Assembly (NCBI RefSeq): GCF_002786325.1
Contig: NZ_PGTB01000004.1
Coordinates: 1-64,000 of the forward strand
Length of the DNA stretch: 64,000 nt
Direction of reading: 5' to 3'
From: Pseudooceanicola lipolyticus
GTDB lineage: Bacteria > Pseudomonadota > Alphaproteobacteria > Rhodobacterales > Rhodobacteraceae
Position numbers and translations under genes: made by a program
In this document: positions 1 through 64,000 of the stretch, piece by piece
How the letters are laid out: every line of letters begins with the position of its first letter
Numbering within the stretch: the first letter of the stretch is position 1
The notes under the pieces: model-generated
What the model was told of the DNA's origin: nothing
Seen by the model: only the letters and a program-made list of their open reading frames with translations
Databases searched by the model: none

Positions 1-1
1 C

Positions 2-205
2 GACGGCGTGCACGTCGCCCCCGGCGCCACGCTGTGTGGCTGCGTCACCCTGGACACCGACGCCTTTGTCGGCGCCGGGGCCACGGTGCTGCCCCGGCTT
101 CACATCGGGGCCGGGGCTGTGATAGGCGCTGGCGCAGTTGTCACCCGCGACCTCGCCCCTGGCGCGGTCGTCACCGGCACCCCCGCGCGGCCGCGCACAG
201 GATAA
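2..205 (+). CDS. Hexapeptide-repeat acyltransferase, C-terminal fragment
   Basis: The gene is cut by the left edge; about 67 codons remain, ending at the TAA at 203-205. The visible part is a left-handed beta-helix built of hexapeptide repeats (for example VGAGATV, IGAGAVI, IGAGAVV), and it ends in GTPARPR, a typical end of sugar O-acetyltransferases of the NeuD/PglD kind. Such enzymes acetylate nucleotide sugars or amino sugars in the cytoplasm for surface glycans. It is followed after 17 bases by a methyltransferase and then a glycosyltransferase, which fits a glycan role. The acceptor cannot be read from this fragment. Confidence 0.7.
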   Translation, partial: DGVHVAPGATLCGCVTLDTDAFVGAGATVLPRLHIGAGAVIGAGAVVTRDLAPGAVVTGTPARPRTG

Positions 206-222
206 CAGCAGGAGGCTGGCCC

Positions 223-1002
223 ATGGACCCGATCAAGGCATTCGAACAAGAGCGCGAGGGCATCATCCGCGACCTGGGCGCCGACCCCGAGATCGCCGCG
301 GCCAGCAATGCCTGGATGCGGCTGGTGAACGCCAAGAAATATTCCTATACCTATACCGCGCTGGGTCGGCCGATCATCCAGTACCCGCAGGACATGGTCG
401 CGATGCAGGAACTGATCTGGGAAGTGCGCCCGGATCTGATCATCGAAACCGGCATCGCCCATGGCGGGTCGCTGATCCTCAGCGCCGCGGCACTGGCGAT
501 GCTGGACATGTGCGACGCCATCTCGGCCGGCAAGAACATCGACCCGTCGAAATCCGAGCGCAAGGTGATCGGGATCGATATCGACATTCGTGCCCATAAC
601 AAGGCGGCGATCGAGGCCCATCCGATGGCCAGCCGGATCCAGATGATCGAAGGGTCGAGCATTGCGCCGGAAACCATTGAAAAGGTGAAGAATGCGGCGC
701 GCGGCTACAAGACGGTTCTGGTCAGCCTCGACAGCAATCACACCCATGACCACGTGCTGGCCGAGCTGGAGGCCTATGCGCCGATGACCACCAAGGGCAG
801 CTATTGCGTGGTGTTCGACACGGTGATCGAGGATCTGCCCGCCGAGATGTTCGGCGACCGGCCCTGGGCGCCGGGCGACAACCCCAAGACGGCGCTGCAT
901 GCCTGGCTGAAGGATCACCCGGAATTCGAGATCGACAAGCGCATCGACCACAAGCTGCTGGTCTCGGTGGCGCCTGATGGCTTTCTGCGGCGCGTGGCCT
1001 GA
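223..1002 (+). CDS. CmcI/cephalosporin-hydroxylase-type SAM methyltransferase
   Basis: The product is 259 residues. I chose the ATG at 223 because AGGAGG lies at 210-215; the longer reading upstream overlaps the acyltransferase. A Rossmann-type SAM site is visible near residues 70-80 (IIETGIAHGGSL), followed by an acidic strand (VIGIDIDI) and VLVSLDSNHTHDHV, all typical of the CmcI-like family. These are often labelled cephalosporin hydroxylase, but many members sit in polysaccharide clusters and are thought to be sugar O-methyltransferases. The gene lies between an acyltransferase and a GT2 gene, five bases before the next start. Family assignment is good; the substrate is unknown. Confidence 0.75.
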   Translation: MDPIKAFEQEREGIIRDLGADPEIAAASNAWMRLVNAKKYSYTYTALGRPIIQYPQDMVAMQELIWEVRPDLIIETGIAHGGSLILSAAALAMLDMCDAISAGKNIDPSKSERKVIGIDIDIRAHNKAAIEAHPMASRIQMIEGSSIAPETIEKVKNAARGYKTVLVSLDSNHTHDHVLAELEAYAPMTTKGSYCVVFDTVIEDLPAEMFGDRPWAPGDNPKTALHAWLKDHPEFEIDKRIDHKLLVSVAPDGFLRRVA

Positions 1003-1007
1003 CCGCC

Positions 1008-2255
1008 GTGCCGAAGAAGATCAGTATCATCATCCCGACGCGCGAGCGTGCGTTTTACCTGCATTATTCGTTGCAAACCGCTCTGGCGATTGACGATCCG
1101 GATATCGAGGTGATCGTCAGCAACAATGCCAGCACCGATGATACGGCCGAGGTCCTGGCCGCCTTCGACGATCCGCGCCTGAAGGTGCTGAACACCGGCA
1201 CGCGGGTGTCGATGCGGCACAATTTCGAATTCTGCCTGGCAGAGGCCAGCGGCGATTACCTGCTCTATATCGGCGATGACGACGCGATGATCCCCGGCCA
1301 GTTTCCGGTGTTCCGCCACGTGGTGGAAACCCACGCGCCGGATTCGCTTAGCTGGTCGATTCCCACTTTCGGCTGGGTGTCGGACGATTACACTGGCAAG
1401 GCTGGCGGCGTGCGACTGGAAAAGCGGTTCCTGTACGGCGCGCTCGACCCCATCGAGATGGGGCTGATGCGGCGCAAGCTGATGGCGGCGGATTTCGAGG
1501 AGTTCCGCGCCCCGACGATCTATCACGGCGCCGCCTCGCGGGCCTTCATGGAGCGGCACCGGGCGCCGAACGGGCTGTTCTTCAACGGCACCAGCCCGGA
1601 TCTGTATTTCACCTATCTGGCGGTCCTCTCCGGCGCCCGGCACATGGATCTGCGCCACCCGGTCACCATCAGCGGCAAAAGCGCCGCAAGCACCGGGGCG
1701 GCGCATAACTCGAAGGCGATCAAGAAGAATGCGGTAAACCCAGCGACCCGGTTCGCGCAGGAAAACCAGGCCGATCCGGTGCGCGACGTGGTCGACCTGG
1801 GCACCAGCGTGCGCGGCGCATTCTTCCAGGTGCTGGAAACCGTGCGCGAGATCCTGGGCGAAGAGGAACGCCCGGATTACGCCGCCTGGTTCCGCTTTAT
1901 TCTGGCCGACCGCAAGGGGCACAGCGCAGCCGAACACGACGATGTCGTCGCCCGTCTGCGCGCCTATGCCACGCAGTGCGGCGCCGAGGGCGCGCTGGAC
2001 CAGGTGCTGCGTGCCGGGGCCGGAGATGTCAGCCGCAAACGCCTGGCGGCGCGCTGGGCCAAAGCCAAGTCAAAACTTCAAAGCTTCCGCGTAAAGACCG
2101 AAATCGACGGCGAAAACACCGTTCTGAGCGCGGCCGAGGTGGTCGACATGATCCTGGGCGATGGCTTTGTTCCCCAACTGGGCGCGGCCTCGGAACAGTC
2201 CAGCCGCTGGCGCGGCGCGGTGCAGCGGTCCAAGCCGTTTCCCAAGCAGTTCTGA
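1008..2255 (+). CDS. Family 2 glycosyltransferase
   Basis: This 415-residue protein starts at a GTG five bases after the methyltransferase stop. The N-terminal third is a GT-A domain: ISIIIPTRERAFYLHYS at the start, then VSNNASTDDT and the DXD-type acidic motif YIGDDDAM near residue 89, which binds the nucleotide-sugar metal. The rest has no familiar domain and no clear membrane segment, so it is probably cytoplasmic or peripheral. The family transfers a sugar from a nucleotide donor. The neighbours (acyl- and methyltransferases) suggest surface polysaccharide or glycosylated-protein synthesis. Donor and acceptor cannot be told. Confidence 0.8.
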   Translation: MPKKISIIIPTRERAFYLHYSLQTALAIDDPDIEVIVSNNASTDDTAEVLAAFDDPRLKVLNTGTRVSMRHNFEFCLAEASGDYLLYIGDDDAMIPGQFPVFRHVVETHAPDSLSWSIPTFGWVSDDYTGKAGGVRLEKRFLYGALDPIEMGLMRRKLMAADFEEFRAPTIYHGAASRAFMERHRAPNGLFFNGTSPDLYFTYLAVLSGARHMDLRHPVTISGKSAASTGAAHNSKAIKKNAVNPATRFAQENQADPVRDVVDLGTSVRGAFFQVLETVREILGEEERPDYAAWFRFILADRKGHSAAEHDDVVARLRAYATQCGAEGALDQVLRAGAGDVSRKRLAARWAKAKSKLQSFRVKTEIDGENTVLSAAEVVDMILGDGFVPQLGAASEQSSRWRGAVQRSKPFPKQF

Positions 2256-2319
2256 CGTCGCGCCTTTCGAGGCGGGGAGGTCCAGGTTCTAGACCGGGAG
2301 AGGTGCGGGACTGCGGCGC

Positions 2320-3060
2320 TCAGGTCTTCACGTACCAGTCGTCAAAGCGCGACACGTCCTGGCAGACACGGGTATAGCCCTTGGAGGTCAGCAGGTCGAA
2401 CACCTGCTCGCGCTGGGGTTCGTGATTGTGTTCCACCGTCATCACCCGGAACGACCAGCGGTCGAAATCCACCGCGCTCAGGATGTCGTATTCGCTGCCC
2501 TCGGTGTCGATCGAGATGTAATCCACCACTGCCGGCGCCTTATGTTCGGCCAGCAGGTCGTTCAGCGACACGGTCTGCACCTGGTAGCTTTGACCGCGCA
2601 TTTTGCGCGAGGTTTTGACGAAGGAGGAGATCGACGAATTGATGGCGCTGGCGGTCTCGGTGAATTCGACGGTGTGGCCGCTTTCCTTCCAGACGCAGCG
2701 GGTGTCGATGGTGGCCTTGCGGGCCGCCTTCAGCGCATCGTGCCAGCCGCGCGCCGGTTCGGCCAGAATGCCGGTCCAGCCGAAATCGCGCTCCATCACC
2801 AGGGAATTCGACAGTTCGGTGCCATTGGTGGCGCCGAATTCCACGAAAAAACCGTTGTGTTTAAACTCCAGCTGGGCCAGCGCGAAGATGTCCTGGCGCA
2901 CTTGCGAAACCGAGCTGTCCAGCAGGTCGATACAGGCGCTGCGTTTTTCCGGCGGCATCTGCTTGATGAATTCAAGGTCGTAAAACGCATTCTCGCGCGA
3001 TTTCAGCTGCCGCAACCGGGACCGGCGGATCAGGGTGGTATCGGAAAGCAGATGGGACAC
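2320..3060 (-). CDS. FkbM-family methyltransferase
   Basis: The protein is 246 residues and convergent with the GT2 gene. It carries the FkbM pattern: GFFVEFGATNGTELSNSL as SAM-binding glycine loop, WTGILAEPARGW, a region with TVSLNDLLAEH, then VDYISIDTEGSEYDIL. The family methylates hydroxyls of sugars or polyketides with SAM in the cytoplasm. With the genes at 2-2255 it marks the right end of a glycan-decoration region. The ATG at 3060 is the only good start. About 95 bases separate it from the next minus-strand gene, so it may have its own promoter. Confidence 0.8.
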   Translation of the reverse strand: MSHLLSDTTLIRRSRLRQLKSRENAFYDLEFIKQMPPEKRSACIDLLDSSVSQVRQDIFALAQLEFKHNGFFVEFGATNGTELSNSLVMERDFGWTGILAEPARGWHDALKAARKATIDTRCVWKESGHTVEFTETASAINSSISSFVKTSRKMRGQSYQVQTVSLNDLLAEHKAPAVVDYISIDTEGSEYDILSAVDFDRWSFRVMTVEHNHEPQREQVFDLLTSKGYTRVCQDVSRFDDWYVKT

Positions 3061-3156
3061 GGGACAGCGCCTTGGATGAGAACCTGTATCCGGTGATACC
3101 CCTGCGAGGCGGTCCGCCGCAAGGGTTGGCGCGGATCATGCCACAGATCGGGGGTG

Positions 3157-3738
3157 TTAGCGCGGTTTCCCGGTGTGCAGACCGTCGACAAAGATATCCA
3201 GCAGGCGCAGAACCCCATCCTTCCAGCCGGGTTCGGGCGGGCGCGCGTAACACAGGGCATAGACCGTGCCCAGCAGGTCGTCGGCGGTGATATCGGCGCG
3301 CAGGCGCCCGGCGCTCTGCGCCGGGGCGATCAGGGTGTCGACCGCGCGGGCCATGCGGGCGGAAATTTCCGCGAACATGGCCTTGGATTCATCGCTGGCA
3401 ACCACCGCCAGGGCGCCCAGCAGCCCGCGCTTGGTTTCGACCAGCTCGACCAAGGAGTATAACCAGGTGCGCAACGCTTCGGGCCCGTCCGAGGTGGCGT
3501 CAAGCCGCCCGGCCAGTTCGATCAATTGCTCGACCTCGTGGCGATAGACCGCCTGGAACAGATCCTCGCGAGTCGGGAAATGCCGGTACAGCGTTCCGAT
3601 CCCCACACCGGCGCTGCGCGCAACTGCTTCCAGGCTGGCCTCGGGGCCACCGCGGCCCAGGATTTCTTTTGCCGCTTCGATCAGGCGCTCGCGGTTGCGC
3701 AGCGCATCGGATCTGGGTTTGCGGCGGGCCGTGACCAT
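3157..3738 (-). CDS. TetR-family transcriptional regulator
   Basis: The product is 193 residues from the ATG at 3738, which I prefer because a basic N-terminus (VTARRKPRSDALRNRERL) directly precedes the helix-turn-helix. A longer reading from 3789 would run through the palindrome at 3763-3779. The HTH shows the classic ASLEAVARSAGVGIGTLYRHFPTREDLF-type pattern at about residues 32-60; the C-terminal ligand domain is of the SbtR/AcrR C-like kind. It is divergent from the FeS subunit of a molybdenum hydroxylase with a palindrome between them, so it likely represses that operon and itself. The inducer is unknown. Confidence 0.85.
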   Translation of the reverse strand: MVTARRKPRSDALRNRERLIEAAKEILGRGGPEASLEAVARSAGVGIGTLYRHFPTREDLFQAVYRHEVEQLIELAGRLDATSDGPEALRTWLYSLVELVETKRGLLGALAVVASDESKAMFAEISARMARAVDTLIAPAQSAGRLRADITADDLLGTVYALCYARPPEPGWKDGVLRLLDIFVDGLHTGKPR

Positions 3739-3762
3739 TTTCTGAGTCAGTCCTCTTGTTAA

Positions 3763-3779
3763 ACGGAGGATGCCTCCGT
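3763..3779. promoter_or_regulatory. Palindromic operator, probably for the adjacent TetR
   Basis: ACGGAGG-ATG-CCTCCGT is a perfect 7-bp inverted repeat with a 3-base centre. It lies 25 bases before the tetR start and 116 bases before the divergent FeS-subunit gene. Size and position match TetR operators. Binding by this regulator is inferred. Confidence 0.65.
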
Positions 3780-3894
3780 ATATTTCCATTTATCGGCGGG
3801 AGAGCGTTTCTGCGGCCGACCCTGACTAACGGACCCACTTGGCACAGGCTGCCGGGGCCGTCGATTCACAACATAGTAAGCCAATGGAGACTGC

Positions 3895-4392
3895 ATGTCC
3901 TACTCCATCAGCCTTACGGTCAACGGCGCACAGCAGGCTGTGACGCTGGATGATCCGCGCGTCACATTGCTGGATCTGCTGCGCGAACGGCTAGACCTGC
4001 CGGGCACCAAGAAGGGATGTGACCGGGGCCAATGCGGCGCCTGCACCGTCCTGATCGACGGGCGGCGGGCCAATTCCTGCCTCGCCCTCGCGGTCACGCT
4101 GGACGGCGCCGAGGTGACCACCATCGAGGGCCTGGCCCGGGGCGAAACCCTTCACCCGGTGCAGGCGGCCTTTATCGATCATGATGCCTTCCAATGCGGA
4201 TATTGCACGCCGGGCCAGATCATGAGCGCCGTCGGCCTGATCGCCGAGGGCCAGGCCGGTGACGACCCCGAGCGGATTCGCGAGGGGATGAGCGGCAACC
4301 TGTGCCGCTGCGCCGCCTATCACGGGATCACCCAGGCGGTATGCGACGCAACCCGCCGTATGGCGACCGACCAGGCGGAGACAACGGCATGA
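3895..4392 (+). CDS. [2Fe-2S] subunit of a PaoABC/xanthine dehydrogenase-type hydroxylase
   Basis: The 165-residue protein is normal length for the iron-sulfur subunit of molybdenum hydroxylases. Residues 1-80 form a plant-ferredoxin domain with [18 protein letters not shown] and NSC (four Cys). The second half is the helical [2Fe-2S] domain with [11 protein letters not shown] and [12 protein letters not shown]. It passes electrons from the molybdopterin centre to the FAD subunit. It overlaps the next gene by four bases (ATGA). The partner molybdopterin subunit is absent here and the FAD subunit is broken, so this protein probably has no complete complex to join unless one is encoded elsewhere. 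Confidence 0.85.
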
Positions 4393-5726
4393 GACAATTC
4401 GATTATATCCGGCCCACCTCGTTGGCCGATGCCATTGCCGCCTGGTCGCCCGGCGCCGCCTATCTGGGCGGCGGGACAAACCTGGTCGACCTGATGAAGA
4501 TCGGCGTGCAGCAGCCCGACCGGCTGATCGATCTGGGCCGGCTGCCGGGCCTGGACCGGATCGAGATGCGGCCCGATGGCGGCGCCCGGATCGGCGCGCT
4601 GGTGCGCAATGCCGATCTGGCCCATGACCCAGCCTTTGCCGCCGCGTTTCCGGTGGTGGCCGAGGCGCTGCTGGCCGGTGCCTCGGGTCAGTTGCGCAAC
4701 ATGGCGACCGTGGGGGGCAACCTGATGCAACGCCCCCGCTGCGCCTATTTCCAGGACCCGCACAGTGCCTGCAACCGTCGCGCCCCCGGTGCCGGCTGCG
4801 CCGCGCGCGGCGGCGAGGCTTCTGGCCTGGCGGTGCTGGGCTGGAGCGATTCCTGCATCGCCACCAACCCTTCGGATTTCGGCGTCGCCCTGGCCGCGCT
4901 GGACGCGGTGGTCGAGGTGCAGGGCCCCGATGGCGGGCGCGAGATACCGTTCGCGGCGTTCCACCGCCTGCCGGGGGATACGCCCGAGATCGAAACCGCG
5001 CTGGCACCGGGCGAATTGATCCTGGCCCTGTGCCTGCCTGCCGGGGCGGCGGCGTTCCGGGACCATGCCCGTTATCTCAAGCTGCGCGAGCGGACCTCGT
5101 TTGCCTTTGCGCTGGTCTCGGCGGCCGCGGCTCTGAGGATGGAGGGCGACCGCATCGCCGCGGCGCTGGCCGGGGAGGCCGACGAGGTGCTGGTGGTCGG
5201 CCATTCCTCGGGCGCACATCTGGCGGTGTCGGTGCTGTCCGCCCTGATCCGCGCCGGCCGGGTGCCATCCGATGGCCCGGCACTGGGCCTGCTGACCCTG
5301 GGGCAGGTGGTGCCGATGCTGTCCTTCCTGCCGCGCGCCGCGCGGCTGCGCGGCGATCTGCGCTTTCTCTCGACTCGGGACGAGCTGGCCTGGATCGACA
5401 TCTCCGCGCCGGGCGACGGCTGTTCCTTTGCGCTTTGCGATCCGGTGACGGTCAGCGGCGTGGCGCCCGAGGCCAAGCGCTGGCCGCTGGTGATCTCTGC
5501 CGCCTTCACCCAGACCCTGTCGCCCGAACGCTGGAAGGCGCTGCGCTGGCGGTTCTTCCGGCTGCATTTCCAGTATCTCTGCGCCTTCGACCGGCCGGGC
5601 GATTACGACTATTTCCGGGTCACCGCCGGGCCGCAGACTCTGGCTGCGCGTTATGACGGGCGCCCGGCCTCGAAATCGCGGATCGAGGTGGCGGTCAGCA
5701 AATACACCTCCGTGCAGGCCGCATGA
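4389..5726 (+). CDS. Chimeric ORF: truncated PaoB-like FAD subunit fused to half an alpha/beta hydrolase
   Basis: The 445-residue reading frame joins two unrelated proteins. Residues 1 to about 258 are a PaoB-type FAD-binding subunit: YLGGGTNLVDLMK, NMATVGGNLMQRPRC, and Cys 118, 128, 137 and 156 as expected for the extra [4Fe-4S] cluster of that branch. After EGDRIAAAL the usual C-terminal domain stops. From about residue 262 the sequence is VLVVGHSSGAHLAVSVL, a serine-hydrolase nucleophile elbow (GHSSG, Ser273), followed by the C-terminal half of a protein that precedes P450 genes in related genomes. The join lies near 5145-5185. This looks like one in-frame deletion that removed the end of the FAD subunit, the molybdopterin subunit and the start of the hydrolase. 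Neither half is likely functional. Confidence 0.7.
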   Translation: MRQFDYIRPTSLADAIAAWSPGAAYLGGGTNLVDLMKIGVQQPDRLIDLGRLPGLDRIEMRPDGGARIGALVRNADLAHDPAFAAAFPVVAEALLAGASGQLRNMATVGGNLMQRPRCAYFQDPHSACNRRAPGAGCAARGGEASGLAVLGWSDSCIATNPSDFGVALAALDAVVEVQGPDGGREIPFAAFHRLPGDTPEIETALAPGELILALCLPAGAAAFRDHARYLKLRERTSFAFALVSAAAALRMEGDRIAAALAGEADEVLVVGHSSGAHLAVSVLSALIRAGRVPSDGPALGLLTLGQVVPMLSFLPRAARLRGDLRFLSTRDELAWIDISAPGDGCSFALCDPVTVSGVAPEAKRWPLVISAAFTQTLSPERWKALRWRFFRLHFQYLCAFDRPGDYDYFRVTAGPQTLAARYDGRPASKSRIEVAVSKYTSVQAA

Positions 5727-7066
5727 TCCCGCCTAAACCCCCGTCGCGGCCCGGCCGGGTGTCGCTCTGGCGCTATGCGCGGCTGTTCCGGCAGGACATC
5801 CTGTCGGCCCAGCCGGCGCGGCTGTACCGGGCCTGGATGGCCGAGTTCCGCACGCCGTTCTTCCGCTCCTTCCTGTTGAACCAGCCCGACCTGGTGGCGC
5901 AGGTGCTGAAAGACCGGCCGCAGGATTTCCCCAAGTCGAACCGCATCGGCGAGGGGCTGCGGCCGCTGCTCGGCAACTCGGTCTTCCTGACCAATGGCGC
6001 CACCTGGCAGCGCCAGCGGCGCATCATCGACCCGGCCTTTGAGGGCGGGCGGCTGCGCGACACCTATCCGGCGATGTATGGCGCGGCACAGGCGGCGGTG
6101 GACCGGCTGCAGCCGGGGCTGACCGAGATCGAGGCGGTGACCAGCCACGCCGCGGCCGACGTGATTTTCCGCACGCTGTTTTCCATCCCGATCGATGCGC
6201 CGGTGGCGGCGCAGGTCTTCACCCGCTTTCGCGACTATCAGCGCAGTCAGCCGATCCTGAACCTGGCCGCCTTCCTGCCGCTGCCGCGCTGGCTGCCGCG
6301 GTTTCACCGCCATGGCACCCGCGCCGCGGCGCGCGACATCCGGGCGCTGATCACCGGGCTGGTTGAACGCCGCCGGCAGGAGATCGATGCCGGAACCGCG
6401 CCCGACGATCTGGCGACCAAGATCATGACCACGCGCGACCCGCAAACCGGCGCAGGCTTCGATGCGCAGGACATGGTGGACCAGGTGGCGATCTTCTTCC
6501 TGGCGGGGCACGAGACCAGCGCCTCGGCCCTGGCCTGGGCGCTGTATCTGCTGGCGCTGTACCCGGACTGGCAAGCGCGGCTGGCCGAGGAGGCGGCAGC
6601 GCTCGACCTGTCTGACTTCGCCGCGGTCTCCCGGCTGAAGATTGCCCGCGACGTGTTCCGCGAGGCGCTGCGGCTTTATCCGCCGGTGCCGATGATGGTG
6701 CGCGAGGCGAGCTGCCCGGAACGGTTCCGCGACCGGGCGGTGCCACGGGGCAGCCAGCTGGTGCTGAGCCCCTGGCACCTGCACCGGCATGAACGGCTGT
6801 GGGACAATCCCGACGGCTTCGATCCCGGCCGCTGGGAGACGGAAAACGGCCGCACCTGCCAGCGCGCGGCCTATATCCCGTTCTCCGCCGGTGCGCGGGT
6901 CTGTACCGGCGCGGGCTTTGCCATGGTGGAAGGGCCCTTGCTGCTGGCGATGCTGGTGCGGGCCTGTCGCTTTGCCCCGGTCGAGGGGCGCGACCCGGTG
7001 CCGGTGGCACATCTGACGGTGCGGGCGCGGGACGGCATCTGGCTGCAAGTGGCGCGGCGGGACTGA
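5723..7066 (+). CDS. Cytochrome P450
   Basis: This 447-residue soluble P450 has all class markers: the I-helix AGHET at residues 261-265, ExxR at 314-317 (EALR), and the haem loop PFSAGARVCTGAGF with the axial Cys at 394. The length is normal for a bacterial P450 and no membrane anchor is seen. It would hydroxylate a small lipophilic or aromatic substrate with electrons from a ferredoxin system not encoded next to it. It overlaps the chimeric gene by four bases (ATGA), the coupling expected with the original hydrolase gene whose front half is lost. The substrate is unknown. Confidence 0.85.
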   Translation: MIPPKPPSRPGRVSLWRYARLFRQDILSAQPARLYRAWMAEFRTPFFRSFLLNQPDLVAQVLKDRPQDFPKSNRIGEGLRPLLGNSVFLTNGATWQRQRRIIDPAFEGGRLRDTYPAMYGAAQAAVDRLQPGLTEIEAVTSHAAADVIFRTLFSIPIDAPVAAQVFTRFRDYQRSQPILNLAAFLPLPRWLPRFHRHGTRAAARDIRALITGLVERRRQEIDAGTAPDDLATKIMTTRDPQTGAGFDAQDMVDQVAIFFLAGHETSASALAWALYLLALYPDWQARLAEEAAALDLSDFAAVSRLKIARDVFREALRLYPPVPMMVREASCPERFRDRAVPRGSQLVLSPWHLHRHERLWDNPDGFDPGRWETENGRTCQRAAYIPFSAGARVCTGAGFAMVEGPLLLAMLVRACRFAPVEGRDPVPVAHLTVRARDGIWLQVARRD

Positions 7067-7071
7067 GCGGG

Positions 7072-7120
7072 CCAAGACTTTCCAGGAAAGTCTTGGCAAA
7101 AGTTTCCTGGAAACTTTTGC
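7072..7120. terminator. Twin palindromes between convergent genes
   Basis: Two adjacent palindromes lie in the 55 bases between the P450 stop and the convergent gene. The first (7072-7096) has 12-bp arms CCAAGACTTTCC and GGAAAGTCTTGG around one base. The second (7096-7120) has 12-bp arms GCAAAAGTTTCC and GGAAACTTTTGC around one base. The two share the core TTTCC-N-GGAAA. A bidirectional terminator or a small dispersed repeat is the likely reading. Confidence 0.7.
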
Positions 7121-7121
7121 T

Positions 7122-7352
7122 TCAGCACAGCACCCGGACCGGCTCATTGTTGCAGAACACCACAATCTGGTCGCCATTCTGCACCGCGTGATAGCCGCGG
7201 CGGCGGAGTTCGGCCTCGAACGCGGCCTTGCCGACGATCAGTTCGACATCGCGCAGTTTGCGGCGCACCACGCCGCCCTGGCGGGCCGCCTTGGCATCGA
7301 ACAGGCGCTGCATCCAGATGGACGGGGGCAGAAAATGTCGGGTCTCGCTCAT
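7122..7352 (-). CDS. Small conserved protein of the fumC unit (76 aa)
   Basis: The ATG at 7352 gives a 76-residue protein beginning MSETRHFLPPSIWMQ and ending CNNEPVRVLC. Related Rhodobacterales proteins are often labelled N-(5'-phosphoribosyl)anthranilate isomerase, but this one is far too short to be a TIM-barrel enzyme and I see no TrpF motif, so that name should not be used. It is rich in Arg and has no signal peptide or membrane segment. It is the last gene of a minus-strand set led by fumC, 35 bases after the RHH gene. Function unknown. Confidence 0.6.
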   Translation of the reverse strand: MSETRHFLPPSIWMQRLFDAKAARQGGVVRRKLRDVELIVGKAAFEAELRRRGYHAVQNGDQIVVFCNNEPVRVLC

Positions 7353-7387
7353 GCGCCGATCATGGCCGCATGCCGGTAAACAGCCGA

Positions 7388-7600
7388 TTAACCGCGGTAG
7401 TGCCGCAGCACGTAAAGCCGGATCGCCGAGGCCAGCCCGCTTTCGCTGCCGCGCGCGATGTCGATCTCGGCGGCCAGTTCGTTGATGCCCTTGCCTTGCA
7501 AATCCGCGATCTCGCGGAAGGCGCGCCAGAACTCGTCCTCCAGCGACACGCTGGTGCGGTGGCCGCGCAGGGTGAGCGAGCGTTTGACCGGCCGGCTCAT
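7388..7600 (-). CDS. Ribbon-helix-helix domain protein (70 aa)
   Basis: The 70-residue product fits a short RHH protein: a beta strand with RSLTLRGHRTSVSLED, then helices through FWRAFREIADLQGKG and INELAAEID. RHH proteins bind DNA as dimers, though this family (often found beside DUF4169) has no proven target. Its ATG overlaps the stop of the DUF4169 gene (ATGA at 7597-7600), which suggests coupled translation. Confidence 0.75.
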   Translation of the reverse strand: MSRPVKRSLTLRGHRTSVSLEDEFWRAFREIADLQGKGINELAAEIDIARGSESGLASAIRLYVLRHYRG

Positions 7601-7773
7601 TCGTCGCGCTTGTGGCCGTCGAGATGCCTTTGTGCACGCGCCGCCGCGGCCGTGTCGCGCGTCTTCTCGGCCTTGCTGCGGCCGAATTTCGCTGCGTTCG
7701 CGTCGGCACGGGCCTTTTTCTCGGCCCGTGCCTTCTGTTTCCGGACCCGGTTCAGATTGACCGGCTCCGCCAT
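7597..7773 (-). CDS. DUF4169 family protein (58 aa)
   Basis: The reading frame from the ATG at 7773 encodes 58 residues beginning [20 protein letters not shown] and ending GHKRDE. It is highly charged (Lys, Arg, Ala, Glu) and probably one long helix, which matches DUF4169. It overlaps fumC upstream (TGATG) and the RHH gene downstream (ATGA), so three genes are linked by overlapping start and stop codons. Function unknown. Confidence 0.75.
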   Translation of the reverse strand: MAEPVNLNRVRKQKARAEKKARADANAAKFGRSKAEKTRDTAAAARAQRHLDGHKRDE

Positions 7774-9164
7774 CACTTCGGCCCGATCATGTCTTCCGGG
7801 CGCACCACGCGGTCGAAGGTCTCTTCATCGACAAAGCCCAGCGCGATGGCCTCCTCCCGCAGGGTGGTGCCGTTCTTATGCGCGGTCTTGGCGACCTTGG
7901 TGGCATTGTCATACCCGATGGTCGGCGCCAGCGCGGTGACCAGCATCAGGCTTTCCTTCATCAGCTTTTCGATCCGCGCCTCGTTGGCCTGGATGCCGCT
8001 GACCATGTTGTCGGTGAAGGCCGAGGCCGAGTCGCCCAGCAGCTGCATAGATTGCAGCACGTTGTAGGACATCATCGGGTTATAGACGTTCAGCTCGAAA
8101 TGGCCCTGGCTGCCGGCAAAGCCCACCGCCGCGTCATTGCCCATGACATGGGCGCAGACCATGGTCAGCGCCTCGGCCTGGGTCGGGTTCACCTTGCCCG
8201 GCATGATCGAGCTGCCGGGCTCGTTCTCGGGCAGGATCAGCTCGCCCAGGCCCGACCGCGGACCCGAGCCCAGCAGGCGGATGTCATTGGCGATCTTGAA
8301 CAGCGCGGCGGCGACGGTTTTCAGCGCGCCGGAGAACATCACCATCGCGTCATGGGCGGCCAGCGCCTCGAACTTGTTGGGCGCGGTCACGAAGGGCAGG
8401 CCGGTGATCTCGGCCATGTTCTTCGCGACCATCTCGGCCCAGCCCTGCTTGGTGTTCAGGCCGGTGCCCACCGCGGTGCCGCCCTGGGCCAGTTCATAGA
8501 TATCGCCCAGGCAGGCCTCGACCCGTTCGATGCCCTTCTTGACCTGGTGGGTATAGCCGGAAAACTCCTGGCCCAGCGTCAGCGGCGTCGCGTCCTGGGT
8601 ATGGGTGCGGCCGATCTTGATGATGTCCTTGAATTCTTCCGATTTCGCGGCCAGCGCATCGTGCAGCTTGGTCAGCCCCGGCAGCAGCGTGTCACGCGCA
8701 TGCATGGCGATGGCGACATGCATCGCGGTGGGGAAGGTGTCGTTCGAGCTTTGCCCCATATTGCAGTGATCATTGGGATGCACCGGCTTTTTCGACCCCA
8801 TCTCGCCGCCCATCATTTCGATGGCGCGGTTGCTGATCACCTCGTTGGCATTCATGTTCGACTGGGTGCCCGACCCGGTCTGCCACACCACCAGCGGGAA
8901 ATTGTCATCGAATTTGCCTTCGATCACCTCGCCGGCGGCGGCAACGATGGCCTTGCCGATCTCGGCGTCGATGGTGCCCAGTTCCAGGTTGGCCTGCGCA
9001 CAGGCCTTCTTGACCACACCCAGCGCCCGGATGATCGGCACCGGCTGCTTTTCCCAGCCGATCGGAAAGTTCATGATCGACCGCTGGGTCTGTGCGCCCC
9101 AGTACTTGTCGGCCGGAACTTCAAGCGGGCCAAAGCTGTCGGTTTCGGTGCGGGTGTCGGACAT
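7773..9164 (-). CDS. fumC: Fumarate hydratase class II
   Basis: The 463-residue protein is the normal length for the oxygen-stable, iron-free fumarase. It catalyses reversible hydration of fumarate to malate in the TCA cycle. Visible motifs are [29 protein letters not shown] with the substrate-site His, and the superfamily signature [11 protein letters not shown] at about residues 317-327. The start [13 protein letters not shown] at 9164 is typical of the family. It leads the minus-strand unit fumC-DUF4169-RHH-76 aa gene; the TGATG overlap at 7773 couples it to DUF4169. The 190 bases upstream, shared with a divergent secreted-protein gene, should hold its promoter. Confidence 0.95.
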
Positions 9165-9354
9165 CGGCGGTCTCTCCGTCAGAAAATGGTCCCATGCCGT
9201 CTAGCCGTCCGCGGACCGCCGCGCAACCGGCCAGTGCGCGGCATCCGCGGTGTTACCGCAATCGCCGGCGGACGGTTATTGTGCGGACAGGGATCGACGG
9301 TAAGATGAGGGCCGGCGCCCTGCGCGCCGCGTGTCATGTGCCAAGGGGTTTACC

Positions 9355-9909
9355 ATGCATCTTCCTGCCAATATCCGCCTTCCCGTCCTGCTGCTGGTGT
9401 GGAGCTTCGGGCTGGTCCTGTCGGCGGGGCTGGCGGTGGCCGAGGGGCTGCCGGCGCGTTTTGTCGGCGACTATTCCGGCTCGGCCGCGGTTGAGCTGGC
9501 AGATGGCACCTCGCTCAAGCGGGACATGAGCGTTTCGATCCGGATGTCCGAGGACGGGTTTACGGTGCGATGGCTGTCGGTCTCCTATCACCAGGCCGGC
9601 ACCCGGCAGAAATCCTACGAGATCGCGTTTGTGCCGACCGACCGTCCCAACGTCTATGCCGCGGCGATGACCCGGAACGTGTTCGGCCACGCGGTGCCGT
9701 TGGATCCGATGAAGGGCGAACCCTATGTCTGGGCACGGGTCAGCGGTGATACGCTGACGGTGTTTTCGCTGTTCGTGGATGCCGCCGGCGGTTACGAAAT
9801 CCAGCAATATGACCGGACCCTGGTCGCGGAAGGTCTGCAACTGGAATTTCAACGGTTCCGCAATGGGGTGCCGCAACGGGCGGTGTCGACGCTGCTGACC
9901 CGCAACTGA
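9355..9909 (+). CDS. Predicted periplasmic protein, function unknown
   Basis: I chose the ATG at 9355 because it begins a clear Sec signal peptide (MHLPANIRLPVLLLVWSFG, with cleavage near AVA-EG at about residue 29). The mature part, about 155 residues, is rich in beta strands and opens with FVGDYSGSAAVEL; I see no catalytic motif. The total of 184 residues is one domain. It is divergent from fumC and convergent with the SspB gene, with one base between stop codons. I do not recognise the family. Confidence 0.75.
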   Translation: MHLPANIRLPVLLLVWSFGLVLSAGLAVAEGLPARFVGDYSGSAAVELADGTSLKRDMSVSIRMSEDGFTVRWLSVSYHQAGTRQKSYEIAFVPTDRPNVYAAAMTRNVFGHAVPLDPMKGEPYVWARVSGDTLTVFSLFVDAAGGYEIQQYDRTLVAEGLQLEFQRFRNGVPQRAVSTLLTRN

Positions 9910-9910
9910 C

Positions 9911-10387
9911 CTATTTGCGGAAACTGTCGAGCGAGACCACCTCGGCATCGGCGCGCGGAGTCAGGTCGTCCTCCGGCTGCGGGTCGGATCTGGCGGCCGC
10001 GTGGTCCTGCGCGTCCTCCTCCTGCTCGTCCTCGGCGGATTCAAAGCGCAGCCCGAACTCGACCGAGGGATCGACGAAGGTCTTGATCGAGTCATAGGGG
10101 ATATACAGCGGTTCTGGCGCGTCGCCGAAATTGAGCGTGACGGAGAATCCGTCCTCGCCCACGTCCAGATTGTCGTACCAGTGCTGCATGACCACCGTCA
10201 TCTCTTCGGGATAGCGGTCGGACAGCCAGTCAGCCAGTTCGGCATCCGGATGCGACGTGTCAAAGGTGATGAAGAAGTGATGCTTGCCGGGGAGTTGCCC
10301 CAGTTCGGCGACATCCTTCAGCACGGTCTTGATCAGACCGCGCATCGCCGAATGCATCAGGTTCCCATAGTCGATCTCGCGACCCAT
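9911..10387 (-). CDS. sspB: SspB-like ClpXP adaptor, alphaproteobacterial type
   Basis: The protein is 158 residues from the ATG at 10387, chosen for the GAGGG about eight bases upstream; a start five codons earlier (10402) is possible. The folded part (residues 1 to about 115) has the SspB pattern: IDYGNLMHSAMRGLI, FFITFDTSHPDA, YPEEMTVVMQHWYDNL, and FSVTLNFGDAPEPLYIPYD. The tail is acidic and flexible and ends in VVSLDSFRK, the short C-terminal peptide used to dock ClpX. SspB delivers ssrA-tagged and other substrates to ClpXP in the cytoplasm. Confidence 0.85.
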   Translation of the reverse strand: MGREIDYGNLMHSAMRGLIKTVLKDVAELGQLPGKHHFFITFDTSHPDAELADWLSDRYPEEMTVVMQHWYDNLDVGEDGFSVTLNFGDAPEPLYIPYDSIKTFVDPSVEFGLRFESAEDEQEEDAQDHAAARSDPQPEDDLTPRADAEVVSLDSFRK

Positions 10388-10465
10388 TCGCGTTTCCCTC
10401 AACCAAGTGGGGTAAGCATAGGGGATTCGGAGAGAAACGAAAGCCCTGCAAAGGCCAGAAATATC

Positions 10466-11719
10466 CTACACCAGTCCCAGCAGCAGTCCGGCCAGCGCCA
10501 TCAGGGCAATTGTTTGGGCAATGTCGCACCGGGCGGCCAGCAATAACAGCCCCGACAGCAGCGTCAGCGCCAGGGTTTCGGGCACCAGCGTCGCCGGATC
10601 GGGCAGCGGCAGGCGCAGCCATCCGGGCCCGTCGCTGCTGGTTACGCGGGTGAACAGCACGTTGATGGCGAACCACAGCGACAGGTTCAGGATCACCCCC
10701 ACCACCGCGGCCGAAATCGCCTGCAGCGCCGCCGACAGGCGCGGTTGCGCGGCGATCCGGCTGAGATAGGGCGCGGCCAGGAAGATCCACAGGAAACACG
10801 GGATGAAGGTCGCCCACAGCGCCACCACGCCGGCGGCAAAGGCCAGACCCGCGCCACCGGCCAGCTGCCCGCTCAGCATGGCGACGAATTGCGTCACCAG
10901 GATCAGCGGCCCCGGCGTGGTTTCCGCCAGCCCCAGCGCGTCGATCATCTGCGGCGTGCTGATCCAGCCATAGGTCTGCACCACGGTCTGGGTCATATAG
11001 CCCAGCAGCGCATAGGCGCCGCCGAAACTGACCACCGCCAGCCAGGCGAAGAACCAGCCGATATCGGCCAGCAGCGGAGCCCCCCAGAGCGACAGCGCCG
11101 CCAGCGGCAGCAGCCAGAGCGACAGCCAGATCGCCGCCGTTTTCAGCGGCTGCGCCCGGACCGGCAGCGGCGCCTCGACCGTTTCGCTTGGGCGGGCCGT
11201 GACAAAGCCCCACAGCGCCGCAACCGCGATAATCGCCGGGAAGGGCAGGTCCAGCGCGAAGATCGCAACAAAGGACAGCCCGGCGATGACCCAGGCCGAC
11301 GGCCGTTTCAGCGCCCGGTGCGACAGCTTGACCAACGCCTGCAGCACGATCACGATCACCGCGGATTTGATGCCGAGGAAGGCCGCCTGCACCAGCGGCA
11401 CGGCCCCGAACCCGACATAGAGCGCCACCAGCGCCGCGATGATCAGCGCCCCGGGCAGCACGAACAGCCCGCCCGCAAGCAGCCCGCCGGGCACGCCGCG
11501 CAGACGCCAGCCGGCATAGGTGGCCAGCTGCATCGCCTCGGGGCCGGGCAGCAGCATGCACAGCGATAGCGCTCTTAGATAGGTCTGTTCATCCAGCCAG
11601 CAGCGGGTTTCGACCAGTTCCCGGTGCATCAGCGCGATCTGCGCCGCCGGCCCGCCGAAGCTCAGCACGCCGATGCGGCCGAACACCCGGGTCATGTCGT
11701 GCCAGGACGGGGTGGTCAT
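10466..11719 (-). CDS. chrA: Chromate transporter, long two-domain form
   Basis: The 417-residue inner-membrane protein has the duplicated CHR domain of the long-chain chromate transporter family. The first half contains RIGVLSFGGPAAQIALMH and LLPGPEAMQLATYAGW; the second repeats it with VVSFGGAYALLGYM and ETTPGPLILVTQFV. About ten to twelve hydrophobic segments are visible. ChrA exports chromate using the proton motive force. Its start overlaps the stop of the upstream chromate-resistance gene by four bases, so the two are one operon. Confidence 0.85.
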   Translation of the reverse strand: MTTPSWHDMTRVFGRIGVLSFGGPAAQIALMHRELVETRCWLDEQTYLRALSLCMLLPGPEAMQLATYAGWRLRGVPGGLLAGGLFVLPGALIIAALVALYVGFGAVPLVQAAFLGIKSAVIVIVLQALVKLSHRALKRPSAWVIAGLSFVAIFALDLPFPAIIAVAALWGFVTARPSETVEAPLPVRAQPLKTAAIWLSLWLLPLAALSLWGAPLLADIGWFFAWLAVVSFGGAYALLGYMTQTVVQTYGWISTPQMIDALGLAETTPGPLILVTQFVAMLSGQLAGGAGLAFAAGVVALWATFIPCFLWIFLAAPYLSRIAAQPRLSAALQAISAAVVGVILNLSLWFAINVLFTRVTSSDGPGWLRLPLPDPATLVPETLALTLLSGLLLLAARCDIAQTIALMALAGLLLGLV

Positions 11720-12537
11720 GCTTTTTGCCCCGCCGGCCAGTCATGGCCTTCGCCCTGGCCGTCGCGGGCCCAGCGATACAGCGCGTCATACAGCACCATG
11801 TCGGCCTCCAGCTGGTCGTGATCGTTGCGAAACTGCCGCGACAGACCTACCGAGATCGCCAGCAGGCCGGCGGCCTCGGGCATCAGGTCATGGCGGTTGG
11901 TATCGGCGCCGCGCACCACGCGCGACAGGATGTCCAGCGCCTCGCTGCGCAGCGCGAATTCATCCAGCATGGTGTCGAAGGTGCACAGCGCGCCGCGATG
12001 GCTCCAGAACACGCCCTCGACATCGAAGGGAGTGGCGCCATAGCGGTCGGCCACGCCGGCCACCTCGGATGGCGACACGTAAAGGAACCGCGCTTGCGGA
12101 TCGACGAAGCGGCGGATCAGCCAGGGGCAGGCGATGCGGTCGATCTTGGGGCGGTGGCGGGTGACCCACAAGGTGCTGCCGTCCACCGGTTCGGGAAGCG
12201 CTTTGGCCGGAATCCGCGGCGCCCCGGCATGGTCGCGCCAGGCATACATGCCGCCGGCAAGGTATTCGGCGGCAATGCCGTCATTGCGCAGCCAGGCGGC
12301 CATGCCCTGGCTCAGCTTGATGCCGCGCTGGCAGACCAGCACGCAGGCCCGCCCGGCCAGCCGGGCCTTCAGCCCGGCGACATCGGTATGCGGGTGCCGG
12401 AACGCGCCGGGGATGAGGAAGGGATCGGCATCGAAATCGGGGTCGATCGACAGGTCGACGATCACCGGGGCCTGCGGTGTTCCGATCAGGCGCAGAAGTT
12501 GCGGTACGGTGATTTCGTTCGGGGCGGCCATGGGCAT
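11716..12537 (-). CDS. Rhodanese-ChrB domain chromate resistance protein
   Basis: This 273-residue protein has an N-terminal rhodanese-like domain (about residues 8-105: VIVDLSIDPDF, then the active-site loop VCQRGIKLSQGMA with Cys at the catalytic place, and LAGGMYAWRDH) and a C-terminal ChrB domain (WVTRHRPKIDRIACPWLIRRF, then FDVEGVFWSHRGALCTFDTM). Such fusions accompany ChrA transporters and are linked to chromate resistance; the ChrB part is regulatory or reductive in different reports. A second ATG six bases later is possible. It is first in the operon with chrA. The Cys in the rhodanese loop suggests real sulfurtransferase activity. Confidence 0.8.
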   Translation of the reverse strand: MPMAAPNEITVPQLLRLIGTPQAPVIVDLSIDPDFDADPFLIPGAFRHPHTDVAGLKARLAGRACVLVCQRGIKLSQGMAAWLRNDGIAAEYLAGGMYAWRDHAGAPRIPAKALPEPVDGSTLWVTRHRPKIDRIACPWLIRRFVDPQARFLYVSPSEVAGVADRYGATPFDVEGVFWSHRGALCTFDTMLDEFALRSEALDILSRVVRGADTNRHDLMPEAAGLLAISVGLSRQFRNDHDQLEADMVLYDALYRWARDGQGEGHDWPAGQKA

Positions 12538-13181
12538 GTCTCCTCTGGCAAGGCAAACATGCGAACCTTGAGCTGACGCCTCACGGGGCGTTCGCGGTCG
12601 TCCCCATGGCGCGGAAAATGCGCCTGGCCGCTGTCGTTGTCAAGAACCGGAATGGAAGTGCAGGCTTCTGTTGCCAGGTGCCTGCGAACCCCGCCTTACG
12701 CGGCTAGGCGTAAGGGCTTAAGTTTCGGTCTGGTTACTGCTTACGCAGCAACGGCAACCGGAGCACGATTGTCATTTGCAATTGTACTGTTTTCGCCGAT
12801 AACGGTGGCAGACAGCCGGGACAAAGCTAACCCCTTTAGACGTTCGTCGATCCTGTTTCGGCCCCATGATCCCCAAATGAAGGATGGTTGGTGGAGCCGC
12901 CGGGTACCGCCCCCGGGTCCGATCCGCTTATTACGAGCGCGTTTATGTCCATAGTCCCGAGGGACAGCATTCAATATAGGCAAGTTGCGCGCGCCTTGAA
13001 AGAGGGGACGTGCCGAAAAATCGACCAGTAGCTCGCTGGCCGTGATCTGGGCTTGGCTGCCGTCGCGGTCTTGCCCCTTGGTGGAATAGCCAGCAAACAT
13101 AAGACACTATGTGACGAATCCAGAGCTCGCGCCGATCCGCGGCGGGGCCGGTGCAGACGGGTGGGAAAGGATACGGGGCGG
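12538..13181. other. Long intergenic stretch with one possible small gene
   Basis: This 644-base stretch between the chromate operon and dinB is visibly richer in A+T than its surroundings. It holds the weak ORF at 12741-13100 and a hairpin at 12694-12715 (CCTTACGC and GCGTAAGG around six bases). Promoters for the chromate operon and for dinB should lie here, but I cannot point to a clear one. Confidence 0.5.
12741..13100 (-). CDS. Possible small protein ending in ANDNRAPVAVAA
   Basis: A 119-codon frame ends with SATVIGENSTIANDNRAPVAVAA-like residues before a TAA at 12741. The last dozen residues resemble a C-terminal tail I associate with small Rhodobacterales proteins, which is the main reason to list it. 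The rest has no domain, signal peptide or membrane segment and a high share of Arg, Gly and Pro, so the N-terminal half may not be coding. A shorter protein starting inside the frame is possible. A hairpin follows the stop by about 25 bases. Function unknown. Confidence 0.35.
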   Translation of the reverse strand: MFAGYSTKGQDRDGSQAQITASELLVDFSARPLFQGARNLPILNAVPRDYGHKRARNKRIGPGGGTRRLHQPSFIWGSWGRNRIDERLKGLALSRLSATVIGENSTIANDNRAPVAVAA

Positions 13182-13688
13182 ATGATCAACCGCGACTATT
13201 GCGTGACCATGGCACGCTATAACAGTTGGCAGAACAAGCAGCTGACCGGGTTTCTGGAGGCGCTGGACCCGGCCGAGCTGACCCGCGACCGGGGGGCATT
13301 TTTCGGCTCGATCCTCGCCACCATCAGCCACCTGTATTGGGGCGATCACATGTGGATGTCGCGTTTTGATGGCGGCAGCAAGCCAACGCAGTCCGCCAGC
13401 GAAAGTACCACGCTGTTCCCGACCCTGGCGGTGTGGAGCGCCGAGCGGTTCCGCATGGACGGGCGAATCCGCATCTGGGCCGAGAACCTGCGCAGCGTCG
13501 ATCTGGCCGGAGACCTGATCTGGTTTTCCGGCATTTCGGGCCGCGAGATGAGCAAGCCGATGGCGATGGCGGTGACCCATTTCTTCAACCACCAGACCCA
13601 TCACCGCGGCCAGGTGCACGCGATGTTGACAGCCGCAGGGTCGAAAGCCCCTGTCAGTGACCTGGCCTTCATGCCAGATTCGTTCTGA
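13182..13688 (+). CDS. DinB family protein
   Basis: The 168-residue protein starts at the ATG at 13182; earlier starts in frame run into Arg-rich non-coding sequence. It matches the DinB/YfiT four-helix bundle: MARYNSWQNKQLTGFLEAL at the start, then ISHLYWGDHMWMSRF with the first metal His, and FFNHQTHHRGQVHAML with the HxxxH pair that completes the divalent-metal site. Members include thiol-dependent transferases, but most are uncharacterised. acuI follows 36 bases later in the same direction and may share its transcript. Confidence 0.85.
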   Translation: MINRDYCVTMARYNSWQNKQLTGFLEALDPAELTRDRGAFFGSILATISHLYWGDHMWMSRFDGGSKPTQSASESTTLFPTLAVWSAERFRMDGRIRIWAENLRSVDLAGDLIWFSGISGREMSKPMAMAVTHFFNHQTHHRGQVHAMLTAAGSKAPVSDLAFMPDSF

Positions 13689-13724
13689 GAGACCGGATGG
13701 TCGGTAAAATCGAGGGGAGAGACC

Positions 13725-14720
13725 ATGTTCAACGCGCTTGTCGTCGAAAAGGATGAAGAGACCGGCAAAACCAGCGCCGGGGTAAAACAGATCGGCGAGG
13801 ACGATCTGCCGGGGGCCGAGGTGCTGGTGGCGGTCGATTATTCCACCGTCAATTACAAGGACGGATTGTGCATCGGCCCGGGCGGCGGGCTGGTGCGGCA
13901 CTATCCGCATGTGCCGGGCATCGATTTTGCCGGTACCGTCGAAGCCTCGGACGACGACCGCTACAAACCCGGCGATCGCGTGGTGCTGACCGGCTGGCGC
14001 GTCGGCGAGGCACATTGGGGCGGCTATGCCCAGAAGGCGCGGGTCAAGGCCGACTGGCTGGTGCCGCTGCCCGACGGGCTGGACAGCCGCACCGCGATGG
14101 CGGTGGGCACTGCCGGCCTGACCGCGATGCTGTCGGTCATGGCGCTGGAGGATCACGGGCTGGACAAGAATCGCGGCCCGGTGCTGGTCACCGGGGCGGC
14201 CGGCGGCGTTGGCTCGGTGGCGACGGCGATCCTGGCCCATCTGGGCTATGCCGTGGCCGGCGTCACCGGTCGTCCGGAAACCGCGGACTATCTCAAGGGG
14301 CTGGGCGCCACCACCATCGTGCCGCGCGAGGAGCTGACCGAACTGACCCGCAAGCCGCTGGAAAGCGAAAGCTGGGCGGGCTGCGTAGACGCGGTGGGCG
14401 GCGCCATGCTGGGCCGGGTGTTGAAGCAGATGAAATACGGCACCTCGGTCGCGGCGGTCGGTCTGGCCGGGGGCGCGGCGATCGAAGGCGCGCTGATCAC
14501 CCCGTTCATCCTGCGCGGCGTCAACCTGCTGGGAATCGACAGCGTGATGCAGCCCTATGCCAACCGGCTGCGCGCCTGGGAGCGGATTGCCAGCGACCTG
14601 CCGCGGGACAAGCTGGACGCGATGATCCAGCCCGCCACGCTGTCCGATTTGCCGGACCTGGGCGCGGCGATCCTGAAAGGACAGGTCAAGGGCCGGGTGG
14701 TGGTGGACGTCAACGCCTGA
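13725..14720 (+). CDS. acuI: AcuI-type acrylyl-CoA reductase (MDR superfamily)
   Basis: The 331-residue medium-chain reductase starts at an ATG after GAGGGGAGAGACC. It has the AcuI/YhdH features: VDYSTVNYKDGLCIGPGGG, VPGIDFAGTVE, GWRVGEAHWGGYAQKARV, and the NADPH loop VTGAAGGVGSVATAIL; zinc-binding residues of classical alcohol dehydrogenases are absent. AcuI reduces toxic acryloyl-CoA to propionyl-CoA with NADPH and is a key step after DMSP cleavage or demethylation-derived acrylate in marine bacteria. A BCCT carrier follows, which fits that role, though no DMSP lyase gene is in the window. Confidence 0.8.
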   Translation: MFNALVVEKDEETGKTSAGVKQIGEDDLPGAEVLVAVDYSTVNYKDGLCIGPGGGLVRHYPHVPGIDFAGTVEASDDDRYKPGDRVVLTGWRVGEAHWGGYAQKARVKADWLVPLPDGLDSRTAMAVGTAGLTAMLSVMALEDHGLDKNRGPVLVTGAAGGVGSVATAILAHLGYAVAGVTGRPETADYLKGLGATTIVPREELTELTRKPLESESWAGCVDAVGGAMLGRVLKQMKYGTSVAAVGLAGGAAIEGALITPFILRGVNLLGIDSVMQPYANRLRAWERIASDLPRDKLDAMIQPATLSDLPDLGAAILKGQVKGRVVVDVNA

Positions 14721-15088
14721 GGCCTCTCTGCCCGGTTCCGGCGGGGGCCGGGCACACCGCTTTGTGTCGTATTCGTAACGCCTTGCGCCGTGCCGATTTG
14801 ATCTTGCCCCGCTTTTCCCGTTACCCTTGTCCCAGGCGGACGCCCTTCGGAGACGCCGCAAGGGCCCCCTGATTGACCAAGCGGAACGCGCCGGCGTTCG
14901 ACCAGAGGGCTGCACCAAGGCCCCCGGAACCCGGCGCGGGACAGGAGGGACAGACGTGTTCACAACATACAAAACTCCGGTGGGCCTCGCCCATGCGGAT
15001 CGCTATGGGCCGGCACGCCGACCCGGCCGTGCGCGGCGGCGGGCCGGTGCCCCCAGCCGACAGGCGCAACGCCGTGGGAGGGGCTGAG
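14721..15088. other. Intergenic region upstream of the BCCT gene
   Basis: This 368-base gap separates acuI from the BCCT carrier. A weak hairpin lies at 14730-14753 (GCCCGG and CCGGGC, 12-base loop) just after acuI, without a T run. The rest presumably holds the BCCT promoter; I see no clear operator or small gene. Confidence 0.4.
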
Positions 15089-16729
<1,641 letters not shown>

Positions 16730-16750
16730 ATCGCGCGACGCGATGATCGG

Positions 16751-16781
16751 AACCCCCGGCGCTTGCGCTCCGGGGGTTTTT
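16751..16781 (+). terminator. Rho-independent terminator after the BCCT gene
   Basis: AACCCCCGG and CCGGGGGTT form a 9-bp stem (16751-16759 with 16770-16778) closed by a ten-base loop and followed by a T run to 16781. It begins 22 bases after the BCCT stop. Confidence 0.9.
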
Positions 16782-16798
16782 CATATTCTGCTGCGCGC

Positions 16799-18022
16799 AT
16801 GGCTCTAGATACCGAATATGTCCGCGCGCAGTTCCCTGCCTTTCGCCGGCCCGGCCTTCAGGGGCTGGCCAATTTCGAGAATGCCGGCGGCTCCTATGCC
16901 TGCGGCTTCGTGATCGACCGGCTGACCCGCTTTTACACCGAGCGCAAGATCCAGCCCTATGGCCCGGCCACGCCCAGCCGCCTGGGCGGAGAAGAGATGG
17001 ACGAGGCGCGCCGCCGGATGGCGGCGCTGCTTGGCGTGGCGACCGACGAGCTGAGCTTTGGCCCCTCGACGACGCAGAACACCTATGTGCTGGCGCAGGC
17101 CTTCCGCCAGTGGCTGCAGCCAGGCGAGGCGATTGTCGTCACCAACCAGGATCACGAGGCCAATAGCGGCCCATGGCGGCGGCTGCAGGCTGAAGGGATC
17201 GAGATCCGCGAATGGAAGATGGACCCGGACACCGGCCATCTTGACCCCGAAACGCTGGAACCGCTGCTGGATGACTCGGTGCGGCTGGTCTGTTTTCCGC
17301 ATTGTTCCAACGTGGTGGGCGAGATCAACCCGGTCACCGAGATCACCGCCATGGCCCATGCCGCCGGCGCCTTTGCCTGTGTCGACGGGGTGTCCTACGC
17401 GCCGCACGGTTTCCCGGATGTCGGCAATCTGGGGCCGGATATCTACCTGTTTTCGGCCTACAAGACCTATGGGCCGCATCAGGGCCTGATGGTGATCCGG
17501 CGCGAACTGGGCAAGCTGCTGCCGAACCAGGCGCATTATTTCAACGCCGAACCGCTGTACAAACGCTTTACACCGGCGGGGCCAGACCACGCGCAGATTG
17601 CCGCATGTGCCGGCATGGCCGACTATGTCGATGCGCTGGCCGATCACCATGGCGGGCCAAAGGAGGGCGCGGCGGCGCGCGGCGCCTTCGTGCACGACCT
17701 GATGCGCACGCGGGAAGAGGAGTTGCTGCAACCGCTGCTGGACGCGGTCAAATCGCGCAATACCTTACGCCTTCTCGGGCCGTCGGTGGCCAAGGGGCGC
17801 GCGCCGACCGTGGCGCTGGACCTGGGCCGCGATCCGGAACCGGTGGTCGAGGCGCTGGCGCAGCGTGGCATCATGGCCGGTGGTGGCGATTTCTATGCCT
17901 GCCGCGCGCTGGAGGCGATGGGGGTGCCCGCGGGGCAGGGGGTGCTGCGGGTCAGCTTCACCCACTACACCAGCGCCGAGGAAGTGGAGAAGCTGATCGA
18001 CGCGTTCGACGATCTGCTGTGA
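16799..18022 (+). CDS. Cysteine desulfurase-like protein (aminotransferase class V)
   Basis: The 407-residue PLP enzyme starts at the ATG at 16799, only 18 bases after a terminator and with no clear Shine-Dalgarno, so it may be leaderless or the transcript may start inside the hairpin region. Fold type I class V motifs are visible: FGPSTTQNTYVLAQ, TNQDHEANSGPW, VDGVSYAPHG, and the Schiff-base Lys at 222 in FSAYKTYGPHQG. Unlike IscS or SufS there is no clear catalytic-Cys loop, which matches the cysteine desulfurase-like group of unknown substrate. The photolyase gene follows 44 bases later. Confidence 0.75.
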   Translation: MALDTEYVRAQFPAFRRPGLQGLANFENAGGSYACGFVIDRLTRFYTERKIQPYGPATPSRLGGEEMDEARRRMAALLGVATDELSFGPSTTQNTYVLAQAFRQWLQPGEAIVVTNQDHEANSGPWRRLQAEGIEIREWKMDPDTGHLDPETLEPLLDDSVRLVCFPHCSNVVGEINPVTEITAMAHAAGAFACVDGVSYAPHGFPDVGNLGPDIYLFSAYKTYGPHQGLMVIRRELGKLLPNQAHYFNAEPLYKRFTPAGPDHAQIAACAGMADYVDALADHHGGPKEGAAARGAFVHDLMRTREEELLQPLLDAVKSRNTLRLLGPSVAKGRAPTVALDLGRDPEPVVEALAQRGIMAGGGDFYACRALEAMGVPAGQGVLRVSFTHYTSAEEVEKLIDAFDDLL

Positions 18023-18066
18023 CCTGCGCCTGACCCGCGCGGGCCGGACGACAACAGGAGGCCGTA

Positions 18067-19482
18067 TTGCCGAGCGACCGCGCACCGATCATCCTTTGGT
18101 TTCGCCGCGACCTGCGGCTGGCCGACCATCCCGCCCTGACCGCGGCGGCGCAAGGCGGTCGGCCGGTGATCCCGGTATTCATCCTCGATGATGAAACCGA
18201 TGCCTTGGGCGCGGCGCCGAAATGGCGGCTGGGGCAGGGGCTGGAGCGTTTCGCCGCGGCGCTGGAGAACAAGGGCAGCCGTCTGATCCTGCGGCGGGGC
18301 AAGGCGCAGGAGGTGCTGCGCAAGCTGATCCGCGAAACCGGCGCCGGGGCGGTCTATTGGTCGCGGCTATACGATCCGGACAGCATCGCCCGCGACAGCG
18401 CGGTGAAAAAGGCGCTGGAGGATGACGGGATCGAGGCGCGGTCCTTTGCCGGGCATCTGGTCTTCGAACCCTGGACCGTCGAAACCGAAAGCGGCGGCCA
18501 TTACAAGGTGTTCTCGCCGATGTGGAAATCGGTGCGCAACCGCGAGATCGACGCGCCACTGCCCGAACCGGGAAGGTTGAACGCCCCCGAAAGCTGGCCC
18601 GGTTCCGATGCCCTGGAGGACTGGAAGCTTGGCGCGGCGATGAATCGCGGCGCGGCGGTGGTGCAGGACCATTGCCGCCCGGGCGAGGCGGCGGCGCAGG
18701 AACGGTTCGACTGGTTCATGGAAGAAGCCGCCGAACGCTATGCGTCGCGGCGCGACATGGTTGCGCAGGATGCCACCTCGGGCCTGTCCGAATACCTGTC
18801 GCTGGGCGAGATCAGCGCCCGCCGCTGCTGGGCCGTGGCCCAGCGTGACGGCGGCAAGGGGGCCGAGACCTTCCGCAAGGAACTGGCCTGGCGCGAGTTT
18901 GCCTATCAGCTGATGTACCACACCCCGCGCATCCTCAGCGGCAACTGGCGCGAGGAATGGGACGGCTTTCCCTGGAACGAGGATGAACGGTTCCGCGAGG
19001 TCCAGCGTTGGAAACACGCCCGGACCGGGGTGCGGCTGGTGGATGCCGGGCTGCGCGAGATGTACGTGACCGGTCGGATGCACAACCGCGCCCGGATGAT
19101 TGTCGCGAGCTATCTGACCAAACACCTGATGTGCCACTGGAAAATCGGCATGGAGTGGTTTGCCGACTGCTTGATCGACTGGGATCCGGCCTCGAACGCG
19201 ATGGGCTGGCAATGGGTGGCCGGCTCCGGCCCCGATGCCGCGCCCTATTTCCGCGTCTTCAATCCGGAAACGCAGGCGCAGAAATTCGACCCCGACGAAA
19301 CCTATCTCAAACGCTGGATCGCCGAGGGCCAGGTCGATCCCGGCGCCGAGGCGCTGAGCTATTTCGACGCGGTGCCGCGCAGCTGGAACCTGTCGCCGGA
19401 CGATCCTTATTCCGAGCCGGTGGTCGGCCTGAAAGAAGGCCGCGAGGCGGCGCTGGCGGCCTATCAGCAACGCCGGTCCTGA
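18067..19482 (+). CDS. phr: Deoxyribodipyrimidine photolyase, class I
   Basis: The 471-residue protein starts at TTG with AGGAGG about five bases upstream. The N-terminal alpha/beta domain (IILWFRRDLRLADHPAL) would hold the antenna cofactor; the C-terminal helical domain binds FAD and shows FRKELAWREFAYQLMYH, RTGVRLVDAGLREMY, MHNRARMIVASYLTKHL and QWVAGSGPDAAPYFRVFNP with the Trp residues of the electron chain. The enzyme repairs cyclobutane pyrimidine dimers with blue light. trgA lies downstream in the same direction. Confidence 0.9.
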   Translation: MPSDRAPIILWFRRDLRLADHPALTAAAQGGRPVIPVFILDDETDALGAAPKWRLGQGLERFAAALENKGSRLILRRGKAQEVLRKLIRETGAGAVYWSRLYDPDSIARDSAVKKALEDDGIEARSFAGHLVFEPWTVETESGGHYKVFSPMWKSVRNREIDAPLPEPGRLNAPESWPGSDALEDWKLGAAMNRGAAVVQDHCRPGEAAAQERFDWFMEEAAERYASRRDMVAQDATSGLSEYLSLGEISARRCWAVAQRDGGKGAETFRKELAWREFAYQLMYHTPRILSGNWREEWDGFPWNEDERFREVQRWKHARTGVRLVDAGLREMYVTGRMHNRARMIVASYLTKHLMCHWKIGMEWFADCLIDWDPASNAMGWQWVAGSGPDAAPYFRVFNPETQAQKFDPDETYLKRWIAEGQVDPGAEALSYFDAVPRSWNLSPDDPYSEPVVGLKEGREAALAAYQQRRS

Positions 19483-19630
19483 CCGGGCCCATGTTCCGCA
19501 CAGATGAATTTTGACAACAGAGTCAAAAGGATGTGGAAATACCAATTGACTTCGCCGGTGCCAGCCCGTGACATTGCGGCGCCGCCGATGTCGCGCCCTT
19601 TCAGCCGCGGACCCGAAGCATGGAACGAAA

Positions 19631-20071
19631 ATGCCCGACGCCGCCCGTCTAGTTGCCGCACTTGGCCTTGCCCTGATCGCCTTCATCGTTTCAGGCCAGA
19701 TCATGCCGCTGATGCCCGAGGGCATGGATTTCGGCTATTTCACCTGGGTCAATATGGCCCTCGGCGTGCTGACCGGCTGGATCGTGATGGGCAAGCGGGC
19801 GGGCCGGGGGATCACCTCGGCCATCAATAACGGTCTGACCGGCATCGTGGTTCTGGTGTTCTGGGGCGTTTTCGTGCAAGGCGCCTATGAAATGTGGCGC
19901 CAGGCGCTGCGCAACCGCTATGACGGCCCATTCGAGGCGATTGGTGCGATCATCCGCATCGGGCTGAAGGACGGGGCGGTTCTGTTGGCGCCGCATATCA
20001 TCGCGACGCTGCTGATCGGCGGGGTGCTGGCGGGGCTGGCGACAGAATTTGCATGGCGCCGATGGCGCTGA
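19631..20071 (+). CDS. trgA: TrgA family membrane protein
   Basis: The ATG at 19631 gives a 146-residue membrane protein with about four hydrophobic segments (LVAALGLALIAFIVSG, FTWVNMALGVLTGWIVMG, NNGLTGIVVLVFWGVFVQG and a C-terminal one near IIATLLIGGVLAGLA). It matches TrgA of Rhodobacter sphaeroides, part of a tellurite-resistance locus with trgB and cysK; the same three genes follow here in the same order. Its biochemical role is unknown. Longer starts upstream run through low-quality sequence. Confidence 0.8.
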   Translation: MPDAARLVAALGLALIAFIVSGQIMPLMPEGMDFGYFTWVNMALGVLTGWIVMGKRAGRGITSAINNGLTGIVVLVFWGVFVQGAYEMWRQALRNRYDGPFEAIGAIIRIGLKDGAVLLAPHIIATLLIGGVLAGLATEFAWRRWR

Positions 20072-20099
20072 GGGTTTCTTGATCTGAAAGGCAGCAAAC

Positions 20100-21215
20100 G
20101 TGGCTGACCTGTTTTTCTACGGCACGCTCTGCCATGTGCCGCTGCTGGAACGTGTGCTCGGGCGCAGCGGGATTTCCCTGCAGCCCGCCACCTTGCCCGA
20201 CCATGCGGCCTTCTGGGCCGAGGGCGAAGGTTTTCCCCTGCTGGAGCCCGCGCCGGGGCAGCAGGCCACCGGGCTGCTGGCGCGGGAGTTGAGCGCCGAG
20301 GACGAGGCGCGGCTGCGGTTCTACGAGGGCGGCTTCGCGTTCGGCGACAAGCAAGTGACGGTGCAGACGGCGCAGGGCCCGGCCTGTGCAAATGTCTTTT
20401 TTCCCGAACCGGGCCGCTGGGCAACTGGCGCGCCCTGGAACCTGTCCGACTGGCAGGCGCGCTGGGCGGCAATCAACATGCGCGCGGCGGAAGAAATCAT
20501 GGCCTGGTACGGGCGCTTCACCCTCGATCAGATCGCCCGCAACTTCACTCCCATCGGCATTCACGCCACCGCCTGGGTCTCGGCCCGGTCGCGCCCCGCC
20601 GATCCCGACCGTGACGTGACCCGCGATGTCGAGGTTGTCGACCATCGCCGCGCCTACCTGTCCTTTTTTGGCATGGAAGAGATCGAGCTGCGCTTTCGCC
20701 GCCATGACGGCAGCATGAGCGCGGTGCTGAACCGCGGCATGATCAACGTGGGCGAGGCGGTGGTTGTGCTGCCCTATGATCCGGTGCTGGACCGGGTGCT
20801 GCTGGTCGAACAGTTCCGCGCGCCGGTTTTCATGGCCGGCGACCGGGCGCCCTGGGTGTGGGAGCCGGTGGCGGGGCTGGTCGATCCCGGCGAAACACCC
20901 GAGACCTCGGCCCATCGCGAGGCCGAGGAAGAGGCGGGGCTGAACCTGCGGCGGCTGGAACCGGCCGGCGGGGTCTATTCCTCGACCGGTTCGTCGAACG
21001 AGTTCCTCAACCTTTTCATCGGCATCGCCGACCTGTCGGGCCAGCCCAATGGCGGTGGCGGACTGGATCATGAAGGCGAGGACATCCGCAGCGCGATCCT
21101 CAGCTATGACGCGTTGATGGACGGGGTGGACCGGCACCTCTATCGCGACATGCCGCTGGTCACCTGCGCGCTGTGGCTGGCGCGGCATCGCGAGCGGCTG
21201 CGCAAACAGGGATAA
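20100..21215 (+). CDS. trgB: TrgB-type NUDIX hydrolase with N-terminal cyclotransferase-like domain
   Basis: The 371-residue protein starts at GTG 28 bases after trgA. Residues 1 to about 130 resemble gamma-glutamylcyclotransferase-like proteins (LFFYGTLCHVPLLERVLGR). Residues about 185-371 are an ADP-ribose pyrophosphatase: MINVGEAVVVLPYDP, then the NUDIX box from GLVDPGETPE through HREAEEEAGL. In R. sphaeroides the homologous gene contributes to tellurite resistance. The NUDIX half likely cleaves ADP-ribose or another ADP-sugar; how that links to tellurite is not known. Confidence 0.85.
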   Translation: MADLFFYGTLCHVPLLERVLGRSGISLQPATLPDHAAFWAEGEGFPLLEPAPGQQATGLLARELSAEDEARLRFYEGGFAFGDKQVTVQTAQGPACANVFFPEPGRWATGAPWNLSDWQARWAAINMRAAEEIMAWYGRFTLDQIARNFTPIGIHATAWVSARSRPADPDRDVTRDVEVVDHRRAYLSFFGMEEIELRFRRHDGSMSAVLNRGMINVGEAVVVLPYDPVLDRVLLVEQFRAPVFMAGDRAPWVWEPVAGLVDPGETPETSAHREAEEEAGLNLRRLEPAGGVYSSTGSSNEFLNLFIGIADLSGQPNGGGGLDHEGEDIRSAILSYDALMDGVDRHLYRDMPLVTCALWLARHRERLRKQG

Positions 21216-21382
21216 CATCCCGCGCGACGCCGGGGCAGGCGCGACAGGCGTTCCATTTGCCGCCGCACCGCAGGCGCGGAACTGGCATTGCGGCGCCGGT
21301 GCAGGACCGCTGTTTGCCCTCAGCCGCTTGTGGTTGCAGGGATGCCCGGCTACAGCTTAGTCAAGATATTGGAGGACGTCCC

Positions 21383-22417
21383 ATGCGCATCGCACGCGAC
21401 CTGGCCGAGGCAGTCGGCAACACACCCCTGATCCGGCTGAAACGGGCCAGCGAGGAAACCGGCTGCGAGATCCTGGGCAAGGCCGAATTCATGAACCCCG
21501 GACAATCGGTCAAGGACCGCGCCGCGCTGTGGATCATCCGCGATGCGGTTGCACGCGGCGATTTGCAGCCCGGCGGCACCATCGTCGAAGGCACCGCCGG
21601 CAATACCGGCATCGGCCTGGCGCTGGTGGGGGCGTCTTTGGGGTTTCGCACGGTGATCGTGATCCCGGAAACCCAGAGCCAGGAAAAGAAGGATATGATC
21701 ACCCTGGCCGGGGCCGAGCTGGTCCAGGTGCCGGCGGCGCCCTATAAGAATCCGAACAATTACGTGCGCTATTCGCAGCGTCTGGCCGAAGAGATTGCCA
21801 AGAGCGAACAAAATGGCGCGATCTGGGCCAACCAGTTCGACAATGTCGCCAACCGGCAGGCGCATATCGACGGCACCGGCCCGGAAATCTGGGAACAGAC
21901 CGGCGGCAAGGTCGATGGCTTTGTCTGCTCGGTCGGCTCGGGCGGGACACTGGCCGGGGTCGGCATGGCGCTGCAGCCCAAGGGGGTGAAGATCGGCCTG
22001 GCCGATCCGATGGGGTCCGGCATCTATTCGCTTTATGACCAGGGTGAGGCCAAACCCGAAGGCAGTTCGATCACCGAGGGCATCGGCCAGGGCCGGATCA
22101 CCGCCAATCTCGACGGGTTCCGCCCCGATTTCCTGTACCAGATCCCCGATGAAGAGGCGCTGCCCTATGTCTTCGACCTGTTGTCGGACGAGGGGCTGTG
22201 CGTCGGCGGATCGACCGGTATTAACGTGGCCGGGGCGGTCCGGCTGGCCCGCGAGTTGGGGCCGGGCCATACCATCGTGACCATCTTGTGCGACTATGGC
22301 ACGCGTTATCAGTCCAAGCTGTTCAATCCCGAATTCCTGAAGGAAAAGGGCCTGCCGGTGCCGGGCTGGATGACCCGCGCCCCCGCGTCGATCCCCGGCG
22401 TTTTCGTGGACAGCTGA
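21383..22417 (+). CDS. cysK: Cysteine synthase A
   Basis: The 344-residue O-acetylserine sulfhydrylase starts at the ATG at 21383, after TTGGAGGACGTCCC. It joins sulfide to O-acetylserine to give cysteine, using PLP. The Schiff-base Lys is residue 44 in NPGQSVKDRAA; the phosphate loop is seen as VGSGGTLAGVG and the substrate loop as EGTAGNTGIGLA. It is third in the trgA-trgB-cysK order known from R. sphaeroides, where it adds to tellurite resistance through cysteine supply. A 167-base gap before it suggests its own promoter. Confidence 0.9.
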   Translation: MRIARDLAEAVGNTPLIRLKRASEETGCEILGKAEFMNPGQSVKDRAALWIIRDAVARGDLQPGGTIVEGTAGNTGIGLALVGASLGFRTVIVIPETQSQEKKDMITLAGAELVQVPAAPYKNPNNYVRYSQRLAEEIAKSEQNGAIWANQFDNVANRQAHIDGTGPEIWEQTGGKVDGFVCSVGSGGTLAGVGMALQPKGVKIGLADPMGSGIYSLYDQGEAKPEGSSITEGIGQGRITANLDGFRPDFLYQIPDEEALPYVFDLLSDEGLCVGGSTGINVAGAVRLARELGPGHTIVTILCDYGTRYQSKLFNPEFLKEKGLPVPGWMTRAPASIPGVFVDS

Positions 22418-22428
22418 GCCGGCGCGCC

Positions 22429-24828
22429 ATGGCATATCCGCATTTCGCGATTCTGCGGACATGGCTGTTGGTGCTGGGCCTGGTGTTCTGGGCCTGCGCC
22501 GCGCTGGCGCAGGAGCCGATCAATTATGAGGACTGGACGCGCACCGCGAACCGTGCCGAAACCACCATCGAGACCGGCCGCGCCTCGGACCAGGCGCTGG
22601 AGGTGCTGCGCCGCGACCTGGCCGCCTGGCGGGAAAGCTTCCTGTCGGCGCAAAGCCAGAACAGCGAGCGCATCGACACCCTGCGCCAGCAGATTGCCGC
22701 CCTGGGTCCGGCGCCCGATACCGAGGCCGGCGAACAACCCGAAAGTACAGATGTCGCCGCTCGGCGGGCAGAGCTGAACGAACAGCTGTCGCGCCTGCGC
22801 GCACCGGTGGTGTCGGCCGAAGAGGCCTATACCCGCGCCGACGGGCTGATCCGCGAGATCGACAACCTGATACGGGAACGGCGCACCAACCGGTTGCTGG
22901 AACTGGGGCCCACCCCGCTGAACCCGGCGCATTGGACCGAAACCGGCCAGGCATTGCTGCAAACCCTGGGGGAAATTGTCGACGAGACCAGCACTGCCTG
23001 GGAATCGCCCGTTGAACGTCGGCAGCTCTATTCCAACCTTCCGGTGGTTCTGCTGCTGCTGGTGCTGGGCCTGGTGCTGATCGCGCGCGGCCGCCGCTGG
23101 GTCACCCGGCTGGTCAATTTCCTGCGCAGCCGCACCCGGCCGGGATCGGAAGTGTCCAGCTTTATCGCCTCGCTGGGGCAGATCGTGGTGCCGCTGGCGG
23201 GGCTGCTGCTGTTGACCATCGCCGCGCAGCTGACCGGGCTGATCGGCATTCACGGCCAGCCGCTGATCGAGCACCTGGCCGGGTGGGGGGCGACCATCCT
23301 GCTGACCTGGTGGGTGGGCGAACGGGTGTTTTCGCGCAGCGATCGCACCGCCGCGTTTCAGCTGGAACCGGCCCGCCGCAAGGAGGCGCGGTTCTACAGC
23401 ATCGTTTTCGGCATCGGCCTGGTGGCGCATGATCTGATCGGCACGGCCAGCATCAGCGGATCCTATTCTTCCAATGTCACCAACGTGCTGGAACTGCCGG
23501 TTCTGGTGCTGGTCGGGCTGACGCTGTTCCGGATGGGGCAGATCCTGTCCTCGGTGAACCCGAACACCGATGAGGAGACCGAACAGGTCTTTGGCATGCG
23601 GCTGATGTGGCTGGTCGGCAAGGCGGCGATGCTGATCGGCGTGGTCGGCCCGGTGATGGGCGCCATCGGCTATAGCGCCGCGGCCACGGCGCTGGTCTAT
23701 CCGGCGGTGTCATCGCTGCTTCTGTTCGCGCTGCTGGTGGTGTTCCAGCGGCTGTTCTACGAGATCTATTTCCTGATCACCGGCGAACGCGATGCCGAAA
23801 CCGGCGGGCTGATCCCGGTGCTGATGGGCTTTGCCCTGAGCCTGGCGGCGCTGCCGGTGCTGGCGCTGATCTGGGGCGCCCGCGTCGCCGACCTGACCGA
23901 GCTGTGGGCGCGGTTCCAGGAGGGTTTTGCCGTCGGCGACAGCCGTATCTCGCCGGTCGATTTCCTGACCTTCGTCATCGTCTTCATGCTGGGCTATCTG
24001 GCGACGCGGCTGGTGCAGGGGGCGCTGCGCTCGGTCGTGTTGCCCAAGACCCGGATCGACGCCGGCGGGCAGACCGCGCTGCTGTCCGGGATCAGCTATG
24101 TCGGTATCTTCCTGGCCGGGCTGATCGCCATCACCAGCGCCGGCATCGACCTGACCGCGCTGGGCTATGTCGCCGGGGCGCTGTCGGTCGGCATCGGCTT
24201 TGGCCTGCAGAACATCGTGTCGAACTTCGTCTCGGGCATCATCCTGCTGATCGAACGGCCGATCTCCAAGGGCGACTGGATCGCGGTGGGCTCGCAGATG
24301 GGCTATGTCCGCGACATCTCGGTCCGCTCCACCCGGATCGAAACCTTCGACCGCACCGACGTGATCGTGCCGAATTCGGACCTGATCAGCGGTACGGTCA
24401 CCAATTATACCCGCGGCAACACAATCGGCCGGGTGATCGTCGGCATCGGCGTCGCCTATGGCACCGACACCCGCAAGGTCGAAGCCGTCCTGACCGAGAT
24501 TGCCAATTCGCACCCGATGGTGCTGGCCAATCCGGCCCCCTTTATCGCCTTCAAGGAATTCGGCGCCGACAGCATGAATTTCGAGATCCGGGCGATCCTG
24601 CGCGACGTCAACTGGGTGCTGGCGGTGCAGACCGAGATGAACCACCTGATTGCCAAGCGCTTTGCCGAAGAGGGGATCGAGATTCCCTTCGCCCAGCGCG
24701 ACGTCTGGCTGCGCAACCCCGAGGCGCTGCGCGGCGGTGACGCCACGCCGGCCAACAGCGCACCGGATGACACCACCGATCCGCCCAAGGCGCCGGAGAC
24801 GCCCGACAACCCCGAGGTGCCGCGATGA
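22429..24828 (+). CDS. DUF3772 mechanosensitive ion channel (MscS family)
   Basis: The 799-residue protein starts at the ATG at 22429, 11 bases after cysK. It has a signal peptide (residues 1 to about 24, ending CAALAQE), a periplasmic coiled-coil-rich region with the DUF3772 domain to about residue 200, around eight hydrophobic segments, and the MscS pore domain at about 582-770. The pore helix VGIGFGLQNIVSNFVSG, the beta domain (ISKGDWIAVG) and VIVPNSDLISGTVTNYTRG are all intact. It opens under membrane tension to release solutes in hypo-osmotic shock. The tail is Pro- and Thr-rich. The stop overlaps the alaX start (ATGA). Confidence 0.9.
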   Translation: MAYPHFAILRTWLLVLGLVFWACAALAQEPINYEDWTRTANRAETTIETGRASDQALEVLRRDLAAWRESFLSAQSQNSERIDTLRQQIAALGPAPDTEAGEQPESTDVAARRAELNEQLSRLRAPVVSAEEAYTRADGLIREIDNLIRERRTNRLLELGPTPLNPAHWTETGQALLQTLGEIVDETSTAWESPVERRQLYSNLPVVLLLLVLGLVLIARGRRWVTRLVNFLRSRTRPGSEVSSFIASLGQIVVPLAGLLLLTIAAQLTGLIGIHGQPLIEHLAGWGATILLTWWVGERVFSRSDRTAAFQLEPARRKEARFYSIVFGIGLVAHDLIGTASISGSYSSNVTNVLELPVLVLVGLTLFRMGQILSSVNPNTDEETEQVFGMRLMWLVGKAAMLIGVVGPVMGAIGYSAAATALVYPAVSSLLLFALLVVFQRLFYEIYFLITGERDAETGGLIPVLMGFALSLAALPVLALIWGARVADLTELWARFQEGFAVGDSRISPVDFLTFVIVFMLGYLATRLVQGALRSVVLPKTRIDAGGQTALLSGISYVGIFLAGLIAITSAGIDLTALGYVAGALSVGIGFGLQNIVSNFVSGIILLIERPISKGDWIAVGSQMGYVRDISVRSTRIETFDRTDVIVPNSDLISGTVTNYTRGNTIGRVIVGIGVAYGTDTRKVEAVLTEIANSHPMVLANPAPFIAFKEFGADSMNFEIRAILRDVNWVLAVQTEMNHLIAKRFAEEGIEIPFAQRDVWLRNPEALRGGDATPANSAPDDTTDPPKAPETPDNPEVPR

Positions 24829-25541
24829 CCGAGGCGCTGTTCCTCGCTGACGCCTACGCGCGTAGCGCCTCGGGCCGGGTGGTGGGCCATACAGCGGACG
24901 GCGCGGTGCTGCTGGACCGCAGCCTGTTCTACGCCACCGGCGGCGGCCAGCCGGGCGACAGCGGCTGGCTGGAGTGGTCGGGCGGTCGGATGGCGGTGGC
25001 CGACACCGTCAAGGCTGGCCCCGAGGATATCGCGCTGGTGCCGGCCGAAGGTGCCGTGGCGCCGCCGCCGGGGGCCGAGGTGACCCAGCAGATCGACTGG
25101 GAGCGCCGCTGGGGGCACATGCGGGTGCATACCGCGCTGCACCTGCTGTCGGTGGTGATCCCGTTGCCGGTGACCGGCGGGGCGATCTCGCAGGGGCGCG
25201 GACGGCTGGACTTCAACATGCCCGAGGCGCCCGCCGACAAGGCGGCGCTGGAGGCGGAACTGGTGGCCCTGATCGCCCGCGACCTGAAGGTCAGCGACAG
25301 CTGGATCACCGATGCCGAGCTGGACGCCAATCCCGGCCTGGTCAAAACCATGTCGGTCCGCCCGCCGCGCGGCGCCGGGCGCGTCCGGCTGGTGCGCATC
25401 GGGCAGGGCGCGGCCCAGGTCGATCTGCAGCCCTGCGGCGGCACCCATGTGCGCCGCACCGGTGAAATCGGCGCCGTGCGGCTGGGCAAGATCGAAAAGA
25501 AGGGCAAGCAGAACCGTCGGGTCTACCTGCATCTGGACTGA
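24825..25541 (+). CDS. alaX: Alanyl-tRNA editing protein AlaX
   Basis: The 238-residue protein is a free-standing editing domain related to the C-terminal half of AlaRS. It hydrolyses Ser-tRNA(Ala) made in error. The zinc site is visible: MRVHTALHLLS gives HxxxH and LQPCGGTHVRRTGEIG gives the Cys and His. An N-terminal barrel with DRSLFYATGGGQPGD makes it the AlaX-M type. Its ATG overlaps the mscS-like stop by four bases, so the two are translated together although their functions differ. Confidence 0.9.
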   Translation: MTEALFLADAYARSASGRVVGHTADGAVLLDRSLFYATGGGQPGDSGWLEWSGGRMAVADTVKAGPEDIALVPAEGAVAPPPGAEVTQQIDWERRWGHMRVHTALHLLSVVIPLPVTGGAISQGRGRLDFNMPEAPADKAALEAELVALIARDLKVSDSWITDAELDANPGLVKTMSVRPPRGAGRVRLVRIGQGAAQVDLQPCGGTHVRRTGEIGAVRLGKIEKKGKQNRRVYLHLD

Positions 25542-25759
25542 GGTTTGCCGCGTTTCGCAGCGGAATTTGTGACACCCTGCCATACCGTTACCGATTTTCG
25601 ATTTCCTTCAACGAAGTGATTTGACGGCTTCACGAAAGCCGGGCATGAGAAATCACTTGCGCTGTGTTCCTTTACGGCTTTTCGGTCAAATTCGTCGCGT
25701 CCGACCGGCACGACGGGACCATGGTGGCAAGGGCTCCAACCTTTATCTTCGGATCAATC

Positions 25760-26305
25760 ATGTTCGCTAAGATTAGTGCGTTCTTGCTCGCTGTGGCGAT
25801 TGCCACGGCATTGCCGGGGAATGGCCGGGCCGCTGTGGTGTCTTCCGACATCACCGTGAACGCCGCCTATTCCAAGACAGGAACTCTGCTTTCCGGCCAG
25901 ACTCTCGAGTTCAAATTCAAGGCCCTGCAGGCGCTCTTCATTGACGCTTTCAGCCTGTCGGCCACGGGCACGAATTCGGGCAATGACCTGAACAAGGTCA
26001 CGTTCGGATACACGACCCCGACCTCCGATTTCTTCGACACCGTCGTTACCGTCGGGAAAGCCTCGTTTGCGGGTGATTTCCTGGTCGGAACGATTTTCCC
26101 CAAGGGCACGATTTTCTCGATCTTCTTTGAAGAGCGCGGAATCAAGAACCCTGTCGGCGTGACCGTCTCGTTCCAGACGGCCAGCCCGGTGCCGGTGCCC
26201 GCCACCGGCCTGCTGCTTGGAACCGTCCTGCTGGCTGCTGGCGCCGTTGCCCGCCGCTCGCTCAAGGCGGCCGCCGGGCGCCCTGCCGGTCTGCTGCCCG
26301 CATGA
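25760..26305 (+). CDS. VPLPA-CTERM sorting-domain protein
   Basis: The 181-residue protein starts at the ATG at 25760, the start of a signal peptide (MFAKISAFLLAVAIATALPG). The middle is a beta-rich domain of unknown function. The C-terminus has the full sorting signal: a Pro-rich motif (PVPVPATG), a hydrophobic helix (LLLGTVLLAAGAVA) and a basic end (RRSLKAAAGR). Such tails are cut by an exosortase-type protease of Rhodobacterales, linked to extracellular polysaccharide export. No exosortase is in the window. A strong terminator follows. Codon use is less GC-biased than in its neighbours. Confidence 0.8.
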   Translation: MFAKISAFLLAVAIATALPGNGRAAVVSSDITVNAAYSKTGTLLSGQTLEFKFKALQALFIDAFSLSATGTNSGNDLNKVTFGYTTPTSDFFDTVVTVGKASFAGDFLVGTIFPKGTIFSIFFEERGIKNPVGVTVSFQTASPVPVPATGLLLGTVLLAAGAVARRSLKAAAGRPAGLLPA

Positions 26306-26312
26306 CCCCCCT

Positions 26313-26343
26313 CCGGCGCCGGCCTTCCGGCGCCGGTCTTTTT
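26313..26343 (+). terminator. Rho-independent terminator after the CTERM gene
   Basis: A 10-bp perfect stem CCGGCGCCGG (26313-26322 with 26327-26336) with a CCTT loop is followed by TCTTTTT to 26343. Confidence 0.9.
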
Positions 26344-26418
26344 GGCACGAATTCCCGCTGCAAAATGGCCAACTTCCTCTTGTGCGCAGCCCCCCAGGGG
26401 CGTTAAGAGGGCCTCTAC

Positions 26419-26508
26419 GGAGAGGTGGCCGAGTGGTCGAAGGCGCACGCCTGGAAAGTGTGTAGGCGGGAAACCGTCTCCAGGGTTCGAATCCCTGTCT
26501 CTCCGCCA
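26419..26508 (+). tRNA. tRNA-Ser (anticodon GGA)
   Basis: The 90-base gene folds as a class II tRNA. The acceptor stem is GGAGAGG with TCTCTCC (one G-T pair), the discriminator is G and CCA is encoded. The D-arm region is GTGGCCGAGTGGTCGAAGG, the anticodon loop CTGGAAA gives GGA, there is a long variable arm (TAGGCGGGAAACCGTCT), and the T arm is CAGGGTTCGAATCCCTG. It reads UCC and UCU serine codons. It marks the switch from conserved to accessory gene content in this window. Confidence 0.95.
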
Positions 26509-26678
26509 CCGACCGATCGCCATGAAGCTCATGTCGAAAAGCCACCGTTTTTCCAGAGAGTTCTCTCGTTAGTGGACGACCGGTTTCGGTCGGGCCCTCC
26601 CTGCGGGCCAGAGATCAGCAAGCACGGCTCGGGTCACTGGCTAAGGGTGCGTGGGCGAAAGGGGCGGACGGCACGCGC

Positions 26679-27566
26679 CTATTTGCCGTGGACGGTTTCA
26701 AGTTCTTTCCAAATCGCCTGTTCGGCGTTCGATTTCTTGCCGATCAGCCGGGTCGCCACCGTCGCGATCCGTGGTGTGGGCAGGATGTCGGAAAAGCTCA
26801 AAAGGCCATTCTTTGCGGGCAGGTTTTCCAGCATCGACCGGGGAATCCAGGCGATTCCCACCCCGTTTGCCGCCAGTTGCATCGCCGCGACCGTCAGGGC
26901 GGTTTCGACCTTGATTTCGCGCGACATGCTGTCGGAGAGATAGGGATGCACCTCGCTATCGATCAGTTTGCCCATGAAGACATCCGATGGGTAGGCGATG
27001 ACGGGCAGTCGGCCGGCGTCGATCTGGTCGCGAAGCGCGGCGGTGCCGACAGGAATCAGATCTTCCTTTGAAATCACGAGTTGCTCGACATATTCCTCGG
27101 GCGGATTGGAGAGTTCGCTGATCGACTGATAGGTCAAAACCAGATCCGCCTCCTTGGTGATCAGCATGCCCCAGCATTCGGACCGGTTGGCCGACCGCAG
27201 GCGCAGCCTGTAGCCCAGTGCGTCAAGACGCGTTGCAATCAGTGGCGGGAGAAGCGAAGTGGTGATGGCGTGCTGGCTGGCGATCACGACCCGGCTTCGG
27301 ACCTGTCGGTCGGCCTTGCGCAGATCAATCACCAGTCCCTTGAGGTCGGTCGAGAGGCGGCGCAGCCGGTCTTCCTGTTCCACCAGCATCCCGGTCGGGC
27401 GGGCGGGCTTGCGGCTGCGGTCCATCAATTCGACGCCCAGATATTCCTCGATGCTGCGCACCCGGCGCGAGAAGGCCGGCTGGGTCAAATAGCGGCGGGT
27501 GGCCGCTTCGTTCAGCGACTCGCTTTCAAAGATCGCGATGATGTCTTCCAGCCATTCCAGTTTCAT
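26679..27566 (-). CDS. LysR-family transcriptional regulator
   Basis: The 295-residue protein has the LTTR winged HTH at residues 1-60 (LNEAATRRYLTQPAFSRRVR and IEEYLGVELMDRS) and a periplasmic-binding-protein-like effector domain from about residue 90. It is divergent from the lyase gene at 27679, and a T-N11-A inverted repeat lies 15 bases before its start at 27581-27601. The same repeat precedes the M81 peptidase-ABC operon at 38111-38131, so it likely controls both and itself. The effector is unknown, probably an amino acid or sulfonate-like substrate of the pathway. Confidence 0.85.
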   Translation of the reverse strand: MKLEWLEDIIAIFESESLNEAATRRYLTQPAFSRRVRSIEEYLGVELMDRSRKPARPTGMLVEQEDRLRRLSTDLKGLVIDLRKADRQVRSRVVIASQHAITTSLLPPLIATRLDALGYRLRLRSANRSECWGMLITKEADLVLTYQSISELSNPPEEYVEQLVISKEDLIPVGTAALRDQIDAGRLPVIAYPSDVFMGKLIDSEVHPYLSDSMSREIKVETALTVAAMQLAANGVGIAWIPRSMLENLPAKNGLLSFSDILPTPRIATVATRLIGKKSNAEQAIWKELETVHGK

Positions 27567-27580
27567 GTAAATGTCCTTGA

Positions 27581-27601
27581 AATATGCACATGATGCATAA
27601 T
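27581..27601. promoter_or_regulatory. LTTR box between lysR and the lyase operon
   Basis: AATATGCA-CATGA-TGCATAAT is an inverted repeat (7 of 8 arm positions match) with the T-N11-A core TGCA-N5-TGCA expected for LysR regulators. A near-identical site is at 38111-38131. Binding by the LysR at 26679 is inferred from position and repetition. Confidence 0.7.
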
Positions 27602-27678
27602 AGGTCGGAAACTTGGCATTTGAGAAGCGAAAATCTTCATTGTATTCTTTGCTGGAACACTATGTCGGAGTTTCTACT

Positions 27679-28701
27679 ATGCATTTCGCGCGTTTTGACC
27701 GTATTCGCCTGGCCCACCTGCCGACGCCACTGGAACCGATGAACCGGCTGTCCGACGCGCTCAACGGTCCGCGCCTCTGGATCAAGCGGGATGACTGCAC
27801 CGGCATGTCGACAGGGGGCAACAAGACCCGCAAGCTTGAGTTCCTGATGGGCGAGGCACTGGCGCAAAAGGCCGATGTGGTCATCACGCAGGGCGCGACC
27901 CAGTCCAATCACGTCCGCCAGACCGCCGCCTTCTGTGCGCGGCTGGGTCTCGAGTGCCATGCGATCCTCGAGGACCGGACTCAATCCAAAGACCCGGACT
28001 ACCGGATGAATGGCAATGTGCTGCTCGACGCGCTGCATGGCGCGACGGTGGAACATGTGCCCGCCGATACCGATATGGTGGCGGCCTGTGAAACCGCTGC
28101 GGCCGAGCTGCGCTCGAAAGGCAAAACGCCCTATATCATTCCCGGTGGTGGTTCGAACCCGGTCGGGGCGCTTGGCTATGCCAATTGCGCGCTGGAACTG
28201 GTGAACCAGGCCAACGAGATGGGCCTGAAGATTTCCCGCCTGATCCACGCCACCGGGTCGGCCGGGACGCAGGCTGGGCTGGTCACCGGATTGCGCGCGC
28301 TCAATTCCGGCATCCCGCTGCTGGGGATCGGGGTGCGGGCGCCGAAGGAAAAGCAGGAAGCAAACGTGTTTGCCCTTGCTCAGAAAACTGCAGAGAAACT
28401 GGGATGTCCCGGCATCGTTTCGCGCGAGGATGTGGTTGCCAATACCGATTATGTCGGCGAGGGATATGGCATTCCGAATGCGGGAACAGTCGAGGCGATC
28501 GAGATGTTTGCCCGCTATGAGGGAATTCTGCTGGACCCGGTCTATTCCGGCAAGGGGGCGGCAGGGCTGATCGACCTGGTGCGGAAAAACGCGTTCGACG
28601 CCGCAGAGAACATTGTTTTTCTGCACACCGGCGGTTCGGCTGGCCTTTTCGGCTACCGCGCGACCTTCGAGGAACCGCGGCTGGTGACGCTGGCCGCTTG
28701 A
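27679..28701 (+). CDS. D-cysteine desulfhydrase / L-cysteate sulfo-lyase-like PLP enzyme
   Basis: The 340-residue protein starts at the ATG at 27679; the longer frame upstream runs across the LTTR promoter. It is fold type II and belongs to the ACC deaminase/D-cysteine desulfhydrase family: [20 protein letters not shown] with the Schiff-base Lys at 49, [15 protein letters not shown], and [13 protein letters not shown] as phosphate loop. In roseobacters this family includes CuyA, which releases sulfite from L-cysteate. CuyA and D-cysteine desulfhydrase cannot be separated by eye. It leads an operon with a racemase and a histidinol-dehydrogenase-like enzyme, which makes a sulfonate or D-amino-acid route plausible. 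Confidence 0.75.
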
Positions 28702-28732
28702 TAGAACCGAGCAAAGACAGGACCAGGGGCAA

Positions 28733-29458
28733 ATGCGCGAGGTGATCGGAGTGCTGGGCGGCATGGGGCCAGAGGCAACCATCCTGCTGATGTCGCGCCT
28801 GTTGGCCGCCACGCCGGCCGATGATGATGCCGATCACATCCCGCTGCTCGTGGACAGCAACACCCAGGTGCCGTCCCGCATTGCCCATCTGATCGACAAG
28901 ACCGGTGAAGATCCCACCCCCGTCCTTGTCGGGATGGCGCAAAAACTGGTCGCGGCGGGTGCCGGGCTGCTGGTGATGCCGTGCAACACGGCGCACAGCT
29001 ATTACCCGGCGATTGCCGGCGCGGTGCAGGTGCCGGTGCTGAACATGGTGGAATTGACCGCCGAGGCAGTGGCGCGCGCGTATCCCGACGGGCCGGTCGG
29101 CATCCTGGCCTCGCCGGCGGTCGAGATCACCGGCGTGTTTGCCCGTGCCTTCTCGGTTCTGGGCCGCGAGGTCATGTATCCGGCCGACCGGCAGCGCGTG
29201 CTGTCGGCGATCCGTGCGATCAAGGGCGGGCAGGTCGACGCCGCGCTGCCAATCCTGAAGGAGGCCGCCGCCGAGCTTGCTGCGGCGGGTGCGCCTGTCG
29301 CGGTCATCGGCTGCTCGGAATTTTCGATTGTCGCACCGCGGCTGACGGCGGCGCCGCTGGTGTTGGTCGACAGCCTTGACGTGCTGGTGAACGCCTGCGT
29401 GACCCATGCGGCGGCTTCCATCGCCCCATCCAACCAAGGAGCCATTTCGGCCAAATGA
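28733..29458 (+). CDS. Aspartate/glutamate racemase family protein
   Basis: The 241-residue protein shows the two-Cys racemase pattern of the Asp/Glu/hydantoin racemase superfamily: GVLGGMGPEATILLMSRL at the start, VMPCNTAHSYY with the first catalytic Cys at about residue 83, and VIGCSEFSIVA with the second. These cofactor-free enzymes interconvert amino-acid enantiomers in the cytoplasm. It lies 31 bases after the lyase gene and overlaps the next gene by four bases (ATGA), so it would supply or remove one enantiomer for the neighbouring enzymes. The substrate is not clear from sequence. Confidence 0.8.
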   Translation: MREVIGVLGGMGPEATILLMSRLLAATPADDDADHIPLLVDSNTQVPSRIAHLIDKTGEDPTPVLVGMAQKLVAAGAGLLVMPCNTAHSYYPAIAGAVQVPVLNMVELTAEAVARAYPDGPVGILASPAVEITGVFARAFSVLGREVMYPADRQRVLSAIRAIKGGQVDAALPILKEAAAELAAAGAPVAVIGCSEFSIVAPRLTAAPLVLVDSLDVLVNACVTHAAASIAPSNQGAISAK

Positions 29459-30729
29459 CTGTCCAATATCTTAAAACCGCCATTCCGCATGCGCCCGAAC
29501 GCCAGATCGAGCTCCGCGACCAGGTGACGGACATCTTGCTGGCCATCGAGAAGGGCGGCGAGGCCGAGGCGCTGCGTTTTGCCCGCAAGTTCGACAATTG
29601 GGAGGGCGACATCGTCGTCACACCGGAAGAGATTGCGGCCGCAACCCAGCGCCTGTCCCCCTCGGTGCGTGCCGATATCGACTTCTCTCATGACAACATC
29701 CGCCGCTTTGCTGAGGCGCAGCGCGCCACGCTGAGCGATATGGAGATCGAGATGGCGCCGGGCTTTTTCGCCGGGCAGAAGTCGATCCCTGTGCTGAGCG
29801 CAGGCTGCTATGCACCTGGTGGACGGTTCAGCCACGTTGCCTCGGCGCTGATGACGATCACCACCGCCAAGGCGGCGGGGGTGGAGTTCGTGGCCGCCAG
29901 TTCGCCGCCGCGCGGGGCGCAGGGCATTTCGGACGAGATGGCCTATGCAATGCACCTGGCCGGAGCGGACCGGATCCTGCGCATGGGGGGCGTGCAGGCG
30001 ATCGCCTCGATGGCCTTCGGGTTCTTTGACATTCCGGCGGTGGATACGCTGGCCGGGCCCGGCAATGCCTGGGTGGCCGAAGCCAAGCGGCAGCTTTTTG
30101 GCCGGGTCGGAATCGACATGGTCGCCGGGCCGACCGACAGCCTGATCCTCGCGGATGGCACCGCCGATGCCGAGGTCGTTGCCTGGGACATGATCGGTCA
30201 GATGGAGCATGGCGCGGACTCGCCGGTCTGGCTGGTCACCAACAACGCAGAAATGGCACAGCAGGTGGTCGACATGATCCCGGTTCTGATCGGGTCGCTG
30301 CCCGCGGCGAACGCGGGTTCGGCCCAGGCCGCCTGGGACAACCTGGCGGAAATCGCCGTCTGCAACTCGCGCGAGGAAATGGCCCAGATGGCTGACCGCT
30401 ATGCGCCTGAGCACCTGCATGTGCAGGCCGAGGACCTCGACTGGTGGTTGGGTCGGCTCAAGGCCTATGGCTCGCTGTTCCTCGGCGAAGAGACCACGGT
30501 CGCCTTCGGCGACAAGGCGTCCGGCCCCAACCACGTGCTGCCGACCTCTGGCGCGGCGCGCTATACCGGCGGGCTGTCGGTGCACAAGTTCCTCAAGACC
30601 GTCACCTGGCAGCGCTCGACCAAAGAGGCGGCGCAGCGGGTGGCCGAGGTCACCGCACGGATTTCCCGGCTGGAAGGCATGGAGGCCCATGCCCGCACCG
30701 CGGATATCCGGCTCTCGCCACGCCGCTGA
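29455..30729 (+). CDS. Histidinol dehydrogenase-like NAD enzyme (HpsN candidate)
   Basis: The 424-residue protein is a full HisD-fold enzyme: SAGCYAPGGRFSHVASALM, AGPGNAWVAEAKRQLFG, GPTDSLILADG, and the zinc-site stretch ending HGADSPVWLVT with Gln and His; later PEHLHVQ and GPNHVLPTSGAARYTGGL. It is not in a his operon. In roseobacters a HisD homologue, HpsN, oxidises 2,3-dihydroxypropane-1-sulfonate to sulfolactate. Together with a CuyA-like lyase and a LysR regulator, HpsN-like activity is more likely than histidine synthesis, but other alcohols are possible. It ends the + strand operon. Confidence 0.7.
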   Translation: MTVQYLKTAIPHAPERQIELRDQVTDILLAIEKGGEAEALRFARKFDNWEGDIVVTPEEIAAATQRLSPSVRADIDFSHDNIRRFAEAQRATLSDMEIEMAPGFFAGQKSIPVLSAGCYAPGGRFSHVASALMTITTAKAAGVEFVAASSPPRGAQGISDEMAYAMHLAGADRILRMGGVQAIASMAFGFFDIPAVDTLAGPGNAWVAEAKRQLFGRVGIDMVAGPTDSLILADGTADAEVVAWDMIGQMEHGADSPVWLVTNNAEMAQQVVDMIPVLIGSLPAANAGSAQAAWDNLAEIAVCNSREEMAQMADRYAPEHLHVQAEDLDWWLGRLKAYGSLFLGEETTVAFGDKASGPNHVLPTSGAARYTGGLSVHKFLKTVTWQRSTKEAAQRVAEVTARISRLEGMEAHARTADIRLSPRR

Positions 30730-30758
30730 AGGCCCGCTGCAACGCCTGCGTCCGACCC

Positions 30759-30782
30759 GCCCCTGCCGATCTTGGCGGGGGC
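30759..30782. terminator. Hairpin between convergent operons
   Basis: GCCCCTGCC pairs with GGCGGGGGC (one G-T pair) around a GATCTT loop, 30 bases after the HisD-like stop and between two convergent operons. No T run is present, so this is a probable rather than a certain terminator. Confidence 0.5.
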
Positions 30783-30931
30783 GTGCTTGTTGGAAAATCC
30801 AGGCTGATCCAGAGCCGTCAGAACCCGGTGCCGGCCAAGCCATCCCCCTCCAAGTCGCAGAGTGCCAGCCTCCGGCGCCGGTGCAATCGGGTGATCGCGG
30901 CGGGGCAGGCCAGCCCGCCGCCGGCCAGGCG

Positions 30932-31918
30932 TCAGACCTCGTCGGCGTAGTGGCAGGCGCTTTGGTGGCCGGGCCCCATGTCGCGCAGCTTGGGTGCCTC
31001 GGCGGCGCAACGATCGGTTGCCATGGGACAGCGGGTGCGGAAGAAACAGCCGCTTGGCGGATCGATCGGGCTGGGCACGTCGCCCTTCAACACCACGCGG
31101 TCGCGACTGGCTTCGGGGTCGGGCAGGGGGACCGCCGACAGCAGCGCCTTGGTATAGGGGTGCCGGGGATGGCGGAACATGGCCTCGCGGTCGGCGATCT
31201 CCATGATCCGGCCCAGATACATCACCGCGATCCGGTCGCTCATATGTTCAACAACGGCAAGGTCGTGCGAGATGAAGAGCAGCGCGAGCCCCAGATCCTT
31301 CTGCAGGTCCATGAGCAGATTGATGATCTGCGCCTGCACGGAGACGTCGAGCGCCGAGACAGCCTCGTCACAGATGATGATGTCGGGTTCGGAGGCCAGC
31401 GCGCGGGCGATGCAGATCCGCTGACGCTGACCGCCGGAAAACTGATGCGGCATACGCACCATGGCCTCGCGCGGGAGGCCGACCTTTTCCAAGAGATCGC
31501 CGACACGGGCCTGGCGTTCGGCACGGGTTCGCGCCAGGCCATGGCTGCGCAGCGGCTCGGCCACCAACTGTTCCACCGACATGCGCGGGTTGAGCGACGA
31601 GAACGGGTCCTGGAAGACGACGTTCATGCGTTTACGCACCGGCTTCATCTGCGCTCGGCTGAGGCCGTCGATCCGCTGTCCGTCCAAAGTGATCTCGCCC
31701 GCGGTGAGCGGAATCAGCTGCGCCAGGCATTTGCCAACGGTGGATTTCCCGCAGCCGGATTCACCGACCAGCGACAGGGTTTCGCCCTTGGCGATGTGGA
31801 AGCTTACGTCGCTGACCGCGTGCACGGCCTTGTCGGCTTTCGAGAACAGCGCACCCCGCCCAAGGGGGAAGCGTTTCACGAGGTGGCGAACTTCGATAAG
31901 AGCTGGTGCGTCGGTCAT
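30932..31918 (-). CDS. Dipeptide-type ABC transporter ATPase (DppF-like)
   Basis: The 328-residue ATPase has Walker [11 protein letters not shown]-loop FQDPFSSLNPRM, signature FSGGQRQRI, Walker B IIICDEAVSALD and switch His in FISHDLAVV. The C-terminal oligopeptide/dipeptide domain ends with the Cys motif seen in GCFFRTRCP, MATDRCA and SACHYADE. It would energise the importer with its DppD-like partner. It is the last gene of the minus-strand operon that begins with the M81 peptidase; its ATG overlaps the previous stop by four bases. Confidence 0.9.
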   Translation of the reverse strand: MTDAPALIEVRHLVKRFPLGRGALFSKADKAVHAVSDVSFHIAKGETLSLVGESGCGKSTVGKCLAQLIPLTAGEITLDGQRIDGLSRAQMKPVRKRMNVVFQDPFSSLNPRMSVEQLVAEPLRSHGLARTRAERQARVGDLLEKVGLPREAMVRMPHQFSGGQRQRICIARALASEPDIIICDEAVSALDVSVQAQIINLLMDLQKDLGLALLFISHDLAVVEHMSDRIAVMYLGRIMEIADREAMFRHPRHPYTKALLSAVPLPDPEASRDRVVLKGDVPSPIDPPSGCFFRTRCPMATDRCAAEAPKLRDMGPGHQSACHYADEV

Positions 31919-32907
31919 GCGGCGGTCGCCTCCCGGCGGGCAAAATGGCAGGCAGCTAGGTGGCCGGGGGCCTTGGTTTCCAGTGCGGGATCGATACGGC
32001 GGCAGACATCCTGCACCAGCGGGCAGCGATCGGCAAAGGCGCAGCCCCGCAGCGGTTTGGACAGGTCGGGCACGCGGCCGGGGATTTCGGCCAGCCGCAC
32101 CGATCCGGCAGCGCTGAGCGACGACCCCAGCTTGGGCACCGCATTCAGCAAGCCCTGGGTATAGGGGTGGCGCGGGGTTCGAAACAGATCGCCGACCTTG
32201 GCTTCCTCGACCTTGCGGCCGGCATACATGACCAGAACGCGTTCGGCGAATTCCGCCACCACGCCCAGGTCATGGGTGATCAGCATCACCGCCGATCCGA
32301 CCTTGCTGCGCAGGTCTTGCATGAGGTCGAGTATCTGCGCCTGGATCGTCACGTCGAGCGCGGTTGTCGGCTCGTCTGCCAATAGCAGCGCCGGGTTGCA
32401 GGCCAGCGCGATGGCAATCATCGCGCGCTGGCGCATACCGCCGGACAACTGGTGCGGATATTCGTCGACGCGCCGGTCGGGCGAGGGAATGCCGACAAGG
32501 CGCAGCATCTCGATGGCGCGGTCCCGAGCCTGCGCCCGGCTGGCCTTTTCGTGCAGCCGGACGGATTCGCCGATCTGCTGCCCGATGGTAAAGACCGGGT
32601 TGAGCGAGGTCATCGGCTCCTGAAAGATCATGCCGATCTCGGAACCGCGCATCTTTCGCATTTGGCTTTCCGAGGCCTTCAGCAGATCCTTGCCGCGAAA
32701 ATTGATCTCGCCCGCGATTTTGCCCGGCGGGGTCGGCAGCAGGCCGAGGATCGACATGGAGGTCACCGACTTGCCACAGCCGGATTCGCCAACCACCGCC
32801 AGCGCTTCGCCGGCGTGGATGTCGAAAGACAGCCCGTCGACGGCGCGATTTACGCTGGTCGCGGTGCGAAAGTGAATCTGAAGATCGCGAACTTCGAGAA
32901 GCGCCAT
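31915..32907 (-). CDS. Dipeptide-type ABC transporter ATPase (DppD-like)
   Basis: The 330-residue ATPase starts at the ATG at 32907; the longer open frame upstream is a shadow of the permease gene. Walker A is [10 protein letters not shown]-loop [12 protein letters not shown], signature LSGGMRQRA, Walker [13 protein letters not shown] and switch LITHDLGVV. The C-terminus carries the Cys-rich oligopeptide domain ([23 protein letters not shown]). Two bases separate it from the upstream permease stop. Confidence 0.9.
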
Positions 32908-32909
32908 GT

Positions 32910-33827
32910 TCACACCTGTTTCGCAAGCCGGGGATCGACCGCGTCGCGCAGCCCGTCGCCCAGGAGGTTGACGGCTAGCACGGTGACCGAAAGAAAAATG
33001 GCCGGGAAGAAGACGATGGAAGGTTTCACCTGCCACAGCGCCCGGCCCTCGGCCATGATGTTGCCCCACGAGGGCACCGAGGACGGCATGCCGGCGCCGA
33101 TGAAGGACAGGATCGCTTCGGTGATCATCGCCGAGGCGCAGATATAGGTCGCCTGCACGGTCAGGGGCGCCAGGGTGTTGGGCATGATATGCCGCCAGAT
33201 GATCCCGAGCGTGCCGGTGCCGCAGGCGGTGCCGGCCTCGACATAGGGCTGTTCGCGCACCGACAGCACAACCGAGCGGGTCAGGCGGGCGACGCGGGGG
33301 ATCTCGGCGATGGTGATGGCGAGGATCACGTTGAAAACCGAGCCGCCGCGCATCAGGGTCATCAGGGCGATGGCCAGCAGGATGGCTGGGATAGACATCA
33401 GCCCGTCCATCACCCGCATGATGATGTTGTCGGCCCATCTGAGGAAACCCGACATCAGGCCGATGGCCAGGCCGATGACCGAGGCGCAGATCGCGACGCC
33501 GGCGCCGACGATCAGTGACACGCGCACGCCGTAGACGGTGCGCGAATAGATGTCGCGGCCCAGCATGTCGGTGCCGAACCAGGCTTCGGCCGAGGGGGGC
33601 TTGACCCGGAAAGCGGGATTCAGCGCGGCCGGATCATGGGTGGCCAACAGCGGCGCGAAGACCGCGATCAGCGCCACCAGCACCAGCAGGCCCAGACCGA
33701 TCCACAGCGTCGGGTGTTCGATCAGCAGGGTCACAAAGCGGCTGCGCTGCGGCGGGGGCGTCAGGATCTGCGGCCGTTCGGAGGCCGCCGCGTAATGCGC
33801 ATCGGTTTCGGGGAAGGGGGCGGTCAA
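32910..33827 (-). CDS. Dipeptide-type ABC permease (DppC-like)
   Basis: The 305-residue inner-membrane permease has the N-terminal OppC_N region (residues 30-85), six predicted segments, and the EAA loop as EAGTACGTGTLGIIWRHIMP. It ends with NLLGDGLRDAVDPRLAKQ, typical of DppC. It pairs with the DppB-like subunit encoded just upstream, with which it overlaps by four bases. Confidence 0.9.
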   Translation of the reverse strand: MTAPFPETDAHYAAASERPQILTPPPQRSRFVTLLIEHPTLWIGLGLLVLVALIAVFAPLLATHDPAALNPAFRVKPPSAEAWFGTDMLGRDIYSRTVYGVRVSLIVGAGVAICASVIGLAIGLMSGFLRWADNIIMRVMDGLMSIPAILLAIALMTLMRGGSVFNVILAITIAEIPRVARLTRSVVLSVREQPYVEAGTACGTGTLGIIWRHIMPNTLAPLTVQATYICASAMITEAILSFIGAGMPSSVPSWGNIMAEGRALWQVKPSIVFFPAIFLSVTVLAVNLLGDGLRDAVDPRLAKQV

Positions 33828-34765
33828 TAGCGGATCCTCGGATCGATGAGGGTGTAGGAGAGATCGATCAAAAGATTGATGATCACGTAGACGAAGCTGA
33901 AGATCAGGATGATGGCCTGGATCACCGGGTAATCGCGCCGCAGGATCGATTCCACCGTCAGGCGGCCGAGGCCGGGCAGGGCGAACACGGTCTCGATCAC
34001 CACCGCGCCCGAGATCATCAGCGCGATGCCAAGGCCAACGACGGTCACGATCGGCACCAGCGCGTTGCGCAATGCATGCACGTACAGGATGGTGTGACCG
34101 GCGGCACCCTTGGCGCGGGCGGTGCGGATATAGTCCTGTTGCAGGATTTCCAGCATGGTGGCGCGGGTGATCCGGGCGATCAAGGCGATATAGACGCCCG
34201 ACAGGGTGGTGGCGGGCAGGATCAGGCTGCGCAGCCAGGGCAGCACGCCCTCGGCGATCGGCTTGTAGCCCTGGACCGGCAGCCAGCCCAGTTTCAGCGC
34301 CAGCGCCCAGGCCAGCACATAGCCCACCACGAAGACCGGGACCGAAAAGCCCAGGACGGCGAAAAGCATGATGACCCGGTCGATCAGGGAACCGCGTTTC
34401 CAGGCGGCGGCCACGCCCATCGGGATGGCGATGATCAGCGCGATGGTCAGGGTCACGATCATCAGCGATACGGTCGGCTCGACCCTCTGCAGGATCATCT
34501 CGGTCACGGGTTCGCGGGTGAAGATCGAATTGCCGAAATCACCCCGCAGGACACCGCCCGCCCATTCGGCAAAACGCACCGGAAAGCTGCGGTCGAGGCC
34601 AAGTTGGCTGCGGATGGCTTCGATATCCTCCTGCGTCGCCTGATCACCTGCCAGGATCGCGGCCGGGTCGCCCGGGGCGAGGTAAAGCAGACTGAAGACG
34701 AAGACCATCACGAACAGGACGACCGGGATCGTCGACAGGATGCGTCTGAAGATATAGGCGCTCAT
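33824..34765 (-). CDS. Dipeptide-type ABC permease (DppB-like)
   Basis: The 313-residue permease begins MSAYIFRRILSTIPVVLFV, a standard DppB N-terminus, with PGDPAAILAGDQAT in the first periplasmic loop and the EAA loop RTARAKGAAGHTILYVHALR. It ends in DLSYTLIDPRIRY, the family end. About six membrane segments are visible. It lies 86 bases after the binding-protein gene, with a hairpin in the gap. Confidence 0.9.
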   Translation of the reverse strand: MSAYIFRRILSTIPVVLFVMVFVFSLLYLAPGDPAAILAGDQATQEDIEAIRSQLGLDRSFPVRFAEWAGGVLRGDFGNSIFTREPVTEMILQRVEPTVSLMIVTLTIALIIAIPMGVAAAWKRGSLIDRVIMLFAVLGFSVPVFVVGYVLAWALALKLGWLPVQGYKPIAEGVLPWLRSLILPATTLSGVYIALIARITRATMLEILQQDYIRTARAKGAAGHTILYVHALRNALVPIVTVVGLGIALMISGAVVIETVFALPGLGRLTVESILRRDYPVIQAIILIFSFVYVIINLLIDLSYTLIDPRIRY

Positions 34766-34819
34766 GCGGATGAATACCTTGGGAGGAAAGGCCGACCTCA
34801 GCAGCGACCTGGGGTGGGA

Positions 34820-34844
34820 GGGGCACCCTGAAAGCGGATGCCCC
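34820..34844 (-). terminator. Intercistronic hairpin after the binding-protein gene
   Basis: GGGGCA and TGCCCC form a short stem eight bases beyond the solute-binding protein stop. Hairpins here often protect or partly terminate the transcript so that binding protein exceeds permease. There is no T run; the role is inferred. Confidence 0.4.
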
Positions 34845-34851
34845 GGGCGTG

Positions 34852-36429
34852 TCAGGCGCGGTCGACATTCCAGAACAGGCTGACCGAGGCCTGCAACAGG
34901 CCGGTCAGGTCCTTACGGACAGCGCCGTCTTGGAAGGTCTGGCCCAGCGGCACGGTCGGCACCTGGTCCAGCGCGCGCGCATGCGCCTTGTCGAACAGGG
35001 CCTGTGCCTCGTCTTCGGACTGGGCGGAAAGCCAGGAGGCGACGGTTTCTTCCATCTCCTCGTCCTTGAACCAGCCCCACCAGCCTTTTTCGCCCAGGCC
35101 ACGGGTGGTGGCATTGGTTGCCGGGTTGTCGATCGAGATCGCCGGCCAGTTGGTGTGCGCGATGCTCCAGCCGCCGTTATCGACGGGTTCTTTCGACACC
35201 CGGCGCTGGACCACGGTGCCCCAGTCGGTGTCCTGCAAATCGACATTCATGCCGATCTTGGTCAGGATATCGGCGGTGATCAGCCCGTGGGGGTGGATCG
35301 AGGCGATATCGGTCGGGTTCAGGATCACGACGCGTTCACCGTTATAGCCGGCGGCCTTGAGCGCCTCTTTGGCCCCTTCGATGTCGAGCGAGTTGATCAG
35401 TTCTTCACCCAGCTCGTTCACGCCCGGCAGGCCACAGGGGAAGGACGACAGGCATTCCTGCCGGTTGGCATCGCTGGCGGTGACGGCCTGCATATAGGGC
35501 GTCTGGTTCACGGCCTTCATCACCGCGCGCCGGATGTCGACATTGTCGAACGGCGCCTGCAGGTGGTTGAAGCGCATGACCGAGACCAGGCCAAAGGGGT
35601 CCTGGCGGAACAGGTCAACATCCGGGCTGGCTTCCATCAGCGGCGCAAGGTCAGGCAGGACCGAGGCGACCCAGTCGACCTCGCCCGCCTGGATGGCGGC
35701 GGCGGCGGTGGCGGGGTCGGGGATGACCTGCCAGATCACGCGGTCGAAGTTCACGACCTTTCCACCCGAAGTCCAGGCTGCCGGTTCCGAACGGGGCACG
35801 TAACCTTCGAACTTCTCATAGACCATGCGGTCGCCCGAGACATATTCGTCTGCCACCCATTTGAACGGGCCCGAGCCGATCATTTCGGTCACCTGCTCGG
35901 AGATATCGGTTTGCGCCAGCCGTTCCGGCATGATCATCGCCGGCGAGGAATGCGGCTTGCCGATGGCGTGCAGCAGGCGGCCGAAGGGACGGGTCAGCTT
36001 GATCAGGATGGTCTTGTCATCCTTGGCCGAAAAGCTTTCGGTCGCGGCGCCCAGCGCTTGGCCAAAGCCGTCGCGGCGGGACCAGCGATCGAGGCTTGCG
36101 GCACAGTCCTGGGCACGGACCGGTTCGCCATCGTGGAACATCAGCCCGTCGCGCAGGGTGATTTCCCAGGTCAGCCCGTCATCGGACACGGTATGACCCG
36201 CCGCCATCTGCGGGACCGGCTGCAAGTTCGCATCCATGCCATACAGCGTGTCGAAGACGCAGTAGCCATGCGTGATGGAGACGGCGGCAGGCGTAAAGAC
36301 CGGGTCAAGAATGGTGAGGTTGGAACTGGGCACATAGCGCAGCACCTTGGTGTTGTTCTGGGCAATCGAGGGCAGCGACAACAGCGGCGTCGCCGCCGCG
36401 GCGCCGAGCAGGGAACGTCTTGTGATCAT
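34852..36429 (-). CDS. ABC transporter solute-binding protein, family 5
   Basis: The 525-residue protein starts with MITRRSLLGAAAATPLLS, a twin-arginine-like signal (RRSLLG), cut near residue 24. The mature protein has the extracellular solute-binding family 5 layout (LRYVPSSNLTILDPVF, WEITLRDGLMFHDGEPV, ADILTKIGMNVDLQDTDW). Such proteins bind peptides, opines, or other compounds in the periplasm and feed DppBCDF-type permeases. Its place after an M81 peptidase and co-regulation with a PLP lyase suggest a modified peptide or amino-acid conjugate. The ligand is unknown. Confidence 0.85.
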   Translation of the reverse strand: MITRRSLLGAAAATPLLSLPSIAQNNTKVLRYVPSSNLTILDPVFTPAAVSITHGYCVFDTLYGMDANLQPVPQMAAGHTVSDDGLTWEITLRDGLMFHDGEPVRAQDCAASLDRWSRRDGFGQALGAATESFSAKDDKTILIKLTRPFGRLLHAIGKPHSSPAMIMPERLAQTDISEQVTEMIGSGPFKWVADEYVSGDRMVYEKFEGYVPRSEPAAWTSGGKVVNFDRVIWQVIPDPATAAAAIQAGEVDWVASVLPDLAPLMEASPDVDLFRQDPFGLVSVMRFNHLQAPFDNVDIRRAVMKAVNQTPYMQAVTASDANRQECLSSFPCGLPGVNELGEELINSLDIEGAKEALKAAGYNGERVVILNPTDIASIHPHGLITADILTKIGMNVDLQDTDWGTVVQRRVSKEPVDNGGWSIAHTNWPAISIDNPATNATTRGLGEKGWWGWFKDEEMEETVASWLSAQSEDEAQALFDKAHARALDQVPTVPLGQTFQDGAVRKDLTGLLQASVSLFWNVDRA

Positions 36430-36474
36430 TTTGTTTTCCTTCCTGAAGGTCTTACGTTTCGTTGTTTTTTGTTT

Positions 36475-37971
36475 CTATGCCACGCGCGGGATCGGCTGCG
36501 GTTCGGCGGTATCGTCTGCCGGCCAGAACGGTCTCTGCCGGTTTTCCCACGCCACGTCCTGAAGCCGCAGCGGCGCGCCGCCGGGGCCGTGCAGCGGGAT
36601 GTACTGAACACCGGGGCCCAGCAGCTTGCGGTAATTCATCAGGTTCTTGAAGGAGGATATTTTCATCTCGGCAATGTCGATGCCGCAGGCTGCGTAATGT
36701 TCATCCATGTGCTCGTAAAAGGGCAAGCTGCCGACGAGAATCCGGATGCCGCCCGCGCGCAACAGCGCGGTCTGACCGGTGCCGGTTTTCGCACCGGCGG
36801 CCGGGCCGCCGGAATAGGTGAAGGTCCCGTCGCACAGCTTTTCCACCTGTGCGGTGACCGGGACGGGCTTGAACCAGCGGTCATCCTGTTTCGCGCCGAT
36901 GTGGAAGTCTGACTCGGCACCTTCGCCCAGGTCAAAGGCCCGCGCCGCGGTGTCGGGATCGACGATATAGAGGGCGGCGTCAGTGTCAGGTGCGATTTCA
37001 AGCAGCGCGGCCAGAAGCGCCGGGCTGTCACCCTGTGCGCCGGCGCCCATCGAGTCGGGGGCGTCGACGATCAGGGTGCGGCCCGGCGCCGCGACCGCCG
37101 CGCGCACCGCCTCGGCCGGGGTCATTGCCGGCAGTTCGAAAAGACGGCGGCGCTCCCAGATGGCGTCCAGCACCTCCTGCGCAACCGCGTCGCCGGCGGC
37201 GGGGTCGCCGTCGGTGATGGCAAGCCCGGTGACGCCCACATCCGCCATGTCGAGCCAGGGTTGGACGGGAAAAAAACTTACCGACAGCGCCCGCCCCTCG
37301 GCCTCGATCTGACGGGACAGGGCGGCGACCTGCGCCATCGGTTCGTCGCCCAGCGTCGCGCCACCCAGAACGGGGACAATGGCGTTATACTTGCGGATGC
37401 GCGTCACCGGCGCGATTTCTTTCCTCATCGCGCGGACCAGCAGGTCAGCAGCACAGGCGCCGGTGCGATAGGCATCGACATGCGGGTAGGTCTCGTATCC
37501 GACGATGATCTGGGCCATGTCGGCCATCCGTTGCGTGACATGCGCGTGCAGGTCGAGGCTGACCGCGATCGGAATTGACGGGTCGCCAAGCCGTTGCCGC
37601 ACCGCCTGGATAACGCCGCCCTCGGGGTCTTTTTCGGTCGCGCAGATCATCGCGCCGTGCAGCGAGAGGTAAACACCATCAAGCGGCAGCGCCGCGGTAA
37701 TTCCCTCTGCGATGATCTCGATCACCTCGTCGTAAAAGGCGTCGTCCACATGTCCGCCCGAGACGCAGCGTGACATGAAGAGCGGCAAAACCTGAACCCC
37801 GGCGTCATTCAGCGTGTCGAGCGCGCCGGTCACCGAGAGCTGTTTGCCGGTTGCCACCTTGATGACATCCTCGCCGTGATAGATGCCGAACCGGGCGAAA
37901 TCTTCTTTTCGGGCCACGCGGAGCGACAGGCTGTTGCCTTCGAATTCAAAGCTGGCGATCGCGACTCTCAT
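36475..37971 (-). CDS. M81 family (MlrC-like) metallopeptidase
   Basis: The 498-residue product begins MRVAIASFEFEGNSLS; I chose the ATG at 37971, where conserved family sequence starts, over one 11 codons earlier at 38004 (GAGG is close to that one, so it is not excluded). M81/MlrC proteins are zinc enzymes; expected ligands are seen in LPLDGVYLSLHGAM, VSLDLHAHVT and YETYPHVDAYRTG. The C-terminal MlrC domain follows from about residue 290. MlrC in Sphingomonads cleaves linearised microcystin, but most homologues act on unknown compounds. It is the first gene of the peptidase-ABC operon and has the LysR-type box upstream. No signal peptide, so it acts after uptake. Confidence 0.8.
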   Translation of the reverse strand: MRVAIASFEFEGNSLSLRVARKEDFARFGIYHGEDVIKVATGKQLSVTGALDTLNDAGVQVLPLFMSRCVSGGHVDDAFYDEVIEIIAEGITAALPLDGVYLSLHGAMICATEKDPEGGVIQAVRQRLGDPSIPIAVSLDLHAHVTQRMADMAQIIVGYETYPHVDAYRTGACAADLLVRAMRKEIAPVTRIRKYNAIVPVLGGATLGDEPMAQVAALSRQIEAEGRALSVSFFPVQPWLDMADVGVTGLAITDGDPAAGDAVAQEVLDAIWERRRLFELPAMTPAEAVRAAVAAPGRTLIVDAPDSMGAGAQGDSPALLAALLEIAPDTDAALYIVDPDTAARAFDLGEGAESDFHIGAKQDDRWFKPVPVTAQVEKLCDGTFTYSGGPAAGAKTGTGQTALLRAGGIRILVGSLPFYEHMDEHYAACGIDIAEMKISSFKNLMNYRKLLGPGVQYIPLHGPGGAPLRLQDVAWENRQRPFWPADDTAEPQPIPRVA

Positions 37972-38389
37972 TGCAGTATTGGGTTCCTCTAATCGTCTGG
38001 CCATGCCTCGGTTCCGTCACAAAAATGGTCGAGGCAGGTTCTGAACGTATGCACCTAACGAGAAATCTTGCAGCAACATGCACTGAATTCAAATGCGAAT
38101 TGAAGGGATCAATATGCAGGTGTTGCATATTGCCCGGATAACTGGACCGCAGGAGAAAACGTCGGCAACATTTGCGCGGCACGCGGTGCGCCGCTCGAAC
38201 CCGCCGGCACAACGCCGCCCGAGGCGGCTGCGATCGCCGGGCTTTTACGGAGATTTTGCCGGATGACCAACCCCTTGGCTGACCTCTAACAATTGGCCCG
38301 CTGGTTCTGCGAGATTGCCTGCGCGCGCTGTGTGTCATGAAAGCAGTCCGCCTGTCGGTTTTCCGGTTCGCATTGGTCCGCCGGCACCG
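37972..38389. other. Intergenic region holding the M81-ABC operon promoter
   Basis: About 420 bases separate the M81 gene from the end of the GMC gene. The part near 38111-38131 carries the LTTR box. The sequence from about 38030 to 38150 is A+T-richer than the genes, as expected for a promoter. I see no gene in the remainder. Confidence 0.5.
38111..38131. promoter_or_regulatory. LTTR box upstream of the M81-ABC operon
   Basis: AATATGCA-GGTGT-TGCATATT is a perfect 8-bp inverted repeat with a five-base centre and the T-N11-A core. It matches the box at 27581-27601 in arm sequence and spacing. It lies 140 bases before the M81 start. Confidence 0.75.
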
Positions 38390-40042
38390 TCAAAACGTCT
38401 TGAGCGTCTGGCTTCGATCAGATCGGGTGGGTGCCTTATCTTGCACCGGTCGTTTGCTCCGATCCGCGGACAGCAGGTGATCGGCCAGACGGAGGGCAAG
38501 GGCGACGATTGTCAGCGTCGGATTCACATAGCCGGCGGTGGGGAAAACGGAACTTCCCGCGACATACAGGTTGTGCACCGCGTGCATCCGGCAGTCGCTG
38601 TCGACCACGCCGGTTTGCGGGTCATGCGACATGCGGGTTGTTCCCATATGGTGTTTGCCGCCCTCCATGCTGACCGGATACCCGTCTGCATCCCTCGCGC
38701 CATGCAGGTTAAGCTGGCCGACCTTGCCATCTGCAAACAGCCGGGTCAGGCCGCGTTGAAGCAGGTCGAGCCCGCGCAGGTCACTGTCGCGCAACCGCCA
38801 GTCCACCGTGACCTGCGGCATTCCGAAGCGGTCCCGCCGCGTCGGGTCGAGGCGGACCCGGCTGTCGGGGTTCGGTGCGGTTTCGAGCGTGAACCGCGCG
38901 GCCAGCGTCCGGCGTTTGACGATGGCGCCCCTGACGCGTTCAAGCGCGCTGGCGCCGACCTCGCCGGGGCGCAGAAGCAGTGCCGGCAGGTGCCGTCGCA
39001 TGCGCCCGTCGGGAAGTTCGCGATGCATCAGCACATCCACCACCCGCGTGAGCGCGACGCCGCCACGCGACAGGAACCTGGGTGAAGATTTATGCGCCGC
39101 GCGCGAGACGAAGAAGACCGCCGCGCCGTTCACGCCCGTTTCCCTGCGCAGGCGCTCGCTGAGTGCAAACGCGCCGTGGCTCCGCTGTGCGATACCGGCC
39201 TGCTCATAGCCTTCCAGGGCGCCGACCGCCTCGGGACCAATGCCAGCGGCAAGGTCCAGCGAGCCACCGAAAAAGAAGGGGTGATCCATGAAGTATCGCC
39301 CGACAAGGTCATTGGCATTGCCAAGACCGTTTGCGCCGGACGCGCGTGACGCCAGCAGAAGCCGCGCGTTTTCGATGCCGCCACAGGCGAGGATGTAGGT
39401 CTTGGCACTGAACACCAGGCGGTGCCCGCCGGTGCTGCGCGCGTCGATATGAGAAACCTGTTGTCCAATGGCGACGATCTCGACGGCATGGGTGTCCAGG
39501 AACACCCGGACAGTGTCGCAGGCCTCCAGTTCCGGGCCCAAGGCCTGGGCGAAATCCACCTGTTGGCCATGCCGATAGCGCACCGGTTCGACGTCGCCAG
39601 CGTCGGGCACCGCCAATCCCGGGCAGACGGGCGGATCAAATCGCCAGTCGTCGAGATCGCAGAGCGCTGCCGCCCTGCGGTAATAGGGCTCCAGCACGCC
39701 GGGCTCGATCGGCCAGCCGGTCCCCGGCATGTTGGGCCGGGCTTCGAAATCCACCGGGTCGAACGGGCGGCATTGCCCGGCCCACCGGGTCGTGCTGCCG
39801 CCGAACATGCGAAACCGGGCCTTGCCCGGTGCAAAGCTTTCCCGCCCCACATTCCGGCCGTGGTAGAGAAACTGCGCCCGGTGGCTGAAGGTTTTCGCGC
39901 CGCCGGCCAAAACCGATACGGTTACGCCCTTGCCGATCATCTCGCGCGCGATGGCAAGCCCGGCGGCCCCTGCGCCGATGATGCAGATGTCGGTTTCGAT
40001 CCGGGCAGCGGAACCGGAGCGCGGTGGCGTTTCAATCGTCAT
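38390..40042 (-). CDS. GMC-type FAD oxidoreductase
   Basis: The 550-residue protein starts at the ATG at 40042; the longer frame upstream is a shadow of the AlkP-like gene, which it overlaps by 11 bases. The FAD-binding loop is DICIIGAGAAGLAIAREM near residue 18. Other GMC features are FGGSTTRWAGQCRPFD, YILACGGIENARLLL, HHMGTTRMSHDP and GYVNPTLTIVALALRLADHL, the last carrying the Asn of the catalytic pair. It oxidises an alcohol group of an unknown substrate, probably a sugar or glycoside. It is the last gene of the nine-gene glycan-like operon and has no signal peptide. Confidence 0.85.
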   Translation of the reverse strand: MTIETPPRSGSAARIETDICIIGAGAAGLAIAREMIGKGVTVSVLAGGAKTFSHRAQFLYHGRNVGRESFAPGKARFRMFGGSTTRWAGQCRPFDPVDFEARPNMPGTGWPIEPGVLEPYYRRAAALCDLDDWRFDPPVCPGLAVPDAGDVEPVRYRHGQQVDFAQALGPELEACDTVRVFLDTHAVEIVAIGQQVSHIDARSTGGHRLVFSAKTYILACGGIENARLLLASRASGANGLGNANDLVGRYFMDHPFFFGGSLDLAAGIGPEAVGALEGYEQAGIAQRSHGAFALSERLRRETGVNGAAVFFVSRAAHKSSPRFLSRGGVALTRVVDVLMHRELPDGRMRRHLPALLLRPGEVGASALERVRGAIVKRRTLAARFTLETAPNPDSRVRLDPTRRDRFGMPQVTVDWRLRDSDLRGLDLLQRGLTRLFADGKVGQLNLHGARDADGYPVSMEGGKHHMGTTRMSHDPQTGVVDSDCRMHAVHNLYVAGSSVFPTAGYVNPTLTIVALALRLADHLLSADRSKRPVQDKAPTRSDRSQTLKTF

Positions 40043-41552
40043 CACGTCCTCCCAGAAGTGCGGTTCCCTGCATCTGTTCGGGGATGGCGGCCCCCAGGCG
40101 CGACAGCACCGTTGGGGCCAGGTCCATGATGTCGCCGGCCGGTGCATCGCCTGCAGACAGGCCGCGACCGCAGGCAAGGTAGAACCCGCTTGACCGGTGA
40201 TTGCCGGATCTGCCGCTTGGATGACGGCCCGGTGTGGGCCAGTCGACCTTGCCGAAGCGTTCCGACACCACGGCGCGGTGACGGGCGGCGGGTGTCCCGC
40301 TCCAATCCACCAACAGATCCGGAAGCATCGGGCGGTAGGGCCCTTCGGGAACCACATCAGCGATCCGGGCCACCCGTGAGACAAGCGGTTCGCCGGTATC
40401 CGCATCGACAAAGCTGCCCAGGCCCTCGGTGATCCGTTCGGCCAGTTCCCCGGCCTGATCCTCGGACAGCAGGCCCGCGGCCTCGCGGCCGGCGATGTTC
40501 AGCCGGATATAGCCGGTCAGGTCGGCCACCTGGGTCAGCGCCGGCGTCTGCCGCCAGTCGCGGCCTCCGGTCCGCCAGAAACCGGTCAGCTTGTCCTGTG
40601 CGGCGGTGGGCAAACTGTCTTTCACCGCGTGCCGCAACGCTGGCGGCACCGCGCGGCGCAGGCGCTCCAGATATTTCAATGGCCGTTTACCTGCGCCGTT
40701 GTCGGACAGGATGCGCAGCAGCATATCATCGAGAATTTCCACCCGGCTGGTGTTCGGCCCCATGCCGTGCAGTGAAAACAGGATCACCTCGTCGGCATCC
40801 GCGGCCTCGATAATCCGGCCAAGCGCGTGATCCGTTGCGGCATAGACCTCTGGACGCGCGCGGTCGAATTCGGCGCGTTCCGAGGCCAGCGGCGGCGATT
40901 TCAGGCCGGTCTCGTCCCACAGCCAGTGGCCGCCCCGATGCAGGCCGGGAAAGGTAAGCAGGAACAGATCGGCGGTTTCCCGCGCCAGTATCTGTTCTGA
41001 AATATCGGCCAGCATTTCAGCGATACGGATTTGTTCGTCCCTCAGCTTCAGCACCGCCTGCACCGATTGCAGCGCATGCATCTCGGCCACGATGGGTGAG
41101 GCGCCGTGCCGCGCCTCGATCTCGGCAAGCAGCCCGGCAGGATGGGCATGCGGCGGTTCGAGGCTGTCGAGCGTGGCCCATCCCGTGAGTTCGATGCCGG
41201 ACCGCGGGGCGGAGGCAAAGGGCATGTCGAGCGCAATGACCTTGCCGCCGTCGGCGGTCAGGCCGCGCCAAAACGGCTCTCCCATAGCCCGGGGATCCGG
41301 CCGCCGGAGCGCCATCGCCTCGGGCGACCATTGCAGGTAATGGTGAAACCCCGTGAAGGAGGGCGGCGTCGAGGTGTAGAAGCTTGGCCAAACCGATCCC
41401 GGCAGCCATTGCCCAAGGGAAGACAGCATGCCAAGGCGGCCCTGCCTGCGAAGCTGTCCGAAGACGGGGGTCAGGCCCTCGTCGACGAGCTGGTCCAGAA
41501 GGCCGAGATCTGCCGCGTCCAGCGCGATCATGAGCAGTTTTGCGCGCCCCAT
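40032..41552 (-). CDS. AlkP-superfamily (type I phosphodiesterase fold) paralogue 1
   Basis: The 506-residue protein keeps the fold markers of nucleotide pyrophosphatase/phosphodiesterases: N-terminal metal Asp12 in LLMIALDAAD and a C-terminal ligand-like His in GNHRSSGFYLACGRG. The nucleophile segment is LPGSVWPSFYT, with Pro51 where Thr is expected from the W-x-x-F-x-T anchor. The usual D-x-x-G-H is H205-R-G-G-H209, and the usual SDHG is SLHG (Leu261, His262). So it lacks standard catalytic residues. No signal peptide, so it is cytoplasmic. Its start overlaps the stop of paralogue 2 by one base (TGATG). A pseudoenzyme or a new chemistry are both possible. Confidence 0.7.
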   Translation of the reverse strand: MGRAKLLMIALDAADLGLLDQLVDEGLTPVFGQLRRQGRLGMLSSLGQWLPGSVWPSFYTSTPPSFTGFHHYLQWSPEAMALRRPDPRAMGEPFWRGLTADGGKVIALDMPFASAPRSGIELTGWATLDSLEPPHAHPAGLLAEIEARHGASPIVAEMHALQSVQAVLKLRDEQIRIAEMLADISEQILARETADLFLLTFPGLHRGGHWLWDETGLKSPPLASERAEFDRARPEVYAATDHALGRIIEAADADEVILFSLHGMGPNTSRVEILDDMLLRILSDNGAGKRPLKYLERLRRAVPPALRHAVKDSLPTAAQDKLTGFWRTGGRDWRQTPALTQVADLTGYIRLNIAGREAAGLLSEDQAGELAERITEGLGSFVDADTGEPLVSRVARIADVVPEGPYRPMLPDLLVDWSGTPAARHRAVVSERFGKVDWPTPGRHPSGRSGNHRSSGFYLACGRGLSAGDAPAGDIMDLAPTVLSRLGAAIPEQMQGTALLGGRDDD

Positions 41553-43117
41553 CAGAGCGCCCTTGTCGGTTCAAGCAGGGCGTCGAGCGGGGCGCCGCGC
41601 AGACCGTTCGGCGCCGGCAGGCCGAAATGCGCAAACACCGTCGCGGTCAGGTCCTGGACCGATCCCTCAGCGCCACCGGTTGCGGCACCATGACCGGCAC
41701 AGAACACCCAGCCCACGGGTTGATGGTGCCCGGAGCGGCCATCGGGTGGCATGCTCTGCCAAAAGTTGCGAAACGCGCCGAACCTGGCCGACGTGATGGT
41801 GTTCAGGCTGAGCGGCGGGCTGTCGGACCACTGCACCAGGAGATCCGGCAGATCCGCACGATCCCGGATCTCTCGCCACAGGTCCGATGATCGCACAACG
41901 GCCTTGATCAACTGCGCGCCGGAGGCTGCGTCGACGAAGGTGGGCAGGCCGGTTGCAATCTGGGTGCACAGCGCCTCGAACTCTTCGCCGGGCGCAACGA
42001 TGCCCTCGCGTTCCCGGCCCCGCAGGTTGATGCGGATCTGCCCTTCGAAATCGCTTCCGACCAGGCGGAAGGCGCGCACTTTCGACCAATCCGTCGCCTC
42101 GGCGCGCCGCCAGTACCGCCCCAGGCCATCCTTGACCGCAACCGGCAGGTGTTCCTTCAGGGCGCTGCGCCATTCAAGCGGGATCGCATTGCGCAACCGA
42201 GGCAGCAGGGCGGGCGCGGGGGAAGGGGCGTCGGACGTGTCGGAGGTGTCGTTCTCCAGTACGCGCCGCAGCATTTCCGGCAACAGGAAATGTTTGGACG
42301 TGTTGGGCACCATCCCATTCAGCGAGAACAGGATCACCCGGCAATCCTTTGGAAGAGCCGCCACAACCTCGCCGATTGCCGTGTCGCAGGCGCGATAGAC
42401 TTCGGGCAAGGCCTCGGACAGGGCCGAGTCATTGCTGGGGCGCCGCAGGATGACGGGCATCTGCAGCTTGTGCCCGGCGCGGTGCACGGCTCCGAAGCCC
42501 AGCAGCAACAAATCCCACCGGGTGTTGCGGGCCAGATCGCAGGCCAGGGCGGATTGCTGACGCGCGCTGGCGACCAGCTGATCGCGCAGCTTTAACAAGC
42601 CCGCGGCGGTCTGCGGGCCGTAAATCTCGTCGCGCATCTCGGGCCGGCCGTGGCGGTTTCGCAGCTCGGCCGCCAAATCCTGCGGCCAGGTGCCGCGGCG
42701 CCCGCGCGTTGCATGTGCATTCCACGAGATCACCTCGGTGCCGCCAAAGGGTTTCGCCGAGGGCGCAAACGGGGCATCGATGGCCAGAACCCGCGGCCCG
42801 TCCGGCCCGAACTTGCGGTAAAACGGCGCGGTGTCGATCCAGTCCTGATCGTCGGGGCGCTCGTGCCGCATCGTGTCGGCGCGCCACTGAAGCACGCCGG
42901 AGATCCCGTGCTCGGGCGGTAATTTGCCCGTGTAGAAACCGGGCCAGACTGCGCCGACCATCACGTCGCTTTCCGACCGGATGCGCAGCAAATCGCCGCC
43001 ATCCAGCAGGCGGGCCAGGTTGGGCAGCCAGCCCTGCGATATCCCGCGTTCGATCATGGTGATCTCGGCCCCGTCGAAGGCAATCATTGCAAGCGGTTGA
43101 TAGGAACGGTCCGCCAT
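41552..43117 (-). CDS. AlkP-superfamily paralogue 2, most degenerate active site
   Basis: The 521-residue protein starts at the ATG at 43117, in a TGATG overlap with the SDR stop (a GTG one codon earlier is possible). Asp15 in MIAFDGAE is kept. The segment VMVGAVWPGFYTGK has no Ser or Thr between Asp51 and Thr63, so no nucleophile is available there. The metal motifs are H212-R-A-G-H216 and SLNG (Leu266, Asn267), so the DHG pair is fully lost; GHHQPVGWVFCAG keeps the late His. It is clearly homologous along its length to the genes on either side of the operon. Function unknown. Confidence 0.7.
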   Translation of the reverse strand: MADRSYQPLAMIAFDGAEITMIERGISQGWLPNLARLLDGGDLLRIRSESDVMVGAVWPGFYTGKLPPEHGISGVLQWRADTMRHERPDDQDWIDTAPFYRKFGPDGPRVLAIDAPFAPSAKPFGGTEVISWNAHATRGRRGTWPQDLAAELRNRHGRPEMRDEIYGPQTAAGLLKLRDQLVASARQQSALACDLARNTRWDLLLLGFGAVHRAGHKLQMPVILRRPSNDSALSEALPEVYRACDTAIGEVVAALPKDCRVILFSLNGMVPNTSKHFLLPEMLRRVLENDTSDTSDAPSPAPALLPRLRNAIPLEWRSALKEHLPVAVKDGLGRYWRRAEATDWSKVRAFRLVGSDFEGQIRINLRGREREGIVAPGEEFEALCTQIATGLPTFVDAASGAQLIKAVVRSSDLWREIRDRADLPDLLVQWSDSPPLSLNTITSARFGAFRNFWQSMPPDGRSGHHQPVGWVFCAGHGAATGGAEGSVQDLTATVFAHFGLPAPNGLRGAPLDALLEPTRAL

Positions 43118-44094
43118 CACACCGCCCCCTCGGCGCGCATCCAGCCCACGGTGCGCCGCACCGCCTGCAGGACATCATAGCGCGGGGCGAACCCCAGGCG
43201 TTCGGACGTCGCGGCGGTATCGTAGTGGCTGGGCCAGGCGTGGAAACCTGCAGTGAAGGCATGGGGCAGTTCCAGTCCGAACATCGAAAAGACCTGATCG
43301 CCGATCCGCTTGTAGGCCCGCAGGGGCCAGCCGCTGACCATGCGCGGCGCAAAGGCAACGCCCAGCTCGTCGGCAATGTTAGCAAAAACGTCCTTCAACG
43401 CGGCAGGGTCGCGGGCGACGAGAATATAGGTCGCGCCCGGTTCCGCCCGATCACCGGCGCACAGCTGCAGGCCGGCCACCACGTCGTCCACGTCGCAGCT
43501 ATGGATCTGCCCGCCGCGTGCAAGCAGCCGATAGCGACCATCACGCACCGCGCGAACGATTTTCTGCCAGTCCTTCGCCCCCGGTCCGGCGACCCGTTCG
43601 GCGATGCGGGCGATCCGATAGTCCAGCTGTCGGTTCCGCCAGACCTCGTGAAGCCTTTTTTCATTCAGCATCCGAGACGCCCCGTAATGCGAGGTGGGTC
43701 GCGGCTCGGAGCGCGCAGGGGTCAGGGGCGGCCGTCCCCGCATGACGGCCACCGAACTGGCCAGGACGAGGCGCGCGGTATTGTCCTGCGCGGCGCCGGC
43801 GGCGGCCTCGATCAATGCGGTGTTTTCCTTGGCAAAGTTGCGCCCGGAAAGCTTCTTGAAACCGCGGGCGGCGGCCAGGTGATAGATCACGTCGCACTGC
43901 GCGGCGGCGGATTTCATCAGGGCAGCGTCCGCGGCGTCGCCCCGCACGATCTCGATCCCTTCCGCCTCCATCTCCGAGGCGTCGTGGCTGGGCCGCAGCA
44001 AGGCGCGTACTTGCATGCCCGAGCCGCAGAGCGCGGACACCAGCCGTCGTCCGATAAAGCCACCAGCACCTGTCACCAAAACGCGGTTGTGCAT
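43117..44094 (-). CDS. Extended SDR NAD-dependent epimerase/dehydratase with YxxxR
   Basis: The 325-residue protein has the extended-SDR nucleotide loop VLVTGAGGFIGRRL at residues 5-18, the acidic tip region, VIYHLAAARGF, and the Ser of LASSVAV near 113. The catalytic pair is HYGASRMLNEK: Tyr137 is followed by Arg141 in the place of the near-invariant Lys. Arg could still hold the nicotinamide ribose, or activity may be reduced. Family members epimerise, dehydrate or reduce nucleotide sugars. It sits between AlkP-like paralogues, two bases from one and overlapping the other. Confidence 0.8.
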   Translation of the reverse strand: MHNRVLVTGAGGFIGRRLVSALCGSGMQVRALLRPSHDASEMEAEGIEIVRGDAADAALMKSAAAQCDVIYHLAAARGFKKLSGRNFAKENTALIEAAAGAAQDNTARLVLASSVAVMRGRPPLTPARSEPRPTSHYGASRMLNEKRLHEVWRNRQLDYRIARIAERVAGPGAKDWQKIVRAVRDGRYRLLARGGQIHSCDVDDVVAGLQLCAGDRAEPGATYILVARDPAALKDVFANIADELGVAFAPRMVSGWPLRAYKRIGDQVFSMFGLELPHAFTAGFHAWPSHYDTAATSERLGFAPRYDVLQAVRRTVGWMRAEGAV

Positions 44095-44096
44095 CG

Positions 44097-45680
44097 TCAG
44101 TCTTCCACCGCCGGGTCATTGGGCACCAGGCCGGGCACCGGGGTGCCGCGCATTTCCGGTCGCATTTGCTGTCCGACGAGGGTGTGAACCGTTGCCAGAA
44201 GGTCGAATTCGTGGATCTTGGGCAGCGCGCCGCGCCCCGGAATGTCGGGGCCGGCGGCAACGAACCAACCATCGCCGATATGGTGCCCGGGCCGTCCATC
44301 CACATAGCCGCCATAATCGTGATTATATACGGTGCCGTACTGTTCCGATCGGAAACCGCGGATCTGTCGCGCGCTTCTGACCGTGGTGCGCATCACCAGA
44401 TCCGGCAGCACTCGGCGTTGCACGCCCTCCGGCCAGATTTCCGAGCCGCGCGTGATGTCGCGCACCAGCGGTTCGCCGGTTTCGATATCCACGAAGCTTT
44501 CGAACCCCGCCCGGATCTTCCCAAGCAGCGCATCGTATTCGGCGCCGGGCTCTACGATGCCATCGCGCTCGCGGCCCTTGAGATTGACATGGATCAGCCC
44601 CTCGAGGTCGCCTGCAAGGGCGAAGGCCTTGGTCTTTGACCAGTCGCGCGCATCGGTGCGCCAGAACATGGTCATCGCGTCCTGCACGGCAAAAGGCAGT
44701 TTCGCCTTGATCCGCGAGCGCAGTTCCAGAGGGAGGGACTCGCGCAGGCGCGCGAAGGGGGATTTTGCAACCGTTTCCGGATCGTCCCGTTTCTCGTCCC
44801 GAGTGATCCGGTCGAGCATCCGGCTGATCATCGGGTAGACCGAGTAGTTTTCCGTCATTCCGTGCAGCGAAAAGGCGATGACGTTCACCTCCTCTCCGGC
44901 CGCGTCGATGATCTCGCCCAGCGCCTTGTCGGTTGCAATGGCGACCTGCCGCATCGCATCGTCAAGCGCCTTGCCCTCCTGTTCGCTCAATTCTCCGGTC
45001 GCGCCATAGCGGTTCCACGCCTTATGCCCGATCCGGTGGACCGAGCCAAAGGCGAGCAGCAGCAGATCCCATGCGTTTTCTTTCATCAGCAGCCTGCAGG
45101 CGCGACTGTGCCAATCGGCAGCGGCGATCAGTTCATCGCGCAATTTCAGCAGCGCCCTGGCGCTTTGGGCCCCGGCAAATTCATCGGGAATGGGCATCGG
45201 ACCAATTTCCCTTTTGATCCGTTCGATCAGCCCCAACGGGTATGCGCCGGGCGCCCCGATCTTGTCATGGGTACCCCATCCGGTCAGTTCGACCCCGTTG
45301 AACGGCTTGGGGCCATAAGTGATCGGAACATCCACGGCGATCACCCGCGGGCCGTCTTGGGGGAAATTCCGGTAGAAGGGTTCGACCGGTTGCCATTCCG
45401 GCGAAGCACGCAGAAACTTCATCAGATCGGGCCGCCACACCAGGTAGAACATCCAGCCATGCTCGGAAGGGTAGGTGCCGGTGAAGAAGGACGGCCAAGG
45501 CGTCCCGGCCATGTAATCCGCCGTCGATTCAATCGCGCCCTGCGCCCCTTTGGCGCGCAGACGCGCGAGGTTCGGCAGGTCACCGGCATCCATCCATTGC
45601 TGCATCCGATCCTCGGGCGAGGCATCGATGGCAAGCAGCATCAGTTTCTTGGGCTTCAGGGGCATTTGGCTGTGTCTCAT
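44097..45680 (-). CDS. AlkP-superfamily paralogue 3
   Basis: From the ATG at 45680 the product is 527 residues; starts at 45665 (MPLKPKK) or further upstream inside the GT2 gene are possible, and no strong Shine-Dalgarno decides it. Asp19 in LLAIDASPED is kept. The nucleophile region MAGTPWPSFFTGT has Ala58 at the expected Thr place, though Thr60 is near. Metal motifs are H215-R-I-G-H219 and SLHG (Leu272, His273), and GHHIGDGWFVAAGPD late in the chain. It is the first of the three paralogues in transcript order, five bases after the GT2 stop. No signal peptide. Confidence 0.7.
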   Translation of the reverse strand: MRHSQMPLKPKKLMLLAIDASPEDRMQQWMDAGDLPNLARLRAKGAQGAIESTADYMAGTPWPSFFTGTYPSEHGWMFYLVWRPDLMKFLRASPEWQPVEPFYRNFPQDGPRVIAVDVPITYGPKPFNGVELTGWGTHDKIGAPGAYPLGLIERIKREIGPMPIPDEFAGAQSARALLKLRDELIAAADWHSRACRLLMKENAWDLLLLAFGSVHRIGHKAWNRYGATGELSEQEGKALDDAMRQVAIATDKALGEIIDAAGEEVNVIAFSLHGMTENYSVYPMISRMLDRITRDEKRDDPETVAKSPFARLRESLPLELRSRIKAKLPFAVQDAMTMFWRTDARDWSKTKAFALAGDLEGLIHVNLKGRERDGIVEPGAEYDALLGKIRAGFESFVDIETGEPLVRDITRGSEIWPEGVQRRVLPDLVMRTTVRSARQIRGFRSEQYGTVYNHDYGGYVDGRPGHHIGDGWFVAAGPDIPGRGALPKIHEFDLLATVHTLVGQQMRPEMRGTPVPGLVPNDPAVED

Positions 45681-45684
45681 TCGT

Positions 45685-46656
45685 TCATTCAAATCGGCGT
45701 CCAGGCGATGCCGGGGTGTCTGCACCCGCGGGAGAACTGTCGATCAGCCCGCTGCGGAACCCTGCCGTCCAGGCAAAGGCGCCGATCAACAGCAACGGGC
45801 TGATGATCAGGGTCATCGGCAGCTTGGCCGGGCTCAGCCGCGCCACCCTGCCGATGATGTAGACAAGCCGCCGCAAGACGACGGCGGGCGCGAGGATGCG
45901 CATCCGTGCCAGGCGGGCCTGGCGGTCGCTCAGCAGCAGGCGCAATCGCCCCCGCGAATAGCCGAAGGTGCGGTGATGCCGGATCATGTCGGCCATCCTG
46001 CGCCGCCCGGCATGGCGCACCGCCATGCGCGGTGAAAACTGGATGCCGTCCCGCCACAGCGCCGTGGCGCGTTCGCAAAAATCGACATCCTCGCCAGTGG
46101 CAATCCCGTCGCGGTGCCGGAAGCCGCCGAGGCGGTTGAAATCTTCCTTTCGGATCGAAAGGTTGCAGGAGGGTGCCATATGCATAGGGCCGGCAGGGCG
46201 CGCGCGCGGCAGATCCGCGAACTGAAGCAGATTGTCGGCGCGCGCCACCGGATGCCAGGGAGCGAGATCCGCAACCGGACCCGCCGCAAGCCGGGCGCCG
46301 TGTTCAAGCGCATCGGCCGCGGCCTGAACCCAGTCCGGATCCGGCCTGCAATCGGCATCGATAAAGGCCAGGATGGGGCCGCGTGCGGCGTCGGCACCAA
46401 GGTTGCGCGCCGCGCCGGGCAGGTGTCCGCTGCCGCTGCGGACCACCACGACACCCTGAGACTGAGCGGCGGTCCTGATCGCGTCATCCGACCAGGCGTC
46501 GACGACGATCACCTCGAATGCGCGATCCGTCTGCTGCTCCCTCAGATCGCGCAGCAGGTGCAGCAGGGCATCGGGATGGCCCTTGCAGGGAATAATGACC
46601 GACACCTCGGGCGTGTCCGGCCGGTTCGTCGCAGGGCGGATACGCGGGTCAACCAT
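45685..46656 (-). CDS. Family 2 glycosyltransferase
   Basis: I chose the ATG at 46656 because GAGG lies six bases before it; it overlaps the flippase stop by eight bases. The 323-residue protein has VSVIIPCKGHPDALLHLL, VVDAWSDDAI, GAARNLGADAARGPILAFID with the acidic DADCRPD motif, and MAPSCNLSIRKEDF. A hydrophobic segment near the C-terminus (LPMTLIISPLLLIGAFAW) may anchor it to the inner membrane. It would add a sugar to a lipid-linked acceptor in the glycan operon. Confidence 0.85.
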   Translation of the reverse strand: MVDPRIRPATNRPDTPEVSVIIPCKGHPDALLHLLRDLREQQTDRAFEVIVVDAWSDDAIRTAAQSQGVVVVRSGSGHLPGAARNLGADAARGPILAFIDADCRPDPDWVQAAADALEHGARLAAGPVADLAPWHPVARADNLLQFADLPRARPAGPMHMAPSCNLSIRKEDFNRLGGFRHRDGIATGEDVDFCERATALWRDGIQFSPRMAVRHAGRRRMADMIRHHRTFGYSRGRLRLLLSDRQARLARMRILAPAVVLRRLVYIIGRVARLSPAKLPMTLIISPLLLIGAFAWTAGFRSGLIDSSPAGADTPASPGRRFE

Positions 46657-47962
46657 CGCCGGCCTCGGTCGTCTCGCCACTGCGGATTGCACGCAGGATC
46701 AGCACCAGCAGCGCGGTGGCCGCAAGGCATTCGGTGGCAAAGGTTGTCCAGGCCGCGCCGGGCGCGCCATAGGCCGGGATCACCACGGCATTCATCGCCG
46801 CATTGGCCAGGGCGGTCACGATCAGGATGCCCAGGCAATCCTTTTCGCGATGCAGCGCCCCGGCGAGGTTAAGACAGGCAAGGCCGATGAACAGCGGAAC
46901 GGTCGAAAGCGCCAGAATGGCAAACACATCCGCGCTCGACCGATAGTCTTCGCCCCAGACGGTGGTCACGATCGGGGCGGCCAGGGGAATGCAGATCGCG
47001 GCCAGCAGAACCCCGGCAAGGCTGACCGCGGTCAGAAGCCGGCGGGTCAGGCGCGCAAGCTCGGGCCGGTTCCGTGTCACCGCCATCGCCGCCGCGATGG
47101 GAACGAAAACCATCATCAACGGCCGGATCAGCGTGCGCGTGACTTCAAGCAAGCGATAGGATGTTCCGTATTCGGCGACGGATGTTGTTGTGGAGAGGCT
47201 GAACAGCATCAGCATGTCGATCCTGCTTTGCAGCAACAGGACGATCTCGGTGAAGAAAAAGGGCAGGGCGGCGAACAGCATCGGCCGTACGGCCACAAAC
47301 GTCCATTGCAAGCGCGGTGTGCCCAGCCGGGCCTGGGTCACCCGGATGGCGACAGCCACCATCACCGTGTTCGCAGCCACATAGAGCACCAGCACCGCCG
47401 GAAGCGACCAGCCCCATATCACCGCCAGCGACGACAGCGCGATCAGCAGCGGTCCGATGGCGCCGACGGCAAGCCGCAGACCGGTCCAGCGGAAGCCGAC
47501 GAAAATCGCCGAGAAGGAAAAGAACAGGTCACCCACCAGCATGTAGAGCGTGGTGAGCGCGCAGATCAGCAGCAGCTCCGGCTGTACCAACGCCACGACC
47601 GCATTTATGCCGAACCACAGCGCCACCGTTGCGACCACCCGCAGCGGCAGGGCCTGTCCCAGCATTGCCAGCGCCTCGCCCGGCCGTTGCGCCGACGAGC
47701 GGCGCAATTCGCGGTCGGTGCCCAGATGGCTGGCGGTGGCCGCGATTGCACCCACCACGCCGCAGAAGAAGAACTGCCCGATCAGATCCTTGTCGAAATA
47801 GCGCGCAAGCACGATGGCGGCGACGAGGCCGGGCAGCTTCTGAACCAGCTGGGCCGCGACCGAAAGCACCAGGTCGCGTTCCCATCCTGTCACGCGGGCA
47901 ATCAGCGTTTCCGCCCCGGCGCGCCCATGTGCCCGCACGCGGGTGTCAGTGGACTGCGACAC
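46649..47962 (-). CDS. Wzx-type flippase (MATE/MOP polysaccharide exporter)
   Basis: The GTG at 47962, seven bases after GGAGG, is the best start and gives 437 residues; a TTG start eight codons earlier has no such site. The protein has about twelve to fourteen hydrophobic segments and the polysaccharide biosynthesis C-terminal layout, with VLARYFDKDLIGQFFF early and VAEYGTSYRLLEV in the middle. Flippases of this kind move undecaprenyl-linked glycans or similar lipids to the periplasmic face. It overlaps the flanking GT2 genes on both sides, which ties export to the same product. Confidence 0.8.
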   Translation of the reverse strand: MSQSTDTRVRAHGRAGAETLIARVTGWERDLVLSVAAQLVQKLPGLVAAIVLARYFDKDLIGQFFFCGVVGAIAATASHLGTDRELRRSSAQRPGEALAMLGQALPLRVVATVALWFGINAVVALVQPELLLICALTTLYMLVGDLFFSFSAIFVGFRWTGLRLAVGAIGPLLIALSSLAVIWGWSLPAVLVLYVAANTVMVAVAIRVTQARLGTPRLQWTFVAVRPMLFAALPFFFTEIVLLLQSRIDMLMLFSLSTTTSVAEYGTSYRLLEVTRTLIRPLMMVFVPIAAAMAVTRNRPELARLTRRLLTAVSLAGVLLAAICIPLAAPIVTTVWGEDYRSSADVFAILALSTVPLFIGLACLNLAGALHREKDCLGILIVTALANAAMNAVVIPAYGAPGAAWTTFATECLAATALLVLILRAIRSGETTEAGDG

Positions 47963-49028
47963 GGGCAATCCTCCAATAGGCGGCAAAACTCCCGGACAGC
48001 AGCCTTACCAGCGCGCCGGAAACCCGGCCCCGGAACAGCCCGTCCGCAAAGGGCAGGGGACTGCCATGCAGAACCGCGCCGTCCCGCAGGCGCCGGTGGT
48101 GTTGCACTTGGTTGCGCATCTGTCGAAGCTCATGCCGGTTGGCGATGATCCAGGCCCAGCCCTGGGCCCATTGCGGGATCCATCCGCGTATCACCACCAG
48201 CCCCAGCGTAGCGCATTCATAGGCCAGCAAGGCCGGCGCCAGAACCAGGATCGTGCGCCAGTGGAAACAGATCGCGATTGTCAGCAGCCGGTTGCGCATC
48301 GACAGATAGGCGCGCTGTTTGGGATAGTTGCCAGCCCCCCGGAAGGACAGCCCGGTATAACCCGCGCCTCGGTCATGCAAGACGACGGCGCGCGTCGCGC
48401 AGGCGATGGTATGGCCCAGAAGGCGCATCCGCAGACCGAATTCGAGATCTTCGAAATAGAAGAAAAACGCCTCGTTGAAGCCACCCGCGGACAGGGCCGC
48501 ATCGCGATCCACCAGCAGGAAGGTGCTGATCAGCCCGTCTACCGAATGTGCGGCGCTGCCCGCGTCGCGCCGCGCATTGGCGTTGCCGAGAACCAGGGTG
48601 CCGAGGAAATGAGGATAGGCGCCGTCGCATTGGATCGTCTTGTTTTCGGGGGCAAAGACCAGACGCGGGCAGACAATCGCCGCCCCGGTCGCCTGCTGCG
48701 CCGCCAGCAACTCGTCGATGGCACCCGGCGTCACCTGGGTATCCGCATCGACAAGCAGAACGCGACGATTCCGCGCTGCTTTCATGCCCCGGTTGCGCGC
48801 GGTTGCGGGCCCGGGATTTTCCTGTAGGCGAATGATCACAAGACCTGGACATATCTGTTCCGCACCTTCAGGGCTGCCATCCTGCGAGCCGTTGTCCACC
48901 AGGATAAACTCGTCGACCAAGGGGGCGTGGTCGACCAGCGACTGGAGGCAGGACAGCAAGCGCTCGCCGCCGTTGTAGTTGATTACAACAGCGGTCAGGC
49001 CATATTCCCCGGTCTCAGCCATCCGCAT
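47946..49028 (-). CDS. Family 2 glycosyltransferase
   Basis: The ATG at 49028 gives 360 residues and overlaps the GT4 stop; a second ATG lies six bases later. Longer frames upstream are shadows of the GT4 gene. Motifs are YGLTAVVINYNGGERLL, ILVDNGSQDGS, ATARNRGMKAARNRRVLLVD with DADTQV, and GGFNEAFFFYFEDLEFGLR, a pattern of rhamnosyltransferase-like GT2 enzymes. A C-terminal hydrophobic segment (TILVLAPALLAYECATLG) suggests membrane contact. It overlaps the flippase gene by 17 bases. Confidence 0.85.
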   Translation of the reverse strand: MRMAETGEYGLTAVVINYNGGERLLSCLQSLVDHAPLVDEFILVDNGSQDGSPEGAEQICPGLVIIRLQENPGPATARNRGMKAARNRRVLLVDADTQVTPGAIDELLAAQQATGAAIVCPRLVFAPENKTIQCDGAYPHFLGTLVLGNANARRDAGSAAHSVDGLISTFLLVDRDAALSAGGFNEAFFFYFEDLEFGLRMRLLGHTIACATRAVVLHDRGAGYTGLSFRGAGNYPKQRAYLSMRNRLLTIAICFHWRTILVLAPALLAYECATLGLVVIRGWIPQWAQGWAWIIANRHELRQMRNQVQHHRRLRDGAVLHGSPLPFADGLFRGRVSGALVRLLSGSFAAYWRIARVAVH

Positions 49029-50304
49029 TGTCGCGCTCGCCGATGCCACGCGCCGCGCAGGCCTGATCATAGGCGGTATGCACCCGCTGGGCGATTGCCT
49101 CCCATGAATAGTGGTTAAACACGGTGTCACGGGCGGTCTGTCCAAGCGTATCGCCGCGGGCCCGGTCGCCCAGCAGGCGCGATATGGCCTCGGCAAAGGC
49201 CGCCACATCGCCATCGGGCACGATACAGGCATCGATGCCATCTTTCAGGTTCTTGCCCGAACTTTTGAACGACACGATCGGGCGCTCCGCAGCCATGTAA
49301 TTGAGCAGCTTGAGCGGATAGCCCGGACATTCGATCCTGGGATTCACCAGTACGTCGGCGGTGCAGAGCTCGTGCGCAAGTTCGGCGCGGTCTGCATCGA
49401 CCGCGGTGACCCGGTCGCCGATGCCCCGCGCGCGCGCCTGCTCCAGCACCGCCTCGTGCGGCTGGGGGATCACCAGGACCAGGCGGGCATGTGCATGTGT
49501 TTCTGCCACCCGGGCGAAGGCGTCGAGCAGCAGATCGATGCCCTGATAGGCGGCGAGGTTCCCGGCATAGACCACGCGTCCCGCAATTACCGCCCCCGTC
49601 TGCCGGCGGAACCAATCTATCGCAGCCTCTTCGAGGCCGTTGCCGACAATCGTCATCGGGGCCGCGACCTTCGTGGCCGCCAGCTTGTCGTGAATTTCCT
49701 CTGTCACCGGAATGATATGATCGGCCCGCTTCGGAAGCACCCGGTCCAGCAAACTGCCAAACCGGTTCAGCGTCCCTTCGAAGATCGGCGCGGCATAATA
49801 GGAAAGCTCGTCGCCCAGAAGTGTATGCGCATCATAGACAATCGAGACCGGCCGGAACCGGCGCACGGCAAGCCCGACGAGAAGCGCTTCGTAATGGTGA
49901 CAATGAAGCAGTCGGATATTGTGCTTGCGCACCACCTTCAGGGTCTTGGCGAACAGCAAGGGGTTCAGCAGCAGCATCTTCCCGAGCCCGGGGCCGGGCG
50001 CCGGATCCCAGGTACCGGGCACGTTGGCAATCCGGTGCAGCTTGTAGGCGGGGCCTGCATCGGGGTTGTCGGAGAACGGAGCACCGTCGTTTTCACCGCT
50101 ATAGTGATAGGCCACGACATGAACCTCGCGGCCCGATCTGGCAATGGTCTCTGCCAGTCTCTCGATGCGGATGGGCGTGCCGCGCCGGCAGGGAAACGGA
50201 CAGGCCGCAACCATCAGCACCGGTTCCATCGGGCGACAGACGGGTTCCGAGGCGGGCGACGCGGTCGCCGCTAGGTTTGAATGTTCAACTGGTAAGCCAC
50301 CCAT
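49015..50304 (-). CDS. Family 4 glycosyltransferase
   Basis: The 429-residue protein is first in the nine-gene operon. It has a GT-B fold: the N-terminal domain begins VLMVAACPFPCRRGTPIRIE and contains LLHCHHYEALLVGLA and YDAHTLLGDEL; the C-terminal domain has TIVGNGLEE, VVYAGNLAAYQGIDLLLDAF and RIECPGYPLKLLNYMAAERP, where the usual second Glu of the E-x7-E pair is Asn. The start at 50304 is uncertain; an ATG 25 codons later (MEPVLMVAAC) fits the domain better. It would transfer an activated sugar in the cytoplasm. Confidence 0.8.
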   Translation of the reverse strand: MGGLPVEHSNLAATASPASEPVCRPMEPVLMVAACPFPCRRGTPIRIERLAETIARSGREVHVVAYHYSGENDGAPFSDNPDAGPAYKLHRIANVPGTWDPAPGPGLGKMLLLNPLLFAKTLKVVRKHNIRLLHCHHYEALLVGLAVRRFRPVSIVYDAHTLLGDELSYYAAPIFEGTLNRFGSLLDRVLPKRADHIIPVTEEIHDKLAATKVAAPMTIVGNGLEEAAIDWFRRQTGAVIAGRVVYAGNLAAYQGIDLLLDAFARVAETHAHARLVLVIPQPHEAVLEQARARGIGDRVTAVDADRAELAHELCTADVLVNPRIECPGYPLKLLNYMAAERPIVSFKSSGKNLKDGIDACIVPDGDVAAFAEAISRLLGDRARGDTLGQTARDTVFNHYSWEAIAQRVHTAYDQACAARGIGERDNADG

Positions 50305-50869
50305 TTGAAATCCAAGGCCAAATCAATATCCAAGCTGTAGCAGAGGCAGGTCTGACTTGTGCCGCCCGAAGACTTCGTTTGCTGAGACTTTAAGCAGATC
50401 TGTTACCGAATAGCGTCGATTTCGCCACCTTGTGCATTTGTTCAACGTCAAATGAAGTCGTGCGACCGGACTCGTGCACGGTCTGAAATGCTGGCTCATC
50501 GGTCTTGATGCTGCGCCGCGCATAGGAGGATCGTCAAGCGGCGTGGTTGACGCGAAGGATTTGGGCATGGAACCGCGCGAATGTTTGTCGGATCACGCTT
50601 GGTGTCCGTCGCGGTGGCGCAATTTTGGCACCACCAACGATGAGACCCTGACAGGCGCGCCGAAACCGACGGTCCGGCCTGCGCGCTGGCCGGCCGGCCG
50701 GCCGGTGATGTGTGACGACACGCTGCGAACGCGAACGGTGTGATGAAGGCGCGGGGCCTTGGGCATTGTCATTTGCCGCCGCAAGGCGAGTCTGACGTCC
50801 CAAATACTGCCCCCGCGCCATGTTTGCAGAACAGCCGTGGCGTATCGAAGGCCGCAGACGGGGAAACCC
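50305..50869. other. Non-coding or degraded stretch left of the aldolase gene
   Basis: About 565 bases lie upstream of the glycan operon and downstream of the minus-strand aldolase. Several short frames exist on the minus strand but none reads as a protein; one frame is cut by stops after VNHAA and again after FGNRSA, which could be the remains of a gene. It must hold the promoter of the nine-gene operon. A GGCC repeat lies at 50688-50705. Confidence 0.45.
50688..50705. repeat. (GGCC)4 tetranucleotide tract
   Basis: Four copies of GGCC followed by GG form an 18-base self-complementary tract in the non-coding stretch. It can form a strong hairpin and is prone to slippage. Confidence 0.8.
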
Positions 50870-51646
50870 CTATTCCAGTGCCTTGCGCAATTCGGCCAAG
50901 GTGCCGGCAACATCCTCGCGCTGGAAGACGTTGCGCCCGAAAAAGACACCGCGGGCGCCATGTTCGATGGCTGCCCTCGCGGTCCGGGCAAGATCGTCTA
51001 CCGAACCGGAACGCGCGCCACCGGCGATGCAGACCGGCGCAAGGGACTGACCCGCGATCCGGCCAACACCCTCGGCGCCGCACCAGTCGGTTTTGATGAT
51101 ATCGGCCCCGAATTCGCCCGCGATCCGGCAGTTCATCGAGACGACATCCGGATCGTCAGCGCGCGCGAAGCCGCCGTTCGAGGCCATCGCTTCGATGACA
51201 TGAGGCATGCCGAGTTCGCGGCATTGCGCGCCGATCTCGCGGTTGATCTCGAAACAGCGGGTCTCTTCCAGCGGATCCCGTGCGCAGGTGAAAAGATAGG
51301 TGATCACCGCGTCCGCGCCGAGTTCGACAGCCTCGCGCACATCGCTGACCCGGCGGGTGTGGGTGCCGTCATAGCCGAAGGGCCCGCCTGTGCGCCACAT
51401 GGTGGTCTGGTCCATGCGCAGGATGACCGAGGGGATGCGTTCGAGCAACTTATAGTGCTTGCGCAACATGCCCGGATTCACGATCACGCTGCCCACGCCA
51501 CCATCGGCAAGCGTGGCAATCAGGCGTTCCGGGTCCTCGATGCCGTCGATGACGCCAACCTGCATGCCATGGTCGATCGGGATGCAGAACAGGTTGCCGG
51601 AGCCGATGCTGAAGAGGCGCGCAAGGCGCCGGGATTTGCCGGGCAT
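50870..51646 (-). CDS. DeoC/FbaB/LsrF-type class I aldolase, copy 1
   Basis: The 258-residue TIM-barrel protein has the family features NLFCIPIDHGMQVG, SVIVNPGMLRKHY, the Schiff-base Lys in ADIIKTDWCGAEGVG, and a phosphate loop CIAGGARSGSVDD with GARGVFFGRNVFQREDV. It resembles archaeal-type fructose-bisphosphate aldolases and LsrF thiolases. It is transcribed 21 bases after the DeoR gene, away from the DhaKL operon, which itself holds a second member of the family at 60218. It likely cleaves a phosphorylated ketose or diketone of the same pathway. Confidence 0.8.
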   Translation of the reverse strand: MPGKSRRLARLFSIGSGNLFCIPIDHGMQVGVIDGIEDPERLIATLADGGVGSVIVNPGMLRKHYKLLERIPSVILRMDQTTMWRTGGPFGYDGTHTRRVSDVREAVELGADAVITYLFTCARDPLEETRCFEINREIGAQCRELGMPHVIEAMASNGGFARADDPDVVSMNCRIAGEFGADIIKTDWCGAEGVGRIAGQSLAPVCIAGGARSGSVDDLARTARAAIEHGARGVFFGRNVFQREDVAGTLAELRKALE

Positions 51647-51667
51647 GATTGATCCTTTCTTGGGGCT

Positions 51668-52441
51668 TCAAACGAGTTCGAAATCGATTCCGGCAGAGCG
51701 CAGCGTGGCCAGGGCCTCTTCGCCGGGATCCTTTGAAATGATGACGTGGTCAAAATCGGTCAGGTCCGCGATGTAGTTCAGCGCGGAAAACTGGAACTTG
51801 CTCGAGTCGACGAGCAGGACCGATTTCTTGGCGATCTTGAGCATGGCGCGCTTCATCCGCACCACCTGTTCGTCCTGCGTGTAGAGCGAGATGCCGCGGA
51901 TCGTGGTGGAGGACATCACCGCCACGTCGACAACATAGCTTGCGATGGCCTGCTCGCATTGCAGCCCGAAAAAGCCATTGAAGCCTCGGCTGAATTTTCC
52001 GCCCAGCGCGATCATCTCGACGCCGGGTTCATTCGAAAGCCGCTCGATGACGGGGAGCCCGTTGGTGAGCACGGTGATCGGGGTGATCTCCTGGATGAAC
52101 TCGGTCATCTGATAGGCGGTGGTACTGTCATCCCATGCCAAGGCGTTGCCGGGTTCGATATGTTTGATCGCGGCGCGGGCCAGGCGGCGCTTTTCGTCGA
52201 TCTGCTTTTGGCTGCGGAAGTGGTAGCTGCTTTCGAAGATCACCGACCGTTCCGCCGAAACCGCTCCCCGAACCCGCGTGATCGCGCCATTGCGCTCAAG
52301 TTCGGCAAGGTCGCGGTGTACCGTCATGATGCTGACATCAAGCTTCTCGGCGATCTCCTTGATCGGGACTTCACGCCCGCCGAGCAGCAGGTCGAGGATT
52401 TTGGAGCGGCGCAGAACGCTCTTGGATGCGCTCTTGTTCAT
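51668..52441 (-). CDS. DeoR-family transcriptional regulator
   Basis: The 257-residue protein starts at the ATG at 52441; an in-frame start 25 codons upstream has no Shine-Dalgarno. The N-terminal HTH reads LRRSKILDLLLGGREVPIKE and LDVSIMTVHRDLAELE. The C-terminal sugar-phosphate sensor domain has ALAWDDSTTAYQMTEF, TVLTNGLPVIERL and VLLVDSSKFQFSALNYIADL. DeoR proteins usually repress nearby sugar genes until a phosphorylated intermediate binds. It is divergent from the ABC-DhaKL operon, and inverted repeats in the shared region are likely operators. Confidence 0.85.
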   Translation of the reverse strand: MNKSASKSVLRRSKILDLLLGGREVPIKEIAEKLDVSIMTVHRDLAELERNGAITRVRGAVSAERSVIFESSYHFRSQKQIDEKRRLARAAIKHIEPGNALAWDDSTTAYQMTEFIQEITPITVLTNGLPVIERLSNEPGVEMIALGGKFSRGFNGFFGLQCEQAIASYVVDVAVMSSTTIRGISLYTQDEQVVRMKRAMLKIAKKSVLLVDSSKFQFSALNYIADLTDFDHVIISKDPGEEALATLRSAGIDFELV

Positions 52442-52682
52442 GGGTCTGTCCAGCTTGTTCGTTTGCCCCGGAGCGGGCCTAGGCAGAAGTCTTATCTCAA
52501 AGCGTTCGAGTTTCATAACAAAAAGTGTGATACGAAATTCGAAATAGTGTGAGAATATCGGGATAGAACAGCTGTCGGCCTGTTTGACTTGATCCTGGAG
52601 CGATGCTTGTTCTTCTGACGGGCTGCCTCTAATAGCCGGTAATATATACAGAAAACTTCAATTTTTCTAAGTTTTACGATGC

Positions 52683-52695
52683 ATATGCAGCATAT
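52683..52695. promoter_or_regulatory. Short palindrome ATATGC-A-GCATAT
   Basis: Six-base perfect arms around one A, 117 bases before the binding-protein start. It shares ATGC elements with the LysR-type boxes but has different spacing, so it is probably a separate site. Confidence 0.45.
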
Positions 52696-52706
52696 TTTCC
52701 GCAGCG

Positions 52707-52756
52707 CAGAGATAACAAAATCATTGCTATATATACTAGTAAAAGTGTTATCTGTG
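52707..52756. promoter_or_regulatory. Inverted repeat flanking the putative promoter, likely DeoR operators
   Basis: CAGAGATAACA (52707-52717) and TGTTATCTGTG (52746-52756) are inverted with 10 of 11 matches and enclose 28 bases containing TATATATACTA. Paired operators around a promoter are common for DeoR repressors. The assignment is inferred. Confidence 0.55.
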
Positions 52757-52811
52757 CGGGTCGGGGGTCCGAATCAAACAGGGCAACCGCGCAGCGGAGG
52801 AGGAAAACCAA

Positions 52812-54218
52812 GTGAAACTGACAGCAGGAATGTATTCGACGGCTGCGGCGCTGACGATGTGCCTGGGGGCTGCGTCAGCCAAGGCCGAGACCGAACTCAC
52901 GTTTGTTTGGCACGCCGGCACCTGTGCCGATGCCTTGCTTGAAATCGCCAAAGACTATCCCGATGAATCCGTCACCATCGTGCCGGCATTGGTGCCCTAT
53001 GGGCCGGAGTGGCACAACAAGATCGCCTCGGAATTCGCCATCAAGGGAGACGGATTCGATTTCGCGATGTGGGACAGCCAGTCGACCGCGGAGTTTGCCG
53101 GCGGCGGCCACGCGGTGAAGATCAACGATATATTTGACAGTTCGGACGTGCTTTCGTCCGAAATATTCCCGGCCGCATCGCTTTCGCAGTATGGAGAGTA
53201 TCCGGATAACTCGGGCGATTTCTATGGCCTGCCCATGAACCAGGACGCCTATGGCCTGATGTATCGCCAGGATCTCTTTGACGACCCGGAAGAGCAGGCG
53301 GCGTTCAAAGAGAAATACGGCCGCGATCTGACGGTTCCGGAGACCTATCAAGAGGCGAAGGAGGTTGCCGAGTTCTTTACCCGCCCCGATGAGGGGCTTT
53401 ATGGCTGGGGCCAGATGGGCGGGCGCGAATATGACTTTGCCACCACCGCATCCAATTCCTTCCTGTGGTCCTTTGGGGGCGAGCTTTACAACCCCGAAAC
53501 CTACGAGGTGCTGGGCTATCTGAATTCGCCGGCCTCGATCGACGGCGTTCAGGCCTATGTCGACATGTTTGAATATGGACCGCCCGGATCGGGCAGCTGG
53601 GGCTTTGACGAGGTCAACGCGGCGTTCCAGCAGGGCCAGCTGGCCATGGCGATGCAGTGGTTCTATTTCAACGGCTCGAACGCGGATCCGGCAGTGAACA
53701 AGTTTGCTGAATCCACCTCTTTCGGCATTCTGCCCGGCGCGATCGGGCGCGATGGCAAGTTCCGGCGCCAGTTTTCCGTGGGCGGCCAGGGCATGGGGAT
53801 CAACAAGTACTCGCAGAAGCTCCCCGAACTGGTGAAGTTCATGGAATGGTACTTCCAGCCCGAGCAGCAGGAGCGCTATGCCGCGGTCTGCCAGACCGGT
53901 CTCAAGGCGGTGCTTGAAAGCGATGACTGGCAGGGGCTGAACAGCTACAACGCCCAGTTCTCGACGGCGCTGCAATATCTCAATGATTACTGGCACCTGC
54001 CGGAATACCCGGTGCTGCTGGATCAGCTGCAGGAAGAGATCTCCAACGCGATCACCGGCAGCAAAACCGTCGAAGAAGCGCTGACCGACGCCGCCAAGAA
54101 GCATGAGCGCACGCTTCAGCGCGCCGGTTACGAGATCAGCCGCAGCGACAGCACTCCGGAAGTGCCCGATCAGGAGATCACCCCGGTGGGCCAGGATCAG
54201 GTCGTCCCGGTCAACTGA
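52812..54218 (+). CDS. Carbohydrate ABC transporter solute-binding protein
   Basis: The 468-residue protein starts at a GTG after GGAGGAGGAAAACCAA. A signal peptide ends near residue 25 (AASAKA). The mature domain follows the family 1 (CUT1) sugar-binding pattern: ELTFVWHAGTCADAL, WHNKIASEFAIKGDGFDFAM, YGLPMNQDAYGLMYRQDLF and NAAFQQGQLAMAMQWFYF. It captures a polyol or sugar in the periplasm. It is the first and likely most expressed gene of the operon; two hairpins separate it from the permease genes. Confidence 0.85.
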   Translation: MKLTAGMYSTAAALTMCLGAASAKAETELTFVWHAGTCADALLEIAKDYPDESVTIVPALVPYGPEWHNKIASEFAIKGDGFDFAMWDSQSTAEFAGGGHAVKINDIFDSSDVLSSEIFPAASLSQYGEYPDNSGDFYGLPMNQDAYGLMYRQDLFDDPEEQAAFKEKYGRDLTVPETYQEAKEVAEFFTRPDEGLYGWGQMGGREYDFATTASNSFLWSFGGELYNPETYEVLGYLNSPASIDGVQAYVDMFEYGPPGSGSWGFDEVNAAFQQGQLAMAMQWFYFNGSNADPAVNKFAESTSFGILPGAIGRDGKFRRQFSVGGQGMGINKYSQKLPELVKFMEWYFQPEQQERYAAVCQTGLKAVLESDDWQGLNSYNAQFSTALQYLNDYWHLPEYPVLLDQLQEEISNAITGSKTVEEALTDAAKKHERTLQRAGYEISRSDSTPEVPDQEITPVGQDQVVPVN

Positions 54219-54243
54219 ACGCCCTGATCACCAGGCAAGGCGT

Positions 54244-54306
54244 GCGGGCTCACCTTGTGGCCCGCCTGCCAAACCTCCGCCAGCCGCCCCGACAGCGGCG
54301 GCTGGC
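54244..54306 (+). terminator. Two intercistronic hairpins after the binding-protein gene
   Basis: GCGGGC with GCCCGC (54244-54249 and 54260-54265), then a stronger 10-bp stem GCCAGCCGCC with GGCGGCTGGC (54279-54288 and 54297-54306). No T run follows, so RNA protection or partial termination is more likely than full stop. Confidence 0.55.
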
Positions 54307-54329
54307 AGATCACCTGAAAGTTGGAATCC

Positions 54330-55199
54330 ATGGCACATAACCAGGCGCACCGCGTAAAACCGACCCGCTGGGTCATCATCGCCCTTCTTGTGGCCTATGC
54401 CTTCTTCAGCCTTGGCCCGATCTTCTGGCTGATGATCTCTTCCTTCAAAAGCCGTGCCGATCTGTTCGCGATGCCGCCGAAATGGGTCTTCGACATCGAC
54501 CTGTCGGGCTACCAAAGCGTCTTCGGCGTGGGTGCGGCGCGGGGCACGGCCTCGGCCTACGGGGTGGCCGACGCGCTGCTGAACAGCGTGATCGTCTCCT
54601 CGGTGGGCACGCTGCTTGCGGTGTTTCTGGGCACGCTGGGCGGGTATGTCTGCTCGCGCTACGATTTTCGCGGCAAGGGCGATTTTCTTTTCTTCGTGCT
54701 GTCCACGCGGATGCTGCCGCCGGTTGCGGTGCTGGTGTTCTATCACCTGATGTTTGCCCGGCTCGGGCTTGCCGATACCCGCACCGGCCTGATCCTCGTG
54801 GCGATCTTCGCCAATGTGGGGTTGGCGACCTGGATCATGAAGGGCTTCTTCGATGGGGTGCCGAAAGAGGTTGAACTGATCGCGCAGGTGAACGGCTATT
54901 CCCGGATGTATGCCTTCATCTACCTCGTGCTGCCGATGGTGCGGGGCGGCATCGCGGCAACCGCGGGGTTCTGCTTTATCTTCGCCTGGAACGAGTTTGC
55001 CTTCGCATCGATCCTGACCACGACCGACGCCAAGACCCTGCCGGTGAAGATCTCGGCCGCCTCGGGCGCAACCGGAATCGAGTGGACGCAGATCATGTCC
55101 GCGGGAGTGGTGCTGATCCTGCCGGTGCTGGTGTTCTTCTACCTCATCCGGCGTCACCTGCTGATGGGCATGACATTCGGCATCTTGGGACGGAGCTGA
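54330..55199 (+). CDS. Carbohydrate ABC permease (MalG-type)
   Basis: The ATG at 54330 gives 289 residues; a TTG nine bases earlier is less likely. Six hydrophobic segments are visible, beginning TRWVIIALLVAYAFFSLGPIFW. The EAA loop reads EVELIAQVNGYSRMYAFIYL, and the end RRHLLMGMTFGILG is of MalG type. It forms the channel with the next gene's product. Confidence 0.85.
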   Translation: MAHNQAHRVKPTRWVIIALLVAYAFFSLGPIFWLMISSFKSRADLFAMPPKWVFDIDLSGYQSVFGVGAARGTASAYGVADALLNSVIVSSVGTLLAVFLGTLGGYVCSRYDFRGKGDFLFFVLSTRMLPPVAVLVFYHLMFARLGLADTRTGLILVAIFANVGLATWIMKGFFDGVPKEVELIAQVNGYSRMYAFIYLVLPMVRGGIAATAGFCFIFAWNEFAFASILTTTDAKTLPVKISAASGATGIEWTQIMSAGVVLILPVLVFFYLIRRHLLMGMTFGILGRS

Positions 55200-55203
55200 G
55201 GCG

Positions 55204-56148
55204 ATGACGGTAATTGATACGACTTCGGCGCAGACCGGGCGGGCCACGCGGCGCGTCATTGGTGACAAGCGCAAATCCAGCGGCAAGTTGATGATCCTGG
55301 GCTTTCTCTCGCCGACGCTGCTGATCCTGCTCTTCATGGTGGCCTATCCGATCTTTTCGCTGATCTGGTACAGCTTCCACAATTTTTCGGCGCTCCATAC
55401 GAACCACGGGTTCAACTATGTCGGCTTGGAGAATTACGCCTACCTGCTCGATGATGACGGGCTGTGGAAACGCTTCATCTTCACCGGCAAATTCGTGTTC
55501 CTCTGCGTGAGCATGCAGATGCTGATCGGGATCTTCGTGGGCTATCAGTTGCAGCGCGCCTTTCGCGGACGCGACATGCTTTTCACCCTGCTGATGATGC
55601 CGATGATGCTTTCGCCGGTCGTGGTCGGCTTTTTGTGGCGCTATATGCTGAACTCTGAATGGGGGATCGTGAACTACCTGATCTCCGCAACCGGCCTGGA
55701 AAAAGTCAATTGGCTGGGTCAGACCACACCGGCGCTTTTTGCCGCGGCGGCGGCGGATACCTGGATGTGGACCCCCTTCATCATCCTGCTGGCCACGGCG
55801 GCGTTCCGCGGCATTCCCGACACGATCTACGAAGCGGCCGAGGTGGATGGCGCAAGCCCGGCCTATGTCTTCTTCCGGATCACGCTGCCGATGTCTGCGC
55901 CGGTGCTGTTTATCGCACTGATCCTGCGCCTGATCGACAGTTTCAAGCAATATGACCTGTTCTTCGCCCTGACAGGGGGCGGGCCGGGCTCGAGCACCGA
56001 GACGGTCTCGTTCGCCGTGGCCAAGACCGCCTTCAACTACTTCTATACCGGAGAGGCGTCGGCGCTTGCGGTGATCTTGCTGTTCATCATTATCGGGCTG
56101 TCGCTGATCCTGGTGCGTCACCTCAACAAGATGGGGGAGAAATACTGA
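55204..56148 (+). CDS. Carbohydrate ABC permease (MalF-type)
   Basis: The 314-residue permease begins four bases after the previous stop. Six segments are visible; the EAA loop is YEAAEVDGASPAYVFFRITL and the motif FFALTGGGPGSSTETVSF is typical of MalF-type proteins. It ends one base before the first ATPase gene. Confidence 0.85.
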   Translation: MTVIDTTSAQTGRATRRVIGDKRKSSGKLMILGFLSPTLLILLFMVAYPIFSLIWYSFHNFSALHTNHGFNYVGLENYAYLLDDDGLWKRFIFTGKFVFLCVSMQMLIGIFVGYQLQRAFRGRDMLFTLLMMPMMLSPVVVGFLWRYMLNSEWGIVNYLISATGLEKVNWLGQTTPALFAAAAADTWMWTPFIILLATAAFRGIPDTIYEAAEVDGASPAYVFFRITLPMSAPVLFIALILRLIDSFKQYDLFFALTGGGPGSSTETVSFAVAKTAFNYFYTGEASALAVILLFIIIGLSLILVRHLNKMGEKY

Positions 56149-56149
56149 T

Positions 56150-57238
56150 ATGGCGCGGGTGGATCTGAACAACCTGTCAATCGAGTTTGGCGCCTTCAAG
56201 GCGGTCAAGGACGTGAACCTCTCGATCAACGATGGCGAGTTCGTCGTCTATCTCGGCCCCTCGGGCTGCGGAAAGACCACGACTTTACGCGCGGTGGCCG
56301 GGCTTCAGAATGTGACGCGCGGCGACGTGCTGTTTGATGGCAAGCGGGTCAACGAGATGAGCGCCAGCGAGCGCAACATCGCCATGGTCTTCCAATTCGT
56401 GTCGCTCTACCCGCATCTGAACGTGGCCGAGAATATCGTCTTCCCGCTCAAGGCTCGCGGGATGGCGCGTGCCGAGATTGCCCGCAAGCTGGAATGGGTG
56501 GTCGATATTTTCGGGTTGGGCAACGAGTTGAAGCGCCACCCGGCCTCGCTACCGCCGGGCACCACCCAGAAGGTTGCGCTGGCCCGGGCCGTGGTACGCG
56601 AACCGGCGGTGCTGCTGTTGGACGAGCCGCTTTCGGCGATTGACGAGCAGTTCCGCGAGGAGATGCGCTGGGAGTTGGGCCATCTGCAACGCCAGCTTGG
56701 CGTGACCACGATCTATGTCACCCACGACCAGCGCGAGGCGATGTCGCTTGCCGACCGGATCGTGCTGATGAACGATGGCGAGATCGTGCAGGTTGCCGAT
56801 CCGCATCAGATCTTCTTTGACCCGGAAACCGAGTTTGCCGGCCAGTTCATCGGCTCGCCCAGCATGAACTTTGTCGATCTCGAACCGGTTGCCGGCGGCT
56901 TCCGGCTGGGTGGCAGCGAGGCGCTGCTGCCAGGTGATGCGGTGCCTGAGGCAGTACAGCGGGCGGGCGTTCCCATCCGCATGGGCGTGCGCCCGCGCGA
57001 TGTGCGGATCACCGATGCGGCGGGCGGGCTGCGCGTCGACCTGCCGGTCGATGATACCTTTTCTGTCGGGCGCGAGCGGTTCTTCACCTTCCGCCTTGGC
57101 GAGGAGATTGCCCAGGGCGTCGTGCGCGGGGCCCGGACCCGGGTGGACGATCAGCCGATCACGCTGTTTACCGAGGGGCTTGTCTTTTTCGATGCGCGCA
57201 ACGGAAACCGAATTCGCACGACGGGGGCAGCGCAATGA
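56150..57238 (+). CDS. Sugar ABC ATPase 1 with degenerate signature motif
   Basis: The 362-residue ATPase has Walker A GPSGCGKTT, Q-loop Gln82 in VFQFVSLYPH, Walker B LLLDEPLSAID and switch His in YVTHDQREA. The ABC signature, normally LSGGQ, reads LPPGT at residues 134-138 (HPASLPPGTTQKVALARA). A C-terminal OB/TOBE domain follows from about residue 240. It overlaps ATPase 2 by four bases. In a dimer its degenerate signature would face the Walker A of ATPase 2, leaving one weak ATP site. Confidence 0.85.
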   Translation: MARVDLNNLSIEFGAFKAVKDVNLSINDGEFVVYLGPSGCGKTTTLRAVAGLQNVTRGDVLFDGKRVNEMSASERNIAMVFQFVSLYPHLNVAENIVFPLKARGMARAEIARKLEWVVDIFGLGNELKRHPASLPPGTTQKVALARAVVREPAVLLLDEPLSAIDEQFREEMRWELGHLQRQLGVTTIYVTHDQREAMSLADRIVLMNDGEIVQVADPHQIFFDPETEFAGQFIGSPSMNFVDLEPVAGGFRLGGSEALLPGDAVPEAVQRAGVPIRMGVRPRDVRITDAAGGLRVDLPVDDTFSVGRERFFTFRLGEEIAQGVVRGARTRVDDQPITLFTEGLVFFDARNGNRIRTTGAAQ

Positions 57239-58341
57239 CCGAGCCGTTTCTCAAACTGCGCGGCCTGAAGAAAAGCTACCGGGGCAAGCCCGCTCTGCGC
57301 GGGATCGATCTTGAGGTGCGCCCGAACGAGATTTTCGGACTGCTCGGGCCGACCGGGGCCGGAAAAAGTTCAACCATCCAGGCCACCGGTGGGTTGATCG
57401 ATCTGGAGGCCGGGCAGGTCCAGCTTCAGGGGCGCGACATCACCGATCTCGATCCGGCCTGCCGGGATCTGTCGATCGTGTTCGAAGGGTTCAACCTGCT
57501 GCCGGTTTTGAACGTCTATGACAACATCGCTTTTGCCCTGCGTTCTCCGACTTACCGGGAAGAGGAGGGCGAAATCCGGCAGCGGGTGCAGCACACCGCC
57601 GAATTGCTGCGGATTTCACAGCATCTGGACCGCGATGTCGCCACCTTGTCGGGCGGCGAGAAACAGCGCGTCGCGATTGCCCGCGCCCTGGTGCGTCAGC
57701 CCGCGATGTTCCTGCTGGACGAACCGCTCTCGGCGCTCGACCTCAAGCTGCGCGAGGGCCTGCGCAGCGAGCTGCGCCATATCCACCGCGAGCAGAGCTC
57801 GACCATGCTCTACGCGACCCATGACTATCATGGCGCGATCTCCATCGCCGACCGGATCGGGATCATCCACGATGGGCGCATCCACCAGTCCGGCACGATC
57901 GAAGAGATCTTTGCCCGCCCCGCCAACGCCCTGGTGGGCGAGCTGATCGGCAGCCCGGCGATGGCCTTCTTCGATGCCGATGTGAACGGCGGCGAGATCC
58001 GGATCCGCGGCTGCGAGCAGATCTTGCCGGCGGAAGGCTATGGCCTGCCGGCCGGGGTCTCGGGCGCCCACAGGCTTGGCGTCTGGCCCGAGGATATCGC
58101 GATCGTCGCGCCCGGAAACGCGGGCGCCAGCCCGGCCTCGGTCTACGCGGTGGACAATCGCGGCTATGAATGTGCCGTGCAGATCGAATTCGGCGGCGGG
58201 GTGTTCCGCAAGGTTCTGGAGGACGGGCAGGTCATGCAGCAGGGCATGAACTGCGCCTTCCGTGTGGGATCCGCTGCCGGCTTCCTGTTCGACATGAAAA
58301 GCGGCGCGCGGGTCTCCCATCAGCAAGAGGAAATGGCGTGA
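57235..58341 (+). CDS. Sugar ABC ATPase 2 with Q-loop Glu
   Basis: The 368-residue ATPase has Walker A GPTGAGKSS, a normal signature (TLSGGEKQRVAIARAL), Walker B FLLDEPLSALD and switch His in YATHDYHGA. The Q-loop Gln is replaced by Glu84 in IVFEGFNLLPVLN. A TOBE-like C-terminal domain is present. Pairs of unlike ATPases of this size are known in glycerol-type importers (GlpS and GlpT). Its own signature would complete the working ATP site with ATPase 1. Its stop overlaps the next ATG by one base. Confidence 0.85.
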   Translation: MTEPFLKLRGLKKSYRGKPALRGIDLEVRPNEIFGLLGPTGAGKSSTIQATGGLIDLEAGQVQLQGRDITDLDPACRDLSIVFEGFNLLPVLNVYDNIAFALRSPTYREEEGEIRQRVQHTAELLRISQHLDRDVATLSGGEKQRVAIARALVRQPAMFLLDEPLSALDLKLREGLRSELRHIHREQSSTMLYATHDYHGAISIADRIGIIHDGRIHQSGTIEEIFARPANALVGELIGSPAMAFFDADVNGGEIRIRGCEQILPAEGYGLPAGVSGAHRLGVWPEDIAIVAPGNAGASPASVYAVDNRGYECAVQIEFGGGVFRKVLEDGQVMQQGMNCAFRVGSAAGFLFDMKSGARVSHQQEEMA

Positions 58342-58535
58342 TGCGTTTCAACCGTTTGCTTGTACAGGCTTATCGGCTGGCCTCGATACTGATCGTGTCC
58401 GGCTTCCTGATGCTTTGCCAGCCCTTCGTCCAGGAGCTGTTCGCATGGGGCTTTCCCGTGCTGCTGACCGGTGTGATCCTGTTCATGGTGCTGGACCATA
58501 TCCCCGAGAAAACAGTCAATACCGAGGAGGCGTGA
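58341..58535 (+). CDS. Small membrane protein (64 aa)
   Basis: A 64-residue protein with two hydrophobic segments (about residues 12-27 and 36-52) and a charged tail (DHIPEKTVNTEEA). It overlaps the ATPase 2 stop (TGATG at 58339-58343) and the dhaK start (TGATG at 58533-58537), so it is translated as part of the operon. It may be an accessory subunit of the importer, like the small membrane proteins in glycerol ABC operons. I do not recognise a named family with confidence. Confidence 0.7.
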   Translation: MRFNRLLVQAYRLASILIVSGFLMLCQPFVQELFAWGFPVLLTGVILFMVLDHIPEKTVNTEEA

Positions 58536-59542
58536 TGCCCAAGGCTCCCAAGAAAATCCTCAACGATCCGCGCGACGTGGTGACCGAGATGCTGGATGGG
58601 CTGGCCCTTGCCAATGATGGCCGGGTCGAGCGGATTGCCGGCAAGGATATCCTGATCCGCACCGATCTTCCCGACAGCAAGGTGACCCTGCTGATCGGCG
58701 GCGGCAGCGGGCACGAGCCCGTCTTCCATGGGTTTCTCGGCAAGAACATGGGCGATGCGGCAGCCTGCGGTCAGGTTTTCGCCGCGCCTTCGCCCGATAC
58801 CATCTTCGATGCCGCGATGGCGGCGCACCGGGGCAAGGGCATCCTGTTTCTCTACGGCAACTATGCCGGGGACAACATGAACTTCGATATCGCTGCCGAA
58901 CTGCTGGAGGAAGAAGACATCGAGGTCCGCACCGTCCGGGTGAATGACGACGTGGCCGCCGCCCCGCCGGAACGCGCGCATGACCGGCGCGGCATCGCCG
59001 GCGATATCTACGCGATCAAGGTCGCCGGCGGCGCCGCTGAGGAACTGGACACGCTGGACGAGGTCGAGCGGGTGGCGCGCAAGGCGGTGAGCAACCTGCG
59101 CTCAATGGGGGTGGCGGTCTCTGCCGGGTCGATCCCCGAGACGGGAAAGCTGACCTTCGAACTGGCCGATGACGAGATCGAGATCGGAATGGGTGCCCAT
59201 GGCGAGGCCGGGATCGCCCGTCAGAAGCTGGCCACGGCCAACGAGGTTGCGGACCAGATCATGGAGAAGATCCTGGCCGACATGCCGCTTCAGGAGGGCG
59301 ACGAGATCGCGCTCATGCTCAACAACCTAGGCGCCACCACGATGATGGAGATGCTGATCGTCAACCGGCGCATCAGGGAGATCCTCGATACGCGCGGTGT
59401 GGCGGTACATCGAACCGATGTCGGCACCTGGCTGACCGTGCAAGAGATGGCCGGCTTTTCGGTCACGCTGATGAAGCTCGATGACGAATTGAAACACTAC
59501 CTCGACCTGCCGGCGCGGTCGGTCGGGCTTTCCAACATGTGA
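58535..59542 (+). CDS. dhaK: Dihydroxyacetone kinase subunit DhaK
   Basis: The 335-residue protein starts at the ATG at 58535. The substrate-binding K domain is complete: LLIGGGSGHEPVFHGFLGKN, FLYGNYAGDNMNFD, and the covalent-substrate His at 222 in GMGAHGEAGI. It binds dihydroxyacetone or a related short ketose through a hemiaminal bond. Within this operon, with no glycerol dehydrogenase, a four- or five-carbon ketose is as likely as dihydroxyacetone. Confidence 0.85.
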   Translation: MPKAPKKILNDPRDVVTEMLDGLALANDGRVERIAGKDILIRTDLPDSKVTLLIGGGSGHEPVFHGFLGKNMGDAAACGQVFAAPSPDTIFDAAMAAHRGKGILFLYGNYAGDNMNFDIAAELLEEEDIEVRTVRVNDDVAAAPPERAHDRRGIAGDIYAIKVAGGAAEELDTLDEVERVARKAVSNLRSMGVAVSAGSIPETGKLTFELADDEIEIGMGAHGEAGIARQKLATANEVADQIMEKILADMPLQEGDEIALMLNNLGATTMMEMLIVNRRIREILDTRGVAVHRTDVGTWLTVQEMAGFSVTLMKLDDELKHYLDLPARSVGLSNM

Positions 59543-59550
59543 GGTGAGCG

Positions 59551-60192
59551 ATGGCAAAGCAACTCTCAGCCCCGCAGGTCACCGAAATGCTGTGCGAGGT
59601 GGCACAGGCGCTGATCGGCAAGGTCGATGTCCTGACCGAGGCCGATCTCGCAACCGGTGACGGGGACCACGGGATTGGCATGCGCCGGGGCGCCGAGGCC
59701 GCGCTCGAGGCGCTGGGGGCAACGCCGGACCTTTCGGTGCAGGGCGCCTTCAAGCAAACCGGCATGGCGATCATGTCCAAGACCGGCGGTGCCGCCGGCG
59801 CCGTCTTCGGCACCTTTTTCAGGGGCGGGGCAAAGGCCTTTGACGAGGTCGATACCCTGACCGCCACCGCCTTTCGCGATTTCCTCGGCCAGTCGGCCGC
59901 TGCTGTGTCCAAGCGCGGCGGCGTGGAGGAGGGGGCCAAGACCATGGTCGACGCGGTCGCCTGGGCCGCGCGCAGGGCGGCCGAGGCAGATGGCGATGAC
60001 CTTTCGGAGGTGCTCAGCGCCGCCGAGCGTGGCGCGCTGGAGGGGGTCGAGGCAACGAAGGAGATGATCGCCACCACCGGCAAGGCCCGTTCGCTGGGCG
60101 AGCGTTCGCTGGGGCACCCCGATCCGGGGGCGATCTCGGTATCGATCATCCTCGGTGCGATGAAAACCTATGCCGCCGGTCAGGGCGACTGA
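59551..60192 (+). CDS. dhaL: Dihydroxyacetone kinase subunit DhaL
   Basis: The 213-residue nucleotide-binding subunit starts after GAGGTGAGCG. Motifs are LATGDGDHGIGMRRGAE with the Asp residues that bind Mg-ADP or Mg-ATP, SKTGGAAGAVFGTFF and GHPDPGAISVS. DhaL is helical and works with DhaK. In enteric bacteria it needs DhaM, which recharges bound ADP from the PTS; no DhaM is encoded in the window. Confidence 0.85.
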   Translation: MAKQLSAPQVTEMLCEVAQALIGKVDVLTEADLATGDGDHGIGMRRGAEAALEALGATPDLSVQGAFKQTGMAIMSKTGGAAGAVFGTFFRGGAKAFDEVDTLTATAFRDFLGQSAAAVSKRGGVEEGAKTMVDAVAWAARRAAEADGDDLSEVLSAAERGALEGVEATKEMIATTGKARSLGERSLGHPDPGAISVSIILGAMKTYAAGQGD

Positions 60193-60217
60193 ACAAGAGT
60201 AAGGGACGGAGAGTTCG

Positions 60218-61105
60218 ATGGCAGATCTGGACGACATCAAGGATGGCAAGGACTGGGGCGAGGATCGCCCGGTTGATACCAGCCGCTTCTTCCTGAAAGG
60301 CGGGGCGAACCACGATTGGGGCATGAAGGCCCGCCTGGCCAAGATCTTTCGCCCTGAGACCGGGCGTACGGTCATGCTGGCCTTCGATCATGGCTATTTT
60401 CAGGGCCCCACCACCGGGCTGGAGCGGATGGACCTGAGCATCGCGCCGCTGGCGCCGCATGCCGATGTGCTGATGTGCACGCGCGGCGCCTTGCGCACGG
60501 TGATCCCGCCGGAGACCGGCAAGCCGGTCGTCCTGAGATGCAGCGCCGGCAACAGCATCCTGACCGAACTCTCGAACGAGCTGGTCAGCGTGGAAATCGA
60601 GGACGCGGTGCGCCTTGGCGCGGCGGGTATGGCTGCGCAGGTCTATATCGGCGCGGAATACGAGCACAAATCGATCTCCAATGTGGTCAAGCTGATCGAC
60701 GCCGGCACCCGTTATGGCATCCCGACCATGGCGGTGACCGGGGTGGGTGCCGACATGGTGCGCGATGCCCGCTATTTCGGCCTCGCCACGCGGATCGCGG
60801 CCGAAATCGGCGCGCAGCTGGTAAAATCCTACTTCGTGGACGAAGGCTTCGAGAAAATCGTGCTGGGATGCCCGGTGCCCATCGTCATCGCCGGCGGCAA
60901 GAAACTGCCTGAACGCGACGCGCTGGAAATGGCCTATCGCGCGATCGACCAGGGTGCAGCGGGTGTCGACATGGGGCGCAATGTGTTCCAGTCGGAAAAT
61001 TCGATCGGCATGCTGAAGGCGCTCGAAGCAGTGGTGCATGGCGGCGCCACCGGCCAGGAGGCTTACGAGCTGTTCCGCGATACCGGTCAGAACGTGGCGG
61101 CGTGA
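60218..61105 (+). CDS. LsrF-like class I aldolase/thiolase, copy 2
   Basis: The 295-residue protein fits Lsr[38 protein letters not shown], the Schiff-base Lys in [18 protein letters not shown], and [14 protein letters not shown] with [16 protein letters not shown]. LsrF removes an acetyl unit from the phosphorylated AI-2 product onto CoA. No lsrK, lsrG or lsrR is here; instead DhaKL would be the kinase. A related ketose-phosphate cleavage is the likely role. It is preceded by GGGACGGAGAG. Confidence 0.8.
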
Positions 61106-61147
61106 TTCCATGCGTGACGGTAAAACCTGTGCAACGTGGGTGGCCCG

Positions 61148-63097
61148 ATGCTGAACCGTTGGGATGAAGCAAACGCAGCGGCCTGCGAAAGCGATCTCGA
61201 ACTGCGGGCCTATTCTTCACGGCTTATCGGCGAGGAACCCCGGCTGGTGTTGCACGGAGGCGGGAACACTTCGGTAAAATCCAAGCATACCGACAGGTTC
61301 GGCGTCACCCATGATGCGATCTGGGTCAAGGCCAGCGGCTATGATCTGGGCAAGATGTGGGTCGAGGGCTTTACCGGGCTCAAGCTTGCGCCGCTGCTGC
61401 AACTTGCCCGGTTGCCGCAGCTTTCGGACGCGGACATGGTCAACGAGGTCAATTGCGCACGGCTCGATTCAGGGGCCGCAAACCCGTCGATCGAGGCGAT
61501 TGTGCATGCGGTTATTCCCCATCGCTTCGTCGATCATGCACACCCCGACGCCGTGCTGACCATTTCCAACAGCGCCCCCGATCTGTTCGAGGAGATCTAT
61601 GGCGACGACGTGCTGGTGCTGCCCTATGTCAAGCCGGGCTTTGACCTTGCGATCCAGTTCCGCGATGCCGTTGCGGCTGGCGGGCTCGAGCGTTGTTCGG
61701 CGGTCATCCTGCAGCATCACGGCGTGTTCACCTATGCCGATAGCGCCCGGCAGGCATATAATCGGATGATCGAAATCGTTACGCTGGCCGAACAGGCGCT
61801 GGAGGCGCGTGTCGGGGCTTTGCCCGCCGCCGTTGATGTCGGGCAGGACCCGGTGGAGGTGGCGCGCGCCCGCGGCGCGGTGGCTAAGGCCCGGGGCAGG
61901 GCAGTGCTGTCACTGGCCGCAGGGCAGGTTCCGGCGGCGGAGGTCGAGCCGCTTGCCGCGGCGGCGCGACGCGGCACATTGACACCCGAGCATGTCATCC
62001 ACAACAAGCCGTTTCCGGTGCTCTTCGGCACCGATCCGGTCTGCGCGATTGAGACCTTCGCTGCGACCTACCGCGGCTATTTCGAAGCGGCGAACGATCC
62101 CGGGCTGACCATGTTGCCGGCCGCACCGCATTGGGGGCTCTTTGCTTCCGGCCATGTCCGCAGCTTTGGACCGAACCTCAAACGCGCGGGCGTGTCGCGC
62201 GACGTGGCCCGCGCCAATGTCGAGGCCTTGCGCCATGCCGCGCGGCTGGGCAATTGGCAGGGCCTGAGCGAGGCGGAACTGCGTAATCTCGAATATTGGG
62301 AGCTGGAACAGGCCAAGCTACGGGCGCAAAAGCCCGACCCGGAACTTGCCGGCAAGATCGCGGTTGTCAGCGGCGCCGCGGCGGGCATCGGCAGGGCGTG
62401 CGCCGAGTCCCTGCGCAAGTCGGGTGCGGTTGTGGTCGGGCTCGATATCGATCCGGAGATCCGTGTGCACATGGCAGAGGAGGGGTTTGACTCGGTGGTG
62501 CTGGACCTCACCGCCGAGGCAGAAGTTCAGGCCGCCCTTGCCGAAATCGTGCGCAGCTATGGCGGTATCGACATCCTGGTGTCGAATGCCGGCATCTTCA
62601 GAACCGGCGATCCTGTCGAAACCATGGACAACGCGGTCTGGGATGCCTCGCTTGCGGTCAATCTCACGTCCCACCGGATGCTGGTGAAACATGCCATTCC
62701 CTTTCTCCGCCATGGCGTCGATCCTTCGATCGTTTTCATCGGATCTCGGAACGTGGCCGCGCCCGGTCCGCGCGCCGCGGCCTATTCGGTGTCCAAGGCC
62801 GGACTGACTCAGATGATGCGGGTTCTGGCGCTGGAACTTGCGCCGGAGGGGATCCGAGTGAATATCGTGCATCCGGACGCCGTGTTTGACACCAAGCTCT
62901 GGACCCCGGAGGCCCTCAAAAGTTCGGCCGAGCGGTATGGGCTGACGATCGAGCAATACAAGACCCGCAACCTTCTCGGGGCCGAGATCGGCTCGCTGGA
63001 TGTCGGTCGGGCGGTGGTGGCCCTGGTCGATGCGACCTTCCGCTGCACGACCGGCGCGCAAATCTCGGTGGATGGGGGCAACGACCGCGTCGTTTGA
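61148..63097 (+). CDS. Bifunctional class II aldolase/short-chain dehydrogenase (RhaD-like fusion)
   Basis: The ATG at 61148 gives 649 residues; a GTG four codons earlier is possible. Residues 1 to about 390 are a class II aldolase domain (VLHGGGNTSVKSK, VDHAHPDAVLTISN with zinc His residues, QHHGVFTYAD). Residues about 405-649 are a classical SDR: IAVVSGAAAGIGRAC, LVSNAGIF, the catalytic AYSVSKAGLTQMMRV with Tyr and Lys, and TTGAQISVDGGN. Homologues are named rhamnulose-1-phosphate aldolase/alcohol dehydrogenase: they cleave a sugar phosphate and act on the aldehyde or oxidise an alcohol. Here it ends the DhaKL operon and probably acts on the same substrate as the kinase. Confidence 0.85.
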   Translation: MLNRWDEANAAACESDLELRAYSSRLIGEEPRLVLHGGGNTSVKSKHTDRFGVTHDAIWVKASGYDLGKMWVEGFTGLKLAPLLQLARLPQLSDADMVNEVNCARLDSGAANPSIEAIVHAVIPHRFVDHAHPDAVLTISNSAPDLFEEIYGDDVLVLPYVKPGFDLAIQFRDAVAAGGLERCSAVILQHHGVFTYADSARQAYNRMIEIVTLAEQALEARVGALPAAVDVGQDPVEVARARGAVAKARGRAVLSLAAGQVPAAEVEPLAAAARRGTLTPEHVIHNKPFPVLFGTDPVCAIETFAATYRGYFEAANDPGLTMLPAAPHWGLFASGHVRSFGPNLKRAGVSRDVARANVEALRHAARLGNWQGLSEAELRNLEYWELEQAKLRAQKPDPELAGKIAVVSGAAAGIGRACAESLRKSGAVVVGLDIDPEIRVHMAEEGFDSVVLDLTAEAEVQAALAEIVRSYGGIDILVSNAGIFRTGDPVETMDNAVWDASLAVNLTSHRMLVKHAIPFLRHGVDPSIVFIGSRNVAAPGPRAAAYSVSKAGLTQMMRVLALELAPEGIRVNIVHPDAVFDTKLWTPEALKSSAERYGLTIEQYKTRNLLGAEIGSLDVGRAVVALVDATFRCTTGAQISVDGGNDRVV

Positions 63098-63284
63098 GCA
63101 ACCGGCCGGGGAAGGACTCTGGCAGGTCCGCTCGGCGGCTCAAACCGCGCCGATCTGGCGTGCCCGACCAAATTCCGGGCTGACAAGGCCAGCGCAAGGT
63201 CGGCGCCGTCACTTGTCAGGTGGATGAAGGGCGCAACCAGGATCGGCGATGATGCGACGCGCGATGTTTCGGCGGTGGCCGCGA

Positions 63285-63998
63285 TCAGCCGCGCGCGAGA
63301 TAACCGCCATCGACGGGAAGCGCCGCGCCGGTGACAAAGCGCGCGGCGGGCGAGGCCAGAAAAAGCACCGCGCCGGCCATTTCCTCGGGCTTGCCCCAGC
63401 GCCCCAAGGGGGTGCGGGCTTTGACCCGGGCGTCCAACGCCGGCATCTCGCGGCGCGCCTGTTGGGTGAGCGGCGTGTCCACCCAACCCGGCAGAATGGT
63501 GTTGGCGCGGATGCCGTCCTCGGCCCAGGACACCGCCATCGAACGGGTGAATTGCACAACCCCACCTTTGGCTGCGGCATAGGCGCTGCTGGCCTCGTTC
63601 GCCAAGACCGAGAGCATCGAGCCGAGGGTGATGATCCGCCCATCGCCGCTGTCTCTGAGCAGCGGGTGCAGGGCGCGGCAGCTCAGGAACACCGCCTTGA
63701 GGTTGGCATCCAGCACGGCGTCCCAATCGGCCAGGGACAGGTCCTCGGGTGGACTCCGACGGTTGAGCCCGGCGGCGCAGACCAGCGTATCCACCCCGCC
63801 CAACAGCGTGGTTGCGCGGCTTTTCAACGTGTCGGCCGCAGCCTCGGTGCCGGCGTCACCGGCCACGAAATGTGCCTCTCCATGTGGGGCCAGCAACGCG
63901 AGCGCGTCGGCGCCGCGCGCCTCGGAACGGCCGGTGACGATCACCCGGGCGCCAGCGTTCAGAAAGGCCTCGGCGATGGCCAGGCCGATGCCGCTGGT
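63285..63998 (-). CDS. Classical SDR dehydrogenase, 5' end beyond the window
   Basis: The frame is open to the right edge (about 237 codons visible), so the N-terminus is missing. It begins inside the NAD(P)-binding loop (TSGIGLAIAEAFLNAG), then TLVCAAGLN, VFLSCRALHPLL, the Ser of IITLGSMLSV, and the catalytic Tyr-Lys pair in SSAYAAAKGGVVQ; it ends GAALPVDGGYLARG. It is convergent with the aldolase-SDR fusion. Related to 3-oxoacyl-ACP reductase-like and gluconate-type dehydrogenases. It may belong to another sugar operon; 187 bases without a feature separate them. Confidence 0.85.
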   Translation of the reverse strand, partial: TSGIGLAIAEAFLNAGARVIVTGRSEARGADALALLAPHGEAHFVAGDAGTEAAADTLKSRATTLLGGVDTLVCAAGLNRRSPPEDLSLADWDAVLDANLKAVFLSCRALHPLLRDSGDGRIITLGSMLSVLANEASSAYAAAKGGVVQFTRSMAVSWAEDGIRANTILPGWVDTPLTQQARREMPALDARVKARTPLGRWGKPEEMAGAVLFLASPAARFVTGAALPVDGGYLARG

Positions 63999-64000
63999 GC

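Follow-up and report, generated by a model that had tools for sequence, protein, structure and literature searches.

We propose that three genes of Pseudooceanicola lipolyticus, here P1, P2 and P3, specify cytosolic enzymes of glycan assembly which would hold one metal with three histidines and form no phospho-enzyme; from sequence comparison we give this reading a probability of about 0.55. The proteins fall within an as yet uncharacterised branch of the AlkP superfamily, termed H-type below, and the residue pattern of this branch points to new chemistry more than to inactive enzymes. In the window (the whole 64,000-nucleotide stretch that was analysed) all three are open reading frames of the minus strand with a joint span of 40032-45725, and they lie in the following run of genes; residue and column numbers are those of P3 throughout.

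38390..40042, minus strand: GMC-family FAD sugar oxidase/dehydrogenase-like protein (PF05199, E 3e-26, scored on a longer ORF to 40411)
40032..41552, minus strand: P1, H-type AlkP-fold protein, 506 aa (PF01663, 41.4 bits); Pro at the nucleophile column 41400-41402, HRGGH 40926-40940, Leu of SLHG 40770-40772, late His 40197-40199
41552..43120, minus strand: P2, H-type AlkP-fold protein, 522 aa (PF01663, 58.0 bits); Val at the nucleophile column 42956-42958, HRAGH 42470-42484, Leu of SLNG 42320-42322, late His 41723-41725
43117..44094, minus strand: NAD-dependent epimerase/dehydratase (SDR), between P3 and P2 (PF01370, E 3.1e-21)
44097..45725, minus strand: P3, H-type AlkP-fold protein, 542 aa from a GTG (PF01663, 60.5 bits), with an alternative in-frame ATG at 45680, where the range of the earlier note ended; Asp34 45624-45626, Ala73 45507-45509, Asp132 45330-45332, HRIGH 45024-45038, Leu287 44865-44867, Arg478 44292-44294, His482 44280-44282
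45685..46692, minus strand: family 2 glycosyltransferase (PF00535, E 3e-22)
46649..47986, minus strand: Wzx-like polysaccharide flippase (PF01943, 28.0 bits, just below the cut-off of 28.2)
47946..49241, minus strand: family 2 glycosyltransferase (PF00535, E 1.2e-25)
49015..50304, minus strand: family 4 glycosyltransferase, the first gene of the run (PF13692, E 2.1e-24)

The genes of the run overlap or nearly abut, the ATG of the GMC gene (40042) overlapping the end of P1. The best solved chains for the GMC protein are glucose and fructose dehydrogenases, followed by pyranose oxidases. Against NCBIfam Wzx_EPS the flippase scored 60.3 bits, below the cut-off of 800.

P1, P2 and P3 share 35-39% pairwise identity, and in profile searches all of them exceed the Pfam cut-off of 23 bits for PF01663, the type I phosphodiesterase/NPP family. 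We take the metal ligands of these enzymes to be Asp, His and His at the Zn1 site and Asp, Ser/Thr, Asp and His at the Zn2 site. The earlier note regarded the fold as recognisable from an N-terminal metal Asp and a late His, and Asp34 and His482, together with His234, are indeed retained in all three proteins. Its readings of the metal motif as H-R-x-G-H, of SDHG as SLHG, SLNG and SLHG, and of Pro, Val and Ala nine residues ahead of the Thr of the W-x-x-F-x-T anchor (P1, P2 and P3, respectively) were also borne out. The Zn1 set thus reads His, His, His, with His at column 230 where the metal Asp is expected; of the Zn2 set Asp34 persists, the Ser/Thr nucleophile is lost and the SDHG Asp has become Leu. 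The SDHG His is present in P1 and P3 and is Asn in P2. That P2 has no Ser or Thr anywhere in this segment holds from the nucleophile column to the Thr anchor, but Ser residues occur just upstream. A Ser/Thr nucleophile with a full ligand set in all three proteins was not found in their sequences. An acidic residue at 228, present in 53/74 H-type rows, is absent from P1-P3.

The column mapping comes from an hhalign alignment to five haloarchaeal relatives of canonical type (E 2.4e-59 over 474 columns), which places A73 on Thr, H230 on Asp, L287 on the SDHG Asp and H482 on the late His. HMMER against phosphonoacetate hydrolase likewise puts the Thr of SFTNPNN (Ala in chain 3t02) on column 73. 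The hhalign comparison with PhnA-like rows differs in leaving a gap across the nucleophile stretch, and in the HMMER alignment with the Xac NPP chain the Thr of that chain falls on column 76 rather than 73; the disagreement of these two alignments is confined to the nucleophile position. The Xac NPP placement also yields no Ser/Thr in P1-P3, since column 76 is Pro, Val and Val in P3, P2 and P1, respectively. A PDB search with one sequence gave PhnA as its only match (E 0.74), and the profile search did better. PF01663 relatives in the same genome were dropped as internal controls; SDHG occurred only in L004 and the L005/L006 ORF, neither of which showed the nucleophile pattern.

The search for further members yielded 74 H-type rows, P1-P3 included, in an alignment of 96 rows from which matches spanning <400 profile positions and near-duplicates had been excluded; classes were defined by column 230 (His, n=74; Asp, n=21). 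Seeding with H-type sequences may have left intermediate forms under-represented, and the canonical control class is small. All seven catalytic residues are present in 21/21 rows of the Asp230 class. Among the H-type rows, His234 and His482 are each found in 73/74 and all three His in 72/74, Asp34 in 67/74 (Glu in four more), Ser/Thr at column 73 in 14/74 and the SDHG Asp in a single row. Three other residues distinguish the class, namely Asp132 (71/74), Arg478 (71/74) and Trp150 (69/74), each found in 0/21 canonical rows. With a near-invariant His in place of the metal Asp, half of the site looks rebuilt, not lost.

One branch divides the two classes with an SH-aLRT of 100, which stays at 100 after blanking 13 active-site columns (the trees omit L142_8804, with Gly at 230). 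Judged from these trees, the H-type is a single lineage among the rows sampled, as expected of the distinct subfamily suggested in the earlier note. PMC6052110 describes strict conservation of all seven metal and nucleophile residues across NPPs and alkaline phosphatases; these residues define the chemistry of the enzymes. A lineage without the nucleophile and the SDHG Asp, with a near-invariant His where a metal Asp had been and with newly fixed residues, would be a case of this fold being reprogrammed for other chemistry. In database records, H-type members from Planktothrix and Nostoc are named "alkaline phosphatase family protein", a label for a function without support from H-type sequences.

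The triad is present as orthologues in four genomes, namely the window's own, two of Tropicimonas and one Paracoccaceae MAG. Identities to the orthologues (L083, L087 and L084) are 59-69% for P1, 63-64% for P2 and 68-71% for P3. The active-site pattern is shared, and dN/dS ratios of 0.14-0.35 across 18 orthologue pairs indicate purifying selection. Chance loss in one genome is ruled out, the same pattern being fixed in the orthologues and in the 74-row class. A Gemmatimonadota MAG has three copies as well. One of these (L085_7863) lies inside the P2+P3 clade (100/99) with its inner placement unresolved, and the remaining two branch together with P1 and L086 in a fork that is not resolved. Strict one-to-one orthology with these copies is unsupported by the tree, and the copies were therefore gained or lost separately. 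G934, G935, G936 and G938 have three matches each at E up to 1e-10, in every case within one locus.

Of 398 Pseudomonadota genomes, each scored on three candidates, two matched at E up to 1e-30, the window's own and G341 (canonical); in the class of the Desulfuromonadales genome, that genome itself was the only match among 195. No close relatives were found on viral contigs, and no description of the H-type class was found in the literature searched, which covered neither subscription journals nor preprints.

Glycosyltransferase, Wzx, SDR and GMC genes recur beside the triad in other genomes, in agreement with the earlier note's picture of a triplicate set kept in one glycan operon, and the GMC, SDR and glycosyltransferase genes point to concrete candidate substrates. 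A GMC gene was located in 16/60 H-type stretches (748 kb, some stretches coming from the same genome) and 0/13 canonical-class stretches (172 kb), and was absent from the other 44 H-type stretches. The background of 52 PF05199 matches in 14 genomes (about 61 Mb) predicts 0.6 per 748 kb. The SDR, with homologues in L083, L084, L085 and L087, was not enriched (7/60 versus 2/13). These counts exclude L048, L163 and L165, which are the same places as L088, L089 and L086, and L090, a partial gene. The corresponding glycosyltransferase control, queried with the window's own enzymes, is not relied on because it missed annotated archaeal glycosyltransferases in L080 and L081.

The earlier note left open whether these proteins are pseudoenzymes or have new chemistry. 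That choice still stands, and the near-invariance of the three His positions, together with the drift of the nucleophile and SDHG Asp and the fixation of new residues, tips it towards new chemistry. In the branch containing P1-P3 a phosphoryl-transfer centre with two metals would have been reduced to one with a single metal. Of its two positions, the Zn1-type would be retained with H230, H234 and H482 as ligands in place of Asp, His and His, and the Zn2-type would be gone together with the nucleophile. Asp34 and the newly fixed Asp132 and Arg478 may provide the base and the substrate anchor, serving either a water bound to the metal or a carbonyl that the metal polarises. A nucleotide-activated or lipid-linked sugar is the probable substrate; it would be modified ahead of Wzx export and, in some loci, shared with the GMC sugar oxidase. 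With different residues in the pocket (Pro, Val, Ala), the paralogues might each have a substrate or step of their own, or join in one complex. We infer the metal binding, reaction, substrate and division of labour, and likewise the cytosolic location, for which a cytosolic start was scored in 72/74 H-type rows by the weak criterion of any ATG/GTG/TTG near the first strand. The three His could also bind a purely structural metal.

More tentatively, the H-type, as a widespread branch, may have left phosphoryl transfer for carbonyl-type chemistry (isomerisation, elimination, aldol cleavage or hydrolysis), with sugars made keto by partner GMC oxidases as substrates. The mononuclear three-His metal would then work with Asp34/Asp132 and Arg478, and the three enzymes would work one after another, or together as one complex, in a single glycan pathway of the cytosol.

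It is doubtful, if conceivable, that P1-P3 still cleave or transfer a phosphate on a glycan precursor by a changed mechanism, with one metal and direct attack by water or a substrate hydroxyl, or with a nucleophile displaced to column 75. That column has Ser/Thr in 35/74 H-type rows (Ser in P1, Thr in P3), and the cyanobacterial members L077 and L078 retain Thr at column 73, L077 without Asp34. The half of the metal site retained in the H-type is presumably the phosphate-binding half. In NPP3 the two zincs differ in role, one activating Thr and the other binding phosphate, according to PMC6052110. Against such a mechanism, 31/74 rows, P2 included, lack Ser/Thr at both 73 and 75, yet three P2 orthologues have Thr75; the SDHG Asp is missing in 73/74.

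Slightly less probable still, and less likely than one-metal enzymes on the residue pattern, is that P1-P3 are non-catalytic AlkP-fold subunits which scaffold or regulate the glycosyltransferases, SDR or GMC oxidoreductase. Loss of the nucleophile and second metal site in P1-P3 and most of the H-type would fit, three coexisting paralogues could form subunits of one complex, and their genes overlap or abut; but a dead pocket is expected to drift, and here H234 and H482 persist where His has taken the place of a metal Asp, with three further residues acquired and fixed. It is very improbable that the pattern comes from misalignment or an oddity of the local sequence, with the usual catalytic residues located elsewhere in P1-P3: the PF01663 scores are modest and two alignments disagree on where the nucleophile column lies, but the profile alignment to canonical relatives runs end to end, orthologues from named organisms carry identical residues, and neither column 73 nor column 76 has Ser/Thr in P1-P3.

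Our preferred one-metal, three-His enzymes resemble type I phosphodiesterases/NPPs (PF01663) in sequence family, N-terminal Asp, x-x-x-x-H spacing and late His. They differ in that the nucleophile Thr/Ser, the SDHG Asp and the Asp of DxxxH are replaced and Asp132, Arg478 and Trp150 are fixed. With PhnA (chains 3t02/3szy) the N-terminal half aligns (hhalign probability 96.6 with PhnA-like rows), but the ten rows taken for PhnA by their motifs keep Thr, DxxxH and DHG invariant. Scores for phosphonoacetate hydrolase TIGR02335 were 16.4 (P2) and 11.7 bits (P3; P1 not listed) against a cut-off of 407.55, and for the NCBIfam cofactor-independent phosphoglycerate mutase 10 bits (P1; P2 and P3 not listed) against 330.65. 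EboF of the ebo operon is, like the H-type, a separate PF01663 lineage, here compared by description only; PMC5133447 presents it as putatively hydrolysing a substrate that contains phosphate, and its eukaryotic members as lacking targeting sequences. Haloarchaeal "alkaline phosphatase family" proteins (L079-L082) are full-length homologues, some near flippase or glycosyltransferase genes, but carry Thr, DxxxH and SDHG, as in the 21-row class. Sulfatases and phosphonate monoester hydrolases are one-metal AlkP members that keep a Zn2-type site with a formylglycine or Thr nucleophile. Set against this background, the H-type would have retained the opposite half of the metal site.

Three minus-strand ORFs, each scoring above Pfam's cut-off for PF01663, were located where the earlier note had placed three paralogues of the AlkP superfamily. 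They are designated P1 to P3, residue columns following P3.

Features of the glycan operon and its flanks
30932-38004: immediately downstream of the glycan operon, genes for an oligopeptide-type ABC transporter and for an M81/MlrC metallopeptidase
40032-41552, minus strand: P1
41552-43120, minus strand: P2
44097-45725 (alternatively from the ATG at 45680), minus strand: P3
50870-54218: DeoC/LacD-type aldolase, DeoR regulator and solute-binding protein genes, upstream of the glycan operon

The three share 35-39% pairwise identity. All the motifs claimed for them were recovered: HRGGH, HRAGH and HRIGH at the metal motif, SLHG, SLNG and SLHG in place of SDHG, and Pro, Val and Ala at the nucleophile column (P1, P2 and P3, respectively). 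That their catalytic residues are non-canonical is, with very high confidence, real.

Profile alignment of 21 relatives against five canonical haloarchaeal ones covers their full length (474 columns, E 2.4e-59). In it Asp34 lines up with Asp, Ala73 with the Thr of PPWTGSAW, His230 and His234 with the Asp and His of DxxxH, Leu287-His288 with the Asp-His of SDHG, and His482 with the late His. HMMER agrees on the nucleophile column, where it sets the Thr of PhnA's SFTNPNN (Ala in chain 3t02). Two alignments run against the column-73 placement: hhalign with PhnA-like rows gapped the nucleophile stretch, though it matched H230 to D and H234 to H, and HMMER with the Xac NPP chain moved the NPP Thr to column 76, which is Pro in P3 and Val in P2 and P1.

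Relatives came from a draw of 289 class genomes, of which 38 gave E ≤0.001 and 16, the window's included, exceeded 120 bits, a draw of 249 genomes from the phylum of a Gemmatimonadota MAG (23 with E ≤1e-20) and others, 96 near-full-length rows being retained. Column 230 was His in 74 (H-type), Asp in 21 and Gly in one, in a sample built on H-type seeds with few candidates scored per genome. All seven canonical residues occur in 21/21 Asp rows, a small fringe sample. The His rows keep H234 and H482 (73/74 each) and D34 (67/74, plus four Glu, in L154, L134, L045 and L047), with the SDHG Asp in 1/74, the SDHG His in 45/74 and a Ser/Thr nucleophile in 14/74. D132 (71/74), R478 (71/74) and W150 (69/74) are absent from all 21 Asp rows, four of which are gapped at 478; R379 occurs in 69 His and 3 Asp rows. 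D34, D132, H230, H234, R478 and H482 occur jointly in 60/74 His rows. Quick tree searches split the classes by one branch (SH-aLRT 100) with active-site columns in or out, and we hold with high confidence that the H-type is a distinct lineage. A Deltaproteobacteria MAG (G939; L163/L089, L115, L120-L122) carries one H-type and four canonical PF01663 relatives, a natural comparison inside one genome.

A single genome scan yielded 12 loci. Orthologous three-gene operons occur in Tropicimonas marinistellae (L083), Tropicimonas sediminicola (L087) and a Paracoccaceae MAG (L084), with 68-71% (P3), 63-64% (P2) and 59-69% (P1) identity to the window's. HRxGH is present in all 12 P1-P3 orthologue sequences, and the nucleophile column holds Pro in 4/4 P1 and Val in 4/4 P2; among the P3 sequences it is Ala three times and Val once. 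dN/dS is 0.14-0.35 over 18 orthologue pairs (dS 0.7-1.5). The four other triad genomes, that of a Gemmatimonadota MAG among them (G934, G935, G936 and G938), each have exactly three matches (E ≤1e-10), all at the triad locus, and the window's genome likewise has three. Within the window's family the distribution is sporadic: 2/295 drawn genomes were positive, the window's and G765, whose contig coordinates coincide with those of L084's genome. The Gemmatimonadota MAG (L085) also has three copies and a Desulfuromonadales MAG (L086) one. Since one-to-one orthology with P1-P3 does not extend to the Gemmatimonadota copies, the three-copy state may, speculatively, have been reached more than once.

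Glycosyltransferase (GT), flippase (Wzx), SDR and GMC genes recur alongside the triad, although the L087 stretch showed no GT4. Among 112 immediate neighbours, called by a simple in-house script at loci other than the window, L083, L084, L085 and L087, were 14 GT2 (PF00535), 9 GT1/4 (PF00534), 8 GMC (PF05199) and 3 asparagine synthase genes. By a self-built model in place of PF05199, GMC was present in 16/60 H-type against 0/13 Asp-class stretches; the 16 include four orthologous triad operons and eight stretches from a single Gemmatimonadota clade in the tree. The GMC background (52 PF05199 matches over 14 genomes) is if anything overstated, as 13 of these genomes carry an AlkP-GMC pair. Another alphaproteobacterium (L059; G288 contig C12, 20612-26204) has three clustered H-type genes in a stretch lacking GT2 and GT4 matches. 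Asparagine-synthase-like genes lie near the H-type genes of L045, L047 and L077, which possibly belong to a small-molecule pathway; in Planktothrix the H-type locus also includes genes with the annotations L-aspartate oxidase and phytanoyl-CoA dioxygenase.

A possible start codon 6-20 residues ahead of Asp34 (72/74 H-type rows) and the rarity of a strongly hydrophobic core window (3/74) suggest that the proteins would be cytosolic. Half of the two-metal site is kept with an Asp-to-His swap, the other half and the nucleophile drifting; this is the pattern expected of a one-metal enzyme and not of a decaying pseudoenzyme, and the fixed Asp132, Arg478 and Trp150 also favour the former. An AlkP relative encoded near an H-type gene at L142 (8804-10369) may be a true pseudoenzyme, judging from its Gly230, Thr34 and Ala at the nucleophile column. 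For P1-P3, whose pocket geometry is putatively placed by homology, we give metal-dependent enzymes with non-canonical chemistry a probability of about 0.55. As to the reaction, oxidised sugars are suggested by the GMC and SDR partners and a lipid-linked or nucleotide-linked glycan by the GT and Wzx partners. That the three copies differ in their pocket residues suggests as many substrates or steps, or a single complex.

The GMC of the window is similar to glucose and fructose dehydrogenases as well as to pyranose oxidases. NPP3 binds its zinc ions through D168, T206, D326, H330, D373, H374 and H483, ligands described as strictly conserved among both NPPs and alkaline phosphatases (PMC6052110); in E. 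coli alkaline phosphatase the nucleophile-side zinc is bound by the N-terminal Asp, D51 (PMC4438272). Compared with NPP3, P1-P3 retain the first, fourth and seventh ligands (equivalents of D168, H330 and H483). We take the third, fourth and seventh to form the Zn1-type site and the remainder the Zn2-type site. The third (D326) is replaced by His, the second (T206) and fifth (D373) are lost, and the sixth (H374) is His in P1 and P3 and Asn in P2.
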